The notes under the pieces: generated by a model
The model's database searches: none
Told to the model about the DNA's origin: nothing
Seen by the model: the letters and a program-made list of their open reading frames with translations, nothing else
Shown: in pieces, positions 1 through 64,000 of the stretch
Numbering within the stretch: position 1 is the stretch's first letter
How the letters are laid out: every line of letters starts with the position of its first letter
DNA from: Streptomyces sp. NBC_01255
Lineage (GTDB): Bacteria; Actinomycetota; Actinomycetes; Streptomycetales; Streptomycetaceae
Length of the DNA: 64,000 bases
Direction: 5' to 3'
Assembly: GCF_036226445.1 (NCBI RefSeq)
Contig: NZ_CP108474.1
Location: 7,936,001 to 8,000,000, forward strand
Program-made: the position numbers and the translations under genes

Positions 1-1548
1 CGCCTCCACGGAGTCGTACTTCTTCGTCCCGAGGAAGCTCACGGTGACCGAGGAGTCCGTCGCGTCCGCCTTGATGTAGATCGGCTTGCCCGAGTCGTTG
101 CGGAACTTCAGGTCCAGGCTGCCCCAGGCGACGGTGGCCTCCCGGCCGGCGGGGTAGCGCTCGATGTAGAAGGAGTGGGCGCCGTACTCGACGGGCTTCA
201 CCCCGGCGAAGAACATCGCGTTGAAGACGGTGGTGGCCATGGCCGACACGCCGCCGCCCGGTGCGGAGCGGTACTGGCCGTCGAGGATCATCGTGCCGTC
301 CACGAAGCCGTTGTCCGCGGTGCGCTCGCCGACCGTCTCGTTGAAGCTCCAGACCTCACCGGGCTGCACCACGGAGCCGTTGATGAGCTCGGCGGCCCGG
401 CCGATGTTCGTGGTCCGGTAGGGCGCGGTGGGGAAGTCGACGGTGAAGGTCGACATCTGCTCGGTGATGCCGAGGCGGGCCAGCGAGTCGGCGGTCAGCT
501 CGGGCTGCGTGACCGTGGTGGCCACCGGGGCCGTGCGGGCCGTGGCGCCGTCCTTGGTGAGCAGCGGGCGCACGGCCTCGCCGAGGGCCTTCGCGGTGAC
601 CTCCTGCCCCGCCTTGCCCTCCGCCTCGACGACGACCTTGCCGTCCCGCACCCCGAGGGTCGCCTCGACCGGGGCGCCCGTCATGGACGCGAGAGGTTGG
701 GCGACGTCGGGGTCGCGGAGGAGGGCCTCGGCGTCGAGCGCGGCGCTGAGCGTGCCGTTCTCGGCCTTCACGGAGAGGTGGTCGCCGAGGGTGGCGGGGG
801 AGATCCGCAGCCGTTCGGCACCGGCCGTGAGCGTCACCGGGGCGGAGACGGCGGGCTTCGCGTACGTGTCGAGGAAGCGGGTGACCTCGGAGTCGCCCAG
901 CTTCGGTTCCGTGAGGGCGACGGGGAGGGTGACGGGCGAGGCGCCCGAAGCGGCGGGGTAGGCCGCGCGGAGGGTCTCGGCGGCCCGCCCGGTGTCGAGC
1001 TTCTGGCCGGTGACCGCCCGGGTCGCGACGGCTTCGCCGTCGCGGAAGGCGACGGAGCCCTCGCGGACCTTCCGGTCGTTCTTCTTGGCCAGCTCGGCCA
1101 CGGCGGCCTGTGTCCTGGCCTCGTCGTAGGCGAACACGGGACGTATCTCGCGCTCGCCGGAGGAGAAGAGCCGCCCGATGACGGTCACGGGGTCGCGGGA
1201 CGGGTCGGCCGCCAGCTCGGCGGTCTTCTCCACGTCCACGGTCAGGCCCGCGGCGGCGGGGGAGACGGTGGCATTGCGGTCGCCGACCGTGACGGGTATC
1301 GGCGCGCTCCAGGCGGCCGGGGCCTCGGCCGCGAGCTTCGCCCGCGCCTCGGCGCGGCTCATGCCGCCCACGTCCACGCCGGCGACGCTGGTGCCGGCGG
1401 ATATGTCGTCCCCGGTGGTGACAAGCCCCGCGACGTACAGGCCGCCCGCGGCGACGGCGACCACACCCGTCGCGATCGCCGCCGTCCGGAGGCGCGGACT
1501 GCGCCCCTCGCGGGGCGTCGGGGCATGGTCGGTCCTGGAGCGGGGCAC
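1..1548 (-). CDS. VanW-family membrane-anchored cell-wall protein (3' end beyond window)
   Basis: The gene runs off the left edge; 516 codons are visible. A short basic N-terminus is followed by one membrane segment (about residues 26-43, rich in A, V and G), which places the rest outside the cell. Then come repeats of the PG_binding_4 type and a C-terminal VanW domain with the recognisable stretch APGGGVS, then FNAMFFAG and YPAGREATV. VanW proteins are associated with glycopeptide resistance operons and peptidoglycan, but their activity is not established. I chose the GTG at 1548 because GGGAG lies about five bases upstream; in-frame GTG codons further upstream are possible. It is divergent from the VOC gene at 1716. 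Confidence 0.88.
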   Translation of the reverse strand, partial: MPRSRTDHAPTPREGRSPRLRTAAIATGVVAVAAGGLYVAGLVTTGDDISAGTSVAGVDVGGMSRAEARAKLAAEAPAAWSAPIPVTVGDRNATVSPAAAGLTVDVEKTAELAADPSRDPVTVIGRLFSSGEREIRPVFAYDEARTQAAVAELAKKNDRKVREGSVAFRDGEAVATRAVTGQKLDTGRAAETLRAAYPAASGASPVTLPVALTEPKLGDSEVTRFLDTYAKPAVSAPVTLTAGAERLRISPATLGDHLSVKAENGTLSAALDAEALLRDPDVAQPLASMTGAPVEATLGVRDGKVVVEAEGKAGQEVTAKALGEAVRPLLTKDGATARTAPVATTVTQPELTADSLARLGITEQMSTFTVDFPTAPYRTTNIGRAAELINGSVVQPGEVWSFNETVGERTADNGFVDGTMILDGQYRSAPGGGVSAMATTVFNAMFFAGVKPVEYGAHSFYIERYPAGREATVAWGSLDLKFRNDSGKPIYIKADATDSSVTVSFLGTKKYDSVEA

Positions 1549-1703
1549 ACGCTCTCCCGGGGCGTCGAGGGTGAGGGGGATCCCCACGACGGTACGCCGA
1601 AAGAGTGTCAAATGCACATAAAGCTGGGGTGACCTGCGGGGATACGGAGTGAGAGCGAGGCGGTACGGACCGTTCCGGGGGACTGGGAAGGGTGGGCCCC
1701 TGT

Positions 1704-1709
1704 TATCGT
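1704..1709 (+). promoter_or_regulatory. -10 element (TATCGT) of leaderless VOC gene
   Basis: TATCGT lies exactly six bases before the ATG at 1716 and no Shine-Dalgarno sequence separates them. Transcription would start at or next to the ATG. The same geometry recurs at seven other genes in the window. Confidence 0.5.
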
Positions 1710-1715
1710 GCGCCG

Positions 1716-2147
1716 ATGTCAACGATCAAGCAGTTCCAAGTGACCTTCGACTGCGCGGAACCCGCGCGCCTCGCCGCCTTCTGGTGCGAGGTGTTGGGGT
1801 ACGTCGTACCGACAGTCCCGGAGGGCTTTGCCACGTGGGAGGAGTACCACCACTCGCTGCCGCCCGAGGACGAGGTCTACTTCGCGTGCGCTGATCCCTC
1901 GGGTGTGGGCCCGCGCGTGCTGTTCCAGCGAGTTCCCGAAGGCAAGGTCGTCAAGAACCGGGTGCATCTTGATGTGCGGGTCGGCACAGGGCTCGTGGGT
2001 GACGAGCGCCTGGCCACGCTCGAGGCCGAATGCGCACGGCTGATGGCGCTCGGCGCGAAACACGTGCTGACGCAGCGCGCCGACGGCGTCAACGAGTCGT
2101 GCATCACGATGCAGGACATCGAGGGCAACGAGTTCTGCCTCGCCTGA
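1716..2147 (+). CDS. VOC (glyoxalase/bleomycin-resistance fold) family protein
   Basis: 143 residues. The sequence begins MSTIKQFQVTFDCAEP and has the paired beta-alpha-beta pattern of the vicinal oxygen chelate superfamily, including AFWCEVLGY early and DIEGNEFCLA at the end. Members are lyases, dioxygenases or drug-binding proteins; the substrate here cannot be told. A GTG at 1692 would add eight residues, but the family typically starts at the MSTIKQF-like segment, and the -10 element six bases before this ATG supports it. Stand-alone gene between the divergent VanW gene and the IclR regulator. Confidence 0.85.
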   Translation: MSTIKQFQVTFDCAEPARLAAFWCEVLGYVVPTVPEGFATWEEYHHSLPPEDEVYFACADPSGVGPRVLFQRVPEGKVVKNRVHLDVRVGTGLVGDERLATLEAECARLMALGAKHVLTQRADGVNESCITMQDIEGNEFCLA

Positions 2148-2265
2148 TTCTCCTCCGAGACTGCGAGGGGGGAGCCGTCTCCCGGGGACCTCTCAGGCCT
2201 CGTATGCGGCAGAAGGTATCCCGATCAAGATCATTGCAGAGCGAGATCACTTACGGGACAACCCT

Positions 2266-2271
2266 TAAGCT
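2266..2271 (+). promoter_or_regulatory. -10 element (TAAGCT) of leaderless IclR gene
   Basis: TAAGCT is six bases (GGAACG) before the ATG at 2278. Those six bases contain GGA but sit too close to the ATG to serve as a normal ribosome binding site, so leaderless initiation is the simpler reading. Confidence 0.5.
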
Positions 2272-2277
2272 GGAACG

Positions 2278-3081
2278 ATGCCCGCCACCCCGAGCCCCGG
2301 ACCCGCGAGCCACGGACCCCTGAGCCCCGGACCCCCGAGCCACGGGCCCCAGTCCGTCGACCGGGCCCTCGCCGTGCTCGACGCCGTCGGCGACGCCGAC
2401 CGGCCCGTCGGGGCGAAGGCGCTGGCGCGACGGCTCGGCTGCGCGCTCTCGACCGTCTACCACGTCACCGGGCCCCTGCTCGCGCGCGGCTACCTCGTCC
2501 GCACCGCCGAGGGGTACGCGCCCGGGCCCCGCGTCCCCGCCCTGCACCGCTCCCACCAGCGCCACCACGGCCTCGGCGCCGGGACCGGCGAGCTCCTCGG
2601 CCGGCTGCGGCGGGCCACGGGAGCGGAGGCGTACCACACCGCCTACCGCGACGGACTGATCACCGTCGTCGACACCACCGCCCCGGTGACCGACACCGCC
2701 CACCCCTTCACCCCCGGCCCCGAGGACCGCGCGCACGCGACAGCCCACGGCAAGGCGCTCCTCGCCGCGCTCCCGCGCCCGCTGCGCCGCCGCTATCTCG
2801 CCGACCACGGCATGGCCCGCTTCACCGAGCGGACCATCACCAGCGCCGAACGCTTCGAGGCGGAGGCCGCCCAGGTGCGCGGCCAGGGGTTCGCCGTCTC
2901 GGTGGGCGAGGCGGACCTCGCCTACACCTGCCTCGCCGTGGCCCTGCCCGAGCGCGGCGACGGCATCGTCCACGCGCTGTCCGTCTCCCTCCCCACCGCC
3001 GACTTCGGACGGCGGCAGGGCGAACTCCGGGCGGCGCTCGCCCGCGCCGTACCCGACTTTCCGGCCCTGCCGGAATCCTGA
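2278..3081 (+). CDS. IclR-family transcriptional regulator
   Basis: 267 residues. After a Pro/Ser/Gly/His-rich N-terminal tail of about 24 residues comes a winged helix-turn-helix (QSVDRALAVLDAVGD through ALSTVYHVTGPLLARGYL, about residues 25-75) and then an IclR effector domain (about 90-265) with HATAHGKALLAALP and a C-terminal CLAVALPE segment. IclR proteins control small catabolic operons in response to aromatic or sugar-derived ligands. The ligand and target are unknown; the small monooxygenase gene 45 bases downstream on the same strand is the obvious candidate target or co-transcribed partner. Confidence 0.9.
   Translation: MPATPSPGPASHGPLSPGPPSHGPQSVDRALAVLDAVGDADRPVGAKALARRLGCALSTVYHVTGPLLARGYLVRTAEGYAPGPRVPALHRSHQRHHGLGAGTGELLGRLRRATGAEAYHTAYRDGLITVVDTTAPVTDTAHPFTPGPEDRAHATAHGKALLAALPRPLRRRYLADHGMARFTERTITSAERFEAEAAQVRGQGFAVSVGEADLAYTCLAVALPERGDGIVHALSVSLPTADFGRRQGELRAALARAVPDFPALPES
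2293..2352 (+). repeat. 30-bp tandem duplication in the IclR N-terminal tail
   Basis: Two near-identical 30-bp units (2293-2322 and 2323-2352) both starting AGCCCCGGACCC encode the repeated peptide SPGPxSHGPx. The duplication is in frame and lies before the DNA-binding domain. Confidence 0.85.
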
Positions 3082-3126
3082 CCGGCCCGGCTGGCCGACC
3101 GGGCGGGAGCGCCGCAGGGTGGACGC

Positions 3127-3456
3127 ATGATCTTCATCGCCGTCCGTTTCACCGCCCGTCCCGACCACGCCGACCGCTGGCTCGACCTGGTCGCCGACTT
3201 CACCCGCGCCACCCGCGAGGAGCCCGGCAACCTCTTCTTCGACTGGTCCCGGAGCGTCGACGACCCGAACGTCTTCGTCCTCCTGGAGGCGTTCGCCGAC
3301 GCCGAGGCCGGCGCCGCCCACGTCTCCTCCGCCCATTTCGCCGCCGGCCTCGCCGCCATGGCCGGCGCCATCGCCACGACCCCCGAGATCATCAACGTCG
3401 AGGTCCCGCAGCAGGGCTGGGGCGCCATGGCCGAGCTCGCCCCGACCGACGCCTGA
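3127..3456 (+). CDS. Putative quinol monooxygenase (ABM domain, YgiN-like)
   Basis: 109 residues, a single antibiotic-biosynthesis-monooxygenase fold: MIFIAVRFTARPDH at the start, then EEPGNLFFDWSRS and FVLLEAFADAEAGAAHVSSAHF, the pattern of YgiN-type quinol monooxygenases, which act as cofactor-free small dimers. It lies 45 bases after the IclR gene on the same strand and could be its target. CAGGGT lies six bases before the ATG, a weaker version of the leaderless pattern seen elsewhere here. Physiological substrate not deducible. Confidence 0.88.
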   Translation: MIFIAVRFTARPDHADRWLDLVADFTRATREEPGNLFFDWSRSVDDPNVFVLLEAFADAEAGAAHVSSAHFAAGLAAMAGAIATTPEIINVEVPQQGWGAMAELAPTDA

Positions 3457-3549
3457 GCACCCCGGCCCGCACGCCTCCGGGGGCCCCGGCCCGCCTGATA
3501 GGTTCGCGGAAACGCAGGCGGGGCGGCGGCCCGAGGGGAGAAGCGGCAC

Positions 3550-4584
3550 ATGGCGGTGAGCGGACGGCAGACCGGCAGGCCCACCCTGGAAGAGGTCGCG
3601 GCCCGGGCCGGAGTCGGCCGCGGCACGGTCTCCCGGGTCATCAACGGCTCCCCGAAGGTGAGCGAGCAGGCCAAGGCCGCCGTCGAACAGGCCGTCGCCG
3701 AACTCGGCTACGTCCCCAACCGGGCCGCCCGCGCCCTCGCCGGCAGCCGCACCGACGCCGTCGCCCTGGTGATCCCCGAGACCGAGGCGCGGCTCTTCGC
3801 CGAGCCGTACTTCCTCGACATCATCCGCGGCGTCAGCACCGAACTCGCCGACGCCGACAAGCAGTTGCTGCTCACCCTGATCCGCAGCGACCAGGAGCGC
3901 CAGCGCTTCGAGCAGTACCTCGCCGCCCAGCGCGTCGATGGCGTCCTGCTCGTCTCCGTGCACGGCGACGACCCGCTGCCGGACCAGGTCCGCGCCCTCG
4001 GCCTGCCCGCCGTCCTCAACGGCCGTCGCCGAGAGGACGAGCGCGTCGCCTTCGTCGACTCCGACAACACCGGCGCCGGCCGGACCGCCGTCGCCCACCT
4101 CGCCGCGCGCGGCCGGCGCGGCATCGCCACCATCACGGGCCCCCTCGACATGTACGTGGCGCGCTGCCGGCTCGACGGCTACCGCGAGGGCCTGGCGGAG
4201 GCCGGACTCGCCCCCGACGAGGCCCTCGTCGCCAACGGAGACTTCACCGAGGAGGGCGGCCGGCGCGCCATGCGGGAACTCCTCGACCGCAGGCCCGGCC
4301 TCGACGCCGTCTTCGCCGCCTCCGACGTGATGGCCGCCGGCGCGCGCGGGGTGCTGCGCGAGGCGGGCCGCCGGGTCCCCGAGGACGTCGCGCTCGTCGG
4401 CGTCGACGACTCGGCCGTCGCCCGGCACATGGACCCGCCCCTCACGAGCGTCCGGCAGCCCATCGAGGAGATGGGCCGCACGATGGCGCGCCTCCTCCTC
4501 CAGGAGATCGCCGAGCCCAGCGAGCCGGACGAGCAGCCCCGCCGGATGCTGCCCACCGAGCTGGTCGTCCGCGGCTCTTCCTGA
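3550..4584 (+). CDS. LacI-family transcriptional regulator
   Basis: 344 residues. The N-terminal helix-turn-helix and hinge (PTLEEVAARAGVGRGTVSRV through NRAARALAG, about residues 10-62) is canonical LacI, followed by a periplasmic-binding-protein-like effector domain to the end (ALVIPE... VGVDDSAVARHMDPPLTSVRQP). The start ATG is preceded by GGGGAGAAG, a good ribosome binding site. LacI proteins usually repress sugar uptake and catabolism. No sugar transporter is adjacent; the next gene is the GGDEF-EAL fusion 230 bases downstream, so the regulon is unclear. Confidence 0.93.
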   Translation: MAVSGRQTGRPTLEEVAARAGVGRGTVSRVINGSPKVSEQAKAAVEQAVAELGYVPNRAARALAGSRTDAVALVIPETEARLFAEPYFLDIIRGVSTELADADKQLLLTLIRSDQERQRFEQYLAAQRVDGVLLVSVHGDDPLPDQVRALGLPAVLNGRRREDERVAFVDSDNTGAGRTAVAHLAARGRRGIATITGPLDMYVARCRLDGYREGLAEAGLAPDEALVANGDFTEEGGRRAMRELLDRRPGLDAVFAASDVMAAGARGVLREAGRRVPEDVALVGVDDSAVARHMDPPLTSVRQPIEEMGRTMARLLLQEIAEPSEPDEQPRRMLPTELVVRGSS

Positions 4585-4611
4585 CGCGCCCCTCCAGGGC
4601 CGGCTCCCGGC

Positions 4612-4715
4612 CCGGGGCGGTCCGAGACGGTCCGGGGCGGTCCGAGACGGGCCGCGGTCCGAGACGGTCCAGGGCGGTCCGCGAAGGGTCCGAGGCGACC
4701 CGGGACGGTCCGAGA
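4612..4715. repeat. Degenerate 20-bp tandem repeat between LacI and the GGDEF-EAL fusion
   Basis: Two 20-bp units starting CCGGGGCGGTCCGAGACGG (4612-4631, 4632-4651) are followed by shorter, diverged copies built on GGTCCGAGACGG. The array ends about 100 bases before the next start codon. It sits where a promoter or operator for the fusion gene would be expected. Confidence 0.8.
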
Positions 4716-4814
4716 TGCAGCCCGCTCCGGGCCCCCGGACAATGGACACCGTACGGGGTCCGTATCCGCGACCAGGGCGCTTCCCTCGGCGTCCGACCCG
4801 GCAAGGGGGCCACG

Positions 4815-7800
4815 ATGGCGTTGCGTCAGCCGATCCGGTCACACACCGCCTCCGGGTCACTACGCACGTGGACGCTGGTCTATCTCGTGGCCGTCACCCT
4901 GCTGACGCTCGCGTACCTCCAGTTCCCGGCCCGGCACACCATCCTCTGGGCACTCATCGGACTCGGCGGCGTCGTCGCCATCCTCGTCGGCGTCCATCTG
5001 CACCGGCCCGCCCGCCGCTGGCCCTGGCTGGTGCTCGCCGCCGCCAACTTCGCCTTCGTCGCCGGAGACACCGCCTACAACGTCCTGGAGGGCTTCTTCG
5101 GCCAGACCCGGCCCTTCCCCTCCGTCGCCGACGCCCTGTACCTGGCCACGTACCCCCTGTTCGCCATCGGCCTCTTCGGCTTCATCCGCTACCGGGCCGC
5201 CGGCCGCGACCTCGCGGTCGTCCTCGACGCGCTGATCCTCACCTCGGGAATCGCGCTGCTCTCCTGGGTCAACCTCATCACCCCGCTCGCCCGGAGCGAG
5301 GACATGACCTGGACCGAGAAGGCCATCTCCATCGCCTATCCCCTCGGCGACGTCCTGATGCTCGCGATGCTCGCCCGGCTGCTCGTCCCCGGCGGCCTGC
5401 GCTCCCGGTCCGTGCAGCTCCTCACCCTCGGCACCTGCGGCATCCTCGCCTCCGACGTCATCTACGGCACGCTCCAGCTCAAGGGCACCTGGCAGGTCGG
5501 CACACCGTGGGACCTCGGCTGGGTCGTGTTCTTCACCGCCTGGGGCCTCGCCGCGCTCCACCCCTCGATGACCGGCCTCACCGAGCGCGCCCCCGAACCG
5601 GCACCGCGCGTCGCGGAACGCCGCCTCGCGCTCCTCGCCGGCGCCTCCCTCGTCGCCCCCGCCCTGCTCCTCTTCCAGTCGCTGCGCCTCGACAAGGACC
5701 AGGACATCGGCGTCATCGCGATCTTCTCGGCGCTGATGTTCCTGCTGGTCCTCGCCCGACTGTGGAGCATGATGACCGCTCACGGGAAGGCCGAGGCGCG
5801 CGAGCGCAGCCTCCGGGTCGCCGCCGCCTCCCTCGTCGCCGCCCTGAGCCCCCGGGAGGTCGCCGGATCGGTGGAGACGGCCTCCGCGACGCTCTTCGGT
5901 CCCGGCACCGATCACCGGGTCCTCCTCTTCACCCGTGACCGCAAGGGCGGCCTCACGGCCGTGGCCACCGTGGCCCACCCGTGGAGCTGTAGTACCGACC
6001 GGCTGACGCTCCCTCCCACGACGGCCTGGCCCGAGCTCGTCGCCCACGGTGCCCGGCTCCTCCCCGTGACCCGGCTCGACCCCGCCGTCGCCGCCGAGGC
6101 GGCGCCCGAGTCCCACGCGCTGCTCTGCCCCCTGGAGCTCCAGACGCCGACCGGACGCGAATCGATGCTCGGCGTGCTGCTCCTCGCGGGACCCGAGAAG
6201 AAGCTCTCCGAGATCGCGGGCCCCGCCCAGTCGCTCGCCTCCCAGGCGGCCCTCGCCCTGGAACGCTTCGGGCTCACGGAGGAGGTCAACCGCCGGACGA
6301 GCGAGGCCTACTTCCGGACGCTCGTCCACAACACCTCGGACGTCATCCTCATCGTCGACGACGACGACACCGTCCGGTACGCGAGCCCGTCCGCCGAGTC
6401 CATGTTCGGTCACTCCCTGCTCCCGGGCACCCCGCTCACCGAGCTGCTCGCCCCCGCCGACCAGGCCAGCGCCCTGCGCATCCTCGCCGACGCCCGTTCG
6501 CACGACGCGGTCGACGCCCGGGACGACTGGAAACTGCTCCACGGCGGCGCCGGCGGCGGCTCCACCGACCTCCAGGTCGAGGTCCGGTGCAGCAACCTCC
6601 GCAACGAACGCACCGTGCACGGTCTCGTCCTCACCCTGAGGGACGTCACCGAACAGCGGAAGCTGGAACGGGAACTCACCCACCGGGCCTTCCACGACTC
6701 CCTCACGGGCCTCCCCAACCGCGTCCTGCTGCTCGAACGGATCGAGCGCGCCCTGCTCCGCGGCCGCCGCGAATCCACCCTGACCTGCATGCTCTTCGTC
6801 GACCTCGACGACTTCAAGGTCGTCAACGACACCATGGGGCACTCCGTCGGCGACGAACTCCTCGTCGCCGTGGCCCGCCGCCTCACCTCCGTCCTGCGGC
6901 TCACCGACACGGCGGCCCGGCTCGGCGGCGACGAGTTCGCCGTCCTCATCGAGGGGGCCAGGGAACCCCGCGACGCCGAGACCCTCGCCGCCGAGATCGT
7001 GCACACGCTCAGCCAGCCCTTCCACCTCACCGACGGAGCCGTCTCCGTCTCCACGAGCGTCGGCATCGCGACCGTCCTCGACAGCGCGCACGCCGAGGAG
7101 CTCCTCGGCCACGCCGACCTCGCCCTGTACGCGGCGAAGGCGGCCGGCAAGAAGCGGTGGCGGCTCTTCCACCCGGAACTCCACTCCCGGCTCGTCGCCC
7201 GGCACGAGCTCCAGGCGGGCATGGACACGGCCATCGCCGACCACGCCTTCGCCTTGCGCTACCAGCCCATCGTGGAGGTCGACGGCGGCGCCACCGCCGG
7301 CCTGGAAGCGCTCATCCGCTGGCCGCACGCCCGGCGCGGGATGGTGCCGCCCGACCAGTTCATCACCCTGGCCGAGGAGAGCGGCCACATCATGCCGCTG
7401 GGCGCCTGGGTCCTCGAACACGCGGCACTCGACATCGCGCGCTGGCAGCGCTCCCGACCGCACCGGCCGCCCTTGTACGCCAACGTCAACGTCTCCGCCC
7501 GCCAGTTCCGCGACCCGGGGTTCCTCGAAGGGGTCAAGCGCACCCTCCGCTCCTCCGGGCTCGCGCCGGGCTCGCTCGTCCTGGAGCTCACCGAGACCGT
7601 CCTCATGCGCCAGGACACCCAGATCCGGACGACCATGGCCGCCCTGAAGGACCTCGGAGTCTCGATCGCCATCGACGACTTCGGCACCGGCTTCTCCTCG
7701 CTCAGCTATCTCCGCGAGTTCCCGATCGACATCCTCAAGGTCGACAAGTCGTTCATCGACGACATCACGACCGACCCCCAGCAGGTCGCCCTCGTGGAGG

Positions 7801-9407
7801 GCATCGTGCGCATCGCCGACGTCCTCGGCCTGCTGGTCGTCGCCGAGGGCATCGAGCACGAGGAGCAGCGGGAGCTCCTCGCCGAGATGGGCTGCCGCTA
7901 CGGGCAGGGCTACCTCTTCGCCCGGCCGATGACCGTCCACCAGGCCGACTCGTACCTGCACCGCGCCCCGTCCCCGGGCGCCCACCGCGCCGTCCGCCCG
8001 GCTCGGCCCGTCTCCCCGGCCGCACCGGGAACCGCCCCCGCCACCGTCCCCACCAGCGCGGGTGTCGGCACCCCCGCCCCCGCAATCGGACCGGCCCGAG
8101 CCCCCGGACCCACCGCCGCGACCGCCCGGACCGGCCGGCCGCCGCGCCCCTCCCGCTGGCGCGATCTGGAGCACCTCCAGCGGACCAGCCTCATGTGCGA
8201 CGCCGTCATCGACGAGATCGACGGCCGCCGCATCCGGGTCGGCGACGACTGGCTCGTCGACTTCGCCTCCTGCAACTACCTCGGCTTCGACCTCGACCCC
8301 ACGATCATGGCGTCGATCGAACCGGAGGTCAGACGGTGGGGCACCCACCCGAGCTGGTCCCGGCTCATCGGCAGTCCGCGGCTCTACCCGCGCATCGAGG
8401 AGCGGCTCACCGAACTCCTGGGCGCCCCCGACACCCTCCTGCTGCCCACGATCACCCTCATCCACCAGTCCGTCATCCCGCTCCTGGCCGGCACGGGCCA
8501 GGTCTTCGTCGAGGCACAGGCCCACCGCACCGTGTACGACGGCTGTGTCGTCGCCCGCGGCCAGGGCGCCGAGATCCACCGCTTCAGCGCGGACCGGCCC
8601 GAGGAGCTGGCCTCGCTGCTCCGCGGCGCCCCCGGCGACGCCGGCCGGCTCGTCTGCATGGACGGTGTCAACAGCATGACCGGCAACTTCCCGGACCTGC
8701 GGACCCTGGCCAGGATCTGCCGGGAGAACGGCGCCCTGCTGTACGTCGACGACGCCCACGGCTTCGGCGTCATCGGAGAGCGAACCGCGGACGAGAGCAG
8801 CCCGTACGGCTCGCGCGGCAACAGCATCGTCCGCCACCTCGGCGAGACCTACGACGACCTGGTGCTCGTCGGCGGCTTCTCCAAGGCGTTCTCCTCGCTG
8901 CTCGCCTTCCTCGCCGTCCCGAAGTGGCTCAAGGACCACCTGAAGGTGGCGGCGGCCCCGTACCTCTACTCAGGCCCCTCGCCGACGGCCTCCCTCGCCA
9001 CCGCCCTCGCCGGGCTCGACGTCAACGACGAGCGCGGCGACGAGATCCGGGCCGACCTCTACCGCAAGACGGCCCGGGTCCTCGCCCACGTCCGGGGCCT
9101 CGGCCTCGCCACCCCGAACACCGACGGGCTGCCGATCGTCGAGATCCCGCTCGCCGACTCCGCGGACCTCGACGCCGTCGCCGCCTTCCTCTGGGAGCAC
9201 GGGATCTACGTGACGCTCGCCTCCTACCCGCTCGTCCCGCGCGACCGGGTCGGCTTCCGCATCCAGGTCACCGCCGCCAACACCGACGAGGAGATCGACC
9301 AATTGTGCGAGGCCCTCACGGCGCTCGCCGAGCGGTTCACCCTCCAGCACGCCGACGTCCAGCGCCCCGGTGCCATCGCGGCCGGCCGCCGGCCGCCCGA
9401 GCGGTGA
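4815..9407 (+). CDS. Membrane GGDEF-EAL c-di-GMP protein fused to an alpha-oxoamine-synthase-like PLP enzyme
   Basis: 1,530 residues in one uninterrupted frame. Residues 1-320 hold about eight to ten membrane segments, then a GAF-like region (about 335-490), a PAS domain (about 500-620), GGDEF (GGDEF at 704-708, with an inhibitory-site RLTD at 695-698) and EAL (EAL at 831-833, DDFGTGFSS from 954). Both enzymatic motifs are intact, so it could make or degrade c-di-GMP. After a Pro/Ala-rich linker (about 1055-1110) comes a full fold-type I PLP domain (1115-1515) resembling 8-amino-7-oxononanoate synthase, serine palmitoyltransferase and CqsA: NYLGF at 1154, His1237, DDAH with Asp1312 and His1315, and the Schiff-base lysine at about 1357 in GGFSKAFSS. 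ATG start with GGGGGCC-type weak ribosome site. The stop overlaps the next gene as TGATG. The fusion product is unknown. Confidence 0.93.
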   Translation: MALRQPIRSHTASGSLRTWTLVYLVAVTLLTLAYLQFPARHTILWALIGLGGVVAILVGVHLHRPARRWPWLVLAAANFAFVAGDTAYNVLEGFFGQTRPFPSVADALYLATYPLFAIGLFGFIRYRAAGRDLAVVLDALILTSGIALLSWVNLITPLARSEDMTWTEKAISIAYPLGDVLMLAMLARLLVPGGLRSRSVQLLTLGTCGILASDVIYGTLQLKGTWQVGTPWDLGWVVFFTAWGLAALHPSMTGLTERAPEPAPRVAERRLALLAGASLVAPALLLFQSLRLDKDQDIGVIAIFSALMFLLVLARLWSMMTAHGKAEARERSLRVAAASLVAALSPREVAGSVETASATLFGPGTDHRVLLFTRDRKGGLTAVATVAHPWSCSTDRLTLPPTTAWPELVAHGARLLPVTRLDPAVAAEAAPESHALLCPLELQTPTGRESMLGVLLLAGPEKKLSEIAGPAQSLASQAALALERFGLTEEVNRRTSEAYFRTLVHNTSDVILIVDDDDTVRYASPSAESMFGHSLLPGTPLTELLAPADQASALRILADARSHDAVDARDDWKLLHGGAGGGSTDLQVEVRCSNLRNERTVHGLVLTLRDVTEQRKLERELTHRAFHDSLTGLPNRVLLLERIERALLRGRRESTLTCMLFVDLDDFKVVNDTMGHSVGDELLVAVARRLTSVLRLTDTAARLGGDEFAVLIEGAREPRDAETLAAEIVHTLSQPFHLTDGAVSVSTSVGIATVLDSAHAEELLGHADLALYAAKAAGKKRWRLFHPELHSRLVARHELQAGMDTAIADHAFALRYQPIVEVDGGATAGLEALIRWPHARRGMVPPDQFITLAEESGHIMPLGAWVLEHAALDIARWQRSRPHRPPLYANVNVSARQFRDPGFLEGVKRTLRSSGLAPGSLVLELTETVLMRQDTQIRTTMAALKDLGVSIAIDDFGTGFSSLSYLREFPIDILKVDKSFIDDITTDPQQVALVEGIVRIADVLGLLVVAEGIEHEEQRELLAEMGCRYGQGYLFARPMTVHQADSYLHRAPSPGAHRAVRPARPVSPAAPGTAPATVPTSAGVGTPAPAIGPARAPGPTAATARTGRPPRPSRWRDLEHLQRTSLMCDAVIDEIDGRRIRVGDDWLVDFASCNYLGFDLDPTIMASIEPEVRRWGTHPSWSRLIGSPRLYPRIEERLTELLGAPDTLLLPTITLIHQSVIPLLAGTGQVFVEAQAHRTVYDGCVVARGQGAEIHRFSADRPEELASLLRGAPGDAGRLVCMDGVNSMTGNFPDLRTLARICRENGALLYVDDAHGFGVIGERTADESSPYGSRGNSIVRHLGETYDDLVLVGGFSKAFSSLLAFLAVPKWLKDHLKVAAAPYLYSGPSPTASLATALAGLDVNDERGDEIRADLYRKTARVLAHVRGLGLATPNTDGLPIVEIPLADSADLDAVAAFLWEHGIYVTLASYPLVPRDRVGFRIQVTAANTDEEIDQLCEALTALAERFTLQHADVQRPGAIAAGRRPPER

Positions 9408-10210
9408 TGGACACGACCGGGCGTTCCGGCCCGCCGTACCCGTCGCACGCGCCGGGCCGGTGGAACCGGTCGGCGGGGCCGCGCCGCAACAGGGACGCCG
9501 ACTGGAACGCCTGGCCCGTCGCGGACTACCTCGCCGAGAACTACCGCAGGCTCCACCCGTGCGACGTCGGCGTCATCCGCCACCACGCCGCCGTCTACCG
9601 GACCTTCGCCCCCGGCGCCCTTCCCCGCACCCTCGAACTGGGCGCGGGCCCGAACCTCTACCCCCTGATGCAGGCGGGCGCCGCCAGCCTCCGTGTCGAC
9701 GCCCTGGAACCGAGCGCCGCCAACGTCCGCTATCTGCGCCAGCAGCTCGACAACGGCCCCGACGACAGCTGGCGGCCCTTCTACACCCTGTGCCGCAGCC
9801 TCGACCCCGCACTCCCGGAGAGCTGTACGGACGCGCTCCGCCGGGTCCGGGTCGTGCCGGGCACCGCGGAGGAACTGACCGACGGCACGTACGCCCTCGC
9901 GTCGATGAACTTCGTCGCCGAGAGCGTCACCGAGGACTTCGCCGAGTTCACGGCCCTCTGCGACACCTTCGTCCGGGCGGTCCGCCCCGGCGGCCGCCTC
10001 GTCGCCTCCTTCATGGAACGCATGCCGAGCTACCGCATCGGAGAGGGGCCGGTCTGGCCGGCCTGCCCGGTCGACGGCGCCGCCCTGCAGGCCGTCTTCG
10101 GACCCCGCACCACCGGCCTGCGGATCGAGCGACTCGCCAAGGACCGCACCCTGCCCGAATACGGCGACACCGGCGTCCTGCTCATGACAGCACTGCGGTC
10201 CGACACCTGA
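9407..10210 (+). CDS. SAM-dependent methyltransferase (NNMT/PNMT/TEMT-like), coupled to the fusion gene
   Basis: 267 residues. A class I methyltransferase fold: TLELGAGPNLYP is the SAM-binding glycine motif, DALEPSAANVRYL the acidic post-beta-2 segment, and VRPGGRLVASFME the motif after beta-5. DWNAWPVADYLAENYR near the N-terminus resembles the N-terminal helix of the NNMT/PNMT/TEMT small-molecule methyltransferases. Its ATG overlaps the stop codon of the 1,530-residue fusion (TGATG), so the two are translated together. The inference is that it modifies the product of the PLP domain or a related amine. Confidence 0.88.
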   Translation: MDTTGRSGPPYPSHAPGRWNRSAGPRRNRDADWNAWPVADYLAENYRRLHPCDVGVIRHHAAVYRTFAPGALPRTLELGAGPNLYPLMQAGAASLRVDALEPSAANVRYLRQQLDNGPDDSWRPFYTLCRSLDPALPESCTDALRRVRVVPGTAEELTDGTYALASMNFVAESVTEDFAEFTALCDTFVRAVRPGGRLVASFMERMPSYRIGEGPVWPACPVDGAALQAVFGPRTTGLRIERLAKDRTLPEYGDTGVLLMTALRSDT

Positions 10211-10318
10211 ACCCGCCGCACCGGACGTACTTCGCCAAGAAGGACCACGTCGCGCAGAGCATCGACGGCCTGCCCGGGCTGCCTCTTCCCCCGCCGCCCG
10301 GCAACTTCTGAGGAACGG

Positions 10319-11410
10319 TCATCTCAGCAGCTCCCGGTAGAGCGCCGCGTACCGGGCGGCGAACCGTTCGGGGCCGAAGTGGTCCTCGGCCAGGGCCCGT
10401 CCGCGCTCCGCGAGCACGTCCCAGGAGCGCGGCTGGTCGAGCAGCCACGCCAGTTGCTGTCCGGTGCGTCGCGCGTCGCCCGCGGGCGCCCGCAGCACGG
10501 CGTGGCCGAAGTCGGCGAACTGCGGCAGGTCGCTGAGGACGGCAGGCCGTCCCGAGGCCAGCGACTGGAGCACGATGAGCGGGATGTCCGCCTTGCCGCC
10601 GAGCACGGCCGGTGCGTACACCAGCACGTGGGCCGAGGCGATCAGGGCCCGCATGTCCTCGACGTGACCCCGGACTTCGACGTCGGGGAGCCCCGTCGCG
10701 CCGGCCCGCTCCCGCAGCGCCTGGTCCAGCAGCCCGGAATGCTGCCCCGGCCGCCTGCGCATCGCGAGCACCAGCCGGAACCTGGCGCCCGCCCGCCACG
10801 CCTCGGCCGCCGCGTCGATCGCCGTCTCCGCGCCGCCCCGCAGATCGTGGTACCCGGCGAAGAGGACCATCGGATACCCCCGCGGGCGCGGCAGATACGG
10901 CCATTGGTCCAAGTCGATCATGGGCGGGATCACCCGTACGTCCCCGAAGTCCGCGGACCGCAGCCGCCGCGCCATCGACTCCGACAGGGCGACCGTCGCT
11001 CCCAGGGGCCGGGAGCGGGCCAGGAAGCGGCAGTCCGCGACCCCGGGCACCGTGTGCACGACCGGCCGCCCCCCGAGGAACAGCGGGCGGAGCCACGAGA
11101 AGACCGGGAAGGCGCTGCCGACGGAGAGGAAGGCATGGACGAGGTCGACCCGGCGGGCGAACACGGCTCCGGCGAGTACGGCCTGCACCCGCTGCGGGAC
11201 GTGGGAGACGCCGTCGCGGGAGAGCATGCGGACCGGGCGCCCACGCCGCGGCGGGTCCCGCCCGTGGTCCGGCCACCGGGCGAACCAGACGAAGTCGACG
11301 TCGGGCAGCGCTTCGAGGACGTCGGAGGCGAGCCGCACGTCGGAGCCCTCCGTCCCGTCCAGCGGGCCGCCGGTCAGGAGCAGCACCCGGGGCCGCTCAT
11401 GGCGGACCAT
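10319..11410 (-). CDS. GT4-like glycosyltransferase (group 1)
   Basis: 363 residues with a GT-B architecture: N-terminal RPRVLLLTGGPLDGTEGSD, central VRVIPPMIDLDQWPY and MVLFAGYHDLRGG at the domain joint, and a C-terminal donor domain. The usual EX7E donor-site signature of GT4 is altered to DIPLIVLQSLASG, with Asp and Gln in place of the two glutamates, so its donor or activity may differ. The ATG at 11410 has GGAGG six bases upstream and overlaps the stop of a 19-codon ORF. Last gene of a minus-strand glycan block that includes two further glycosyltransferases. Confidence 0.85.
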   Translation of the reverse strand: MVRHERPRVLLLTGGPLDGTEGSDVRLASDVLEALPDVDFVWFARWPDHGRDPPRRGRPVRMLSRDGVSHVPQRVQAVLAGAVFARRVDLVHAFLSVGSAFPVFSWLRPLFLGGRPVVHTVPGVADCRFLARSRPLGATVALSESMARRLRSADFGDVRVIPPMIDLDQWPYLPRPRGYPMVLFAGYHDLRGGAETAIDAAAEAWRAGARFRLVLAMRRRPGQHSGLLDQALRERAGATGLPDVEVRGHVEDMRALIASAHVLVYAPAVLGGKADIPLIVLQSLASGRPAVLSDLPQFADFGHAVLRAPAGDARRTGQQLAWLLDQPRSWDVLAERGRALAEDHFGPERFAARYAALYRELLR

Positions 11411-11469
11411 CACGCGCCTCCGTCCCCGTCGAGGCCGCGGCGCGGGGAACCGTACAGGGGGATCGTCAC
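11410..11469 (-). CDS. 19-residue overlapping mini-ORF
   Basis: GTG start with GGAGG six bases upstream; the product begins MTIPLYGSPRRG and ends in a Gly/Asp-rich tail. Its GTG overlaps the stop of the 55-residue ORF (GTGA) and its own stop overlaps the ATG of the glycosyltransferase (TGATG). The arrangement suggests a translational-coupling relay; a functional peptide is possible but not shown. Confidence 0.4.
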   Translation of the reverse strand: MTIPLYGSPRRGLDGDGGA

Positions 11470-11633
11470 GACACACCTCCGGGGGAACGGGCCCGGCGAC
11501 GGCCCCTCCGGGCGGTTTCAGGCAGCGCGCCACAGGAGAGCACGGCGTCGGCCAGGTGCGGAGAGAGCACCGGCATGGGGGCGTCCGGTCCGAGGCCGGT
11601 CCGGACGAAGCCGGTCAGCGGGTCGACTGCCAT
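11466..11633 (-). CDS. 55-residue small protein between kinase-GT4 fusion and GT4
   Basis: ATG with GAGGGGG five bases upstream. It overlaps the 3' end of the fusion gene by 19 bases and is followed by the 19-residue mini-ORF with a GTGA overlap. The product is hydrophilic, has one cysteine (LSCGALPET) and an Arg-rich stretch ARRGRRRARS near the C-terminus. No family recognised. The good ribosome binding site, GC-rich third positions and tight packing favour a real gene. Confidence 0.5.
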   Translation of the reverse strand: MAVDPLTGFVRTGLGPDAPMPVLSPHLADAVLSCGALPETARRGRRRARSPGGVS

Positions 11634-13501
11634 GACGTCCCCCTCTTCCTCGGCCGCCGTGCGGGGGCGGGTGCGTCCAGGAGCCGGTGGGCCAGGGCCA
11701 GATAGCGGCCCGTCATCTCGTCCCACGTGTAGTGCCGGGCGGCGAGCGCGGAGCGCCGGCCCAGGCCGCGGCGGAGCGCCGCGTCGCGGGCCAGCTCGCC
11801 CATCCGGTCGCCGAAGGCCGCCACGTCGAACGGCGGGACGGCCACGTCGCCGCCGTCGCGCATCCAGCGCAGGGCGGGCAGGTCGAAGTGGAGGACGGGC
11901 TTGCCGTACGCCATGCCTTCGAGAGCCACGAGACCGAACGTCTCGTGGCGGGAGGGCATCACGAGGAAGGCGCTGTCGCGCAGCAGTTGCCGCCTGCGCT
12001 CCTCGTCGGCGCAGCCCACCCAGTGGATCCGGGGCTCGGGTCCCCCCGCGCGGGCGGCGACGAGCGCCGCGAGCCGGCGTTCCTCGGCCGGCGTGCCACT
12101 GCCCGCGAGCAGCAGCTCCAGGGGTGCCCCGGCCCGGTCGTAGGCGTCGAGGAGCAGGTCGAGGCCCTTGGCCCAGGTGTCGATCCGCCCCAGGAAGAGG
12201 ATGAACTGCCCCCTGCCGAGCCGGGATTCGTCGAGGAGGCGCGGCTCCACGCCGTTGGCGATGACCTGGACGTCGGCGCGGGGGCTGAGCCGGCGGATCG
12301 CCGAGGCGTCCGCCGCGTTCATCGCCACCAGGTGGCGGTAGCGGCTCAGCCCGAGCCGTTCGGCCAGGACGAACGGCACGCGGTAGCGGCGCCACAGCGT
12401 CTCGGTGCCGCGGTTCTGGTCGATGCCGACGACGGGCGCGTGGGTCGCCAGGGGCAGCAAGCCGGTCGAGAACGGGGGAGTGAAGCTCTCCAGCCACAGG
12501 TCGTGCCGGATGCGACGGGCCGCGAACGGCAGCAGCGCCAGGAACACCAGCCGCCCGGCGCGCGGGCCCGCGCGGCCCACCGGCAGTCGTACGTACCGGA
12601 TGCCGTCGCGGTACTCGGTCCCGGCGCGGCGGCCCGCCGTCACGACCGTCACGCGGAAGTCCTCCGCGAGCCTGCGGGCCACCTTGCCGACGACCACGGC
12701 ACCGCCGCCCCGGTAGCCGGGGCCGACGACCACGGCACCGCCGCCCCGGTAGCCGGGGCCGTCGGCGTCGTCGTAGACCGACAGGACCACGTGCTGACGG
12801 GCATCGGCGCCGTGCTCGGCGCCCCCGCCGTCCTCCTCGGGCCTCGGCGGGGGCGTCCGCACCACGTCGAGGATCTGCTCCAGCATGCCTGCCGCGACGA
12901 GCGACGGGGGCCGCGCTCCGTCGATGTGCACCACGTGCGGCAGCCGCGCGGACCAGGACCGGTAGCGGGCCCGCAAGGCGGCGGGGGAGCCGGCGAGCAC
13001 CTGTGGGCCGCGCCCGAGCAGCGTGTCGGTCCCGGTCTCCACGAGGAGCGTCAGGGCGTACCGGCCGGCCAGCCGGCGGAAGGCGCCGGCCGCCGCCGAC
13101 GAGGCGGGCGGGCCGAATCTCACCAGACCGTCGAGGGGCCCCCGGTCGGTCAGGACCACGGCCTGCCTGCCGTGCGCCCGCGCGGTCGCCGTCAGCCTGG
13201 CCGCCGTGATCCGCACCGCCAGCTCGGCGGCGTCGAGGAACGCGTGGGCGCGGCGCGGCAGGGATCCCCGGCGCACGGGATCCGATGCCCGCCGTGCCCA
13301 CCGCTCACCCGGTTCCCCCTCTTCCCTCACCCGCGGCGGAACCGGGAACCTGCGGCACAGGAAACAGCCGTGGCCTTGCGTGGTGACGACGTGCACCCCC
13401 CGCTCCCCGAGCAGCGCCGTGAGCCTGCGGAGCAGCGAGGACCGGCCCGCTCCTTCCGGACCGGACACCGCCACCAGCAGAACGCCGCGTGAGGTCGTCA
13501 T
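11615..13501 (-). CDS. Fusion of thymidylate-kinase-like P-loop domain and GT4 glycosyltransferase
   Basis: 628 residues. Residues 1-215 resemble a thymidylate-kinase-like P-loop domain: LLVAVSGPEGAGRSSLLRRL at the P-loop and VLTDRGPLDGL at the DR position. The Walker A lysine is replaced by Arg20, which would usually cripple phosphoryl transfer. Residues 235-625 are a GT4 glycosyltransferase with YRGGGAVVVG at the acceptor-domain glycine loop, IANGVEPRLLD, FLGRIDTWAKGLDLLLDAY and an intact EX7E in SRHETFGLVALEGMAYGKP. The gene carries a perfect 36-bp internal duplication at the domain junction. Start ATG overlaps an uncertain upstream frame as ATGA. Confidence 0.88.
   Translation of the reverse strand: MTTSRGVLLVAVSGPEGAGRSSLLRRLTALLGERGVHVVTTQGHGCFLCRRFPVPPRVREEGEPGERWARRASDPVRRGSLPRRAHAFLDAAELAVRITAARLTATARAHGRQAVVLTDRGPLDGLVRFGPPASSAAAGAFRRLAGRYALTLLVETGTDTLLGRGPQVLAGSPAALRARYRSWSARLPHVVHIDGARPPSLVAAGMLEQILDVVRTPPPRPEEDGGGAEHGADARQHVVLSVYDDADGPGYRGGGAVVVGPGYRGGGAVVVGKVARRLAEDFRVTVVTAGRRAGTEYRDGIRYVRLPVGRAGPRAGRLVFLALLPFAARRIRHDLWLESFTPPFSTGLLPLATHAPVVGIDQNRGTETLWRRYRVPFVLAERLGLSRYRHLVAMNAADASAIRRLSPRADVQVIANGVEPRLLDESRLGRGQFILFLGRIDTWAKGLDLLLDAYDRAGAPLELLLAGSGTPAEERRLAALVAARAGGPEPRIHWVGCADEERRRQLLRDSAFLVMPSRHETFGLVALEGMAYGKPVLHFDLPALRWMRDGGDVAVPPFDVAAFGDRMGELARDAALRRGLGRRSALAARHYTWDEMTGRYLALAHRLLDAPAPARRPRKRGTSWQSTR
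12687..12758 (-). repeat. Perfect 36-bp tandem duplication at the domain joint of the fusion
   Basis: Two identical 36-bp copies (12687-12722 and 12723-12758) encode a repeated twelve-residue block containing GPGYRGGGAVVV, that is, the glycine-rich loop of the GT4 domain twice. The frame is kept. Confidence 0.95.
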
Positions 13502-14028
13502 GGCAGGCGCCCCTTGGGCTTCCCGCCCACCGCGTGCCCGCCGAACACCGCGTCTCCGCGCACGTCGCGGTACCCCAGGGCGCGCGAGCCGGGGTACCGC
13601 GACGAGTCGAGGGTGTGGTGGGAGAAGGCGCGGCGCGTGGCGCGCGCGGCAGAGCGGGGGATCAGGGCGGGGGCGGGGGCGGGGCGTCGACCAGGGCGAC
13701 GGCCGCGGTGGGCCTGGGCACGTGGGCCGTCAGGCCCGGAGGGGGCGTCGGATCCGGCTGGGCCACCGGAACCGGCTGGGCCACCGGAACCGGTGCGGCT
13801 CCGGGCGTGTGTCCTGACGGTACGAGCGCGACGGCGGCGGGCGGCGCCCCGGGGCCTGCACGCCCTGCTGAGGGGCGGAGGAGCGGCCGCGCGGAGCCGG
13901 TCGGAGACCCGGCGGGCCGGGTGAGCGGTCGGGCGGTGCGGGGCGCGGCAGACGGGACTGCGTCGGGCCTCGGCGAGGGGCCAGTCGGTCACCCGCCGCA
14001 GGGGATGCGGAACGGGTGCCGCCGGCAC
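13498..14028 (-). CDS. Uncertain Arg/Pro-rich ORF upstream of the kinase-GT4 fusion
   Basis: An open frame ending in an ATGA overlap with the fusion gene. The last 50 codons (from about AFSHHTLDSSRYPGSRALGY to the stop) have strongly GC-ending codons and could be coding. The upstream part is low-complexity Arg/Pro/Ala and a second frame there also reads as a Pro-rich tail (PVPVAQP repeats), so most of this stretch may be spacer. No ribosome binding site at the GTG (14028); a TTG at 14148 is the only other upstream start. It may also be a decayed gene. Confidence 0.25.
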   Translation of the reverse strand: MPAAPVPHPLRRVTDWPLAEARRSPVCRAPHRPTAHPARRVSDRLRAAAPPPLSRACRPRGAARRRRARTVRTHARSRTGSGGPAGSGGPAGSDAPSGPDGPRAQAHRGRRPGRRPAPAPALIPRSAARATRRAFSHHTLDSSRYPGSRALGYRDVRGDAVFGGHAVGGKPKGRLP

Positions 14029-14119
14029 GCGGTTGATATGGCGTGAGGTCACAACGAGCCTCTTCCGGACAACCGACCCAACCGAGGGTCTGCTCTGGCC
14101 TGAAATCATGCTCTTTCCA

Positions 14120-14148
14120 GCCTTAGCCCCCCGGGTGCGATTCGTCAA
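14120..14148 (-). promoter_or_regulatory. Candidate promoter for the kinase-GT4 / GT4 unit
   Basis: On the minus strand TTGACG (14143-14148) and TAAGGC (14120-14125) are separated by 17 bases, a good sigma-70/HrdB-like arrangement in a stretch with visibly lower GC. It would read into the frame at 13498-14028 and the fusion gene. Confidence 0.4.
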
Positions 14149-14195
14149 CCGGAGGAGTCGGCCGGAGGTCCCGGGCGGAGGTCCCGGGCGGAGGG

Positions 14196-15014
14196 TCAGC
14201 CAGGGGGTCGGCCGGTGGCGTCCAGCGGCGGACTGCCGGGGCCTCCCTGGCCGTGCCGGGAGCGGCCGTGGGCGAACCGCGAGAGGGCGTTGTGCGGCCT
14301 TTCGTCGAGGAGCGTGCCGAGGATGCGGGCGCCGTCGCGGACCGTGCGGGGGTGCGAAGGGCCGTGGCGGCGCGGCAGTTCGCGACTGGGGACTTCGGCG
14401 ACGCGCAGCCCGTAGTGCAGGGCGTGCGTCACGAGCTCGGCGCCGAGCTCGACACCGTCCTCGCGCAGGTCGAGAAGGTCGACGAAGCCCCGCCGGAACG
14501 CACAGAATCCGTACCAGAGATCGGTGAGCTGCTGGCCGTACAGCCGGCGCGCGACCCGGAGCAGGGCGCGATGGCCGAGGCGGCGCGCGAGCGGATAGTC
14601 GGCGACGTCCCCGCCCGCGATGAAACGGGATCCCTTGACGAAGTCGAATCCGCTCTCCAGGTAATACAGGTAGTGCGGGATCTCGTGCGGCGACATGCTG
14701 CCGTCGGCGTCCATCAGCACGATCAGATCCCCGGTGGCCGCGCGCAGCCCCGCGTGCGGAATGTCGCCCCGGGCGAAGTCCCAGGCCCCGAGCGTCCGGA
14801 TGGTCATGCCGTCCCGCGCGGGACGCGTGCCCGTCGGTCCGCCGATCAGGACCACGTCCCGCACGTCCTCCGGCATCTGGTCGAGCAGCAGGTCGAGCGC
14901 GTGTCCCGGGTCCCGTCCGTCGGGGCGGACCGTCAGGACGAGGCTCACGGTGCGCGTGCCGGAGCCCGGCACCCGGTCGGTCGACCGGCGGAGGGGATGC
15001 GCGTCACTACCCAT
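14196..15014 (-). CDS. GT2-family glycosyltransferase (polyprenyl-phosphate mannosyl/glucosyltransferase-like)
   Basis: 272 residues with a GT-A fold: SLVLTVRPDGRDPG near the start, GLRAATGDLIVLMDADGSMS containing the metal-binding DxD (DAD), and FVKGSRFIAGGD and LTDLWYGFCAFRR typical of dolichol-phosphate-mannose-synthase-like enzymes. No C-terminal membrane helices, so it is probably a soluble or peripheral enzyme loading a lipid carrier. The ATG at 15014 has GGAAGG eight bases upstream; the open frame extends 50 codons further but without coding character. Divergent from the GH15 gene; first gene of the minus-strand glycan block. Confidence 0.88.
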   Translation of the reverse strand: MGSDAHPLRRSTDRVPGSGTRTVSLVLTVRPDGRDPGHALDLLLDQMPEDVRDVVLIGGPTGTRPARDGMTIRTLGAWDFARGDIPHAGLRAATGDLIVLMDADGSMSPHEIPHYLYYLESGFDFVKGSRFIAGGDVADYPLARRLGHRALLRVARRLYGQQLTDLWYGFCAFRRGFVDLLDLREDGVELGAELVTHALHYGLRVAEVPSRELPRRHGPSHPRTVRDGARILGTLLDERPHNALSRFAHGRSRHGQGGPGSPPLDATGRPPG

Positions 15015-15163
15015 GGGTACGGCCTTCCGCGAGGCGAACCCGCGTAATTCAGAATCCTGCGGGGAAGGCGATGCCGTCAAGGAAACCGGAAGAATATGCG
15101 GAAGGCCGCGAAAGAATACCCTTCCCCGCCGCCGCTGTTTCTGCGCGAGATTTCTGAACGGCA

Positions 15164-15169
15164 TACAAT
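15164..15169 (+). promoter_or_regulatory. -10 element (TACAAT) of leaderless GH15 gene
   Basis: TACAAT, one mismatch from the consensus -10, lies six bases (CCGGTC) before the ATG at 15176 with no ribosome binding site between. Confidence 0.6.
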
Positions 15170-15175
15170 CCGGTC

Positions 15176-17026
15176 ATGGCAGGGCGAATTGAAGACTACG
15201 CCCTCGTCGGGGACCTGGAGACGGCCGCGCTCATCGGGACCGACGGGTCCGTCGACTGGTGGTGCGCGCCCCGCTTCGACTCGCCCGCCTGTTTCGCGGC
15301 CCTCCTCGGCGATCCCGGTCACGGCCGGTGGATCCTCGCCCCGGTCGGGAAAACCCGCTGCACGCGCAGGAGTTACCGAGGCGACACGCTTGTCCTCGAC
15401 ACGTTCTGGGAGTCTCTCACCGGCACCGTCCGGGTCACCGACTTCATGCCCCCGCGCTCCCCGGACTCCTCCCACGAGAGCGGGCCGAGGATCGTCCGCG
15501 TCGTCGAGGGGATCGCAGGCCGCGTCGCCATGCGCGGCGAGTCGAGACTCCGCTTCCACCACGGCAGCATCGTGCCCTGGACCCGTGCGCTGGACCGGCA
15601 CACCGTCGCCTGCGTCGCGGGACCCGACGCCGCCTATCTTTCCTGCGGCCCCGGAGCCGACCCCGTCGTCACGTCGGACCGTACGACCGTCGAGTTCACC
15701 GTCACCGCCGGGAGCAGCGTCGCGTTCGTCCTCGGCTGGCGCCCCTCGCACGCCTCCGTGCCCCCCACCGCCTCGCCCGCCGAGATCGACGCCACCCTTC
15801 TGCGTACCCTCGACTTCTGGAACGACTGGGCGGGCGCGCTCCGTTACGAAGGGCCGGCCAGGGAGGCCGTCCTCCGCTCCCTCCTCACCCTCAAGGCCCT
15901 CACCTACGCCCCCACCGGCGGTGTCGTCGCGGCCGCCACCGCCTCCCTCCCCGAGAGCATCGGAGGGCAGCGCAACTGGGACTACCGTTTCTGCTGGCTG
16001 CGCGACTCCACCTTCACCCTGTCCTGTCTGCTGCGCGGCGGATTCCGGCGGGAGGCGATGGCCTGGACGGACTGGCTGCTCCGGGCCGTCGCGGGCGATC
16101 CCGCCGACCTCCAGCCGCTGTACGGGGTCGAGGGGCAGCGCCGGCTTCCCGAGACGTACGCCGACTGGCTTCCCGGCTACGAGAATTCACGCCCCGTCAG
16201 ATTCGGTAACGCGGCCGTCGACCAGTTCCAGCTCGACATCTACGGCGAGGTGCTCAACACCGTCTACTCGGCCGTACGGGCCGGGGTCGCCGTCGACCCG
16301 CCGGCCTGGGCGCTGGTGGCCGAGCTCCTGGAATACCTCGGGACGCGCTGGCAGGAACCCGACGAGGGCATCTGGGAAGTCCGGGGCCCGCGCCGCCACT
16401 TCGTCCACTCCAAGGTCATGGCCTGGGTCGCCGCCGACCGCGCCGTGCGCCTCGCCCGCGTCGCCGGCCTGCGCGGCACCGTGCGCCGCTGGCAGGCCCT
16501 GCGCCACGAGATCCACGCGGAGATCTGCGCCCAGGGCTGGAGCGAGGAGCAGCAGTCGTTCACGCAGTACTACGGCAGCCCCCAGGTCGACGCCACCGCC
16601 CTGCTGATCCCCCGGCTCGGTTTCCTCCCCGCCGACGACCCCCGGGTCCTCGGCACCGTCAAGGCGATGGGACGGCTCGACGGGCACGGATTCCTCCGCC
16701 GGTACGGCGACGTCCGGGACGGCGGGACACACCGCCTCGACGACCTCGGCGGCACCGAAGGGGCCTTCGTCGCGTGCACGTTCTGGTACGCCGACGCCCT
16801 CGCCGCCACCGGCCGCCCCGCCGAGGCCCGCACCGTCTTCGAGCGGGTCCTCGCCATCCGCAACGACGTCGGGCTGCTCGCCGAGGAATGGGACCCGGTG
16901 GCCGGCCGCCAGCTCGGCAACACGCCGCAGGCGCTCAGCCACGTGGCACTGGTGAACACCGCCTTCACGCTGTACGGCACACGCCGCCACGACCGGGCGG
17001 CCGCCCACCGTCTCGCCGTGGCGTGA
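15176..17026 (+). CDS. Glycoside hydrolase family 15 (glucoamylase/trehalase-like)
   Basis: 616 residues, the usual length of bacterial GH15 proteins. The N-terminal beta-sandwich starts IEDYALVGDLETAALIG and contains GSVDWWCAPRFDSPACFA; the catalytic (alpha/alpha)6 barrel shows NWDYRFCWLRDSTF, an acid-bearing GIWEVRG and the closing LAEEWDPV...LGNTPQALSHVALV. These are hallmarks of cytoplasmic actinobacterial GH15 enzymes, some of which are trehalases rather than glucoamylases; the sequence does not decide. No signal peptide. Divergent from the GT2 gene, so it may remodel glucans or trehalose linked to the neighbouring transferases. Confidence 0.92.
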   Translation: MAGRIEDYALVGDLETAALIGTDGSVDWWCAPRFDSPACFAALLGDPGHGRWILAPVGKTRCTRRSYRGDTLVLDTFWESLTGTVRVTDFMPPRSPDSSHESGPRIVRVVEGIAGRVAMRGESRLRFHHGSIVPWTRALDRHTVACVAGPDAAYLSCGPGADPVVTSDRTTVEFTVTAGSSVAFVLGWRPSHASVPPTASPAEIDATLLRTLDFWNDWAGALRYEGPAREAVLRSLLTLKALTYAPTGGVVAAATASLPESIGGQRNWDYRFCWLRDSTFTLSCLLRGGFRREAMAWTDWLLRAVAGDPADLQPLYGVEGQRRLPETYADWLPGYENSRPVRFGNAAVDQFQLDIYGEVLNTVYSAVRAGVAVDPPAWALVAELLEYLGTRWQEPDEGIWEVRGPRRHFVHSKVMAWVAADRAVRLARVAGLRGTVRRWQALRHEIHAEICAQGWSEEQQSFTQYYGSPQVDATALLIPRLGFLPADDPRVLGTVKAMGRLDGHGFLRRYGDVRDGGTHRLDDLGGTEGAFVACTFWYADALAATGRPAEARTVFERVLAIRNDVGLLAEEWDPVAGRQLGNTPQALSHVALVNTAFTLYGTRRHDRAAAHRLAVA

Positions 17027-17146
17027 GCGCCCCGCCGCGTCCGGTCGAGCCGCCGGGAAGCGGCACACAGCCCCGCCAGAACCTTCGGCGTGTCGTTCGG
17101 GTGCATCCAGCGGGCGGGTGCGCCGCGCGTGGGTTCGAATCGGGGC

Positions 17147-20480
<3,334 letters not shown>

Positions 20481-20523
20481 TCCGGCGCGCGACCCGGTCA
20501 CCCGCTCCCGGCGGATGACACGT

Positions 20524-20558
20524 ACCGCCCCGGCCGGAAGGATTCCGGTCGGGGCGGT
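20524..20558 (+). terminator. Hairpin terminator after icd
   Basis: 16-bp stem (15 of 16 pairs) with a GGA loop, 43 bases after the icd stop. Arms start ACCGCCCCG and end CGGGGCGGT. There is no U-tract, as is usual in Streptomyces. Confidence 0.8.
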
Positions 20559-20601
20559 CCCGTCGGTGGCGCATCCGCCGTCCGGGTGTGAACCTGGATG
20601 G

Positions 20602-20892
20602 ATGAGCTGGGCATCTTGGACGACCGCCGGTGTCTACACCGGGCGTGGTGGGGTGCTGACCGACGAGGCCGGAGTCGTCACGGGCGATCTGACCGTGCAC
20701 ACGACCTGGGCCGAGCGCGAGGCACGCGTGGCCGTGCAGTACAGCGGCGCATCCGACTGGTTCACCATGTCGGGCAGTCCCGTTCCGTGCGCGACGGAGG
20801 AGGAGAGCCGAGATCTCCACGACGCGGTCGTGGAGGCCGTCCGGGAAGGCAAGGGGGCCACGGTCCCGTCGCTGCCCGGAGCAGTACCGTAG
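20602..20892 (+). CDS. Conserved-type hypothetical protein, 96 residues
   Basis: Begins MSWASWTTAGVYTGRGGVLT and is a compact, mostly beta protein (TGDLTVHTTWAEREARVAV, SGASDWFTMSGSPVP) ending in an amphipathic helix (ESRDLHDAVVEAVREG). Codon third positions are strongly G/C, which supports coding. No family recognised and no ribosome binding site; GAACCT lies six bases before the ATG, a weak fit to the leaderless pattern. A further upstream start at 20515 would run through the icd terminator and is unlikely. Confidence 0.68.
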   Translation: MSWASWTTAGVYTGRGGVLTDEAGVVTGDLTVHTTWAEREARVAVQYSGASDWFTMSGSPVPCATEEESRDLHDAVVEAVREGKGATVPSLPGAVP

Positions 20893-21010
20893 TCGCGAGG
20901 GCTCGCACGGTCGCGACGCATACCGTCATACCGCAGGAAGTGTTATCCCTCCCGCTCCCACGGGTCTCCGAACGACGGGGGACTCGGATCACGGATGAGG
21001 GAGCAGACCC

Positions 21011-22471
21011 ATGCACAGCGACGAGCGCCGCACCACCGCCCTGGTGGAGGCGGCCCGGGCCGGTGACGCGCACGCCAGGGACGAGCTGGTACGCGCGTAC
21101 CTGCCCCTCGTCCACAACGTCGTCGGCCGCGCCCTCGACGGCCACGCCGACACCGACGACATCGTCCAGGAGACGTTGGTCCGCGCCCTCGACGGCCTCG
21201 CCGGGCTCCGTGACCCGGCCCGCTTCCGTTCCTGGCTCGTCGCCATCGCCATGAACGGGATACGCCGTCGCTGGCGCGAGAACCGGCAGGCCCCCGTGCC
21301 CGGCCTCGACGGGGCGGCCGAGCTCGCCGACCCGGCCGGCGACTTCACCGAACTCACCATCCTCCGCCTCCGCCTCTCCGGAGAGCGCCGCGAGGTGGCC
21401 CGCGCCACCCGCTGGCTCGACGACGAGGACCGCGAACTCCTCTCCCTGTGGTGGCTGGAGGCCGCCGGGGAACTCACCCGCACCGAACTCGCCGAGGGCC
21501 TCGGCGTCTCCCCGCAGCACGCCGCCGTCCGGGTCCAGCGGATGAAGGAACGCCTGGAGACCGGCCGGGCCGTGGTCCGCGCCCTCGACGCCGACCCGTC
21601 GTGCCCCCGACTCGCCGAGTCCCTCACCGGCTGGGACGGCCGCCCCTCGCCCCTCTGGCGCAAGCGGATCGCCCGCCACCTGCGCGACTGCGCCGCCTGT
21701 ACGGGGCAGGCGACCGGGAGCCGCGGCCTCGCCCCCGTCGAGGGCCTGCTCGTCGGCATCGGCCTCGTCCCCCCGCTGGCCGCGGCGGCCCTCGCCCGGC
21801 CCGGCGCGGAGACCTTCGCGGCCGAGCCCGTGGGCTGGTGGACGCCGATACGGCGGGCCGGCCTCGCCGGAGCCGTGACCGTCGTCGTCCTCGGCACGCT
21901 CGCCGTGCTCGTACCGAGGCAGGAGGAGGTACGGGTGACACCCGACCGGCCCCGCGCCGCGACCCCGGCACCCGCGCCCCCGACCACCCCGGCGCCCCCC
22001 ACCACCACGGCGGCCACCGTCGCGGCCCCGGCCCCCACGACCCGTACCCCGGCACCCCGCCGCACCACGCCCCCCGCACCCGCGCCCACCGTCGAGGAGC
22101 GGGTGACGGAGAGGGTCAACAGGCTGCGGGCGGCGGCGGGTTGCGCCCCGCTGCGGACCGACCCGCGCCTGGTCGCGGCGGCCCGGGGATACGCCCGCGA
22201 CATGGTCGCGCGCGGCTACTACGCGCACAGCAGCCCGGAGGGCGACTTCGCGGACGCGCGGATCACCGCGGCCGGGTACGACTGGAGCGCCTGGGCCGAG
22301 AACCTCGCCCAGGGCGCGGCGGACCCGGCGGCCGTCGTCGAGGACTGGACCGACGGGGCGATGCACGAGGAGAACATGCTGGACTGCCGGTACCGGGACA
22401 CCGGAGTGGCGTCGGTGCCCGGTCCCGGCGGCACGATCTGGGTGCAGAAGCTGGCGGCCCCGGCCTCCTGA
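21011..22471 (+). CDS. ECF-type sigma factor fused to zinc anti-sigma motif, membrane segment and extracellular CAP domain
   Basis: 486 residues. Sigma-70 region 2 (about 20-92, DTDDIVQETLVRALDGLAGL and RFRSWLVAIAMNGIRRRW) and region 4 (about 135-185, ELAEGLGVSPQHAAVRVQRM) are followed by the zinc anti-sigma signature HxxxCxxC (His223, Cys227, Cys230), one membrane helix (about 284-303), a long Pro/Thr/Ala linker and a C-terminal CAP/SCP domain (about 365-486). Sigma factor, inhibitor motif and outside-facing domain are thus one chain, which suggests signal-dependent release. ATG preceded by GAGGGAG. The convergent next gene encodes a second CAP protein. Confidence 0.88.
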   Translation: MHSDERRTTALVEAARAGDAHARDELVRAYLPLVHNVVGRALDGHADTDDIVQETLVRALDGLAGLRDPARFRSWLVAIAMNGIRRRWRENRQAPVPGLDGAAELADPAGDFTELTILRLRLSGERREVARATRWLDDEDRELLSLWWLEAAGELTRTELAEGLGVSPQHAAVRVQRMKERLETGRAVVRALDADPSCPRLAESLTGWDGRPSPLWRKRIARHLRDCAACTGQATGSRGLAPVEGLLVGIGLVPPLAAAALARPGAETFAAEPVGWWTPIRRAGLAGAVTVVVLGTLAVLVPRQEEVRVTPDRPRAATPAPAPPTTPAPPTTTAATVAAPAPTTRTPAPRRTTPPAPAPTVEERVTERVNRLRAAAGCAPLRTDPRLVAAARGYARDMVARGYYAHSSPEGDFADARITAAGYDWSAWAENLAQGAADPAAVVEDWTDGAMHEENMLDCRYRDTGVASVPGPGGTIWVQKLAAPAS

Positions 22472-22499
22472 ACCGGTGGACGGGCCGGGGGCCGGCGGA

Positions 22500-23231
22500 T
22501 CAGCCCTTGGCGCCGAAGTTCTGTACCCACCAAGGGCCGTTGGCGGTGAGGGTCACCCCGACGCCGATGTCCTTGAAGGAGCAGTTGAGGATGTTGTCGC
22601 GGTGTCCGGGACTGCCCATCCACTCCTCCATCGCCTGCGCCGGGGTCTTCGGCCCGCGATGGATGTTCTCCCCCCACGTCGACCACGTGTACCCGGCGAC
22701 GGTCATCCGGTCGCCCGCGTCTCGGCCCTCCGGGCTGTCGTGCTCGTAGTAGTCGCGCGAGGCCATGTCGTCGGCGTGCCCCTGAGCGGCGGTCCGCAGA
22801 TGGCTCTCCGCGCGGAGCGGGCCGCAACCGGCCTTGTCCCGTTCCGTGTTGGCGAGGACGACGACCTGCTGGACGTACTCCGAGACGGTACCGACGGCGT
22901 CGGCTCCACCGGCTCCGGCTCCGGCACCGGCTCCGGCTTCGGCGGTGGCGGGTCCTGCCCCGGCATCGGCCGTGGCGGGTGCCGCGACGGCCGAGGTGCC
23001 GGCGGCCGGGGCGGGGGTGGCCACGTACACCCCGCCCGCCACCGTGAGGACGACGGCCGCGGACCCGGCGGCGGTGACGGTCGTACGGAAGCCCGGACGC
23101 CGAAGAGCGCGCCGCCGTGATCCGTGGCCCTTCCGGTGGCGCCCGCCGTCCCGCACGACCTGCTCTTCGTGTTCGGCGTGATCGACGTGTTCAGGGGCGT
23201 CGGGGGGACCGGGATGGTCGTGGTACCGCAT
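22500..23231 (-). CDS. Membrane-anchored or secreted CAP-domain protein
   Basis: 243 residues. A His- and charge-rich N-terminus (1-48) precedes a hydrophobic segment (about 50-71) and an Ala/Gly-rich linker; the CAP domain (about 120-243) reads LANTERDKAGCGPL, YYEHDSPEG, AGYTWSTWGENI, WMGSPGHRDNILNC and ends WVQNFGAKG. ATG at 23231 with GGAG six bases upstream. It is very similar in layout to the CAP domain of the facing sigma fusion (same cysteines and DSPEG/SSPEG segment), so one is probably a duplicate of the other. CAP proteins are secreted and of diverse or unknown activity. Confidence 0.88.
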   Translation of the reverse strand: MRYHDHPGPPDAPEHVDHAEHEEQVVRDGGRHRKGHGSRRRALRRPGFRTTVTAAGSAAVVLTVAGGVYVATPAPAAGTSAVAAPATADAGAGPATAEAGAGAGAGAGGADAVGTVSEYVQQVVVLANTERDKAGCGPLRAESHLRTAAQGHADDMASRDYYEHDSPEGRDAGDRMTVAGYTWSTWGENIHRGPKTPAQAMEEWMGSPGHRDNILNCSFKDIGVGVTLTANGPWWVQNFGAKG

Positions 23232-23369
23232 GGAGCTCCGCTCTCTCACCGAGGTCGCCGGACGGTCCGGCGCTGGGAGAGCCACCGGGGCGACGGCGTT
23301 AACCCTTTCCGGCCCCGGCCGCCCCGACACTCCTCGTCAACCCGACGCGTCAACGCACGTCAGAGCCTT

Positions 23370-24242
23370 TCAGCCCTGCGGGATCACCGCCACCGGGCAC
23401 GGCGCGAGATGGAGCGCCGCGTGGGCCACGGAGCCGATGCGCGGGCCGGCGGCGCCGCGCCTGGCCCGCCGGCCGACCACCAGGAGCTGGGCCGCCCCCG
23501 AGGCGGAGAGCAGCACCTGCCCCGCGCTGCCCAGTTCGACGTGTTCCGTCACCGGAACCTCGGGGAACCGATCCCGCCAGGGCGCCAAGGCCTCGCGCAG
23601 CGCCTTCTCCTCGTACGGGACGAGACCGCCGGCCTCGTCGGCGATCCGCATCGAGGCCGGGCTGTACGCGTAGAGGGGCGGCAGGCTCCAGGCGCGGACG
23701 GCCCGCACCGAGGCCCCGCGCGCGGCAGCGGTCTCGAAGGCGAAGCCGAGCGCCGCGGCACTGTCCTCGGGACTGCCGAGCTGGCCGACGAGGACGTCGC
23801 CGACCGGCGGCTCGGCGGGCTCGCCGTCCCGGGACCTGACGGCCACCACGGGCCGGCCGGCGGCGGCGATGATCTGCTGCCCGTACGAGCCGAGCAGGAA
23901 GCCCGTGACGGCGCCGTGGCCGCGTGAGCCGATGACGAGCATCTCGGCCCGTGGCTCGGTGCCGAGCAGCGCCGCGACCGGTGTGTCGGGGAGCACCTCG
24001 GCCGTGAGAGTGACGTCCGGGTGGCGCCGTGCGACCGTCGCCTCGGCCTCGCGCAGGACCTCGTCGGCTGCCCGCTCCTGGCTCGCCCGGTCCTGGACCA
24101 GCGGGATGTCGAGGGGTTCCCAGCGCCACGCGTGGGCGAGCCGCAGCGGGAGCCCCCGGTGGAGGGCCTCGCGGGCGGCCCAGTCGGCCGCGGCGAGACT
24201 CTCCGGGGAACCGTCCACTCCTGCGACGATCTCACGACTCAT
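23370..24242 (-). CDS. Universal stress protein, tandem UspA domains
   Basis: 290 residues with two UspA domains. The first (about 3-145) begins REIVAGVDGSPESLAAADWA and has the nucleotide loop GSRGHGAVTGFLLGS; the second (about 155-288) has GRRARRGAAGPRIGSVAHA and the closing CPVAVIPQG. Such proteins bind ATP and help survival in stasis or low oxygen. ATG at 24242 with GGAGG seven bases upstream. Single gene; a hairpin separates it from the upstream monooxygenase gene. Confidence 0.93.
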   Translation of the reverse strand: MSREIVAGVDGSPESLAAADWAAREALHRGLPLRLAHAWRWEPLDIPLVQDRASQERAADEVLREAEATVARRHPDVTLTAEVLPDTPVAALLGTEPRAEMLVIGSRGHGAVTGFLLGSYGQQIIAAAGRPVVAVRSRDGEPAEPPVGDVLVGQLGSPEDSAAALGFAFETAAARGASVRAVRAWSLPPLYAYSPASMRIADEAGGLVPYEEKALREALAPWRDRFPEVPVTEHVELGSAGQVLLSASGAAQLLVVGRRARRGAAGPRIGSVAHAALHLAPCPVAVIPQG

Positions 24243-24329
24243 CGGACTGCCTCCGTCGGTAGCGCGACGGGCCCCCCGGGCGGCGGGGCCCTCCTCCCTC
24301 CAGCTTGGGCCCATCGGCAGCCCGAAGAG

Positions 24330-24367
24330 AGGGACGGACGTCCCGACATGCCGGACCGTCCGTCCCT
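24330..24367 (-). terminator. Hairpin downstream of the acyl-CoA-dehydrogenase-like gene
   Basis: Perfect 11-bp arms (AGGGACGGACG and its complement) with a 16-base loop, about 50 bases after the stop of the gene at 24420 on the minus strand. Confidence 0.6.
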
Positions 24368-24419
24368 TCTGCCGTGCGGTCCGGCGGTCGTGCGGTCGTG
24401 CGGTCGTTCTGTCGTGATG

Positions 24420-25766
24420 TCAGGCCGGCAGGGTGAGCCGTGCGTGGGTGCCGTTGAGGTAGTGGTCGCCGATGTCGCGGAGCCGATGGGCCGGCTGCGT
24501 GTGGGCGGTGAGCGCGCGGGCGTTGCGCCAGAAGCGGTCGAAGCCCGGGCCCCCTGACTGGGCATCGGCGCCCTCGGCACCGTCGACGAGTTCGAGGACG
24601 CGGGTCGTGATGCGGACGGCGGCCCGGCCGGTGACCGTCTCGGCGGCGGAGACCAGGACGGCGATGTCGGCGCGCTCCTCGGGGCTCAGCGTCCGTCCGG
24701 CGAGGAGACCGCGGGCCAGGGCGTCCGTCGCCCGCTCCACCACCGCGGAGGCGGCGTGCGCGGCCGTGGCCAGCTCGCCGTACGCGAGGAGCAGGTAGGG
24801 GTCGTCGTCCGTCCCGAGCGGATCCGCGCCGACGGCGGACGGCCTGCCGTCGGCCGAGGGCGCCGGGGCCGGTCCGGCCTGCCCGGCGCGGCTGATGTCC
24901 CGGGCCTCGGCGAGCGCCCCCTCGGCGATGCCGAGTCCGACCTGGACGAGGAGCAGCCGCAGGGCGAGCGGGGCGAGGGCGGCGAAGGGGGTGACGGCGT
25001 GTTCGTCGTGGGGGAGCAGTCCGAGGACCTGGTCGGCCGGGACCGGGACGTGGTCGAAGGTGACGGTGCCCGCGCCGGAGACCCGTTGCCCGACCCGGTC
25101 CGTGCCGGCGTCGGTGAACACGCCGGGGTGCGCCGGGTCCACCAGGACGATCAGCCAGTCGCCGGTCCCGCCGGGACGCGCGCCGACGACGAGCCGGTCG
25201 GCGACGGCGACACCGGAGGCGAAGGCGCGGCGCCCGTCGAGGATCCAGCCGCCCGCGTCGGGCGTGAGTCTGAGGCCGGGGTCCTTCCGGGTACGCGGCG
25301 GCTCGACGCCCCCGCCGAGCAGCCAGTGCTCCTCGGCCGTCCGTACGTCGAGGTCGGGGGCGGGGGCGCCTGCCGTGTCTTTCGTGTCCGCCGCGTCTTC
25401 CATGGATTCCGCCCGTCCGAAGAACCGGCTGCTCCAGGACAGGACGTAATGGTGGGCGAGGAGTTCGCCGACCGAGCTGTCGGCGGCGGAGATCTCCCGT
25501 ACGACGGCGGACGCGGCCCGCCAGTCCGCGCCCCGCCGGTTCGCGCCGGGCGCCGTGAGGAGGGCGGGCAGGCCGGCCTCCTGGAGCCGGGCGACCTCGT
25601 CGAAGGGCGCTTTGCCCGCCCGGTCACGGGCCGGCGCGTCGACGGCGAGGTCGTCCGCGAGCTCGCGGGTGACACGGGGCCAGATCTCGTCGTCCGCGGG
25701 CCGGTCGGCCGGTGCCGGGACGGTGCGTATCGCGGTTCTCCTGAGCGATTTCCTCGGCGTACTCAC
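24420..25766 (-). CDS. Acyl-CoA-dehydrogenase-fold monooxygenase (SfnB/DszC-like), probable sulfur scavenging
   Basis: 448 residues with the three-part acyl-CoA dehydrogenase fold: helical N-domain (RLQEAGLPALLTAPGANRRG), beta middle domain (GGWILDGRRAFASGVAVADR, GTVTFDHVPVPADQVLG) and helical C-domain (AETVTGRAAVRITTRVLELV, FDRFWRNARALTAHTQPAH). The C-terminal FWRNARALTAHTQP is typical of FMNH2-dependent oxygenases such as DszC and SfnB, which desulfurise organosulfur compounds, rather than fatty-acid dehydrogenases. GTG at 25766 with GAGGTGA upstream. A long inverted repeat overlaps the promoter, and an Rrf2 regulator is next upstream. Confidence 0.82.
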   Translation of the reverse strand: MSTPRKSLRRTAIRTVPAPADRPADDEIWPRVTRELADDLAVDAPARDRAGKAPFDEVARLQEAGLPALLTAPGANRRGADWRAASAVVREISAADSSVGELLAHHYVLSWSSRFFGRAESMEDAADTKDTAGAPAPDLDVRTAEEHWLLGGGVEPPRTRKDPGLRLTPDAGGWILDGRRAFASGVAVADRLVVGARPGGTGDWLIVLVDPAHPGVFTDAGTDRVGQRVSGAGTVTFDHVPVPADQVLGLLPHDEHAVTPFAALAPLALRLLLVQVGLGIAEGALAEARDISRAGQAGPAPAPSADGRPSAVGADPLGTDDDPYLLLAYGELATAAHAASAVVERATDALARGLLAGRTLSPEERADIAVLVSAAETVTGRAAVRITTRVLELVDGAEGADAQSGGPGFDRFWRNARALTAHTQPAHRLRDIGDHYLNGTHARLTLPA

Positions 25767-25779
25767 GTCACCTCACCCG

Positions 25780-25811
25780 ATCCCTTGTATCCCCACTGGA
25801 ATACTAGGGAT
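25780..25811 (-). promoter_or_regulatory. 32-bp inverted repeat in front of the SfnB-like gene (operator)
   Basis: Two 14-base arms (25780-25793 and 25798-25811) around CACT pair at 12 of 14 positions; arms read ATCCCTTGTATCCC and GGAATACTAGGGAT. It lies 13 bases before the GTG. It is AT-richer than its surroundings and is a likely site for the neighbouring Rrf2 regulator or another sulfur regulator. Confidence 0.6.
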
Positions 25812-25958
25812 AGTGACAGAGGCGGTCGCCTGCCCCCAAGAGGCGTCCGAGGGCTGGACATGCGCGTCTTGATCGGTGAGATGTCGTCACGTCGGCGCAG
25901 GTCGCGCGGAGTTGGCTGTGTCGGGAATCGGTCGGGTGGGCGTTTTTCGGACACCCCC

Positions 25959-26414
25959 TCAGGGGTTCGTCCATGCCTCCGGGTCGTCCGCGAGCGCGGT
26001 GATGTCCGCCGGCAGCTCGGCCGCCGCCACCTCGGCGAGCGAGACCCCGAGCACCTCGCGCACGCTCGCGCGGAGCGCGATCCACAGCGGGAGCAGCGAC
26101 TCGGCGGGCCCCGTGTACGCCAGGTCCGGGGGCCGCTCGCCGCGCACGGAGACCAGCGGGCCCTCCACGCAGCGGATGACGTCCGCGACCGAGATCGACT
26201 CGGCCGGCCTGGCCAGCCAGTACCCGCCGTTGCCGCCGCGCTGGCTCTGGACAAGACCGCCCTTGCGCATGTCGCCGAGGATGCCCTCCAGGAACTTGTG
26301 GGAGATCCCCTGGACTTCGGCGATCGCCTCGGCCTTCAGCGGCCCCGCGTCCTGGGCGGCGGCGAGCTGGAGGGCGGCGCGTACCGCGTAGTCGGCCCTG
26401 GCTGAAATGCGCAT
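25959..26414 (-). CDS. Rrf2-family transcriptional regulator without Fe-S cysteines
   Basis: 151 residues. Winged helix at the N-terminus: MRISARADYAVRAALQLAAA, ISHKFLEGILGDMRKGGLV, QRGGNGGYWLARP, SVADVIRCVEGPL. Rrf2 proteins that sense Fe-S state (IscR, NsrR, RsrR) carry three cysteines or equivalent ligands; only one cysteine (about residue 83) is present, so it resembles the CymR-like, cluster-free members that control cysteine metabolism. It lies about 190 bases upstream of the SfnB-like gene on the same strand and back to back with the cysteine leader peptide, which fits a role in sulfur supply. Confidence 0.9.
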   Translation of the reverse strand: MRISARADYAVRAALQLAAAQDAGPLKAEAIAEVQGISHKFLEGILGDMRKGGLVQSQRGGNGGYWLARPAESISVADVIRCVEGPLVSVRGERPPDLAYTGPAESLLPLWIALRASVREVLGVSLAEVAAAELPADITALADDPEAWTNP

Positions 26415-26420
26415 GCTCGC

Positions 26421-26426
26421 ATTATC
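26421..26426 (-). promoter_or_regulatory. -10 element (GATAAT) of leaderless Rrf2 gene
   Basis: GATAAT on the minus strand, six bases (GCGAGC) before the ATG at 26414, with no ribosome binding site. Confidence 0.55.
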
Positions 26427-26544
26427 CCGCACGCCCCTGACCGGATCCGTGCGCCCCGGAGGCGGCGCGTCCCGCACCCTTGACGTCACGGGTGCCCGGT
26501 CGGAGACTCGTGAAAGAGAAAACCGAGTGAACGGGTAGGGAATC

Positions 26545-26691
26545 ATGGGACACGCCGGCCGGCGGGACACCGCGCACGCCGTGCTCCTCCCGTGCTCCGT
26601 GCCCCTCACGTCCCGCCGCCACATCGATCTGCTGCGGGTCTGCAGCGCCGCGAGTCGCCGTCCCCGCCGGGGCGTTCACCGCGTCCGCTGA
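26545..26691 (+). CDS. Cysteine-type leader peptide (attenuator ORF)
   Basis: 48 codons. The core TSRRHIDLLRVCSAASRR matches the short leader peptides that precede sulfur-assimilation and cysteine genes in actinobacteria, where ribosome pausing at the cysteine codon controls a downstream hairpin. Here two cysteine codons are present (PCSV and RVCS). GTAGGG lies just upstream of the ATG; an internal GTG would give a shorter form closer to the usual 18-25 residues. The next gene on the strand, a GST-like protein, starts 215 bases later. Confidence 0.72.
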   Translation: MGHAGRRDTAHAVLLPCSVPLTSRRHIDLLRVCSAASRRPRRGVHRVR

Positions 26692-26716
26692 GCCCGTCCG
26701 CCCCGCCCAGGCCGCT

Positions 26717-26740
26717 CCGGCCCGCTTCGGTCCGGGCCGG
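26717..26740 (+). terminator. Attenuator-like hairpin after the leader peptide
   Basis: Perfect 8-bp arms CCGGCCCG and CGGGCCGG with an 8-base loop, 26 bases after the leader stop. Further GC-rich complementary segments follow up to 26760, giving room for alternative folds. Confidence 0.45.
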
Positions 26741-26906
26741 GCTCCGGGACCGGACGTGCACCTCGCCGCGGTCCGCCCGTCTCCTCCTTCCCGTTCCTCT
26801 GCTGCCTCCGGGCCCTGCCCGGCAGCCGACTCCGTCGCGCGCCACCGCGACCGTCGCCGCCGCGCACCGCCCCGGCCCCAGCACCGAGCACCCTCCAGGG
26901 AGAAGC

Positions 26907-27767
26907 ATGTCCGTCGTCCCGTCCTCGCTGCTGCCCGCCTCCGCCGTGCCCGCCTTCCGCGGCCGGATCGGCCGCGACGTGCGCAGCGGCCACTACGCCG
27001 TACCGCACCGCTACCGCCTCCATCTGGCACCGTCGGGTCCCGGCTGTCTGAGCATCGCCCTCACCCACGGCCTGCTCGGCCTCGACGACACCCTTCCGCT
27101 GACCGTGCTCCCCGGGACCCCCGACATGCCCGACGGCGGGTACGCCGCGCTCCGTCCGCTGTACGAGGCGAGCGCCCACCTGTACCGGGGACCGGCCGCC
27201 GCGCCCGTCCTGAGCGACGGGTGGACCGGGCGCATCGTCAGCACGCACGTGCCCGACATCCTGCGGGACCTCGCCCTGCGCTTCCGCGGCGACGGCCCCG
27301 ACCTGCTGCCCGAGGAGCACCGGGGCGAGATCGAGGCCATCGCCGACCTCTGCGAGCGGAGCGTCAACCGGGCCGCCCAGCGCGCCGGCGAACTCGGCCT
27401 CGACGGCGACGCCGCCCACCACGACCCGCTCGGCGTCCTCTTCGCGGCGCTCGGCTCCCTGGAGCGGCGCCTGACCGGCCGCCCGTACGTCCTCGGCGAC
27501 GGCCCGACCGCCGCCGACGTCCAGGTCTGGGTCACCCTCGTACGGCTCGACACCGTCCACCGCTGGCACCTGGACGCCGCGGCGATGGACCGGGTCGCCG
27601 GGCATCCCGCCCTCTGGGCGTACGCCCAGCGCCTCGCCGCCCGCCCGGAGTTCGCCCGCCACCTCGACATCGATGCCATGCTGCTCCGGCACCTCGCCGA
27701 CTGTCGTGGCCATGAGGCCGCGGGCGCCGGGATCCGGCTCGTCGACTGGTCCGGCGCCACGGGCTGA
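26907..27767 (+). CDS. Glutathione-S-transferase-like protein (ECM4/glutathionyl-hydroquinone-reductase type)
   Basis: 286 residues. The C-terminal half is a helical GST domain (DVQVWVTLVRLDTVHRWHLD, HPALWAYAQRLAARPEFARHLD), and the N-terminal half follows ECM4-type proteins (GHYAVPHRYRLHL, LGLDDTLPLTVL). The catalytic CPWA motif of that family is not present; the equivalent place reads GPGCLSIAL, so the cysteine is shifted and reactivity may differ. In actinobacteria the thiol is likely mycothiol rather than glutathione. AGGGAG precedes the ATG. Position behind a cysteine leader peptide links it to sulfur or thiol status. Confidence 0.8.
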   Translation: MSVVPSSLLPASAVPAFRGRIGRDVRSGHYAVPHRYRLHLAPSGPGCLSIALTHGLLGLDDTLPLTVLPGTPDMPDGGYAALRPLYEASAHLYRGPAAAPVLSDGWTGRIVSTHVPDILRDLALRFRGDGPDLLPEEHRGEIEAIADLCERSVNRAAQRAGELGLDGDAAHHDPLGVLFAALGSLERRLTGRPYVLGDGPTAADVQVWVTLVRLDTVHRWHLDAAAMDRVAGHPALWAYAQRLAARPEFARHLDIDAMLLRHLADCRGHEAAGAGIRLVDWSGATG

Positions 27768-27801
27768 CGGCGGAGGCGGCCGCGGGTCGCGCGGCGTCAC
27801 C

Positions 27802-28839
27802 TCAGCCGATGCGGTGGCCGGCCAGCGGAGCCGTGTCGTCGCCCGTGCCCGCGCGGACCCCGCGCAGGAACGCCTCCACGGCCTCCAGCGAGCTCGCCGA
27901 CGGTTCCCACCCCAGCTCCCGCCGGGCCCGCTCGGTGGCGAGCAGGGGCATCTGCAGCAGCGCGTCGAAGAGCCCGGGGGAGGCCGGGGCGAGCCGCAGG
28001 CGCCAGGCCGCGGACAGCGCGCCGCGTACCGCTCCGGCCGGGACCCTCACCGGCCGGGCGTGCAGCAGCCGGCCGAGCGTCTCGGCGTCGAGCACCGGTT
28101 CGGCAGCGAGGTTGAACGCGCCGCGGACGTCCCGGAGGAGCACCCTCCGGTAGGCGTCCGCGGCGTCCTCGGTGTGCAGGACCTGGAAGCGGAGCCCCTC
28201 GAACTCCGGCAGCAGCGGCAGCAGTTCCGGCCGCATCAGCTGACCGGGGAAGAATCGTCCCGCGAAGATCCGCCGCTGCCCGCTCGCCGACTCCTCCTTG
28301 AAGAGGAAGGCCGGGCGCATCCGGACCACCCGGGTCAGCGGATGGTCACGCTCGAAGGTGTCGAGGACCCGTTCCAGGTACGCCTTCTCCCGGGTGTACG
28401 CGGCGCCGGGCCAGCCGTGCGTCGGCCAGGCCTCGGACACGGGGGCGCCACCGCTCGGGCCGGGGGAGTACGCCCCCACCGAGGAGGCGTGCACGAGGAC
28501 CGGCACCCGCGCCGCCGCGACCGCGTCGAAGACGCGCACCGCGCCCAGGACGTTGGTCCGCCAGGTCTTCACCGGGTCGTGCGTCGGCCCGAACCGCCAG
28601 GCCAGGTGCACGACCGCGTCCGCGTCCGCCACGTACTGCGCGAGCCGCGGCTCGTCGCCCTCCCGGGAGAGGTCGACCTCGGCCCACTCCACGCCGGGCA
28701 GCTCCAGGCCGGGCCTGCGCCGGGCCAGCCCGAGGACGGAACCGACCCGCGGTTCGCGGGCCAGCGCCCGTACCAGGCTCGTACCGACGTTGCCGGTGGC
28801 GCCGGTGACGACCACCCGCTGTCGCGTGCTCGGGTTCAT
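27802..28839 (-). CDS. NAD-dependent epimerase/dehydratase family protein
   Basis: 345 residues, an extended short-chain dehydrogenase. The Rossmann motif is VVVTGATGNVGTSLV, the serine lies in LVHASSVGAYSPG and the catalytic Tyr-x3-Lys is YTREKAYLE. The C-terminal substrate domain is complete (LLATERARRELGWEPSASS). The ATG at 28839 (MNPSTRQRVVV) has GGAGGG nine bases upstream; the frame is open 12 codons further. Substrate unknown. Convergent with the GST-like gene. Confidence 0.9.
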   Translation of the reverse strand: MNPSTRQRVVVTGATGNVGTSLVRALAREPRVGSVLGLARRRPGLELPGVEWAEVDLSREGDEPRLAQYVADADAVVHLAWRFGPTHDPVKTWRTNVLGAVRVFDAVAAARVPVLVHASSVGAYSPGPSGGAPVSEAWPTHGWPGAAYTREKAYLERVLDTFERDHPLTRVVRMRPAFLFKEESASGQRRIFAGRFFPGQLMRPELLPLLPEFEGLRFQVLHTEDAADAYRRVLLRDVRGAFNLAAEPVLDAETLGRLLHARPVRVPAGAVRGALSAAWRLRLAPASPGLFDALLQMPLLATERARRELGWEPSASSLEAVEAFLRGVRAGTGDDTAPLAGHRIG

Positions 28840-28977
28840 GTCTCCGACCCTCCGCCATGGGCGGCGGAAGCGCACTCCGGAACCCGCCCCGTAACGCAGC
28901 GTGCCCGCGCGGGTCGCGGGCGTGGTCGACGACCGTCAGGATGGAGCGACTCGGGAGCCAGGAGACAGGAGGACGCG

Positions 28978-29220
28978 ATGCTGCTGCCCGACACGAACAC
29001 GGTCGACCGGCTGCTCCGGCACTACCGCACCCAGGAGCGGTCCGTGCTCGCCAGGCCGTGCGACCTGTCGGTCCGCCGGCGCTTCGAGGACACGGCGTAC
29101 ACCCTCTGCGTCCTGATGGGAGAGCGGACCGCGCACGAGGCGGTCCGCGCCGCCGAGCGGTACGTCTCCGAGGGGCGGCCCGCTCCCCGGCAGGCCCTGG
29201 AGGGGCTGCCGGGCTCCTGA
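28978..29220 (+). CDS. DUF5133 domain protein
   Basis: 80 residues: MLLPDTNTVDRLLRHYRTQE, RRRFEDTAYTLCVLMGERTAHEAVRAAERYV. This is the small all-helical DUF5133 family that is abundant in Streptomyces; function unknown, often found near regulatory or antibiotic genes. Strong ribosome binding site GGAGG five bases before the ATG. Confidence 0.88.
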   Translation: MLLPDTNTVDRLLRHYRTQERSVLARPCDLSVRRRFEDTAYTLCVLMGERTAHEAVRAAERYVSEGRPAPRQALEGLPGS

Positions 29221-29246
29221 CCGGCGTCCGGTCAGGAATCGAGAAG

Positions 29247-29289
29247 CGTGGACATCGGGCCCCGGCTAGCGTGGCCGACGTGGACATCG
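29247..29289 (+). repeat. Direct repeat CGTGGACATCG upstream of the UvrA-like gene
   Basis: The 11-mer occurs at 29247-29257 and 29279-29289, start to start 32 bases (three helical turns). It flanks a TAGCGT -10-like element and may be an operator. Confidence 0.45.
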
Positions 29290-29377
29290 CCGTTTCCCGG
29301 GCGTCGGAGCCGACGCGGTGCGATGATCACGACGTTCGCGATGATCATGATTCGGCCCGTCCGACGGAGGAGAAACG

Positions 29378-29381
<4 letters not shown>
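29280..29381 (+). CDS. 33-residue leader ORF overlapping the UvrA-like gene
   Basis: GTG start, product beginning MDIAVSRASEPTRC and containing the Asp/His repeat DDHDVRDDHD. Its TGA overlaps the next ATG (ATGA). TAGCGT lies seven bases upstream of the GTG, so the transcript could be nearly leaderless. The repeat CGATGATCA-CGA/TGA at 29321-29332 and 29339-29350 encodes the DDHD pair. It may be a coupling or regulatory leader; the UvrA-like gene also has its own GGAGGAG site inside it. Confidence 0.4.
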
Positions 29382-31771
<2,390 letters not shown>

Positions 31772-31783
31772 CCGCACGTCCCA

Positions 31784-31812
31784 GGGGGTGCCCGGCATGA
31801 ACGGGCACCCCC
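31784..31812 (+). terminator. Hairpin terminator between convergent UvrA-like and carboxypeptidase genes
   Basis: Perfect 11-bp arms GGGGGTGCCCG and CGGGCACCCCC with loop GCATGAA, 12 bases after the UvrA-like stop. It can serve both directions. Confidence 0.85.
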
Positions 31813-31923
31813 CCGCAGCCGGACCGTGCGGCGCCCGCCGGACCGTCGCCGACACGACCGTCCGATGTCTCCAGTGGCGCCGCACGACCGGCGGTCCTGA
31901 CCCCCGTCCCCCGAGTGCCGCCG

Positions 31924-33213
31924 TCAGACCTGGTGGTGGGCCGCCCGGCGCCGCCAGGCCCAGAGCGCGAGGGCCGCCGCGCAGGCCGAGCCCACCAGTG
32001 CCAGCGGAATCCCGGCCGACGGGCCCGACGGGCCCGACGGCGTGTCCTCGCGCGCGAAGCCCTCGTGGGCCGCCGCCACCGCCTCGGCCCCGGCGCGCGG
32101 AGCTCCGCCGGCGGCGACGGAGACGGTCTCGTCCGCGCGGCCCGCGGCACGCGCCGCCGCCGTGGCCCGACCGCCCGCCTCGGCCGCGGCCTTCGGCCGG
32201 CCCGGCAGCAGCGAGCCCACCGCCTGCACCCGCCCCGCGGCCTCGAAGCCCCAGTCGAGCAGCGAGCGCGCCTCCTCGTAGACGGCGAGCCCGCCGCCGC
32301 CCTGCGGGTTCATCACCGAGACGACCAGCGTCCGGTCGCCCCGGCGTGCGGCGGAGATCAGCGTGTTGCCCGCGTTCGTCGTGTAGCCGTTCTTGATGCC
32401 GAGGAGCCCCGGGTAGCGGGCCACGCCGTCCGCGCCCGTGAGGAGCCGGTTGGTGTTGGCGATGCCGTACGACCAGGAACCCGCGGGGAAGTCCGCGTAC
32501 CGCGTGGAGCAGTACCGGGTGAAGACGGGATCCTGGAGCCCGGCCCGTCCGAAGACCGCGAGGTCGTACGCGGAGGACACCTGCCCGGGCGCGTCGTACC
32601 CGTCCGGGGAGACCACATGGGTGTCCCGCGCCCCGAGGGAGCGGGCCTTCGCCTGCATCTGCCGGGACATCGACTCCCAGCCGCCGTTCATCGCGGCCAG
32701 GACGTGCACGGCGTCGTTCCCCGAGCTGAGGAAGACCCCGTTCCACAGGTCGGACACCTTGTAGGTGTACCCCTCCTTGATCCCGACGAGACTGCTGCCC
32801 GCCCCGATTCCGGTCAGCTCGGAATCGGCCACGGTGTGCTGGTCGGAGGGTTCGTTGTGGGGGAGCGCCGTGAGCGCGAAGAGCGCCTTGAGGGTGCTGG
32901 CGGGCGGCAGCTTCCGGTGGGCGTTCCGCGCGGCGAGCACCTCGCCCGAGGACGCGTCCGCCACCACCCACGACAGCGCGGAGACGTCCGGTACGGAGGG
33001 TGCGCCCGGCAGCCGCTGCACCTGCGTGCCCCGCCGGTCGAGCCGGGCCGGGTCGACGAACCGCGGTGCGGGCGGAGTCGGCTCGTCCACGGAGGAGCCG
33101 GCGGCGGGGGAGAGGGGAGGAGCGGGGGAGGCCGTGGCCGCCGGAGCGGGCAGCACGAACAGCAGCGCCGCGGTACCGGCGGCAGCATGACGGACAGCTG
33201 ACGTGACGATCAT
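31924..33213 (-). CDS. D-alanyl-D-alanine carboxypeptidase family (peptidase S11)
   Basis: 429 residues. Signal peptide (1-28, ending ATASPA), S11 domain with SxxK in PPASTLKALFAL, SxN in LSSGNDAVHVLAA and the third motif as KNG (GIKNGYTTNAGNT) instead of the usual KTG. A Pro/Ala-rich tail leads to a C-terminal membrane helix (IPLALVGSACAAALALWAW) followed by Arg/His, so it is anchored at both ends or held by the C-terminal helix. It would trim peptidoglycan pentapeptides outside the membrane. Leaderless-type promoter. Confidence 0.92.
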   Translation of the reverse strand: MIVTSAVRHAAAGTAALLFVLPAPAATASPAPPLSPAAGSSVDEPTPPAPRFVDPARLDRRGTQVQRLPGAPSVPDVSALSWVVADASSGEVLAARNAHRKLPPASTLKALFALTALPHNEPSDQHTVADSELTGIGAGSSLVGIKEGYTYKVSDLWNGVFLSSGNDAVHVLAAMNGGWESMSRQMQAKARSLGARDTHVVSPDGYDAPGQVSSAYDLAVFGRAGLQDPVFTRYCSTRYADFPAGSWSYGIANTNRLLTGADGVARYPGLLGIKNGYTTNAGNTLISAARRGDRTLVVSVMNPQGGGGLAVYEEARSLLDWGFEAAGRVQAVGSLLPGRPKAAAEAGGRATAAARAAGRADETVSVAAGGAPRAGAEAVAAAHEGFAREDTPSGPSGPSAGIPLALVGSACAAALALWAWRRRAAHHQV

Positions 33214-33219
33214 TCAGCC

Positions 33220-33225
33220 ACCGTA
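33220..33225 (-). promoter_or_regulatory. -10 element (TACGGT) of leaderless carboxypeptidase gene
   Basis: TACGGT on the minus strand, six bases (GGCTGA) before the ATG at 33213; no Shine-Dalgarno sequence. Confidence 0.55.
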
Positions 33226-33373
33226 GGAAGGAGGGGCGGACCGCGCAGGACGGAGTGCGCCGACCGGCGTAGAGGTTCCGGCGTACGGCGGCACGGCGTG
33301 CGCCCGCCCGGGGGAGGACGGAGCCGTATGGGCACCCGCAGCTGTTGTCGGTCCGACAGGGCATGCTGGTGAC

Positions 33374-35611
33374 GTGCCCTCACACCCGAACCAGAACAGC
33401 GCCGTTCCGGACGGCAGCGCCGGCGACCCGCCCGCCGGCGCCGCCGCCCCGCCTGCCGGCACGCCTCCCGCCGCCCCGCCCGCCGGTACGCCTTCCGTCG
33501 CCGCGGCCACCCGGTCGGTGCCCGCTCCCGCGCGGGCCCAGGGGAGCCCGGCCGGCGGTCCCTTCGGCGCGCCCGCGTTCCGGACCGAGCGGCAGCCTCG
33601 TACCGCCCCCGCGGGGCACATGATCGTCTGCGGGGACGACGCGCTCGCCCACCGCCTCGCGGGCGAACTGCACGGGGTGTACGGAGAGCGGGTCACCCTC
33701 CTCGTGCCGGTACGGCCCGACGCCCCGGTCACCCCCACCGCCCGCACCGGCCGGGCCCTCGCCCTGTTCGGGCGAGTCACCGCCGCCGTCACCCGTACCA
33801 CCACCGCTGCCGCCGGGGCCGGGGCCGCGGGCGCGATCGGAGGTGACCCGGACGGCAGCGAGCCGACCGGTACCCTGCGGGTCGTCGAAGCCGCGGAGGC
33901 CGACGACCGGGCCCTGACGGACGCCGGAGTCGAGCGCGCCGCCGCGCTCGCCCTCGTCCACGAGGACGACGAGACCAACATCCGGGCGGCGCTCACCGCC
34001 CGCCGCCTCAACCCCCGGCTGCGTCTGGTCATCCGGCTCTACAACCGCAAGCTCGGCCAGCACCTCGAAACGCTCCTCGACCAGGCCGCGGCCGTCGCGG
34101 AACCGGGCCTCGACCCCGAGAAGCTCGACGCCGCCACCACTGTCCTGTCCGACGTCGACACGGCGGCCCCGGGGCTCGCCGCCGCGGCCGTCGCGGGCAC
34201 CAGCAAGGTCGTCCAGGCCGGCGGACTCCTGCTGCACGCCGTAGAGCGGACCCCGCCCGAGGGCGAGGCCCCCGACCCCGGCCGGTGCACCCTCGCGCTG
34301 CTCTCCGCCACGGTCGGCGACCCGGCGGGCTGCGAGGGCTCCGAGCGCAGCGGCGACGAGGGCCCGCGCCTCCTCCCGGACGACCGCACGGTGGCCGCCG
34401 CCACGGGCAGGGCCACCGTCACCCTCGAAGCGGTCACCCCGGCCGCCCCGACCGTCCCGTCCGGTCGCTTCGGCGGCACGGGACTGCCCGTCGCCTCGCT
34501 CTTCTCCCGCCGCCTGCGCTGGTCCCTCGGCGGCGCGGTCGCCGCCGTCCTCGCCCTGACCCTCGCCTCCACCTTCACCACCGGCGACCACCCGCTGCAC
34601 GCCGCCTATCTGACGCTCCTCGACATCTTCGCGATCGGCGACCCGGCCGTCGGGGAGGCGACCAGCCGTCAGGTCCTCCAGATCCTGGCCGGGTTCGTCG
34701 GACTGCTCCTGCTGCCCGTGATCGTCGCCGCCCTCCTCGAAGGCCTCGGGACCTTCCGCACGGCGACCACCCTGCGACGGCCGCCGCGCGGACTCCACGG
34801 CCACGTCGTTCTCCTCGGCCTGGGCAAGGTCGGCACCCGGGTCCTCGCCAGGCTCCGCCGGATGGACATCCCGGTCGTGTGCGTCGAGTCCGACCCGGAG
34901 GCGCGCGGCATCGCCGTGGCGCGGCGGCTGCGGGTTCCCACGGTCATCGGCGACGTCACGGAGGAAGGCGTCCTGGAGGCCGCCCGCATCCACCGCGCCC
35001 ACGCCCTCCTCGCCCTGACCAGCGTCGACATCACCAATCTGGAGGCCGCTCTCTCCGCCCGCTCCGTCACCCCCGACCTGCGGGTCGTGCTCCGCCTGTA
35101 CGACGACGACTTCGCCACCGCCGTCTACCGCACCCTGCGCACCGCCCACCCCGAGGCGCTCACCCGGAGCCGCAGCGTCTCCCACCTCGCCGCGCCCGCC
35201 TTCGCCGGGGCCATGATGGGCCGCCAGGTCCTCGGAGCCGTCCCCGTGGAGCGTCGCGTCCTGCTCTTCGCCGCCGTCGACGTCGCGGACCACCCGCTCC
35301 TGGAGGACCGCACGGTCGCCGAGGCCTTCACGCCCGGAGCGTGGCGGGTGATCGCCCTCGACCGGAGCCCCTCCGCGTACGGCGCCTACGGCGTCCCGTC
35401 CGGCGCCGGGACACCGGCCCGGGGCCAGGACTGGCGCCTCGCCCCGGAGCGGGTCCTCGGCCGGGGCGACCGGGTGATCGTGGCCGCGACCCGCCGGGGC
35501 CTGGCCGAACTCCTCGGCCGCGGGGGAGCGACGGCTCACCGCACCGCCGAAGCCCATGCATCGGACAACTCCCCACAATCCGAGGCGCGTCAGGGTCGGA
35601 CACATGAATGA
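33374..35611 (+). CDS. Two-RCK (TrkA-N) membrane protein, ion-channel-like regulator
   Basis: 745 residues. A Pro/Ala-rich N-terminus is followed by a first Rossmann-like TrkA-N domain with a degenerate glycine loop (MIVCGDDALAHRLAGEL, about 83-260), two hydrophobic segments (about 380-395 and 438-460) with a pore-loop-like stretch between (TLLDIFAIGDPAVGE), and a second complete TrkA-N domain (VVLLGLGKVGTRVLARL, IGDVTEEGVLEAARI, about 475-600) plus a TrkA-C-like end. The layout resembles CASTOR/POLLUX-type potassium channels, but no TVGYG-like filter is visible. Ends with an 8-base overlap into a small ORF. Confidence 0.8.
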   Translation: MPSHPNQNSAVPDGSAGDPPAGAAAPPAGTPPAAPPAGTPSVAAATRSVPAPARAQGSPAGGPFGAPAFRTERQPRTAPAGHMIVCGDDALAHRLAGELHGVYGERVTLLVPVRPDAPVTPTARTGRALALFGRVTAAVTRTTTAAAGAGAAGAIGGDPDGSEPTGTLRVVEAAEADDRALTDAGVERAAALALVHEDDETNIRAALTARRLNPRLRLVIRLYNRKLGQHLETLLDQAAAVAEPGLDPEKLDAATTVLSDVDTAAPGLAAAAVAGTSKVVQAGGLLLHAVERTPPEGEAPDPGRCTLALLSATVGDPAGCEGSERSGDEGPRLLPDDRTVAAATGRATVTLEAVTPAAPTVPSGRFGGTGLPVASLFSRRLRWSLGGAVAAVLALTLASTFTTGDHPLHAAYLTLLDIFAIGDPAVGEATSRQVLQILAGFVGLLLLPVIVAALLEGLGTFRTATTLRRPPRGLHGHVVLLGLGKVGTRVLARLRRMDIPVVCVESDPEARGIAVARRLRVPTVIGDVTEEGVLEAARIHRAHALLALTSVDITNLEAALSARSVTPDLRVVLRLYDDDFATAVYRTLRTAHPEALTRSRSVSHLAAPAFAGAMMGRQVLGAVPVERRVLLFAAVDVADHPLLEDRTVAEAFTPGAWRVIALDRSPSAYGAYGVPSGAGTPARGQDWRLAPERVLGRGDRVIVAATRRGLAELLGRGGATAHRTAEAHASDNSPQSEARQGRTHE

Positions 35612-35795
35612 TCACGAGAGCGCGGAGGGGCCGGAGCGCGTGCGGGAGACATGGGAGTGGATCGTCCGGGCCCTGAGCGATGCCGACGGGCCCTTGGTGG
35701 GGCCCGGCAGCGCCCCCGGGCTCGCGGGCGGGGCTCTGGTGTGGCTCGACCCCCGCGATGTGTACGTGGAGGGATGGGGGCCGCTCCGCCCCTGA
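35604..35795 (+). CDS. 63-residue hypothetical protein overlapping the RCK gene
   Basis: Begins MNDHESAEGPERVRETWEWI and ends ALVWLDPRDVYVEGWGPL. It overlaps the RCK stop by 8 bases, suggesting coupled translation. Codons mostly end in G or C. No family recognised and no strong ribosome binding site, but the tryptophan-rich, acidic sequence is not typical of a shadow frame. Confidence 0.55.
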   Translation: MNDHESAEGPERVRETWEWIVRALSDADGPLVGPGSAPGLAGGALVWLDPRDVYVEGWGPLRP

Positions 35796-35868
35796 CCGCT
35801 GTGCCGCCCCCGAGCGGGGCGGCGGGACGAGTCGGACGGACGAGGCGAACGGGATCAGGTGGGGCGAT

Positions 35869-36702
35869 TCAGCGGAAGGCGGCGGCGTTCTCCGCAGCCC
35901 ACTGCCGGAACGGCCGGGCCGGTACTCCGGTGACCTGCGACACCGTGTCACGCACCGTCAGAAGCTCGTCGTTGACGTCTCCACCCGTCACGTCGAGCAC
36001 CGCGTCGGCGGCCTCGGCCCCGAAGACCGCCGCCATGTGCGCGTGGGCCTCCTGCCGGCTGATCTCGGCGAAGGGGACCTCCCGGCCGAGAGCGGCCGCG
36101 ATGGCCTCGACCTGCTGCCGGGCGGACACCGGCTCCGGACCGGTCAGGGCGTACACGCGCCCCTGGTGGCCGGGCTCGGTCAACGCGACCCGTGCCACCG
36201 ACGCGATGTCCGCAGGATGGATGGTGGGCAGAGCGGTCTCGGCATAGGGCGCGCGGACCGTCTCGTGGCCACGGATGGAGCCCGCCCACATCCGGGCGTT
36301 CGACGCGAACTGCGTCGGCCGCAGGATCGTCCAGGCCATACCGCTGTTCCGGAGCAGCTGCTCGACCGCCGCGTTCTCGGCGGCGGGGCCGAGGTGCGGA
36401 TGGGTCTGGACGGTGATCGACGACACCAGCACCACGTGCGCCACACCCGCCTGCCGGGCGGCTTCGAGGATGTCGGCGTCCGGACCCACGCGCGACACGA
36501 GGAACAGCGAGCGCACCCCCTCCAGCGCACGCTTCAACGACGCCGGCTCCGCGAAATCGCCCTCCACGGCCTCGACCCCCTCGGGGAAGGCGGCCTGCGC
36601 GGCATTCCGGCTGAGTGCCCTCAGCGGCCCCGCACCGCACGCTCGCAGCTCCTTCACCAGCGCACTGCCTATGTTTCCGGTGGCTCCGGTCACGAGGATC
36701 AT
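35869..36702 (-). CDS. NmrA-family NAD(P)-binding protein
   Basis: 277 residues, an atypical short-chain dehydrogenase. MILVTGATGNIGSALVKEL is the dinucleotide loop; WTILRPTQFASNARMW and TIHPADIASVARVALTEPGH are typical of NmrA-like/NAD(P)H:quinone-reductase-like proteins. No catalytic Tyr-x3-Lys is obvious, so it may sense redox cofactors or reduce quinones. A promoter with a 19-bp spacer, typical for MerR-type activation, lies 40 bases upstream. Confidence 0.9.
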   Translation of the reverse strand: MILVTGATGNIGSALVKELRACGAGPLRALSRNAAQAAFPEGVEAVEGDFAEPASLKRALEGVRSLFLVSRVGPDADILEAARQAGVAHVVLVSSITVQTHPHLGPAAENAAVEQLLRNSGMAWTILRPTQFASNARMWAGSIRGHETVRAPYAETALPTIHPADIASVARVALTEPGHQGRVYALTGPEPVSARQQVEAIAAALGREVPFAEISRQEAHAHMAAVFGAEAADAVLDVTGGDVNDELLTVRDTVSQVTGVPARPFRQWAAENAAAFR

Positions 36703-36741
36703 GAGCGTGTTCTCCCGTCATCAAATGATCAACTGGAGACG

Positions 36742-36772
36742 ACGATAGAAGGTCAATCACGCTTGAGGTCAA
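36742..36772 (-). promoter_or_regulatory. Candidate MerR-type promoter of the NmrA-like gene
   Basis: On the minus strand TTGACC (36767-36772) and TATCGT (36742-36747) are 19 bases apart, the unusual spacing that MerR-family activators correct. The spacer carries an imperfect dyad (ACCTCAAG... and ...TTGACCT). No MerR gene is in the window. Confidence 0.5.
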
Positions 36773-36963
36773 GAAGCTCCGCGGCACCGAGCGGTCCACG
36801 AGGTGATTGACCGCCTCAGGCCACCGCTCGGGCAACCGCCAAGGTCAGGGCGAAACCGACCGTCATCGATACGCCGCGCTCGCGCAGCGCTGTTGCCGTC
36901 GCCTGCCATGTCGTCCCCCCCCCGAGCACGCTGAACCAACAACGGGGAGCCTCCAGCGCCGGG

Positions 36964-37209
36964 CTACCCGGTCCTCCCCCACACGCTCGCGGGGGAGGCC
37001 CGCAGCGAGGAGACGAGGCGCAACAGCCGGTCCTCGTTCCCCGAGAGGCCCGCCGCACGGAGCGCCTCGTCGGCCTCCGCCATCGGATGGGTGAGCATCA
37101 CCCCGGCGTACGGGGCGAGCTGCGGGTCGGTCAGCACGGCCTGCGTGGATTCGAGCAGCCGCAGGTACGCCTGGGCCGCCGCGCGCTCGGTGGCGGTCAT
37201 CGTGGTCAT
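36964..37209 (-). CDS. Hypothetical protein, 81 residues, helical
   Basis: Begins MTTMTATERAAAQAYLRLLE and is helical throughout, ending SVWGRTG. GAGGGAG six bases before the ATG at 37209 is a good ribosome binding site and codon third positions are strongly G/C. No family recognised. The 260 bases between its stop and the NmrA promoter hold a run of nine C (36915-36923) and no convincing gene. Confidence 0.7.
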   Translation of the reverse strand: MTTMTATERAAAQAYLRLLESTQAVLTDPQLAPYAGVMLTHPMAEADEALRAAGLSGNEDRLLRLVSSLRASPASVWGRTG

Positions 37210-37395
37210 GTCGGGCTCCCTCTCGACAGTTCTGCGGTGCCCACTCTCTCGCACGGGTCTGACATTGATACGCGGAGCGGGTTCCGGTGGCCGCGCCCCA
37301 GGCTCTGACCGACGCCCTGCCGGGCTGTCCGTGAGGCCGAGCTCGCCGGTGTCCCCGCACCGGCGCCCCTTGCCCCGCCGCCACGAGGCGATTGA

Positions 37396-37423
37396 TTGAC
37401 GTACCATCAATTGCCTCTATCGG
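37396..37423 (+). promoter_or_regulatory. Promoter and dyad in front of the lipoprotein gene
   Basis: TTGACG (37396-37401) and TATCGG (37418-37423) with a 16-base spacer. The -35 overlaps inverted repeats TTGAT...ATCAA and ATTGA...TCAAT in an unusually AT-rich patch, a plausible operator. Confidence 0.45.
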
Positions 37424-37442
37424 ATGGATAGTTGGGGGACAA

Positions 37443-38723
37443 GTGGACCACCTCTTGCGTCGGTGTGCCGTCGGTGTCGCCGCCCTGCTCGCCCTGCTCG
37501 CCGGCTGCGGTGGCAGTGGCGGCAGTGGCGAGCCGTCCGCGCGCGACGACTCCCGGGCCTCCTCCTCCGCGCCCCCGACGACCCCCACCGCCACCCCCGA
37601 GGAGTCCGAGGCGGCGTCGCTCACCGCGTACGATCCGCCCACCCGTTTCGAGGAGCACGGCGGTATCCGCGCGCCGGGGCTGCGGAACGTCGCGCTCGAC
37701 GGTCGGAAGGCGTACTCCTTCGCCGGGGACAGGCTCGTTGCCTGGGACCTCGCCGGCGGGGAGGAGATCGGGACCGTCGAGGCCGGGACGCCGACCTCCT
37801 CGGTTCGTGACCCCGCGCCGTACCCCCCGGGGCTCGGTACCGTCGAGGGCAAGCGGTACGCGGTCGCCGCCTTCCGGACCAGCACGAAGGGTGCGGGAAG
37901 TGCCGAGGACGCCGTCGGCGTCGAGGTCGTCGCGATGGACGCCGAGACCGGCCGGGAGGCATGGCGGACGCAATGGGACCTTCCGGCGTACGACGAGTCG
38001 TATCTCGTCACCTACGTCGCCGGGGTCGCCGGCCGCACGGCGGTCGTCGTGTCCCACGGTGAGTACCGCTACCCCGTGACCTACGGGATCGATCTCGTCA
38101 CCCACAAGGTGACCTGGCGCGCTCCCGACTTCAAGGCGCAGCTGGTGCAAGGGACCCGCGTCATCGGCCAGAAGCGCGGAGCGGAGGACGCGCTCGCACT
38201 GGCGGCCGTCGACGGCGGGACCGGCCGGTACGTCTGGACGGGCATGGCGGTCGGCAAGGACTGGTCGGCCAGAGCGTTCGCGCCGGACCGGATCTGGGTC
38301 GGGGACCCGGAAGGCCGGGCCGTGGTCGACAGCGCTACCGGCGAGGACAAGAAGTACGAGGGCTTCGGCGAGAAGCTGCACAGCATCACGGACTGCATGG
38401 ACGACCAGCTCAAGAGCACCTTCTGCTTCTCCCGCACGGTCAAGGGCGGCGAGATCTCCGCTTACGCCCGGACCGGCAAGCGCCTGTGGCGCGTGGGCGG
38501 CCCCTCGGACGGCTCGGGACGCAAGGAGATGCGCCTGGAGTCCGCGTTCCGCGGGGCGGTCTACGTCTACGTCAGCGACGGCCCCTACAAGCCGATCGTG
38601 CTGGACGGTGCGACCGGGGCCGACAAGATCACTGATCTCGCTGTGGCTCCGCAGCTGACCAACGCGTACGTGGGGCTGGTCGTCGTGGGGGGCGAGATCA
38701 AGGTCTACCGAGCCACAGGCTGA
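37443..38723 (+). CDS. Beta-propeller (PQQ-repeat-like) lipoprotein
   Basis: 426 residues. GTG at 37443 gives a lipoprotein signal peptide with lipobox LLAGC (Cys22), then a Ser/Thr/Pro-rich spacer and a series of about forty-residue repeats with the pattern of PQQ-like propeller blades: KAYSFAGDRLVAWDLAGGEE, VVAMDAETGREAWRTQWD, GIDLVTHKVTWRAPD, AYARTGKRLWRVGGPS. The alternation of a Gly/Asp turn and a Trp-ended strand is clear. Anchored on the outer face of the membrane, probably a scaffold or binding protein rather than a PQQ enzyme. GGGGGAC precedes the start. Confidence 0.87.
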   Translation: MDHLLRRCAVGVAALLALLAGCGGSGGSGEPSARDDSRASSSAPPTTPTATPEESEAASLTAYDPPTRFEEHGGIRAPGLRNVALDGRKAYSFAGDRLVAWDLAGGEEIGTVEAGTPTSSVRDPAPYPPGLGTVEGKRYAVAAFRTSTKGAGSAEDAVGVEVVAMDAETGREAWRTQWDLPAYDESYLVTYVAGVAGRTAVVVSHGEYRYPVTYGIDLVTHKVTWRAPDFKAQLVQGTRVIGQKRGAEDALALAAVDGGTGRYVWTGMAVGKDWSARAFAPDRIWVGDPEGRAVVDSATGEDKKYEGFGEKLHSITDCMDDQLKSTFCFSRTVKGGEISAYARTGKRLWRVGGPSDGSGRKEMRLESAFRGAVYVYVSDGPYKPIVLDGATGADKITDLAVAPQLTNAYVGLVVVGGEIKVYRATG

Positions 38724-38766
38724 ACCGCATCTCACAGGAGCGGCATCGAGGGGTTCGGGCCGGGGT

Positions 38767-39243
38767 TCAGGCCGGTGCCCCGAGATGTTCCGTCAGCCGG
38801 TCCAGGAAGACAAGCTGGCCGGTGACCAGCAGGGGAGCGGCTGCCTCCGGGGTGAACCAGCCGACCCGGTCGATCTCAGGGAACTCCCGGCGGACACCGG
38901 ACCGGGGCGGCCACTCCATGGTGAACGTGCCGGGGACCGCCGCCGCCGGGTCGAGGTCCCCCTCGACCGCCCAGACGGTGACGGTCTTCCCGCTGCGCTG
39001 GCGGGACTCCCCGAGGTCGATCCACGCGCCCTCGGGGGCCGGCAGCCCCAGCTCCTCCAGGAACTCCCGCCGCGCCGCCGCCTCGGGAGCCTCGTCCGGT
39101 TCGTACTCCCCCTTGGGGATCGACCAGGCCTCCTGCTCCCGGGAGGCCCAGAGCGGGCCGCCCATGTGGCCGATGAGGACCTCGACGCCCTTGCCCGCCG
39201 TGTGACGGAAGACCAGAAGACCCGCGCTGCGTTTCGCCGACAT
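38767..39243 (-). CDS. NUDIX hydrolase
   Basis: 158 residues with a perfect NUDIX box: GEYEPDEAPEAAARREFLEE followed by LGL (G-x5-E-x7-REUxEExGU). MSAKRSAGLLVFRH starts the fold, and EIDRVGWFTPEAA closes it. It resembles small NUDIX proteins that hydrolyse diadenosine or nucleotide-sugar compounds. It lies 32 bases after the glycerol operon on the same strand and may be its last gene. Confidence 0.93.
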   Translation of the reverse strand: MSAKRSAGLLVFRHTAGKGVEVLIGHMGGPLWASREQEAWSIPKGEYEPDEAPEAAARREFLEELGLPAPEGAWIDLGESRQRSGKTVTVWAVEGDLDPAAAVPGTFTMEWPPRSGVRREFPEIDRVGWFTPEAAAPLLVTGQLVFLDRLTEHLGAPA

Positions 39244-39275
39244 GCGGCCCAGTCTGACCGACCGTCCTCAGCCGG

Positions 39276-40508
39276 TCACTCCTCCGCGCCGATCACCACC
39301 GGACCGCCCGCGGGATCCATCCCGCGCGTCCACTCCGGACCCAGCCGCACCGAACGCCACGGCGCGAGCGACCCGCGCAGCCGCTCCCGCCGGAGCGGTA
39401 CACCCCCCTGGGTGACGGTCAGGAGGGGGCGTACGAGATGCCGGTCCGGCCTGACGAGCACGGTGGCGGCCACCGCGTCGAGGAGACCGGGTGTCACCCA
39501 CCGCAGGGGTCCCTCCGTCACCACCGGCACTCCCTCGGCGGGGCGGTGCCGCCCGGCGAGCAGGTCGAGGACGGCGTCGGCGGCCGCGCGGCCCTCGGCG
39601 GCGGCCACCCGCGCCGGTTCCACCCCGCGCAGGAGGTTGCCTGCGGCGAAGACCCCCGGCTCGACCGTGCGGTACGAGCCGTCCGTGACGGGCCCGCGGG
39701 TGTCCGGCGCCATGGCGAGACCGCGCGCCCGGGCCAGCTCGTGGTCGGGGATCCAGTCCCCGGTGAACACCACGGTGTCGCAGCGCAGTACGGACGTCCC
39801 TCCTCCCCGCCCCCGGACCGCGACCCCGGTCAGCCGCCCCCGTCCCAGCAGTTCGGTCACCGCTGTCCGAGTGAGGACGGGTACGGGCCCGAAGCCGTGG
39901 GCCGCTCGCGGGAGTTCGGTGACGACCGCGGCCACCTCCACGCCTGCCCCGCGCAGCGCCCGCACCGCGTGCCGGGCCACCGGCTCACCGCCGACGACCA
40001 CCGCCCGACGCCCGACGCGCTCGCGCACGCGCTCGTCGCCGGGCCCGAACATCCTTACCGTCTGCTGGAGTTCCCCGGTGGTCAGCACCCCGGCGGGCCT
40101 CGATCCGGGTACGAGCCGTGCGCTGCGCGGGCGTTCGCGTGTCCCCGTCGCGAGGACCACGGCGCCCGCCCGGATCCGTTCGAGCCCCGTCGGCGCCGTG
40201 ACGTCCAGGGTGAGCGGTCCGGCCCAGCCGGTGGCGGAGACCCCGGTGCGGACGACGGCCCCGGCGCGGAGCGCCGCCCGGACCGCGCGGCGCGCGTACG
40301 CGGGGCCGTCCAGCGGCCGCCCCCGGCGGTCCGCCCCGAACCCGGGGTGCCCGCAGTGCCGCGGTACGCCCCCGGCCGCGCGCTCCCGCTCCAGCACCTC
40401 GACCCGTCCCGCGCCCGCCGCCGCCAGGCGCGCGGCGGCGGCGAGCCCGGCGGGTCCCGCGCCCACGACGAGCACGTCGACCGTCCGGTTCACCACGCCT
40501 CCGCTCAC
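39276..40508 (-). CDS. FAD-dependent pyridine-nucleotide-disulfide-type oxidoreductase
   Basis: 410 residues. FAD motif [19 protein letters not shown] at the start, second dinucleotide loop AVVVGGEPVARHAV in the middle and the C-terminal FAD motif GVFAAGNLL. GTRERPRSARLVPGSRPAGVL resembles the subunit of opine/HcnB-type oxidases and the third component of GlpK-GlpA-type clusters. The GTG overlaps the upstream stop as GTGA. It probably passes electrons from the neighbouring dehydrogenase to an acceptor. Confidence 0.85.
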   Translation of the reverse strand: MSGGVVNRTVDVLVVGAGPAGLAAAARLAAAGAGRVEVLERERAAGGVPRHCGHPGFGADRRGRPLDGPAYARRAVRAALRAGAVVRTGVSATGWAGPLTLDVTAPTGLERIRAGAVVLATGTRERPRSARLVPGSRPAGVLTTGELQQTVRMFGPGDERVRERVGRRAVVVGGEPVARHAVRALRGAGVEVAAVVTELPRAAHGFGPVPVLTRTAVTELLGRGRLTGVAVRGRGGGTSVLRCDTVVFTGDWIPDHELARARGLAMAPDTRGPVTDGSYRTVEPGVFAAGNLLRGVEPARVAAAEGRAAADAVLDLLAGRHRPAEGVPVVTEGPLRWVTPGLLDAVAATVLVRPDRHLVRPLLTVTQGGVPLRRERLRGSLAPWRSVRLGPEWTRGMDPAGGPVVIGAEE

Positions 40509-41923
40509 CGGGCCCCCTTCCCGTACTCCTCGCTCAACGCCCGCACCTCCGCGCCGCAGAAGTGGCCCTGGCACCGCCCGCCCCGGGCGCGTGTCCGGCG
40601 CCGCAGTCCGTCCGGGCCCGCCGGGGGGATCGCCGACGCGTAGGCGGCCCGGATCTCGCCGCGCGTCACCCGCTCGCAGTGGCAGACGACCATCCCGAAC
40701 TCCGGATCCCGCGCGATGAGTTCGGCGTCGCGGTACGGGCGCGGGAAGGCCTCGCCGAGATTCGGCATGCGGATCGGGGCGAGCGGACGCTCGGGCCCGG
40801 GGTCGAGGCCGCAGTCGGCGAGGAGTCCCAGGACGTGCTCGGCGAGCGCCAGGGAGGCGGTGAGCCCGGTGGAGCGGATCCCGCCGACCGTGACGTACCG
40901 CAGCCCGGGGTGAGCCGCGCACCGGTAGTCCTCCTGTCCGGTGGCGGCCCGCAGCCCCGCGTAGACCGCCGTGACCTCCTCGTCGAGGAGCGCGGGAACG
41001 ATGCGGCCGCCCTGCTCGCGGAGCCCGGCGAGCCCCTCCGCCGTCGTGCCGGTCGCGGACTTGTCGTCGAGGTCCTCGGCGGTCGGCCCGAGCATGACGT
41101 TCCCGTACACCGTGGGGGAGACGAGCACGCCCTTGCCGAGCGGTCCGGGGACGGGGAGGAGGATGTGCCGGACCAGGTCGCGGGCGAACTTGTCGAAGAC
41201 GAGCAGCTGGCCCCGGCGCGGGGTCACGGTGAAGTCGCGGCGGTCCAGGAGCGCGTCGAAGGCATCCGCGTGGAGCCCGCAGGCGTTCACCAGGTGGCGG
41301 GTCCGCAGCACCCCGCGCCGGGTGACGAGCCGGTGCCAGGGATCGCCGGTACGGACCTTCTCCACCCGGCAGCCGAGGTAGAGGTCGACGCCCGACCGCA
41401 CGGCCTGCGTCGCGTAGGCGAGGGTGGTCGTCCACGGGCAGATCACCGACTCGCCCGGCACGGCGAGCGCGGCGAGCGCGCCCGGACCCAAGTGGGGCTC
41501 ACGGGACGGAAGTTCGTCGGCGGAGAGCAGTCGGGTCGTGCGGTGGCCGTTGCGCACGGCCTTCTCCGCGAGGCGGGGGAGCGCCGCCAGCTGCTGCTCG
41601 TCCCAGGCGACGAGCAGCGCGCCGAGCGGCTCGACGGGAATGCCCGCCTCCCCGGCGAACGCGCCGAGCAGCCGGTGCCCCTCGCGGACGAGCCGGGCTT
41701 CGAGCGTGCCCGGGACGGCGTCGAAACCGGTGTGCAGAATGGCCGTGTTGGCCTTCGAGGTGCCGTCGCCGACGTCGCTCGAGGCTTCCACGAGCGCGAT
41801 CCGCAGCGGATGGCGGGCGAGGGCGCGCGCGATGGCGCAGCCGACGACCCCCGCGCCGACGACCACGACGTCGTACTCGGCCTCCCGGCCCGTCGGCAGC
41901 GGGCCCGTGCGGGTGACGCTCAC
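40505..41923 (-). CDS. FAD-dependent glycerol-3-phosphate-dehydrogenase-like protein with BFD-type Fe-S domain
   Basis: 472 residues. DAO-type FAD domain (DVVVVGAGVVGCAIARALA, GTSKANTAILHTGFDAVPGT) followed by a BFD-like [2Fe-2S] domain with CHCERVTRGEI and GRCQGHFCG (CxC and Cx4C). This layout is that of anaerobic-type GlpA and related glycerol-3-phosphate dehydrogenases. Together with the kinase before it and the disulfide-type oxidoreductase after it, it makes a three-gene unit with GTGA overlaps at both ends, so tightly coupled translation is likely. Confidence 0.88.
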   Translation of the reverse strand: MSVTRTGPLPTGREAEYDVVVVGAGVVGCAIARALARHPLRIALVEASSDVGDGTSKANTAILHTGFDAVPGTLEARLVREGHRLLGAFAGEAGIPVEPLGALLVAWDEQQLAALPRLAEKAVRNGHRTTRLLSADELPSREPHLGPGALAALAVPGESVICPWTTTLAYATQAVRSGVDLYLGCRVEKVRTGDPWHRLVTRRGVLRTRHLVNACGLHADAFDALLDRRDFTVTPRRGQLLVFDKFARDLVRHILLPVPGPLGKGVLVSPTVYGNVMLGPTAEDLDDKSATGTTAEGLAGLREQGGRIVPALLDEEVTAVYAGLRAATGQEDYRCAAHPGLRYVTVGGIRSTGLTASLALAEHVLGLLADCGLDPGPERPLAPIRMPNLGEAFPRPYRDAELIARDPEFGMVVCHCERVTRGEIRAAYASAIPPAGPDGLRRRTRARGGRCQGHFCGAEVRALSEEYGKGAR

Positions 41924-43398
41924 CCGGCACTCCCCGCGCCACCGGTACCACCCGCACCCGCGCCGCCGCGGTCGAGCAGCACCGACACCTCCGCCCGGAA
42001 CGCCGCCAGGCGCGCGGCGGCCTCGTCGCCCGGGATCCGGGGCTCGTACACGGCCGAGGGCTTCCACTCCGGCACGGCCTCGCGGAGCGAGAGCCCCGGC
42101 TGGAGGCCGAGGCGGGCCACCGCGCCCACCCCGAGGGCCGTGGCATCGGGCGACGACGCCACCTCGACGGGGAGTTGCAGCAGGTCGGCCTGGGTCTGCA
42201 TGAGCAGTGCCGACCGGGTCAGCCCGCCGTCCGCGCGCAGCGAGGTCAGCGGTGCGCCCCGGTCGGCGGCGACCGCCGCGGCGAGCTCCACCACCTGGGC
42301 GGCGATGCCCTCGCACAGCGCGCGCACGAGATGCCCGCCGGAGGTGTCCAGGCCGAGCCCGGTCAGCGAGCCGCGCACGTCCCCCCGCCACCACGGCGCG
42401 GCGAGGCCGGCGAGCGCGGGCACGAACGTGACGCCGCCGGTGTCCGGCACACCGCCGCCGACCGCGTCGATCTCCTCCGCGCCGGCGAGGACGCCCAGGT
42501 CGGTGAGCCAGCGGACGGCCGAGGCCACCGTGTACACCTGACCGTCCAGGCAGTGCTCGACGCGCCCGCCGAGCCGCCAGGCGACACAGCTCACCAGGCC
42601 CGAGGTGACGCGCCGCGGCTCCGGCCCGGTCCGCGCGAGGAGGAAGGCGCCCGTGCCGTACGTGCACTTGGCGGCGGACGGGTCGCCCGCGCTCTGCGCG
42701 AGCAGGGCGGCCTGCTGGTCGACGAGGAGGCCGGTCAGCGGCAGCGGCGGCCCGAAGGCGGTCGTGGTGCCGACCGGGGTGTCGCAGTCCACCACCCGGG
42801 GCAGCCGCTCGCCGCCCAGGCCGTACAGGTCGAGAGCCGTCTCCGACCAGGCGACCGTGTCCGGATCGAGCAGTCCGGTACGCCCGGCGGTCGCCGCGTC
42901 GGTGACGAAGGCGCCCGTCAGCCGGTGCACGAGCCAGGCGTCGCTCGTGGTGACCACCCCGGCGCCGGTGGCGTGACGGCGGATCCAGGCCATCTTGGGC
43001 GCCGCGAAGTACGGGTCCAGCGGCAGCCCGGTCAGCCGGTGCAACAGCTCGGCGTGGTCGTCGAGTCCGGCGCAGACGGAGGCGGCCCTGCGGTCCTGCC
43101 AGACGAGCGCGTCCGTCAGGGGTTCGCCGGTCGCGGGGTCCCAGGCGAGCACGGTCTCCCCCTGGTTGGCGAGACCCACGGCCGAGACCGGGGTGCCGGC
43201 CTCGGCCAGCGCCGCCCGCCCGGCCGCGACGACGGTGTCGTACAGCTCACGGGGGTCGACCTCGACGAGGCCGCCCGGGAGGTAGCGGGGCCGGACCGGG
43301 GCCGTGCCGGTGCCGATCACCCCGCGCTCCGGGCACAGGACGAGCGCCTTCGTGCCCGACGTGCCCTGGTCGACGGCGAGTACCGGGCCGCCCGTCAT
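41920..43398 (-). CDS. FGGY-family kinase, glycerol-kinase-like
   Basis: 492 residues. PVLAVDQGTSGTKALV at the N-terminus, LVDQQAALLAQSAGDPSAAKCTYGTGAF and FVPALAGLAAPWWRGDVRGSLTGL match glycerol kinases, which phosphorylate glycerol to glycerol-3-phosphate with ATP. The downstream GlpA-like gene supports that substrate, though other polyols are possible within FGGY. ATG at 43398 with GGGAG seven bases upstream; the frame is open 28 codons further without a better start. First gene of the operon. Confidence 0.87.
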   Translation of the reverse strand: MTGGPVLAVDQGTSGTKALVLCPERGVIGTGTAPVRPRYLPGGLVEVDPRELYDTVVAAGRAALAEAGTPVSAVGLANQGETVLAWDPATGEPLTDALVWQDRRAASVCAGLDDHAELLHRLTGLPLDPYFAAPKMAWIRRHATGAGVVTTSDAWLVHRLTGAFVTDAATAGRTGLLDPDTVAWSETALDLYGLGGERLPRVVDCDTPVGTTTAFGPPLPLTGLLVDQQAALLAQSAGDPSAAKCTYGTGAFLLARTGPEPRRVTSGLVSCVAWRLGGRVEHCLDGQVYTVASAVRWLTDLGVLAGAEEIDAVGGGVPDTGGVTFVPALAGLAAPWWRGDVRGSLTGLGLDTSGGHLVRALCEGIAAQVVELAAAVAADRGAPLTSLRADGGLTRSALLMQTQADLLQLPVEVASSPDATALGVGAVARLGLQPGLSLREAVPEWKPSAVYEPRIPGDEAAARLAAFRAEVSVLLDRGGAGAGGTGGAGSAG

Positions 43399-43578
43399 TC
43401 CACTGCTCCCGTCGCAGGATCGGAGGGTGATCGTCCGATCACCGAAAAGGGTCAGGGTGCCGCCGCCCGGGGCCCGCGTCAAGTGTCGGCGCCCGAGACC
43501 GTCAGGTCGGTCCCGCCAACCTGACAGTAAGTCAAATTCAGTCGCTGTCTTAATAGTTACTGTCGCCGAGAAGAGTGG

Positions 43579-43594
43579 ACTGGTCGAGTCCAGT
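43579..43594 (+). promoter_or_regulatory. DasR/HutC-type GntR operator upstream of 43702
   Basis: ACTGGTCGAGTCCAGT matches the DasR-responsive element (ACTGGTCTAGACCACT) at 13 of 16 positions. It is nested in a wider dyad TGGACT-GGTCG-AGTCCA (43576-43592). It sits about 80-120 bases before the mini-ORF and gene at 43702. Confidence 0.55.
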
Positions 43595-43672
43595 GCCCTC
43601 TATAGTGATCGCCGATCAACGGCAGGAAGGCCTTCGGGGGACTGACCACCCCCCTTCGTCCACCGAGGAACC

Positions 43673-43702
43673 ATGTCATCCACACCAGACACCACCCCCT
43701 GA
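43673..43702 (+). CDS. Nine-residue upstream ORF or frameshifted N-terminus
   Basis: ATG with GAGGAA upstream encodes MSSTPDTTP and stops in TGATG overlapping the next ATG. The codon run ends in five C. One additional C would fuse it in frame to the next gene as MSSTPDTTPLMAAQG, so it may be the true N-terminus interrupted by a homopolymer change, or a coupling leader. Confidence 0.45.
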   Translation: MSSTPDTTP

Positions 43703-44676
43703 TGGCCGCACAGGGCTTCCGGCCCGTCTACCACCCCGCGGGACACGACCACGCCCTGCGGGGTGCCGTCCAGGACCTGCGCACCGGCCGCTGGGTGGCC
43801 ATGGCCCGGCTGCTCGACGAGACCTCCGGGTGGGACGGCTGGACCCGGCGCACCCAGGTCCTCGCCGCCGTCGCCGCGGGCACCGACGTCGTCCACACCT
43901 GGCGCACCGAACAGCCCGGGAGCATCGCCGCCACCGTGATGCACAGCCGCGTCGCCGTCGAGCGGGCCGTGCGCGCCCACCGCGCCGGCCACGCCCGCAC
44001 CCGCGAACTCTGGCAGGAGGCGTGGACCGCTTGCCGCGAGGCCGCCGAACTGGCACCCGCCGACCCCGTGCCCTGGGTGGGCCTCCTCGCCCTCGCCGCC
44101 CTCGACGGACGCCAGCGCATGGCCGAGCACCGGCACTCCCCGCCGGCGCCCATGCTGGCCCCCGGCCCCTGGGGGCTGCTCGCGGAGGCGGAGAAGCGTG
44201 ACCCGTACAACCGCGAAGCGCACCACCGTATGCTCCAGTTCGTCTACGCACGCAGCCCCGGACCGCTCTCCGAGGCCGTCAACTATGCCCAGTGGGCCGC
44301 CACTTCCGCACCCGTCGGCTCCGCCCTGCACGCCCTCCCGCTCTACGTGCGCGTCGAGCGCTACCGGCGCGAGCGCGGCCACGAGCGCGCCCTCGACCTC
44401 CACTGGGTCGCCGAGGACGCCGTACGCGACGCCGAGCGCGCTCTGGACACCTGGTTCCTCTTCTGCGCCACCGAAGAGGCCTCCCTGCTCGACCTGAACC
44501 ACCTGGCGCACGCGCTCTACGGGGCCCTCCGCTTCGACGACGCAGCCCGGGTCTTCAAGGCGCTCGGCCCGTACTACGCGACGCTGCCGTGGGCCTACCG
44601 CACCGCCCGGCCGGACGACCGAGCCCTCGCGGAGGACGTCTTCCTCCGCGCCCGCGCCCGCTGTCTCACCGGCTGA
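43702..44676 (+). CDS. Helical-repeat (TPR-like) protein of unknown function
   Basis: 324 residues, almost entirely helical with repeated Ala/Trp/Leu helix pairs: RWVAMARLLDETSGWDGWTR, ACREAAELAPADPVPWVGLL, AEKRDPYNREAHHRMLQFVY, LDLNHLAHALYGALRFDDAA. This suggests a TPR-like solenoid. No catalytic motif. The ATG overlaps a nine-codon ORF (TGATG). The permease gene 115 bases downstream is on the same strand and the DasR-like site lies upstream of both. Confidence 0.75.
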   Translation: MAAQGFRPVYHPAGHDHALRGAVQDLRTGRWVAMARLLDETSGWDGWTRRTQVLAAVAAGTDVVHTWRTEQPGSIAATVMHSRVAVERAVRAHRAGHARTRELWQEAWTACREAAELAPADPVPWVGLLALAALDGRQRMAEHRHSPPAPMLAPGPWGLLAEAEKRDPYNREAHHRMLQFVYARSPGPLSEAVNYAQWAATSAPVGSALHALPLYVRVERYRRERGHERALDLHWVAEDAVRDAERALDTWFLFCATEEASLLDLNHLAHALYGALRFDDAARVFKALGPYYATLPWAYRTARPDDRALAEDVFLRARARCLTG

Positions 44677-44791
44677 CCCCGCCGCCCACGGCCCCTTCCC
44701 GGCGCCGCGGCCCGGCCACCGGCGCCACCGCGCCCCCCCGTACGCACCACCCCCGCTCCCGCTCCATCCGTCCGTCCCCCGGAGGTCCCCA

Positions 44792-46327
44792 ATGTCCCGC
44801 AGCACGGCCCCGATCGACGCGATACGCAAGCCGCCACCCCCCGCCCAGGACGAGGAGGCGCGGCTCAGAGAGCTCGGCTACCAGCCGGTCCTGGCCCGTC
44901 GCATGGGCGGCTTCGGCAACTTCGCGATCAGCTTCTCCGTCATCTCGGTGCTCTCCGGCTGCATGACCCTCTACGGCTTCGGCATGGGCACGGGCGGCCC
45001 CGCCGTCATGCTCTGGGGCTGGGTCGGCGTCGGCCTCTTCGTCCTGTGCGTGGGCCTCGCCCTCGCCGAGGTGACCAGCGCCTACCCCACCTCCGGCGCG
45101 CTCTACTACATGGCGGACCGGCTCGGCGGGCGACGCTGGGGCTGGTACACCGGCTGGCTGAACCTGCTCGGCCTGCTCGGGGCCATCGCCGGCATCGACT
45201 ACGGGGCCGCCCTCTTCACCGGGGCCTTCCTCAACCTCCAGTGGGGCTTCGAACCCACGGCGGGCTCCACCTTCCTCATCTTCCTCGCGATCCTGCTGCT
45301 GCACGCCGTCCTGAACCTCTTCGGCGTCCGCCTGGTCAGCGTCCTCAACTCGATCAGCGTCTGGTGGCACCTCGCGGGCGTCGCGGTCATCGTCGGCGCG
45401 CTCGCGTTCATCCCCGACCGCCACCAGTCCGTCGGCTTCGTCTTCACCGAGTTCGTCAACGACACCGGCTGGGCCAACCCCTTCTACGTCGCGGCGGTCG
45501 GCCTGCTCCTCGCCCAGTACACGTTCTCCGGCTACGACGCCTCGGCCCACCTCTCCGAGGAGACGTCCAACGCCTCCGTCACCGCCGCCAAGGGCATCGT
45601 GCGGGCCATCTGGGTCTCCTGGATCGCCGGCTTCGCCCTCCTCGCGGGACTCAGCTTCGCCATCCAGGACTACGCCGCCACGCAGGGCACCGCCACCGGC
45701 GTCCCGCCCGCCCAGATCTTCCTGGACGCGCTCGGCTCCGGCGGTGCCACCGCCCTCCTGCTCGTCGTGATCGTCGCCCAGCTGTTCTGCGGCAATGCCG
45801 AGGTCGCCGCCGCGAGCCGTATGGTCTTCGCCTTCAGCCGCGACAACGCCCTTCCCGGCTCCGCGATCTGGCGGAAGGTCAGCGGCCGCACCCAGACCCC
45901 GGTCCCGGCCGTCTGGCTCGCCGTCGCCGTGGCGGCGGTGCTCGCCCTGCCCTCGCTGTACTCCGCCACCGCCTACGGTGCGGTCACCGCGATCAACGTC
46001 ATCGGCATCACCCCGGCCTACGCCATCCCGATCTACCTCCGGCTGCGCGCCGGAGACCGGTTCACCCCCGGTCCGTGGAGCCTGGGGCGCTGGAGCAAGC
46101 CGATCGGCTGGACCGCCGTCGTGTGGGTGGCCCTGGTGACCGTCCTCTTCTGCCTGCCGCAGAAGTCCCCGGTGACGGTCGACACCATGAACTACGCCGT
46201 GATCGCGCTCGCCGTCGTCCTGGTCCTGGCCAGCGTCTGGTGGTACGTCGCCCGCCGCTCGTACGGCACGCCGACGACGTACGGCACGGCCCGCGAGGAA
46301 GCGGACATCGCGGAGGGCATCGTCTGA
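44792..46327 (+). CDS. APC-superfamily amino-acid/amine permease
   Basis: 511 residues with about twelve membrane segments. LARRMGGFGNFAISFSVISV is the typical APC start; SAYPTSGALYYMADRLG, FSGYDASAHLSEETSNAS and SRMVFAFSRDNALPGS are the conserved segments of GABA/choline/amine permeases. It imports an amine or amino acid by secondary transport across the cell membrane. GGAGG seven bases before the ATG. A strong hairpin follows the gene. Confidence 0.93.
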   Translation: MSRSTAPIDAIRKPPPPAQDEEARLRELGYQPVLARRMGGFGNFAISFSVISVLSGCMTLYGFGMGTGGPAVMLWGWVGVGLFVLCVGLALAEVTSAYPTSGALYYMADRLGGRRWGWYTGWLNLLGLLGAIAGIDYGAALFTGAFLNLQWGFEPTAGSTFLIFLAILLLHAVLNLFGVRLVSVLNSISVWWHLAGVAVIVGALAFIPDRHQSVGFVFTEFVNDTGWANPFYVAAVGLLLAQYTFSGYDASAHLSEETSNASVTAAKGIVRAIWVSWIAGFALLAGLSFAIQDYAATQGTATGVPPAQIFLDALGSGGATALLLVVIVAQLFCGNAEVAAASRMVFAFSRDNALPGSAIWRKVSGRTQTPVPAVWLAVAVAAVLALPSLYSATAYGAVTAINVIGITPAYAIPIYLRLRAGDRFTPGPWSLGRWSKPIGWTAVVWVALVTVLFCLPQKSPVTVDTMNYAVIALAVVLVLASVWWYVARRSYGTPTTYGTAREEADIAEGIV

Positions 46328-46342
46328 CGGCATTCCCCCCGG

Positions 46343-46377
46343 CCGTGAACCCCCGCACACACAGCGGGGGTTCACGG
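46343..46377 (+). terminator. Hairpin terminator after the permease
   Basis: Perfect 14-bp arms CCGTGAACCCCCGC and complement with loop ACACACA, 16 bases after the stop. Confidence 0.9.
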
Positions 46378-46464
46378 TGCATCCGGTGTTCACATCGGCG
46401 TCCCCGGTGCTCCACCCTCCGTCCGTAGCGTCACGCCCGTCCGCAAACGCTACCGAGGAGTACC

Positions 46465-47793
46465 GTGAGCGCTTCCGCTCTGACCGCTCTCGCCGCCGCC
46501 GCCCTCGCGGTGGTCACCGCGGCCTCCGCGACCACCCAGCCCGTCCCCGTCACCGTCACCGCGCGCGTCGAGACGCCCGCCGTGTACGACGACGAGGCCG
46601 GCGGCAACGCGAACGCCGACGACCCCGCCGTCTGGGTCGACCCGGCACGCCCCGGCCGCAGCATCGTGATCGGCACCCTGAAGGAGGCCGGGCTCGACGT
46701 CTACGGCCTCGACGGACGCCGGCTCCAGCACATCGCCGCACCCCCGGCCCCTGGCGAGGACGCGGCACCCGGCCGCTTCAACAACGTCGACATCGTCTAC
46801 GGCTTCGAGCTGGCCGGCCGGAAGACCGACCTGGCCCTGGTCAGCGACCGCGGCCGGGACCGCGTCCGGGCCTACGCCATCGACCCCGCCGCCGTCGCCG
46901 CGGGCCGCCCGCCCCTGCGCGACGTGACCGCCGCCGGCGTGGCGCCGGTCTTCGCCGCGGACGAGTCCGAGGTGGACGAGCAGCACACCACGTACGGTCT
47001 CGCCGCGTACAGCGACGACGACGACGCCTACGTCGTGGTCTCCCGTCGCGCGGAGACGAGCCTGCGCCTGCTCGAACTGGTGGACCGGGGCGGCCGGGTC
47101 GGCTACCGCACGAAGGACACCCTCGACCTGCCCGCCTCCTTCACCCTCCCCGACGGCACCTCCTGGCGGCCCTGCGCCGACCCCGGCGAGCGCCCGCAGG
47201 TCGAGGGCATGGCCGTCGACCAGGAGGAGCACGTCCTCTACGCGGCCCAGGAGGCCATCGGCCTCTGGCGGGTCGAGCTCGACGACGCGGAGTTCGAGAA
47301 GCCCGAACTCCTCGACCGCGTACGCGAGTACGGCACCCCGTGGACGTACGACAGCGCCGAGGAGGAGTGCGTCGTCGACACGGCCCACGACCCCGGCTTC
47401 GGCGGCGAGCACCTGAGCGCCGACGCCGAGGGCGTCACCGTCTACCACGCCGCTGACGGCGCGGGCTACGTGCTCGCCTCCAGCCAGGGCGACAACACCT
47501 TCGCCGCCTACGACCGGCGGGGCGACAACGCCTACCTCGGCTCCTTCGCCATAGGCGACGGCGCCGCCACCGACGGGGTGCAGCACTCCGACGGCAGCAC
47601 CGTGGTCAACGTGCCGCTCGGCCGGAACTTCCCCCGGGGCCTCCTCATCACCCACGACGGCGAGGCCGCGCCCGCCGACGGCGAACGTGAGAGCACGAAC
47701 TTCAAGTTCACGCCCTGGGAATCGGTGGCTCGCGCCTTCCCCCGGCCCCTGCTCGTCGACACCGAGTCCTTCGACCCGCGCGACACCGACTGA
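46465..47793 (+). CDS. Beta-propeller phytase, secreted
   Basis: 442 residues. Signal peptide 1-22 (LTALAAAALAVVTAASA). The propeller shows NADDPAVWVDPARPGRSIVIGTLKEAGL, FNNVDIVYGFEL, LVSDRGRDRVRAYAID, VEGMAVDQEEHVLYAAQE, GLWRVEL and SSQGDNTFAAYDRRG, with the acidic calcium-binding positions of beta-propeller phytases kept. It releases phosphate from phytate outside the cell in a calcium-dependent way. GTG at 46465 with GAGGAG four bases before. The next 400 bases hold gene remnants, so insertion activity has reached its 3' side. Confidence 0.92.
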   Translation: MSASALTALAAAALAVVTAASATTQPVPVTVTARVETPAVYDDEAGGNANADDPAVWVDPARPGRSIVIGTLKEAGLDVYGLDGRRLQHIAAPPAPGEDAAPGRFNNVDIVYGFELAGRKTDLALVSDRGRDRVRAYAIDPAAVAAGRPPLRDVTAAGVAPVFAADESEVDEQHTTYGLAAYSDDDDAYVVVSRRAETSLRLLELVDRGGRVGYRTKDTLDLPASFTLPDGTSWRPCADPGERPQVEGMAVDQEEHVLYAAQEAIGLWRVELDDAEFEKPELLDRVREYGTPWTYDSAEEECVVDTAHDPGFGGEHLSADAEGVTVYHAADGAGYVLASSQGDNTFAAYDRRGDNAYLGSFAIGDGAATDGVQHSDGSTVVNVPLGRNFPRGLLITHDGEAAPADGERESTNFKFTPWESVARAFPRPLLVDTESFDPRDTD

Positions 47794-47835
47794 CGGACGG
47801 TCCGACCGCCGGGGTCGGGCAACCGATCCCGGGGG

Positions 47836-47976
47836 AACCCGGACTGCGGGTGGTCGGGCAACGCCGACCACAACGCGGCCCGAAACGTTCTGCACCTGTA
47901 CTGGACTGGCCTCGCGCTGATCCCGGCTGCCGGGAGGGCAGTCGTCAGGCGCGCCAAGCCCGCTGCCGCAAGGTAA
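47836..47976 (+). pseudogene. TnpB (IS605-type OrfB) C-terminal remnant
   Basis: 46 codons in frame up to TAA: NPDCGWSGNADHNAARNVLH, then LYWTGLALIPAAGRAVVRRA. The CG of the second zinc knuckle and the NADxNAARN segment with the last RuvC aspartate are diagnostic for the end of TnpB. The first cysteine of the knuckle is lost (N instead of C) and everything upstream is gone, replaced by the phytase gene 42 bases before. It cannot be active as it stands. Confidence 0.85.
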
Positions 47977-48013
47977 GCAGGAATCTCCCGGCTTCAGCCG
48001 GGAGAGCACTTCA
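47977..48013 (+). mobile_element. IS200/IS605 right-end hairpin (reRNA scaffold 3' end)
   Basis: Right after the TnpB stop a 9-bp stem (TCTCCCGGC, loop TTCA, GCCGGGAGA at 47984-48005) is followed by GCACTTCAA, the usual form of an IS605 right end, where the element stops and the guide portion of the omega RNA would begin. The flanking sequence from about 48014 would be the guide. Confidence 0.7.
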
Positions 48014-48014
48014 A

Positions 48015-48182
48015 TCGACGCCGTTCGAGACAGGGACCCGGATCACGACCCTGCTGCACGACACGATGTACCGCACGGGGCTGGCCTGGCAGAACACCGC
48101 CTACAACCAGCCCCCGCACCCGAGCTTCCACATCGGCAACGGCTTGCGCACCCCGCCGAGGCCGCTGATCACGACACCGTAG
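48015..48182 (+). pseudogene. C-terminal fragment of a PL11 rhamnogalacturonan lyase
   Basis: 56 codons to TAG. TRITTLLHDTMYRTGLAWQN and TAYNQPPHPSFHIGNG match the C-terminal end of PL11 (YesW/YesX-like) rhamnogalacturonan lyases, which cleave pectin side chains. The gene is missing its first 500 or so residues. The fragment begins exactly where the IS605 right end stops, so the element probably inserted in this lyase gene and the left part was then deleted. Confidence 0.75.
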
Positions 48183-48205
48183 CGAGCAGATCAGGAGAGA
48201 ACGGA

Positions 48206-48958
48206 TCAGGCGCTGAACTCGTACGTCCAGGCCGCGGACCGGGCCGAGAAGTCGATGTCCGTGATCTCCAGCGCGTGTCCGTGCTGGTCGCTCACCACCC
48301 GGTGGACGATCAGCCGGGCCGCGCCGTCGCCCGTCGTCGTGGTGACCGGGCCGGGCGGGACGCCGACCGACTCCCGGTGGGTGATCCGCAACCCCGCCTG
48401 GTGCATCCAGTGGTAGAGGAGCCGCAGGTCGGGCTGGTGTTGGCTCTCCTTGATCCGCCGGTAGCGGGCGAGCTGCGGAATCTCGGAGAGTGCCGGCCGG
48501 GAGAACCACGACACCGCCCGCTGGAGCGCCGCTCCTTGGGGCCCCAGCACCAGATGCCGGTGGACGAGCGTCGGCTCGCCGGGGGCGAGCAGCAGGCGCG
48601 AGGTGAGCGGGGCCGGTGGTGGCTCCCAGCTGAGCGAGGCCCGCACGAGGGCCTCGCTCACGCGCGGACCGCCGGGGAAGGTCGGCCGGCGCGCCGCGAG
48701 CGCCGGCGCGGCGGGATCGCCGCCCGCCGCCGCGGCGAACGTGCCGCGCCGGTCGGTGACCACGAGGCGCTCGTCCCGCAGGAGCTGGAGCGCGCTGCGG
48801 ACCGTCTGCCGGTTGACGTGGTAGCGCTGGGACAGGCACCGTTCCGAAGGGAGCCGGCTCCCGGGGGAGATGCGCCGGTGAGCGAGATCCTCGCGCAGGG
48901 CGGCGGCGACCCGGAGATAGAGCGGGACCTCCGCCGCTTCGACATCGGGCTCGGCCAT
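48206..48958 (-). CDS. GntR-family regulator, HutC subfamily (UTRA domain)
   Basis: 250 residues. Winged helix (VPLYLRVAAALREDLAHRRI, LPSERCLSQRYHVNRQTVRS, about 10-75) and a UTRA effector domain (about 95-248) ending GHALEITDIDFSARSAAWTY. HutC-type proteins sense small metabolites such as urocanate or amino-sugar phosphates. AGAGGG seven bases before the ATG at 48958. A consensus GntR operator lies in its own upstream region (49020-49035), indicating autoregulation; a related site lies upstream of 43702. Confidence 0.92.
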   Translation of the reverse strand: MAEPDVEAAEVPLYLRVAAALREDLAHRRISPGSRLPSERCLSQRYHVNRQTVRSALQLLRDERLVVTDRRGTFAAAAGGDPAAPALAARRPTFPGGPRVSEALVRASLSWEPPPAPLTSRLLLAPGEPTLVHRHLVLGPQGAALQRAVSWFSRPALSEIPQLARYRRIKESQHQPDLRLLYHWMHQAGLRITHRESVGVPPGPVTTTTGDGAARLIVHRVVSDQHGHALEITDIDFSARSAAWTYEFSA

Positions 48959-49019
48959 GATCAAACCCTCTCTAAGCGCAGCGTGACCGCATGGGCCGTA
49001 TCGGTGATCAATTCCTATC

Positions 49020-49035
49020 ATTGGTCTAAACCATT
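49020..49035 (-). promoter_or_regulatory. GntR/HutC operator (TGGTCTAAACCA core)
   Basis: ATTGGTCTAAACCATT, a dyad with the TGGT...ACCA arms of DasR/HutC sites, 62-77 bases upstream of the GntR start in an AT-rich patch. Probable autoregulation site. Confidence 0.65.
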
Positions 49036-49141
49036 TTGCTAGAGCGGCCCGGCAGAGTGGCCGAAACGAGCGTCGCACCGTGTAATGGGTTCCAGGCGGC
49101 GGGCGTCGGGCCGCGGCGGCGGAAGAGGCGGGTGAGGCTGG

Positions 49142-50482
49142 ATGACGACACCGTCGGAGCGCGCGGCGAGAGGTCGGGCCGCACGCAAGCGCGTCCCCCG
49201 CTCCTCGCACGGCCGCTGGATCCCGTCCGCCCAGCGCCCCGACCCGCTGGCCGTCCTGGAGCGCGAGTCCCAGGACCGGCTGCCCGAGTTCGTTCCCCTC
49301 CGCTACGGCCGGATGGCGGTCTCGCCCTTCGCGTTCCTCCGCGGCGCCGCCGGCGTCATGGCGGCCGACCTCGCCGCCCCGCGCGACACCGGACTCACCG
49401 TCCAGCTCTGCGGCGACGCCCATCTCCTCAACTTCGGGGTGTACGCCTCACCCGAACGGACGCTCCTCTTCGATGTGAACGACTTCGACGAGACCCTCCC
49501 CGGCCCCTTCGAGTGGGACGTCAAGCGGCTCGCCGCCAGCGTCACCGTCGCCGCCCTCCAGAACGGCAGCACGAAGGCCAAGGCCCACCGGGCCGCGCTC
49601 GTGGCCACGGAGGCGTACCGCACGGCCATGAGCCGCCTCGCGGAGCTCGGTGAACTCGAGGTCTGGTACGAGCGGATAGCCGCCGACGACCTGCTTCCCC
49701 TCGTCCGCGGCGGCGACCGCTCCCGCCTGGCCGACCGGCTCGCCCGGGCCCGCCGCCGCACCAGCCTCCAGGCCGTCTCCAAGCTCACCGAGACCGACGA
49801 GTCCGGTGCCCGGCGCATCGTCGAGGACCCGCCGCTCCTGGAGCGGGCCACGGACATCGACCGCGTCAGCCTCGGCAAGATCTTCAGCGACTACCGCAGC
49901 TCGCTCTCCGAGGAGAGGCGCGTACTGCTCGACCGCTACCGCTTCGTCGACGCGGCCCGGAAGGTCGTCGGCGTCGGGAGCGTCGGCACCCGCTGCTTCG
50001 TGCTCCTCCTCGAAGGCCGCGACGGCGGCGACCCGCTCTTCCTCCAGATCAAGGAGGCCGGCCGCTCCGCCCTGGAGCCCTACCTGCCGCCGACGGCCTA
50101 CGAACACCAGGGCCGCCGCGTCGTCTCCGGGCAGCGCCTCACGCAGGCCGCCAGCGACATCTTCCTCGGCTGGATGACCGGACCCGGGCAACGACACTTC
50201 TACTGGCGCCAGTTGCGTGACATGAAGGGCTCGGCCGAAGTGGAGACGATGTCCCCGGCCACCCTCCGGAACTACGCGCGGCTCTGCGGCAGAGCCCTGG
50301 CCCGCGCCCACGCACGCTCCGGCGACCGGATCGCCATCGCCGCCTACCTCGGCACCTCGGACGTCTTCGACCGTGCCGTCGCCGACTTCTCGCTCGCCTA
50401 CGCCGGCCAGAACGCCGACGACTACGCGGCGCTCGGCGCGGCCATCGCGGCCGGCATGGTGACGGCGGCCCCGGGCGTCTGA
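49142..50482 (+). CDS. DUF2252 protein (kinase-like fold)
   Basis: 446 residues. The N-terminal half carries the family blocks RESQDRLPEFVPLRYGRMAV, QLCGDAHLLNFGVY and LFDVNDFDETLPGPFEWDVK, which look like the catalytic and metal-binding loops of aminoglycoside-phosphotransferase-like kinases; the C-terminal half has GQRLTQAASDIFLGW and YWRQLRDMKGSAEVE. No function has been established for DUF2252. Its start is divergent from the GntR gene; the DasR-like operator lies between, so it might be co-regulated. Confidence 0.9.
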   Translation: MTTPSERAARGRAARKRVPRSSHGRWIPSAQRPDPLAVLERESQDRLPEFVPLRYGRMAVSPFAFLRGAAGVMAADLAAPRDTGLTVQLCGDAHLLNFGVYASPERTLLFDVNDFDETLPGPFEWDVKRLAASVTVAALQNGSTKAKAHRAALVATEAYRTAMSRLAELGELEVWYERIAADDLLPLVRGGDRSRLADRLARARRRTSLQAVSKLTETDESGARRIVEDPPLLERATDIDRVSLGKIFSDYRSSLSEERRVLLDRYRFVDAARKVVGVGSVGTRCFVLLLEGRDGGDPLFLQIKEAGRSALEPYLPPTAYEHQGRRVVSGQRLTQAASDIFLGWMTGPGQRHFYWRQLRDMKGSAEVETMSPATLRNYARLCGRALARAHARSGDRIAIAAYLGTSDVFDRAVADFSLAYAGQNADDYAALGAAIAAGMVTAAPGV

Positions 50483-50518
50483 ACCGTCCGGCACCCGGGA
50501 CCGCCGACCCCTGCTTTC

Positions 50519-51910
50519 CTACGCGTCGCGGCGCAGCGGCGGAGCGGCCGGCGTCTCCGGCACCGGCCCGAAGAGCACGGCCTTCGCCACGGCCGGGGCG
50601 AACAGCGCCGTCAGCGGGGAGGCCAGGGTGAGGGCCGCACGGAAGGGCGCCCCGACGCCCGGGTCGCCCGCGGCCCGCTCCTGCACCCGGCGCAGGTACC
50701 AGCCGAGCACCTTGTCCATCGGCGCCGGGCGCGCCGCGTCCCCGGTGGCGCCCGGCATCTTCTTGTCGGCGCCCGCCGAGATGTCCCAGGCCTGCCGCGA
50801 GGCGTCGAGGAGCGCGCGCTGCACCTGCCGCGTGGTCGCGGTGCGCTTCGGGTCGGCGAGGGCCCGGCGCAGGGCGACGGCGGAGAGCGCGGCGACCGCC
50901 ATGCCCTGTCCATAGATCGGGTTGAAGGTGCAGAGGGCGTCGCCGGTGGCGAGGAAGCCGGCCGGTCGGCGCCCCGGACGGTCGTACCGGCGCCGGATGT
51001 TGGCGGTCTTCCGGAAGCCGTACACCGGGGACACCGGCTCGGCCTGCGCCAGCCACTCGCTGACCACCGGGTGCGGCAGTCGCTTCGCGTACTCCTCGAA
51101 CGCCCCCTCCTCCGTGGGAGGTTCGTCGCCGCGCAGCCCCGACAGGGTCACCAGGTGGTGTCCGTCGCCGAGGGGAAGGATCACGCCGCCGTACACCTGG
51201 GAGGGGTTGGGCACGATGTAGTAGCCGAGGGCGTCGGTGTCCGCGTCCGTGGCCGGCGAGCGGTAGACCCGTGTGCCGTAGGCGAGTCCGGTGTCGAGGG
51301 TCTCCTCGTGCGGGGCCTCGGCGCCGATCGCCGCCAGCCAGTCCGCCGCCTTCGTGGACCGCCCGGAGGCGTCCACGACGAGGTCGGCCTCCAGGACGCG
51401 GGTCTCCTTCTCGGCGCCCGCGCCGCGCTCGCGCAGCCGTACGCCGCGGACGCGCGACGAGTCGCCGGTCAGGCCCACCGTCTCGTGGCCCTCGATCAGT
51501 TCGATGCGCGGGTCGGCGAGGACCCGCTGCCGCACCAGCCACTCCAGTTGCGGGCGCGGGCCCGTGGAGTAGTGCGTGGTCGCCGCCGTCCGGCGGAACC
51601 ACTGGCCGTTCTGCCACTGGACCATGTCCTCGGGCGCGCCCACCCTGGGCGCCCCGAGCTCCTTCAGCTCCGCCATGAATCCCGGAAGCAGCTCGTCGAA
51701 CGCCTGCTGCCCGCCCGCGATGAGCACATGGAGGTGTCGGCCCTGCGGAACGCCCGGCCGGGCGTCCGGACCCTCCGGGAGGCGGTCGCGCTCGACGACC
51801 GTCACCTTCTCCGCGTGCTCCGCGAGGACCCGTGCGGCCAGGAGACCCGCGAGACTTCCCCCGATGACCACCGCGTGACGTGTCGCGCGGCGCCCCAAGT
51901 CGTCGGCCAT
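50519..51910 (-). CDS. FAD-dependent oxidoreductase/monooxygenase
   Basis: 463 residues. HAVVIGGSLAGLLAARVLAE is the FAD dinucleotide loop, DLVVDASGRSTKAADWL the second FAD site and GFLATGDALCTFNPIYGQGM the third, the pattern of group A flavin monooxygenases and geranylgeranyl-reductase/halogenase-like enzymes. Substrate not deducible. ATG at 51910 with AAGGGCGGG upstream. It follows the ArsR gene on the same strand by 23 bases and may be part of the same transcript. Confidence 0.88.
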   Translation of the reverse strand: MADDLGRRATRHAVVIGGSLAGLLAARVLAEHAEKVTVVERDRLPEGPDARPGVPQGRHLHVLIAGGQQAFDELLPGFMAELKELGAPRVGAPEDMVQWQNGQWFRRTAATTHYSTGPRPQLEWLVRQRVLADPRIELIEGHETVGLTGDSSRVRGVRLRERGAGAEKETRVLEADLVVDASGRSTKAADWLAAIGAEAPHEETLDTGLAYGTRVYRSPATDADTDALGYYIVPNPSQVYGGVILPLGDGHHLVTLSGLRGDEPPTEEGAFEEYAKRLPHPVVSEWLAQAEPVSPVYGFRKTANIRRRYDRPGRRPAGFLATGDALCTFNPIYGQGMAVAALSAVALRRALADPKRTATTRQVQRALLDASRQAWDISAGADKKMPGATGDAARPAPMDKVLGWYLRRVQERAAGDPGVGAPFRAALTLASPLTALFAPAVAKAVLFGPVPETPAAPPLRRDA

Positions 51911-51933
51911 GCCCGCCCTTTCGTAGCGTGGAT

Positions 51934-52311
51934 TTACAACTGACCAGTATCCACTGCGGTGCGGGCCGCGTCGCGTGCCCCGAGACGCAAGTGCTCGATG
52001 TGGTAGACGGCTTCGTCGAGGAGCTGGGCGACGTGGTTGTCGTAGAGGCTGTACTCGATCCGGCGGCCCTGGCGGACTCCGTTGACGAGGCCGAGGGCGC
52101 GCAGCAGACGGAGCTGGTGGGAGACGGCGGACTGCTCCATGTCGACGGCGGCGGCGAGCTCGGTCACTCCGCAGGGGCCCTGGCGGAGCTTGGTGAGGAT
52201 CATCAGCCGCGACGGGGTGGCGAGGGCCTGGAGGGTGGCGGCGATGGTCGCCGCGGACTCGGCGTCCAGGTGGGTTGCGGGGGTCGTCTCGCCGTTCACT
52301 CCGTGTCCCAT
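51934..52311 (-). CDS. ArsR/SmtB-family metal-sensing repressor (alpha-5 zinc-site type)
   Basis: 125 residues. Winged helix (ATPSRLMILTKLRQGPCGVT, QSAVSHQLRLLRALGLV, RQGRRIEYSL) followed by helix alpha-5 DNHVAQLLDEAVYHIEHLRL, which has the DxHx10Hx2H metal site of Zn/Co sensors such as SmtB, CzrA and ZiaR. It should release DNA when metal is bound. It is divergent from a metal-exporting P-type ATPase, and a 12-2-12 dyad lies between. Leaderless-type promoter. Confidence 0.92.
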   Translation of the reverse strand: MGHGVNGETTPATHLDAESAATIAATLQALATPSRLMILTKLRQGPCGVTELAAAVDMEQSAVSHQLRLLRALGLVNGVRQGRRIEYSLYDNHVAQLLDEAVYHIEHLRLGARDAARTAVDTGQL

Positions 52312-52317
52312 GCGCTC

Positions 52318-52323
52318 ATCGTA
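52318..52323 (-). promoter_or_regulatory. -10 element (TACGAT) of leaderless ArsR gene
   Basis: TACGAT on the minus strand, six bases (GAGCGC) before the ATG at 52311. TTGACA lies 13 bases further upstream, a spacing too short for normal use, so it may not be the -35. Confidence 0.55.
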
Positions 52324-52340
52324 GCCGCGGCTTGTATGTC

Positions 52341-52366
52341 AATACGTGAAGACCTCTTCATGTGTT
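52341..52366. promoter_or_regulatory. ArsR/SmtB operator, 12-2-12 dyad
   Basis: Arms AATACGTGAAGA and TCTTCATGTGTT around CC pair at 10 of 12 positions. The 12-2-12 geometry is the one used by SmtB-class repressors. It lies between the divergent repressor and ATPase genes. Confidence 0.75.
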
Positions 52367-52417
52367 CCGGTATGGTGATGGCCCCGCCGCCCCGCCACCT
52401 TCGAAAGAGGTGCCCCC

Positions 52418-54316
52418 ATGGCCCTCCCGGAGCTCGACACCGCTCAGGCCCCCGCCGCCGCCCGGCCGGTCCGCCCCGGCCCCACCCGCACCCGCGCCAC
52501 CGCGCTCCCCGAGGTGCGCTGGGCCGCGCTCGCCGCCCTCGCCTTCCTCGCGGCCTTCCCCCTCGACCTCGCCGGCGCCCCCGGCTGGGCCTGGGGGCCG
52601 CTCTACGCCGTCTGCTACGCCGCCGGAGGCTGGGAGCCGGCCCTCGCGGGCCTCCGGGCGCTGCGCGAGCGGTCCCTCGACGTCGACCTGCTGATGGTGG
52701 TCGCCGCGCTCGGCGCCGCCGCCATCGGCCAGTACCTCGACGGCGGGCTCCTCATCGTGATCTTCGCCGCCTCCGGCGCCCTGGAGGCCCTCGCCACCCG
52801 TCGTACGGCCGACTCCGTACGCGGGCTCCTCGACCTCGCGCCCGCCACCGCCGTACGCCTCACGGGGGCGGGCGAGGAGTCCGTCGAGGCCACCGCGCTC
52901 ACGCCCGGCGACACCGTCCTCGTGCGGCCGGGGGAACGCCTCCCCGCCGACGGAACCGTCCTGAGCGGCACGAGCGACATCGACCGGGCGAGCATCACCG
53001 GCGAACCGCTCCCGGCCCCCGCGGCACCCGGCGACGAGGTCTTCGCGGGCACCCTGAACGGCTCCGGGGCGCTGCGCGTCCGCGTCGGCAAGGACCCCGG
53101 CGACTTCGTCGTCGCCCGGATCGTCGCCCTCGTCGAGGAGGCCAGCGCCACCAAGGCCCCCACCCAGCTCTTCGTCGAGAAGATCGAACAGCGCTACTCC
53201 GTCGGCGTCGTCGTCGCCACCCTCGCGCTCTTCGGCCTGCCCGTCGCCTTCGGCGCGGACCTCACCGAGGCCCTCCTGCGCGCGATGACCTTCATGATCG
53301 TCGCCTCGCCCTGCGCGGTCGTCCTCGCCACCATGCCCCCGCTGCTCTCCGCCATCGCCACCGCCGGGCGCCACGGCGTCCTCGTGAAGTCCGCCGTCGT
53401 CATGGAACGGCTCGGCGCGGTCGACCGCGTGGCGCTCGACAAGACGGGCACCCTCACCGAGGGCGCGCCCCGGGTGACCGCCGTCCGCGGCGACGCGACC
53501 GCGCTCGCCCTCGCCGCCGCCGCCGAACTCCCCAGCGAGCACCCGCTGGCCCGCGCCGTGGTCGCCGAAGCCCGCGCCCGGGGCCTGCGCGTACCCGAGG
53601 CGACCGACTTCGCCGCCGAGCCGGGACAGGGTGTACGGGCGGTGGTCGACGGCCATGACGTACGGGTCCGCCGGGCGTCCGGCACCCACGGCGACACGGC
53701 GGTCGAGGTCGTCGTCGACGGCGCCCCGGCGGCCGTCCTGGAACTCTCCGACCGGCTCCGCGAGGGCGCGGCGGAGTCCGTCGCCGCCCTCGGCCGGCTC
53801 ACCGGCACCGCCCCCACCCTGCTGACCGGCGACAACGCGGGCGCCGCCGCCCGGATCGCCGCCGAGGCGGGCATCGGCGACGTCCGCGCCGGACTCCTCC
53901 CGCACGAGAAGGCGGAGGCGGTACGGGCATGGGAGCGGGCGGGCGCGAAGGTGCTGCTCGTCGGCGACGGCGTCAACGACGCTCCGGCCCTGGCCGCCGC
54001 CCACACGGGCGTCGCCATGGGCAGGGCCGGTTCCGACCTGGCCCTGGAGACCGCCGACGTGGTCGTGGTCCGCGACGAGCTCGGCGCGATCCCGGCCGTC
54101 GTGGCGCTCTCGCGCCGCGCCCGCCGCCTGGTCGTGCAGAACCTGGTGATCGCGGGCGTCTGCATCGGCGCCCTGGTCGTCTGGGACCTCGTCGGCCACC
54201 TGCCGCTGCCCCTGGGCGTCGCCGGCCACGAGGGCTCGACGGTCCTCGTGGGCCTCAACGGCCTGCGGCTGCTGAGGGAGGCGGCCTGGCGCCGGGCGGA
54301 GGGCGCCGCGGCGTGA
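52418..54316 (+). CDS. P1B-type metal-transporting ATPase (P1B-4 / CoaT-like)
   Basis: 632 residues. No N-terminal HMA domain. Actuator TGEP in ASITGEPLPAP, phosphorylation site LDKTGTLTEG, ATP-binding HP (SEHPLARAVV) and hinge VGDGVNDAPALAAAHTGVAM are complete. The transmembrane metal motif is SPC (VASPCAVVLATMPP) and a late helix carries HEGST; SPC with HEGxT is the signature of the P1B-4 subgroup, which exports Co, Fe or Ni more often than Zn. The zinc-sensor-like repressor next door is therefore of interest. ATG with AGAGGTG upstream. Confidence 0.93.
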   Translation: MALPELDTAQAPAAARPVRPGPTRTRATALPEVRWAALAALAFLAAFPLDLAGAPGWAWGPLYAVCYAAGGWEPALAGLRALRERSLDVDLLMVVAALGAAAIGQYLDGGLLIVIFAASGALEALATRRTADSVRGLLDLAPATAVRLTGAGEESVEATALTPGDTVLVRPGERLPADGTVLSGTSDIDRASITGEPLPAPAAPGDEVFAGTLNGSGALRVRVGKDPGDFVVARIVALVEEASATKAPTQLFVEKIEQRYSVGVVVATLALFGLPVAFGADLTEALLRAMTFMIVASPCAVVLATMPPLLSAIATAGRHGVLVKSAVVMERLGAVDRVALDKTGTLTEGAPRVTAVRGDATALALAAAAELPSEHPLARAVVAEARARGLRVPEATDFAAEPGQGVRAVVDGHDVRVRRASGTHGDTAVEVVVDGAPAAVLELSDRLREGAAESVAALGRLTGTAPTLLTGDNAGAAARIAAEAGIGDVRAGLLPHEKAEAVRAWERAGAKVLLVGDGVNDAPALAAAHTGVAMGRAGSDLALETADVVVVRDELGAIPAVVALSRRARRLVVQNLVIAGVCIGALVVWDLVGHLPLPLGVAGHEGSTVLVGLNGLRLLREAAWRRAEGAAA

Positions 54317-54377
54317 GTCGTGGTGTGCGACGGGGGGTTCGCGGAACCGGGGCCGGCGGGGAGCAGGCCGCGCGCGG

Positions 54378-54920
54378 CTACGCCTCCGGCCGTCCCAGCT
54401 CCGCCAGGGCCCCCGTCAGCCACTCCACCCAGAACCGCTCCAGATCCACCCCGCCCCGCAGGACGAGATGGCGCAGCCGGTCCGGTTCGGTGCGGCGCCG
54501 CTCCGCCGGGAAGTCCCGCTCCTCGATCGCGAGGTACTCCGCCAACTGCTCCCGGTGCAGGGCGAGATGGCGCTCCAACTCGGACCGGAGCCCCTCGGTC
54601 CCGACGATCGCGGCCGCCCGCATCCGCAGCAGCAGGGCGGCCCGCATCGGCTTGGGGTCCTCGGACCTGGCGACCCAGTCGGTCAGCTCCCCCCGGCCCG
54701 CGGGCAGCACCTCGTACTCCTTCTTCTGCCCGCGCGCGGGCACCGGAGCGGGCAGGGCGCGGATGTGCCCCGCCTGCTCCAGCCTGCCCAGCTCGCGGTA
54801 GATCTGCTGGTGCGTGGCCGACCAGAAGTAGCCGATCGACTTGTCGAAGCGGCGCGTCAGTTCGAGGCCGGAGGACGGCTTTTCGAGCAACGCGGTGAGG
54901 ATCGCGTGCGGGAGGGACAT
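54378..54920 (-). CDS. PadR-family transcriptional regulator
   Basis: 180 residues. Winged helix SLPHAILTALLEKPSSGLEL, FWSATHQQIYRELGRLEQAG, YEVLPAGRGELTDWV, then a long helical C-terminal dimerisation domain (RSELERHLALHREQLAEYLA). PadR proteins repress detoxification or efflux genes. It lies 32 bases after fadH on the same strand and has its own leaderless promoter in the gap; the perfect 14-bp palindrome upstream of fadH is a good candidate target. Confidence 0.93.
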   Translation of the reverse strand: MSLPHAILTALLEKPSSGLELTRRFDKSIGYFWSATHQQIYRELGRLEQAGHIRALPAPVPARGQKKEYEVLPAGRGELTDWVARSEDPKPMRAALLLRMRAAAIVGTEGLRSELERHLALHREQLAEYLAIEERDFPAERRRTEPDRLRHLVLRGGVDLERFWVEWLTGALAELGRPEA

Positions 54921-54926
54921 GCTCGC

Positions 54927-54932
54927 ATCCTA
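54927..54932 (-). promoter_or_regulatory. -10 element (TAGGAT) of leaderless PadR gene
   Basis: TAGGAT on the minus strand, six bases (GCGAGC) before the ATG at 54920. It lies inside the 32-base gap to fadH. Confidence 0.55.
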
Positions 54933-54952
54933 GATTCGGCCGGCCACACGGA

Positions 54953-57079
<2,127 letters not shown>

Positions 57080-57082
57080 CTA

Positions 57083-57949
57083 CTACTCAGTAGCAAGAGG
57101 TGCTGCCTGCAGCCAGGCGTCCAGCTCCTCCGGTGTACGGGGCTCGGGCGCGTCCGGGGCGAGCAGCCCGTGGGCGCGCAGCAGCCGGGCGACGGACGTG
57201 CCCCAGGGCCGCCGCAGCCGCGCCGCGTCGAGCAGGGCGTCGTCGCCGAGGAGCTCGGCGACCGGACCGGTCCGCAGACCGGCGGGGGAGAGCACCGCCG
57301 CCTCGTCCGCCCAGCGCAGCGCGAGATCCACGTCGTGCGTCGCCATCACCACCGTCGTGCCGGACGCGCGGAGCCGCGCGAGGGCGTCGAGGAGCCGCTC
57401 CTGACCGTGCGGATCGAGCCCGGCCGTCGGCTCGTCCATGATCAGCACCCGGGGTCGCATGGCCACCGCGCCCGCGATCGCGGCCCGCTTGCGCTGCCCG
57501 TACGACAGCAGATGCGTCGGCCGGTCCTCCAGGGCCACGATGTCCAGCGCCTCCAGGGCCTCCCGCACCCGGAGCCGTACCTCCTCCTCCGGCAGCCCCA
57601 GGTTCATCGGCCCGAAGGACACGTCCTGACCGACCGAGGCCGCGAACAGCTGGTCGTCCGGGTCCTGCACCACCAGCTGCACGGTCGTCCGCAGCCGGGT
57701 CAGCCCCTTCCGGTCGTACGTCACCTCCGCCCCGTCCAGGAGCAGCGACCCGCTCCCGCGCCGCAGCCCCCCGCTGAGCAGCCGCAGCAGCGTCGTCTTG
57801 CCGCTGCCGTTCCGCCCGAGCAGCGCGATCGCCCGCCCCTCCGGCACCGCGAAGTCCACGTCCGACAGGACCGCCGGCCCGTCCTCGTAGGCGAAACCCG
57901 CCTTCACCAGCTCCACGACGGGCGTCGCGGAGGTCGTCGGAGACGTCAC
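57083..57949 (-). CDS. cbiO: Cobalt ECF transporter ATPase
   Basis: 288 residues. Walker A LLGRNGSGKTTLLRLLSGGL, Q-loop VVQDPDDQLF, signature LLSYGQRKRAAIAGA, Walker B VLIMDEPTAGLDPHG and switch His in MATHDVD. The Q-loop DPDDQLFA with preceding QLV is typical of ECF-class ATPases. GTG at 57949 overlaps the cbiQ stop (GTGA). It powers the CbiMNQ complex to import cobalt. Confidence 0.93.
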   Translation of the reverse strand: MTSPTTSATPVVELVKAGFAYEDGPAVLSDVDFAVPEGRAIALLGRNGSGKTTLLRLLSGGLRRGSGSLLLDGAEVTYDRKGLTRLRTTVQLVVQDPDDQLFAASVGQDVSFGPMNLGLPEEEVRLRVREALEALDIVALEDRPTHLLSYGQRKRAAIAGAVAMRPRVLIMDEPTAGLDPHGQERLLDALARLRASGTTVVMATHDVDLALRWADEAAVLSPAGLRTGPVAELLGDDALLDAARLRRPWGTSVARLLRAHGLLAPDAPEPRTPEELDAWLQAAPLATE

Positions 57950-58695
57950 GGCAGGAACCTTTCGAGTACGAGGGTGAGGGCGACGAGCCCGCAGAGGAGC
58001 CCGACGGCCGCCGCCAGGAACCGGCGGGAGACCGCGGCCGTGGGGACCAGGACCCGCAGGGTCCCGTCGTAGCCGCGCCCGGCGAGCCCCGACTGCAGGC
58101 GCTGCGCCCGGTCGAAGGCGCGCACGAACGCCGTGGCGCCGAGCCCGGCGAGCGAACGCCAGGTCGCCGCCCGGGTGGTGTGCCCGAGGCGGGCGGCCTG
58201 CGCCTGGCGGATCTTGGACAGGGAGTCGAGGAGCAGGAAGATGATCCGGTACATCACGAGCGCCACGTCCACCACGGGAGCGGGCACCCCCGCACGGACG
58301 AGCCGGGGGAGCACGTCGGAGACGGGCGTCGTGAACGCGAAGAGCAGCACCCCCAGCGAGGCGGCGGCGGTCCGCAGCAGCAGCTCGCCCGCGTGGACGG
58401 GCCCGCCGGGCGCGAGGGCCACGAACCCCCGCGCCCCGCCCACCTCGAAGAGCAGCGGCACCGCGCCCGTGACGCAGAACCCGAGCGGCACGCGGAACGC
58501 CCGCCACAACTGACGGCCCGCCACCCCGGCCGGGCCCAGCAGGACCGCGAGCGTGGCCGCCGCGACGAGCACCGCACCCGGCCACGGCGGCAGACACACC
58601 GCGCAGAGCGTGAGACCGAAGCCGAGCAGGGCCTTCTCGACGGGATGGCGGCGGCGCCAGCGACTGCTGTGCGCCGCCGCGTCGATCGGCAACAT
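57946..58695 (-). CDS. cbiQ: Cobalt ECF transporter T component
   Basis: 249 residues with four to five membrane helices and the coupling helices with an Ala-Arg-Gly-type motif: AARLGHTTRAATWRSLAGLG and LQSGLAGRGYDG. The start MLPIDAAAHSSRWRRRHP is typical of CbiQ. It couples the ATPase to the CbiM substrate-binding component. It starts seven bases after the cbiN stop. Confidence 0.92.
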   Translation of the reverse strand: MLPIDAAAHSSRWRRRHPVEKALLGFGLTLCAVCLPPWPGAVLVAAATLAVLLGPAGVAGRQLWRAFRVPLGFCVTGAVPLLFEVGGARGFVALAPGGPVHAGELLLRTAAASLGVLLFAFTTPVSDVLPRLVRAGVPAPVVDVALVMYRIIFLLLDSLSKIRQAQAARLGHTTRAATWRSLAGLGATAFVRAFDRAQRLQSGLAGRGYDGTLRVLVPTAAVSRRFLAAAVGLLCGLVALTLVLERFLP

Positions 58696-58701
58696 GGGCG
58701 G

Positions 58702-59112
58702 CTACGCGTCCTTGCCCTCGGCTTCGATGCGGGAGCCCGCGGTCGCGGCACCCGCTGTGTCCGCGCTCTCCGCACCCTCGCCGGCCTGCGACGCCAGCGC
58801 GCGGGCCTCACCCTGCCGACGTCCGCGCCGCACACCGAAGTAGTAGGCGAGGACACCGGCGCCCAGCGCCGCCTGGAGGGCGAACAGTGCCGACTCGATC
58901 TCGCCGGACGGCGGCTCGTACAGGGGGCTGAACCACGGCTCGTAGTCCGGCTGGAGCTCCGCGATCGCGGTCTCCGCCTCCGCGTCCGCCCCGGTGAACG
59001 GCTCTTCCTTGTGGTCGCCGAGCCCCAGCGCGAGCGGCAGCACGGCGAGCGCGGCGACGACGAGCAGGAGCAGGGCGTTGATCTTCGTGTTCCGGCTGAC
59101 GGTGAAGCTCAT
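58702..59112 (-). CDS. cbiN: Cobalt ECF transporter auxiliary subunit
   Basis: 136 residues. Two membrane helices ([18 protein letters not shown] and [20 protein letters not shown]) on either side of an external loop with [20 protein letters not shown] and [16 protein letters not shown], the conserved CbiN loop. The cytoplasmic tail is longer than usual and acidic/Ala-rich. ATG overlaps the cbiM stop (ATGA). Confidence 0.92.
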
Positions 59113-59807
59113 CGCGCGGCCGCCTCCTCGTGTCGCTTCGTGGCGGACCGGGTCAGGACGCCCAGCCGGGTCAGCTCGCCCTTGCTGGACTGCATGAGCA
59201 GCCGCATCACGAGCACGGTGAGCAGGCCCTCGCTCACCGCCAGCGGGATCTGTGTCACGGCGAAGATGGAACCGAACTTGGCCAGGGCGCCCATGATGCC
59301 GCTGCCCTGGTCGGGGAAGGCCAGCGCGAGCTGGACGCTCGTGACGCAGTACGTGGACAGATCGGCGACGAACGCGCCGAAGAAGACGGCGACCATCAGC
59401 GGCGCACCGAACCGGCGCACCAGCAGATAGGTCCCGTACCCCGCCCAGGGCCCGACGATCGCCATCGAGAAGGCGTTCGCGCCGAGCGTGGTGAGCCCGC
59501 CGTGGGCGAGCAGCAGGGCCTGGAAGAGCAGGGTGATCGTCCCGAGGACCGCCATGATCGGCGGCCGGAAGAGGATCGCGCCCAGACCCGTACCCGTCGG
59601 ATGCGAGCAACTGCCCGTCACCGAAGGGAGTTTGAGCGCGGACAGGACGAACGTGAAGGCGCCGGAGGCGCCGAGCAGCAGAGTGGACTCGGGGTTGGAA
59701 CGCACCTCACGGGTGAGCGCGCGAACCCCGTGGACGACGAACGGAGCGGCCGCGACGCCCCAGGCGGCGGCGTGAACGGGGGGCAGATACCCCTCGGCTA
59801 TATGCAT
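59109..59807 (-). CDS. cbiM: Cobalt ECF transporter substrate-binding membrane component
   Basis: 232 residues, start set by MHIAEGYLP: the N-terminal Met-His is inserted into the membrane cavity and supplies metal ligands in CbiM/NikM, so the longer frame upstream is not the gene. Further conserved segments are [15 protein letters not shown] and [17 protein letters not shown], with about six helices. It binds Co2+ for import. First gene of cbiMNQO, directly behind a cobalamin riboswitch. Confidence 0.95.
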
Positions 59808-59844
59808 GGTTGGGAGACCCTCTCCAGCACCTCGTGGATGGACA

Positions 59845-60026
59845 ACGCACCCTGGCCGGTCTCCTGGCTGACGGTCATACGTCCCGACTCCGCCTTCCCA
59901 CACCGCGGTGGTCTCCCACAACGGTCCAGTGGCTTGCCCGCGGGGGTCTCCCATGGGTGTGGAGCCGGAACTCCCGATCACAGTGGCGAGGGCCGCACCG
60001 GTACCGCACCGGTTTCCCGTACACCA
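59845..60026 (-). ncRNA. Cobalamin riboswitch upstream of cbiM
   Basis: On the minus strand the element begins GGTGTACGGGAAACCGGTGC, contains GCCACTG twice, and ends with the B12 box CAGCCAGGAGACCGGCC (within 59851-59870). This is the conserved cobalamin aptamer. Coenzyme B12 binding is expected to lower cobalt uptake. The region to the ATG (about 40 bases) contains GAGAGGG that could be masked. A TAGTGT -10-like hexamer lies at 60037-60042. Confidence 0.92.
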
Positions 60027-60085
60027 AGGCCCTGCGACACTAGTGCGTTGACCAGGTGCATTACAACGCGGAGGAGCACGGAGCG

Positions 60086-60478
60086 GTGAGTGATGTTCGA
60101 CAGAGGGTCAGTTCCGGGTCCCCACTCGAACCGGAGATCGGCTTTTCCCGGGCCGTTCGAAAGGGTGCGTACGTGGCGGTCGCCGGGACCGCTCCCATCG
60201 GCGACGACGGGGCCGCCGTCGCGCCGGGTGACGTGTACGCCCAGACCGTCAGGTGTCTCGACATCGCCGAGGAGGCACTGAAGGCGGCGGGTGCGTCACT
60301 GGAGGACGTCGTGCGCACCCGCGTCATGCTGACCGACGTGACCTCGTGGAAGGAGGCCGCGCGGGCACACGGGGAGCGGTTCTCGGAGGTTCGGCCGGTG
60401 ACGACCTTCGTCGAGGTCTCGCGGTTCATCGATCCCGCATGGCTCGTCGAGGTGGAGCTCGACGCCGTCGTCGGCTGA
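60086..60478 (+). CDS. RidA-family (YjgF/YER057c/UK114) protein
   Basis: 130 residues. [60 protein letters not shown] and [20 protein letters not shown] are the blocks of the RidA fold. The conserved arginine of enamine/imine deaminases (usually in a VVKTTVF-then-RxxV context) is represented by VRTRVML. It may hydrolyse reactive enamine intermediates from PLP enzymes. GTG at 60086 behind a purine-rich GGAGGAGCACGGAG. Divergent from cbiM. Confidence 0.9.
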
Positions 60479-60526
60479 CGGCGGGGAGAGCGGGCCGACC
60501 GGTGGCCGGCCCGCCACCGCTTCGTA

Positions 60527-60919
60527 CTACTTAGGCTCCGTCGCGATCTGGATCAGGTTGCCGCAGGTGTCGTCGAAGACGGCGGTGGTGACGGGGCCCA
60601 TCTCCAGGGGCTCCTGGGTGAAGTGGACGCCGAGGCCGCGCAGACGGGCGTACTCCGCCTGCACGTCGTCGACCGCGAACTGGGCCAGCGGGATGCCGTC
60701 CTGGACCAGCGCGTCGCGGTACGGCTTGACCGCCGGATGGCCGGCGGGCTCCAGGAGGAGTTCGGTGCCGGCGGGCTCGTGGGGCGAGACGACGGTCAGC
60801 CACCGGTCCGTCTCGCCCAGCGGGACGTCGTGCTTCTTCACGAAGCCGAGGATCTCGGTGTAGAAACGCTCGGCCTTGGCCTGGTCGTCGACGAAGACGC
60901 TGGTCAGATGGATCTTCAT
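60527..60919 (-). CDS. VOC-family protein, co-transcribed with ArsR regulator
   Basis: 130 residues. MKIHLTSVFVDDQAKAERFY, then LGFVKKHDVPLGE, ELLLEPAGHPAVKPYRDALV, GVHFTQEPLEMGPVTTAVFD and GNLIQIA. This matches the small glyoxalase/dioxygenase-fold proteins that commonly sit behind an ArsR regulator in Streptomyces. Its ATG overlaps the regulator stop (ATGA). Ligand unknown. Confidence 0.92.
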   Translation of the reverse strand: MKIHLTSVFVDDQAKAERFYTEILGFVKKHDVPLGETDRWLTVVSPHEPAGTELLLEPAGHPAVKPYRDALVQDGIPLAQFAVDDVQAEYARLRGLGVHFTQEPLEMGPVTTAVFDDTCGNLIQIATEPK

Positions 60920-61218
60920 GAGGTGCTCTTCTCCGGTCCTGGGGTGTCGGGCACGGGCCATCGCTCGGTGATGTGCCGCAAGGGGGTGGTGTTCAGGTCG
61001 TGGAACTTGTAGCGGCCCTCTCGCCTGGTCTCGACGAGCCCGGCGGCCTCCAGCACGGCGAGGTGCTGGGAGACCCCCTGGCGCGAGATGCCGAGCTGAT
61101 GCTTCATGCTCAGGCGCGAACAGATCTCGAACAGTGTCTGTCCGGATTTCTCCGTGAGCTCGTCGAGGATCGTGCGGCGGGTGGGGTCGGCCAGGGCTTT
61201 GAAAAGGTCGTCGGCCAC
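60916..61218 (-). CDS. ArsR-family regulator (metal-independent type)
   Basis: 100 residues. DLFKALADPTRRTILDELTE, QGVSQHLAVLEAAGLVETRR and GRYKFHDLNTTPLRHITERW are the winged helix of the group that often controls SRPBCC or VOC genes. No metal-binding cysteine pair. I chose the second of two adjacent GTG codons (61218) because it leaves exactly six bases after the TATCCT -10, like the other leaderless genes; the first (61221) is also possible. Downstream VOC gene overlaps as ATGA. Confidence 0.9.
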   Translation of the reverse strand: MADDLFKALADPTRRTILDELTEKSGQTLFEICSRLSMKHQLGISRQGVSQHLAVLEAAGLVETRREGRYKFHDLNTTPLRHITERWPVPDTPGPEKSTS

Positions 61219-61224
61219 CACCCC

Positions 61225-61256
61225 AGGATAGGCAACTCCTCACTTGCTTATCAAGT
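61225..61256 (-). promoter_or_regulatory. Promoter and dyad of the ArsR-VOC operon
   Basis: On the minus strand TTGATA (61249-61254) and TATCCT (61225-61230) with an 18-base spacer. The -35 lies in ACTTG-N5-CAAGT (61242-61256), a dyad likely bound by the ArsR protein itself. Confidence 0.6.
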
Positions 61257-61291
61257 CGACACCCTCGCCCCTTCCCTCCGTCCCTCCTGCC

Positions 61292-61702
61292 TCACTCCTT
61301 GCGATAGGCGTACGCCTCCGACGCCGCCGCGGCGACCGCGTCGAGATCCCCGCCCGCGCTCGCCGTCACCAGCGCCGCGACCGCGCCCTCGACGAACGGC
61401 GCGTCGACCAGCCGGGCGCCCTCCGGCAGCTCGTCGCCCTCGGCGAGCAGCGCCTTCACCGTCAGGACCGCACTGCCCAGGTCGACGAGGAGCGCCACCC
61501 CGGCGCCGCCGTCGACGGCCTCCGCCGCCGCGCAGATCAGCTCGGCGCTCGTCCCGAGACCGCCGTCGGGGAGCCCGCCTGCCGGCCGGATCGGCGCCGT
61601 CCCGCCGCTGCCCGCGAGGCCCTGGGCCAGCGCCGCCACCGAGGCCGCGACATCCGCGCTGTGCGAGACCAGCACGATGCCGACCGGCGCGGTCTCGCTC
61701 AC
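61292..61702 (-). CDS. dhaM: Dihydroxyacetone kinase phosphotransfer subunit
   Basis: 136 residues, only the PTS EIIA-mannose-like domain. VGIVLVSHSADVAASVAALA carries the phospho-accepting His14; GGLGTSAELICAAAEAV and VALLVDLGSAVLTVKAL complete it. HPr- and EI-like domains of larger DhaM forms are absent. It passes phosphate from the PTS to DhaL. GTG overlaps the dhaL stop (GTGA). Confidence 0.92.
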   Translation of the reverse strand: MSETAPVGIVLVSHSADVAASVAALAQGLAGSGGTAPIRPAGGLPDGGLGTSAELICAAAEAVDGGAGVALLVDLGSAVLTVKALLAEGDELPEGARLVDAPFVEGAVAALVTASAGGDLDAVAAAASEAYAYRKE

Positions 61703-62319
61703 GCGGCACCCTCCGTACGGGCTGTGGCGGCGAGCTCGGCGAACAACAGCGCCGACGACGTCGCCCCCGGGTCCTGGTGCCCGATCGACCGCTCGCCGAG
61801 ATAGCTGGCCCTGCCCTTGCGCGCCTGGAGCGGTACGGTCGCGAGCGCGCCCTCCTCGGCCGCCGCGCGCGCCGCCCCGAAGGAGCTCCACAGCCCCTCC
61901 ACGGCCGGGACGAGCGCGTCCAGCATCGTCTTGTCGCCCACCTGGGCGCCGCCCAACTGGGCCACGGCGGCCACACCTGCACCGAACGCCTCCGCGAGCC
62001 GCTCCCGGTCGACCCGCTCGCCCTTGCCCAGCGCCTTGCCCGTACGGCGCAGCAGCGTCCCGTACAGCGGCCCCGAAGCACCGCCCACCGTGGAGATCAG
62101 CTGCCGCCCCGCGGCGACGAGCACCGCACCGGGCGTCGCGGGCGGTTCCTTCGCCAGCAGCTCCGCCACGGCCGCGAACCCTCGCTTCAGATTGACGCCG
62201 TGGTCGGCGTCACCGATCGCCGAGTCCAGCTCGGTGAGCCGATCGGCCTCACGGTCGACGGCCCCGGCCATCGCCTCCAGCCACCGCACGAGAAACTCCG
62301 CGCCGAATGTCTCACCCAT
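61699..62319 (-). CDS. dhaL: Dihydroxyacetone kinase ADP-binding subunit
   Basis: 206 residues. ELDSAIGDADHGVNLKRGF is the metal/ADP-binding block; TVGGASGPLYGTLLRR, GDKTMLDALVPAVE and GHQDPGATSSALLF are the other DhaL signatures. It transfers phosphate from its bound ADP/ATP to dihydroxyacetone on DhaK. ATG at 62319 after GGAAAGGACG. Middle gene of dhaKLM. Confidence 0.94.
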   Translation of the reverse strand: MGETFGAEFLVRWLEAMAGAVDREADRLTELDSAIGDADHGVNLKRGFAAVAELLAKEPPATPGAVLVAAGRQLISTVGGASGPLYGTLLRRTGKALGKGERVDRERLAEAFGAGVAAVAQLGGAQVGDKTMLDALVPAVEGLWSSFGAARAAAEEGALATVPLQARKGRASYLGERSIGHQDPGATSSALLFAELAATARTEGAA

Positions 62320-62363
62320 GTCTGCGTCCTTTCCCTCTCCCACACCGTCTCCCCTACGTTGCC

Positions 62364-63356
62364 TCACCGACCCCAGCGCAGCGCGGGCGTCTGCACCGGC
62401 GCGTCCCACAAGCGCAGCAGCTCCTCGTCCACCTCGCACAGGGTCACCGAGCAGCCGGCCATGTCGAGCGACGTCACGTAGTTCCCGACGAGTGTCCGGG
62501 CCACCGGGATCCGGCGCTCGGCCAGCACCCGCTGCACCTCGGCGTTGAAGCCGTACAGTTCGAGCAGCGGGGTCCCGCCCATGCCGTTGACCAGCGCGAG
62601 CACCGGACCGGACGGACGCAGGTCCTCGACCACGATGTCGACGGCGTAGTCCGCGATCTCCCGCGAGGTCATCATGGCGCGCCGCTCGCGGCCCGGCTCG
62701 CCGTGGATGCCGATGCCCAACTCCAGCTCGCCGTCGGGGAGATCGAAGGTGGGGCTGCCCTTGGCGGGGGTGGTGCACGCGCTCAGCGCGACCCCGAAGG
62801 ACCGGCAGCGCGCGTCCACTTGGCGGGCGATCGCCTCCACCCGCGCCAGTGGGGCGCCTTCCTCGGCGGCGGCCCCCGCGATCTTCTCCACGAACAGGGT
62901 GCCCCCGGTCCCACGCCGCCCCGCCGTGTACAGGCTGTCGGTCACCGCCACGTCGTCGTCGACCAGGACCTTCGCGACCTGGATGCCCTCGTCCTCGGCG
63001 AGCTCCGCCGCCATCTCGAAGTTGAGCACGTCGCCGGTGTAGTTCTTGACGACGAACAGCACCCCGGCGCCGCTGTCGACGGCGGCCGCGGCCCGCACCA
63101 TCTGCTCGGGCACGGGCGACGTGAAAACTTCCCCGGGGCACGCCGCCGACAGCATCCCGGGCCCCACGAACCCGCCGTGCAACGGCTCGTGCCCGGACCC
63201 GCCCCCGGACACCAGCGCGACCTTCCCGGCCACGGGAGCATCCCGCCGCACGACGATCCGCCGCCCCACGTCCACGGTCAGCTCGGGGTGGGCGGCGGCC
63301 ATCCCGCGCAGAGCGTCGGCCACGACGGTCTCCGGGACGTTGATCAGCATCCTCAC
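62364..63356 (-). CDS. dhaK: Dihydroxyacetone kinase substrate-binding subunit
   Basis: 330 residues. [20 protein letters not shown] is the substrate loop and [13 protein letters not shown] holds the histidine that forms a hemiaminal with dihydroxyacetone; [20 protein letters not shown] and [17 protein letters not shown] are also typical. GTG at 63356 with GGAGG five bases upstream. With DhaL and DhaM it makes dihydroxyacetone phosphate, joining glycerol-type carbon to glycolysis. Confidence 0.95.
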
Positions 63357-63802
63357 GGATACCTCCTGGTGAGACTAGCAGGCATGTGGCTGAGCAGGCT
63401 TTTCGCAGGTCAGAATGGGTGAGGCCGGTCATTGATCTTGGCGGTTCATGGCGCCCGGGGGCGGTTTCGAGCGGTACTGGTGCTGACCTGTTGCTGACTT
63501 TTCTGACTGCCCGTCAGGGATGGGTTGAGCTGGGTGCTCTTTGCACTTGTGCATGATGGCGCAATTATCGGCATGGGGGTCCGGTTGCGCACTGGTGCGT
63601 CGCGGCCGGAGGTGGCCGATCCCGTGTCGGCAGGCTTTGTGTGGCGCCTCGGGGCTCAACTGTGGCCGGCTGGATGGCGAGTGTCCGTGCGCGGGGATGC
63701 ATGCTCGAAACGCAGGCCACAGATGAGCTGGCAGGTAATACAGTTCTTGGCCGTGGACTCCCCGTTGAGGAGTCCGTTGCGGTCCTGGGGAAGTGATGCG
63801 CG
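63357..63802. other. Gene-poor stretch with weaker GC bias
   Basis: About 450 bases between dhaK and the last partial gene. Base use is visibly less GC-rich than elsewhere (for example 63486-63560). Short open frames on both strands have no coding character or ribosome binding site. GCTGACC/GCTGACT repeats occur around 63480-63500. No tRNA, integrase or att core is recognisable. Confidence 0.6.
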
Positions 63803-64000
63803 ATGGGGCTGTCGGGCGGGGCAGCGGATAAAGCGGGCAACCGGTACGAGAACTGGTGGACCGCGCTGAAGGTTGCGGACCTCCTGCGAGGAGAGGCCCC
63901 GCGGATCCGTCTTGAGCCTCCGGGGCAGGCCGGTGAGGGCATCGAGTTCCAGCTCGTGGCCAAGGGGCAGACCTGGTGCGATCAGGTGAAGGACGTGGCT
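63803..64000 (+). CDS. N-terminus of a defence-type protein with restriction-nuclease-like domain (cut by right edge)
   Basis: 66 codons visible, open to the window end. It begins MGLSGGAADKAGNRYENWW, followed by LRGEAPRIRLEPPGQAGEG and QTWCDQVKDVA. The pattern GG-x-A-DK-x-G-x-x-YE, then an R-LE-P block and QVK is found at the N-terminus of large actinobacterial NTPase proteins of likely antiphage role, where it forms a PD-(D/E)xK-type nuclease core. The usual aspartate before the QVK strand appears as Glu (GIEFQL). Codon use (AAA, GTT, CTT) is less biased than in the rest of the window, in line with acquired DNA. The ribosome site is weak (GGGGAAG about 12 bases away). Confidence 0.6.
   Translation, partial: MGLSGGAADKAGNRYENWWTALKVADLLRGEAPRIRLEPPGQAGEGIEFQLVAKGQTWCDQVKDVA

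Follow-up and report, generated by a model that had tools for sequence, protein, structure and literature searches.

Architecture of the locus

The window, a 64,000-nucleotide stretch of Streptomyces sp. NBC_01255 DNA, carries a single coding sequence in which a membrane domain and a GGDEF-EAL pair are joined to an alpha-oxoamine synthase (AOS) domain, with a methyltransferase gene starting at its stop codon (Table 1). The original prediction had described this 1,530-codon frame, the overlap of its stop with the methyltransferase start and a Pro/Ala linker before the synthase, and all three are found as proposed; the linker holds 14 prolines and 15 alanines among 62 residues. The multi-helix membrane domain that it had read from the sequence also agrees with structure prediction, in which long helices pack into a bundle over residues 1–340 (pLDDT 90), and no Pfam family scored above its cut-off within residues 1–320. 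The PAS domain stands, whereas the accompanying GAF-like segment was matched weakly. As predicted, the GGDEF and EAL domains are intact, with motifs at residues 704 (GGDEF), 695–698 (RxxD), 831 (EAL) and 954 (DDFGTG), features that mark the protein as a putative c-di-GMP turnover enzyme of the GGDEF-EAL type.

Table 1 Coordinates of the fusion gene, its domains and the adjoining methyltransferase gene.
Feature	Position	Strand	Basis or remark
Likely ribosome-binding site AAGGGGG, 5 bases upstream of ATG	4803..4809	+	Sequence read
Single CDS, 1,530 aa, TM-GAF?-PAS-GGDEF-EAL-AOS fusion (CdgF-type by architecture)	4815..9407	+	ATG start
Membrane sensor domain, ~10 helices, residues 1–320	4815..5774	+	Conserved AOS partner
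GAF-like stretch (weak), residues 325–490	5787..6284	+	GAF_3 E 0.07, below cut-off
PAS domain, residues 499–611	6309..6647	+	Pfam, above cut-off (within residues 499–615)
GGDEF domain, residues 625–781, GGDEF motif and RxxD I-site intact	6687..7157	+	Pfam
EAL domain, residues 805–1038, EAL and DDFGTG motifs intact	7227..7928	+	Pfam
Pro/Ala-rich linker, residues 1055–1116	7977..8162	+	Composition
AOS (fold-type I PLP) domain, residues ~1117–1507	8163..9335	+	Aminotran_1_2, conserved residues
TGATG stop/start overlap	9405..9409	+	Sequence
SAM methyltransferase, 267 aa, NNMT/INMT/PNMT-like fold	9407..10210	+	Model, neighbourhood

The 267-residue protein models as an amine N-methyltransferase. Its predicted fold matches NNMT, INMT and PNMT structures strongly (best E 1.2e-14), and these account for all but two of the 50 best PDB matches listed, both exceptions coming from a single entry whose name says no more than methyltransferase. 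By sequence it scores 22.9 bits against the NNMT/PNMT/INMT Pfam family, where the cut-off is 25. Assignment to the SCO2525 family was rejected (117 bits versus an NCBIfam cut-off of 240). The proposed coupling of this gene to the synthase is conserved: in 33 of 35 named Streptomyces loci a methyltransferase is encoded no more than 3 kb from the AOS.

The AOS domain

A match to Aminotran_1_2 above the Pfam cut-off spans residues 1184–1501. The domain retains His1237, Asp1312, His1315, Lys1357 and Arg1482, residues which we take to include the ring-stacking histidine, the aspartate, the PLP lysine and the substrate arginine of the family. The active-site residues are kept in 119–121 of 121 aligned sequences (from 127 matches, 6 being too short and left out, with some genomes represented twice) and align with those of a serine palmitoyltransferase (SPT) chain. 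The lysine, histidine and aspartate on which a fold-type I PLP domain had been predicted are therefore almost invariant, and domain score and residues together place the protein, as judged from its sequence, in the alpha-oxoamine synthase superfamily.

Assignment to a particular equivalog failed for BioF (176 bits versus a cut-off of 426), SPT (154 versus 500) and KBL (135 versus 460 with the glycine C-acetyltransferase model), and among the 25 of 42 NCBIfam families listed no AOS-type model reached its cut-off. When PDB chains were ranked by sequence, SPT, KBL and BioF were nearest and CqsA was more remote, with the CAI-1 synthase chain (E 7.5e-9) ranked far below SPT (6e-36). The link to CqsA and LqsA that had been suggested earlier thus survives as a functional analogy and not as sequence kinship to CqsA. 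From the enzyme family, we infer that the product is an aminoketone.

The proximity to SPT makes a lipid product possible as well, and the covalent fusion would allow direct control of the synthase. Both would suit an arrangement in which some other cue is sensed and c-di-GMP, or a conformational change in the GGDEF-EAL part, switches the AOS, so that the protein would be a metabolite or lipid producer rather than a receptor for its own product. We consider this unlikely, though it is the strongest of the alternatives.

Conservation of the fusion in Streptomyces

Among 295 Streptomyces genomes searched, 52 carry the AOS, and the survey for fused or split pairs that had been suggested showed the AOS joined to the sensor within a single intact frame in 38 of these, and the two as tandem genes in 9. 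In 32 of the 38, both domains matched identical open frames; reading the loci of the remaining AOS genomes added 6 intact fusions. A flagged TGA was checked in five of the 32 same-frame genomes, and in all five the frame was open up to the end of the AOS. In other species too (loci L029, L030 and L038) the AOS is carried by proteins of the sensor-GGDEF-EAL type. Across the genus the sensor was present in 55 genomes, 51 of which also had the AOS (Fisher 3e-51, kinship ignored).

Because one open frame joins these domains in dozens more Streptomyces genomes, the fusion exceeds what chance would give, and the physical tie between synthase and membrane c-di-GMP protein is conserved. Recurrence of the same frame in many separately sequenced genomes also rules out the misassembly or frameshift between the EAL and PLP parts that might have undone it. 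A stop codon could still have been lost between neighbouring genes, leaving two independent parts; the tandem genes, and the coexistence of split and fused forms, would fit such an accident. This is very improbable, as the fused frame persists where AOS domains have fallen to about 70% identity with that of the window, and an accident would leave unexplained a neighbourhood conserved phylum-wide in several orientations.

Sensor and synthase genes across the phylum

In a sample of 396 genomes from the phylum, the AOS occurred in 26 and the sensor in 52, and all 26 AOS genomes had both (Fisher 1e-26, kinship ignored). A sensor gene lies within 6 kb of a separate AOS gene, in several gene orders, at 33 of 45 named non-Streptomyces loci, and within the same distance at 17 of 17 loci of the deduplicated phylum sample; at the other 12 named loci the sensor was not found within 6 kb. 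None of the 45 is fused.

The sensor does not always carry a c-di-GMP output. At seven loci (L202, L203, L207, L210, L214, L216 and L223) a sensor domain with histidine-kinase domains lies near the AOS, and in these kinase-type proteins Pfam detected no GGDEF or EAL domain. Three of the loci (L202, L210 and L216) share the order AOS, sensor-kinase, MFS_3, sensor-GGDEF-EAL, and within each of them the kinase-bearing and GGDEF-EAL-bearing sensor domains are 57–68% identical. It is thus the membrane sensor domain that accompanies the AOS as its conserved partner, and a histidine kinase can take the place of its GGDEF-EAL part. At L222 and L223 a diverged AOS (41–42%) is preceded by an AMP-binding ligase and a PP-binding domain, the synthase being fused to the acyl-activating ligase and carrier domain, an arrangement that bears on the substrate and counts in favour of the module proposed below. 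At L224, one of three loci with distant AOS genes, no sensor was found nearby.

Outside Streptomyces, an MFS_3 exporter gene lies within 7 kb of the AOS at 16 of the 45 named loci and at 6 of the 17 sampled ones, and in Streptomyces one lies near it at 3 of 35 named loci; most loci have no exporter nearby. All seven copies examined, which belong to related loci and not to the window (L048, L061, L066, L108, L202, L210 and L216), are MFS_3 by Pfam above the cut-off.

These arrangements argue against control of the AOS by the GGDEF-EAL part. Kinase-type sensors near the AOS have no GGDEF or EAL domain in Pfam, synthase and sensor are separate proteins in the named loci outside Streptomyces, and an exporter next to either gene is in keeping with release of the product; the 26 of 52 sensor-bearing phylum genomes that have no AOS point the other way. 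The exporter, together with a methyltransferase suited to tailoring, could also serve a specialised metabolite, with AOS, methyltransferase and pump making and releasing a bioactive compound and the sensor-GGDEF-EAL protein acting as local pathway regulator. Related sensors may have such a role next to a reductase-ending NRPS-like gene: in 9 of 14 chosen sensor loci lacking an AOS, a gene with AMP-binding, PP and thioester-reductase domains and a Leu/Phe-transferase gene follow. Weakly against it, a listing of the 30 largest neighbour clusters, some of them identified by Pfam, showed no biosynthetic-looking one that extends across distant lineages; besides sensor, AOS and MFS genes, the widespread clusters include a regulator. 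We rate this explanation as improbable, somewhat below c-di-GMP control of the AOS.

The membrane sensor domain

A midpoint-rooted tree was built from 108 sensor domains, left from 160 after an 85% identity filter. With output types assigned by motifs rather than Pfam, an 80/28 split (support 0.93) puts 69 of 71 AOS-linked tips, kinase-bearing ones included, on the same side; the window's own tip was counted among the unlinked sensors although its protein carries an AOS, which the hit table did not contain, and L128 stops at a contig edge. The sensors of L083 and L066 lie outside the AOS-linked side. L083, where the AOS is divergent to a sensor-GGDEF gene, was discarded as proof of an output swap, both for this position and because its genome contains 62 matches to the sensor-GGDEF query.

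No residue was specific to the AOS-linked sensors at thresholds of at least 85% in linked and below 40% in distant unlinked proteins. Asp138, Asp179 and Asp214 are conserved in both linked and unlinked sensors and therefore give no pointer to a ligand. In 12 Actinoplanes-type genomes the sensor-GGDEF query gave 47–93 matches per genome; together with the 26 of 52 sensor-bearing phylum genomes that lack the AOS, these copy numbers indicate that the domain is a general sensor. The sensor model had no match among PDB structures at E 0.001. One structure from a viral library, of the YhhN/lysoplasmalogenase fold, was matched (E 7e-4, TMq 0.56), and profile comparison did not support similarity to YhhN.

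The window's genome has one other sensor-domain match at E 0.01. The other sensor protein, read at L269 as a 1,076-aa frame, keeps GGDEF and lacks the EAL and DDFGTG motifs, like CdgC, which is published as a GGDEF protein without the EAL/DDFGTG motif.

A proposed signalling module

The reading that suits these data best is that of a signalling module in which, to judge by domain content and gene order, the Streptomyces synthase would be fused to its own receptor. By analogy, such a module would work like CqsA/CqsS or RpfF/RpfR, its synthase being no CqsA by sequence. Condensation of an amino acid and an acyl thioester by the AOS would yield an alpha-aminoketone, which in Streptomyces the NNMT-like enzyme would N-methylate. 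The product would leave the cell, through the MFS_3 pump where one exists, and be bound within the membrane by the ten-helix domain. Binding would then be relayed via the GAF-like/PAS segment to GGDEF and EAL, altering c-di-GMP in either direction. With synthase and receptor in one Streptomyces polypeptide, production and perception would be stoichiometric and co-located.

We put at about even the chance that Streptomyces has here its own form of an actinobacterial module of synthase, exporter and membrane receptor, with c-di-GMP or kinase output. The more specific proposal is tentative: that the 1,530-residue protein is a self-contained synthase and receptor for its own N-methylated acyl aminoketone, through which it sets c-di-GMP, and represents, in fused form, a system spanning the phylum, with a single family of sensors feeding c-di-GMP outputs as well as histidine-kinase ones. 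If true, it would establish an aminoketone-type signalling system in Actinomycetota and explain an orphan Streptomyces protein. Since the candidate receptor has the candidate synthase attached to it or encoded beside it, both are testable with one gene and one metabolite.

Comparison with known systems

A literature search found no paper describing an AOS/GGDEF-EAL fusion. In CqsA/CqsS of Vibrio and LqsA/LqsS of Legionella, a synthase of the AOS superfamily is paired with a membrane receptor kinase. The seven kinase-bearing loci resemble these systems in that a sensor histidine kinase accompanies the AOS, whereas the Streptomyces form differs in its c-di-GMP output and in the fusion of synthase and sensor. 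The membrane domain of the window protein, with about ten helices, is also larger than that of CqsS, which has six spans.

By architecture the window protein fits CdgF (vnz_02140 / sven_0451), a likely orthologue, compared here through its published description. The portions consulted describe CdgF as a 10TM-PAS-PAC-GGDEF-EAL protein whose two active sites both keep their key residues, located in the membrane fraction and among the least abundant (PMC6205966), with a function yet to be defined (PMC13232838). The first of these accounts names four c-di-GMP genes as affecting development, cdgF not among them, which like the low abundance counts against the proposed module; a C-terminal AOS goes unmentioned in the portions consulted, and the word 'transferase' is absent from the main text (PMC6205966). 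Pyr and PqrA are PLP enzymes joining an amino acid to succinyl-CoA, and in Klebsiella aminoketone products of this type feed pyrazine autoinducers; as far as the consulted description goes, they differ in having no GGDEF-EAL link (PMC11480411).

In the parts consulted, RpfR of Burkholderia and Cronobacter is reported to control c-di-GMP, sense its signal and physically contact the synthase RpfF (PMC6361424). RpfF makes cis-2 fatty acids, whereas the candidate synthase here is an AOS. RpfR senses DSF through its PAS domain and contacts RpfF through its FI domain; the window protein also has a PAS domain, but its candidate sensor is the membrane domain. The likeness lies in a c-di-GMP-controlling receptor, here a candidate one, in physical contact with a signal synthase, a contact that in the window protein is covalent.

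The sensor and synthase domains share one reading frame

The 1,530-codon frame encodes, by Pfam, PAS, GGDEF, EAL and Aminotran_1_2 domains in that order, and it retains an intact GGDEF motif, RxxD I-site and EAL motifs, in agreement with the original prediction. Of the GAF-like and PAS domains also proposed there, the PAS is recovered by Pfam, whereas the GAF part gives only a weak match. Residues 1-340 match no Pfam family above cut-off; the predicted model (pLDDT 90) shows roughly ten helices together with a long exit helix, and we call this membrane domain the sensor. The anticipated overlap of the stop codon with a methyltransferase start (TGATG) is present in the sequence. Relatives of the first downstream glycosyltransferase recur beside related Streptomyces loci.

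Features of the window locus (genome of 8.57 Mb, two contigs) and of two related loci, L222 and L223
Feature	Position	Remark
Sensor to AOS fusion ORF	window 4815-9407	1,530 codons
Upstream neighbours	window 2278-4584	IclR regulator, LacI regulator, ABM monooxygenase
Downstream neighbours	window 10319-20501	two group-1 glycosyltransferases, GH15 hydrolase, PAP2 protein, monomeric isocitrate dehydrogenase
AMP-binding/DIP2-like/PP-binding/AOS fusion	L222:7733-11197	adjoins sensor-GGDEF-EAL
AMP-binding/DIP2-like/PP-binding/AOS fusion	L223:5709-9203	adjoins sensor hybrid kinase

Among 295 Streptomyces genomes the alpha-oxoamine-synthase (AOS) domain occurs in 52 and the sensor in 55, with both in 51. 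Sensor and AOS lie in one and the same open frame in 32 of the 52; five of these had a TGA flagged inside the match, and there the frame runs uninterrupted across the AOS and stops where that domain ends. Each remaining AOS locus was read individually. Six further genomes carry an intact fusion, two (G224, G251) have the domains joined in a frame broken elsewhere, and nine carry split, tandem genes; the G256 locus is cut by a contig end, G009 is degraded and G197 is a fragment. A separate genome scan gave 93 matches, from which 80 loci were kept. EAL and AOS are joined in frame in all 35 named Streptomyces loci, including two (L054, L058) with a break elsewhere, although several genomes are common to this set and the sample, so the two are not independent. 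The sensor-AOS fusion is real and conserved, and it belongs to a wider linked module.

The linkage extends beyond Streptomyces

No fusion was seen in the 45 named loci from other genera. The AOS gene instead lies directly 3' of a sensor-GGDEF-EAL gene (15 loci), or has such a gene downstream on the same strand (10) or nearby on the opposite strand (5). The other 15 have no EAL match within 7 kb, yet three of them (L083, L099, L105) retain a sensor domain. In 33 of the 45 a sensor is found no further than 6 kb from the AOS; the 12 loci lacking one are that of Solirubrobacter soli and 11 from Actinoplanes-type genomes. The genes for sensor-GGDEF-EAL, AOS and methyltransferase follow one another in Actinocatenispora (L094), each overlapping the next by four bases. 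Two Paractinoplanes loci (L083, L088) have a pentapeptide-repeat gene directly 3' of their stand-alone AOS.

Across 396 Actinomycetota genomes (thresholds of E 1e-70 for AOS and 1e-30 for the sensor), 26 have the AOS and 52 the sensor, and all 26 AOS genomes have the sensor (Fisher 1e-26, relatedness ignored). These 26 comprise two Streptomyces, three with distant AOS genes (40-42% identity) and 21 whose loci were fetched, four of which duplicated named contigs and were dropped. The remaining 17 all have a sensor within 6 kb; some contigs end inside the flanks, and an EAL domain was found within 8 kb in 12 and an MFS_3-type gene within 7 kb in six. Two of the distant AOS genes are near a sensor and the third (L224) has none nearby.

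Twelve Actinoplanes-type genomes (L077, L078, L080, L083-L085, L088, L089, L095, L096, L100, L104) each gave 47-93 matches to a sensor-GGDEF query at E 1e-20, suggesting that their membrane c-di-GMP proteins form a very large family, although some matches may represent the GGDEF part alone.

The AOS domain and its possible substrates

Sequence comparison places the C-terminal domain among the alpha-oxoamine synthases. Of the PDB chains, those of serine palmitoyltransferase, KBL and BioF are closest to it and CqsA is much more distant, and its score stays below the threshold of every AOS-type NCBIfam model listed. The closest named homologues (92-93%) are from S. gardneri, S. narbonensis, Streptomyces sp. 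Root431 and S. tanashiensis. His1237, Asp1312, His1315 and Arg1482 are invariant in 121 aligned AOS sequences. Lys1357, the PLP lysine, is kept in 119; the exceptions, with Gln (L051) and Asn (L118), may be dead enzymes whose receptor is still living.

In L222 and L223, from one genus, a 41-42% identical AOS forms the C-terminus of a protein with AMP-binding, DIP2-like and PP-binding domains, an arrangement that points to a carrier-held, activated acyl group. DIP2-like domains are a mark of fatty-acyl-AMP ligases. The 50 PDB matches listed for the methyltransferase model (pLDDT 87) are NNMT, INMT and PNMT chains, apart from two that come from one entry named only methyltransferase, so the modelled enzyme would likely N-methylate an amine. 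The methyltransferase gene accompanies the AOS, no more than 3 kb away, in 33/35 named Streptomyces loci and 1/45 others.

A kept sensor with a changing output

Pfam assigned all seven tested copies of an exporter gene to MFS_3. This gene is no more than 7 kb from the AOS in 16/45 named non-Streptomyces loci versus 3/35 named Streptomyces loci. In seven loci the sensor domain is carried by a histidine kinase. Three of these (L202, L210, L216) share the order AOS, sensor-kinase, MFS_3, sensor-GGDEF-EAL, and their two sensors are 57-68% identical within a locus, about as similar as sensors of the same type between these loci. A tree was built from 108 sensor domains, 71 of them AOS-linked. Of these 71, 69, kinase-bearing ones included, group on the same side of a split that divides the tree 80/28 (support 0.93); this side is not exclusive because it also holds Streptomyces paralogues without AOS. 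A sensor kept beside a kept synthase while the output changes is the picture expected of a synthase paired with its receptor. Of the readings considered, the best is a signalling module whose membrane domain senses the putative AOS product, with about an even chance of being right.

The sensor might instead serve, with GGDEF-EAL, as a local regulator of a specialised-metabolite pathway. Fourteen AOS-less sensor loci were hand-picked from sensor-bearing Streptomyces genomes. Nine, with CdgF-like paralogues (L112, L114, L115, L116, L119, L120, L121, L122, L130), have an AMP-binding/PP/thioester-reductase gene and a Leu/Phe-tRNA-protein-transferase homologue downstream (tblastn; Pfam for L114, L115 and L122). 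This pairing possibly places another small-molecule synthase beside the same sensor family, which fits a local pathway regulator as well as a receptor for a synthase product. By eye, the AOS-less CdgF-like paralogues of L113, L117 and L129 sit among genes resembling glycosyltransferases and nucleotide-sugar enzymes, perhaps polysaccharide clusters.

Comparison with known systems

In the consulted part of PMC6205966, S. venezuelae CdgF is listed as 10TM-PAS-PAC-GGDEF-EAL, with no AOS mentioned there, and an excerpt of PMC13232838 describes its function as still to be defined. The window's genome encodes a second sensor-like protein, in which GGDEF is kept and the EAL motifs are lost, as published for CdgC; this leaves the window protein as the CdgF candidate. 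Our search of mainly open-access literature found no paper linking an oxoamine synthase with GGDEF and c-di-GMP, CqsA with GGDEF in Actinobacteria, or 8-amino-7-oxononanoate synthase with GGDEF and EAL domains. One census (PMC8846402) cites two or more receptors within c-di-GMP networks that take quorum-sensing molecules as ligands, and the nearest functional precedent for the window protein is RpfR/RpfF (PMC6361424).
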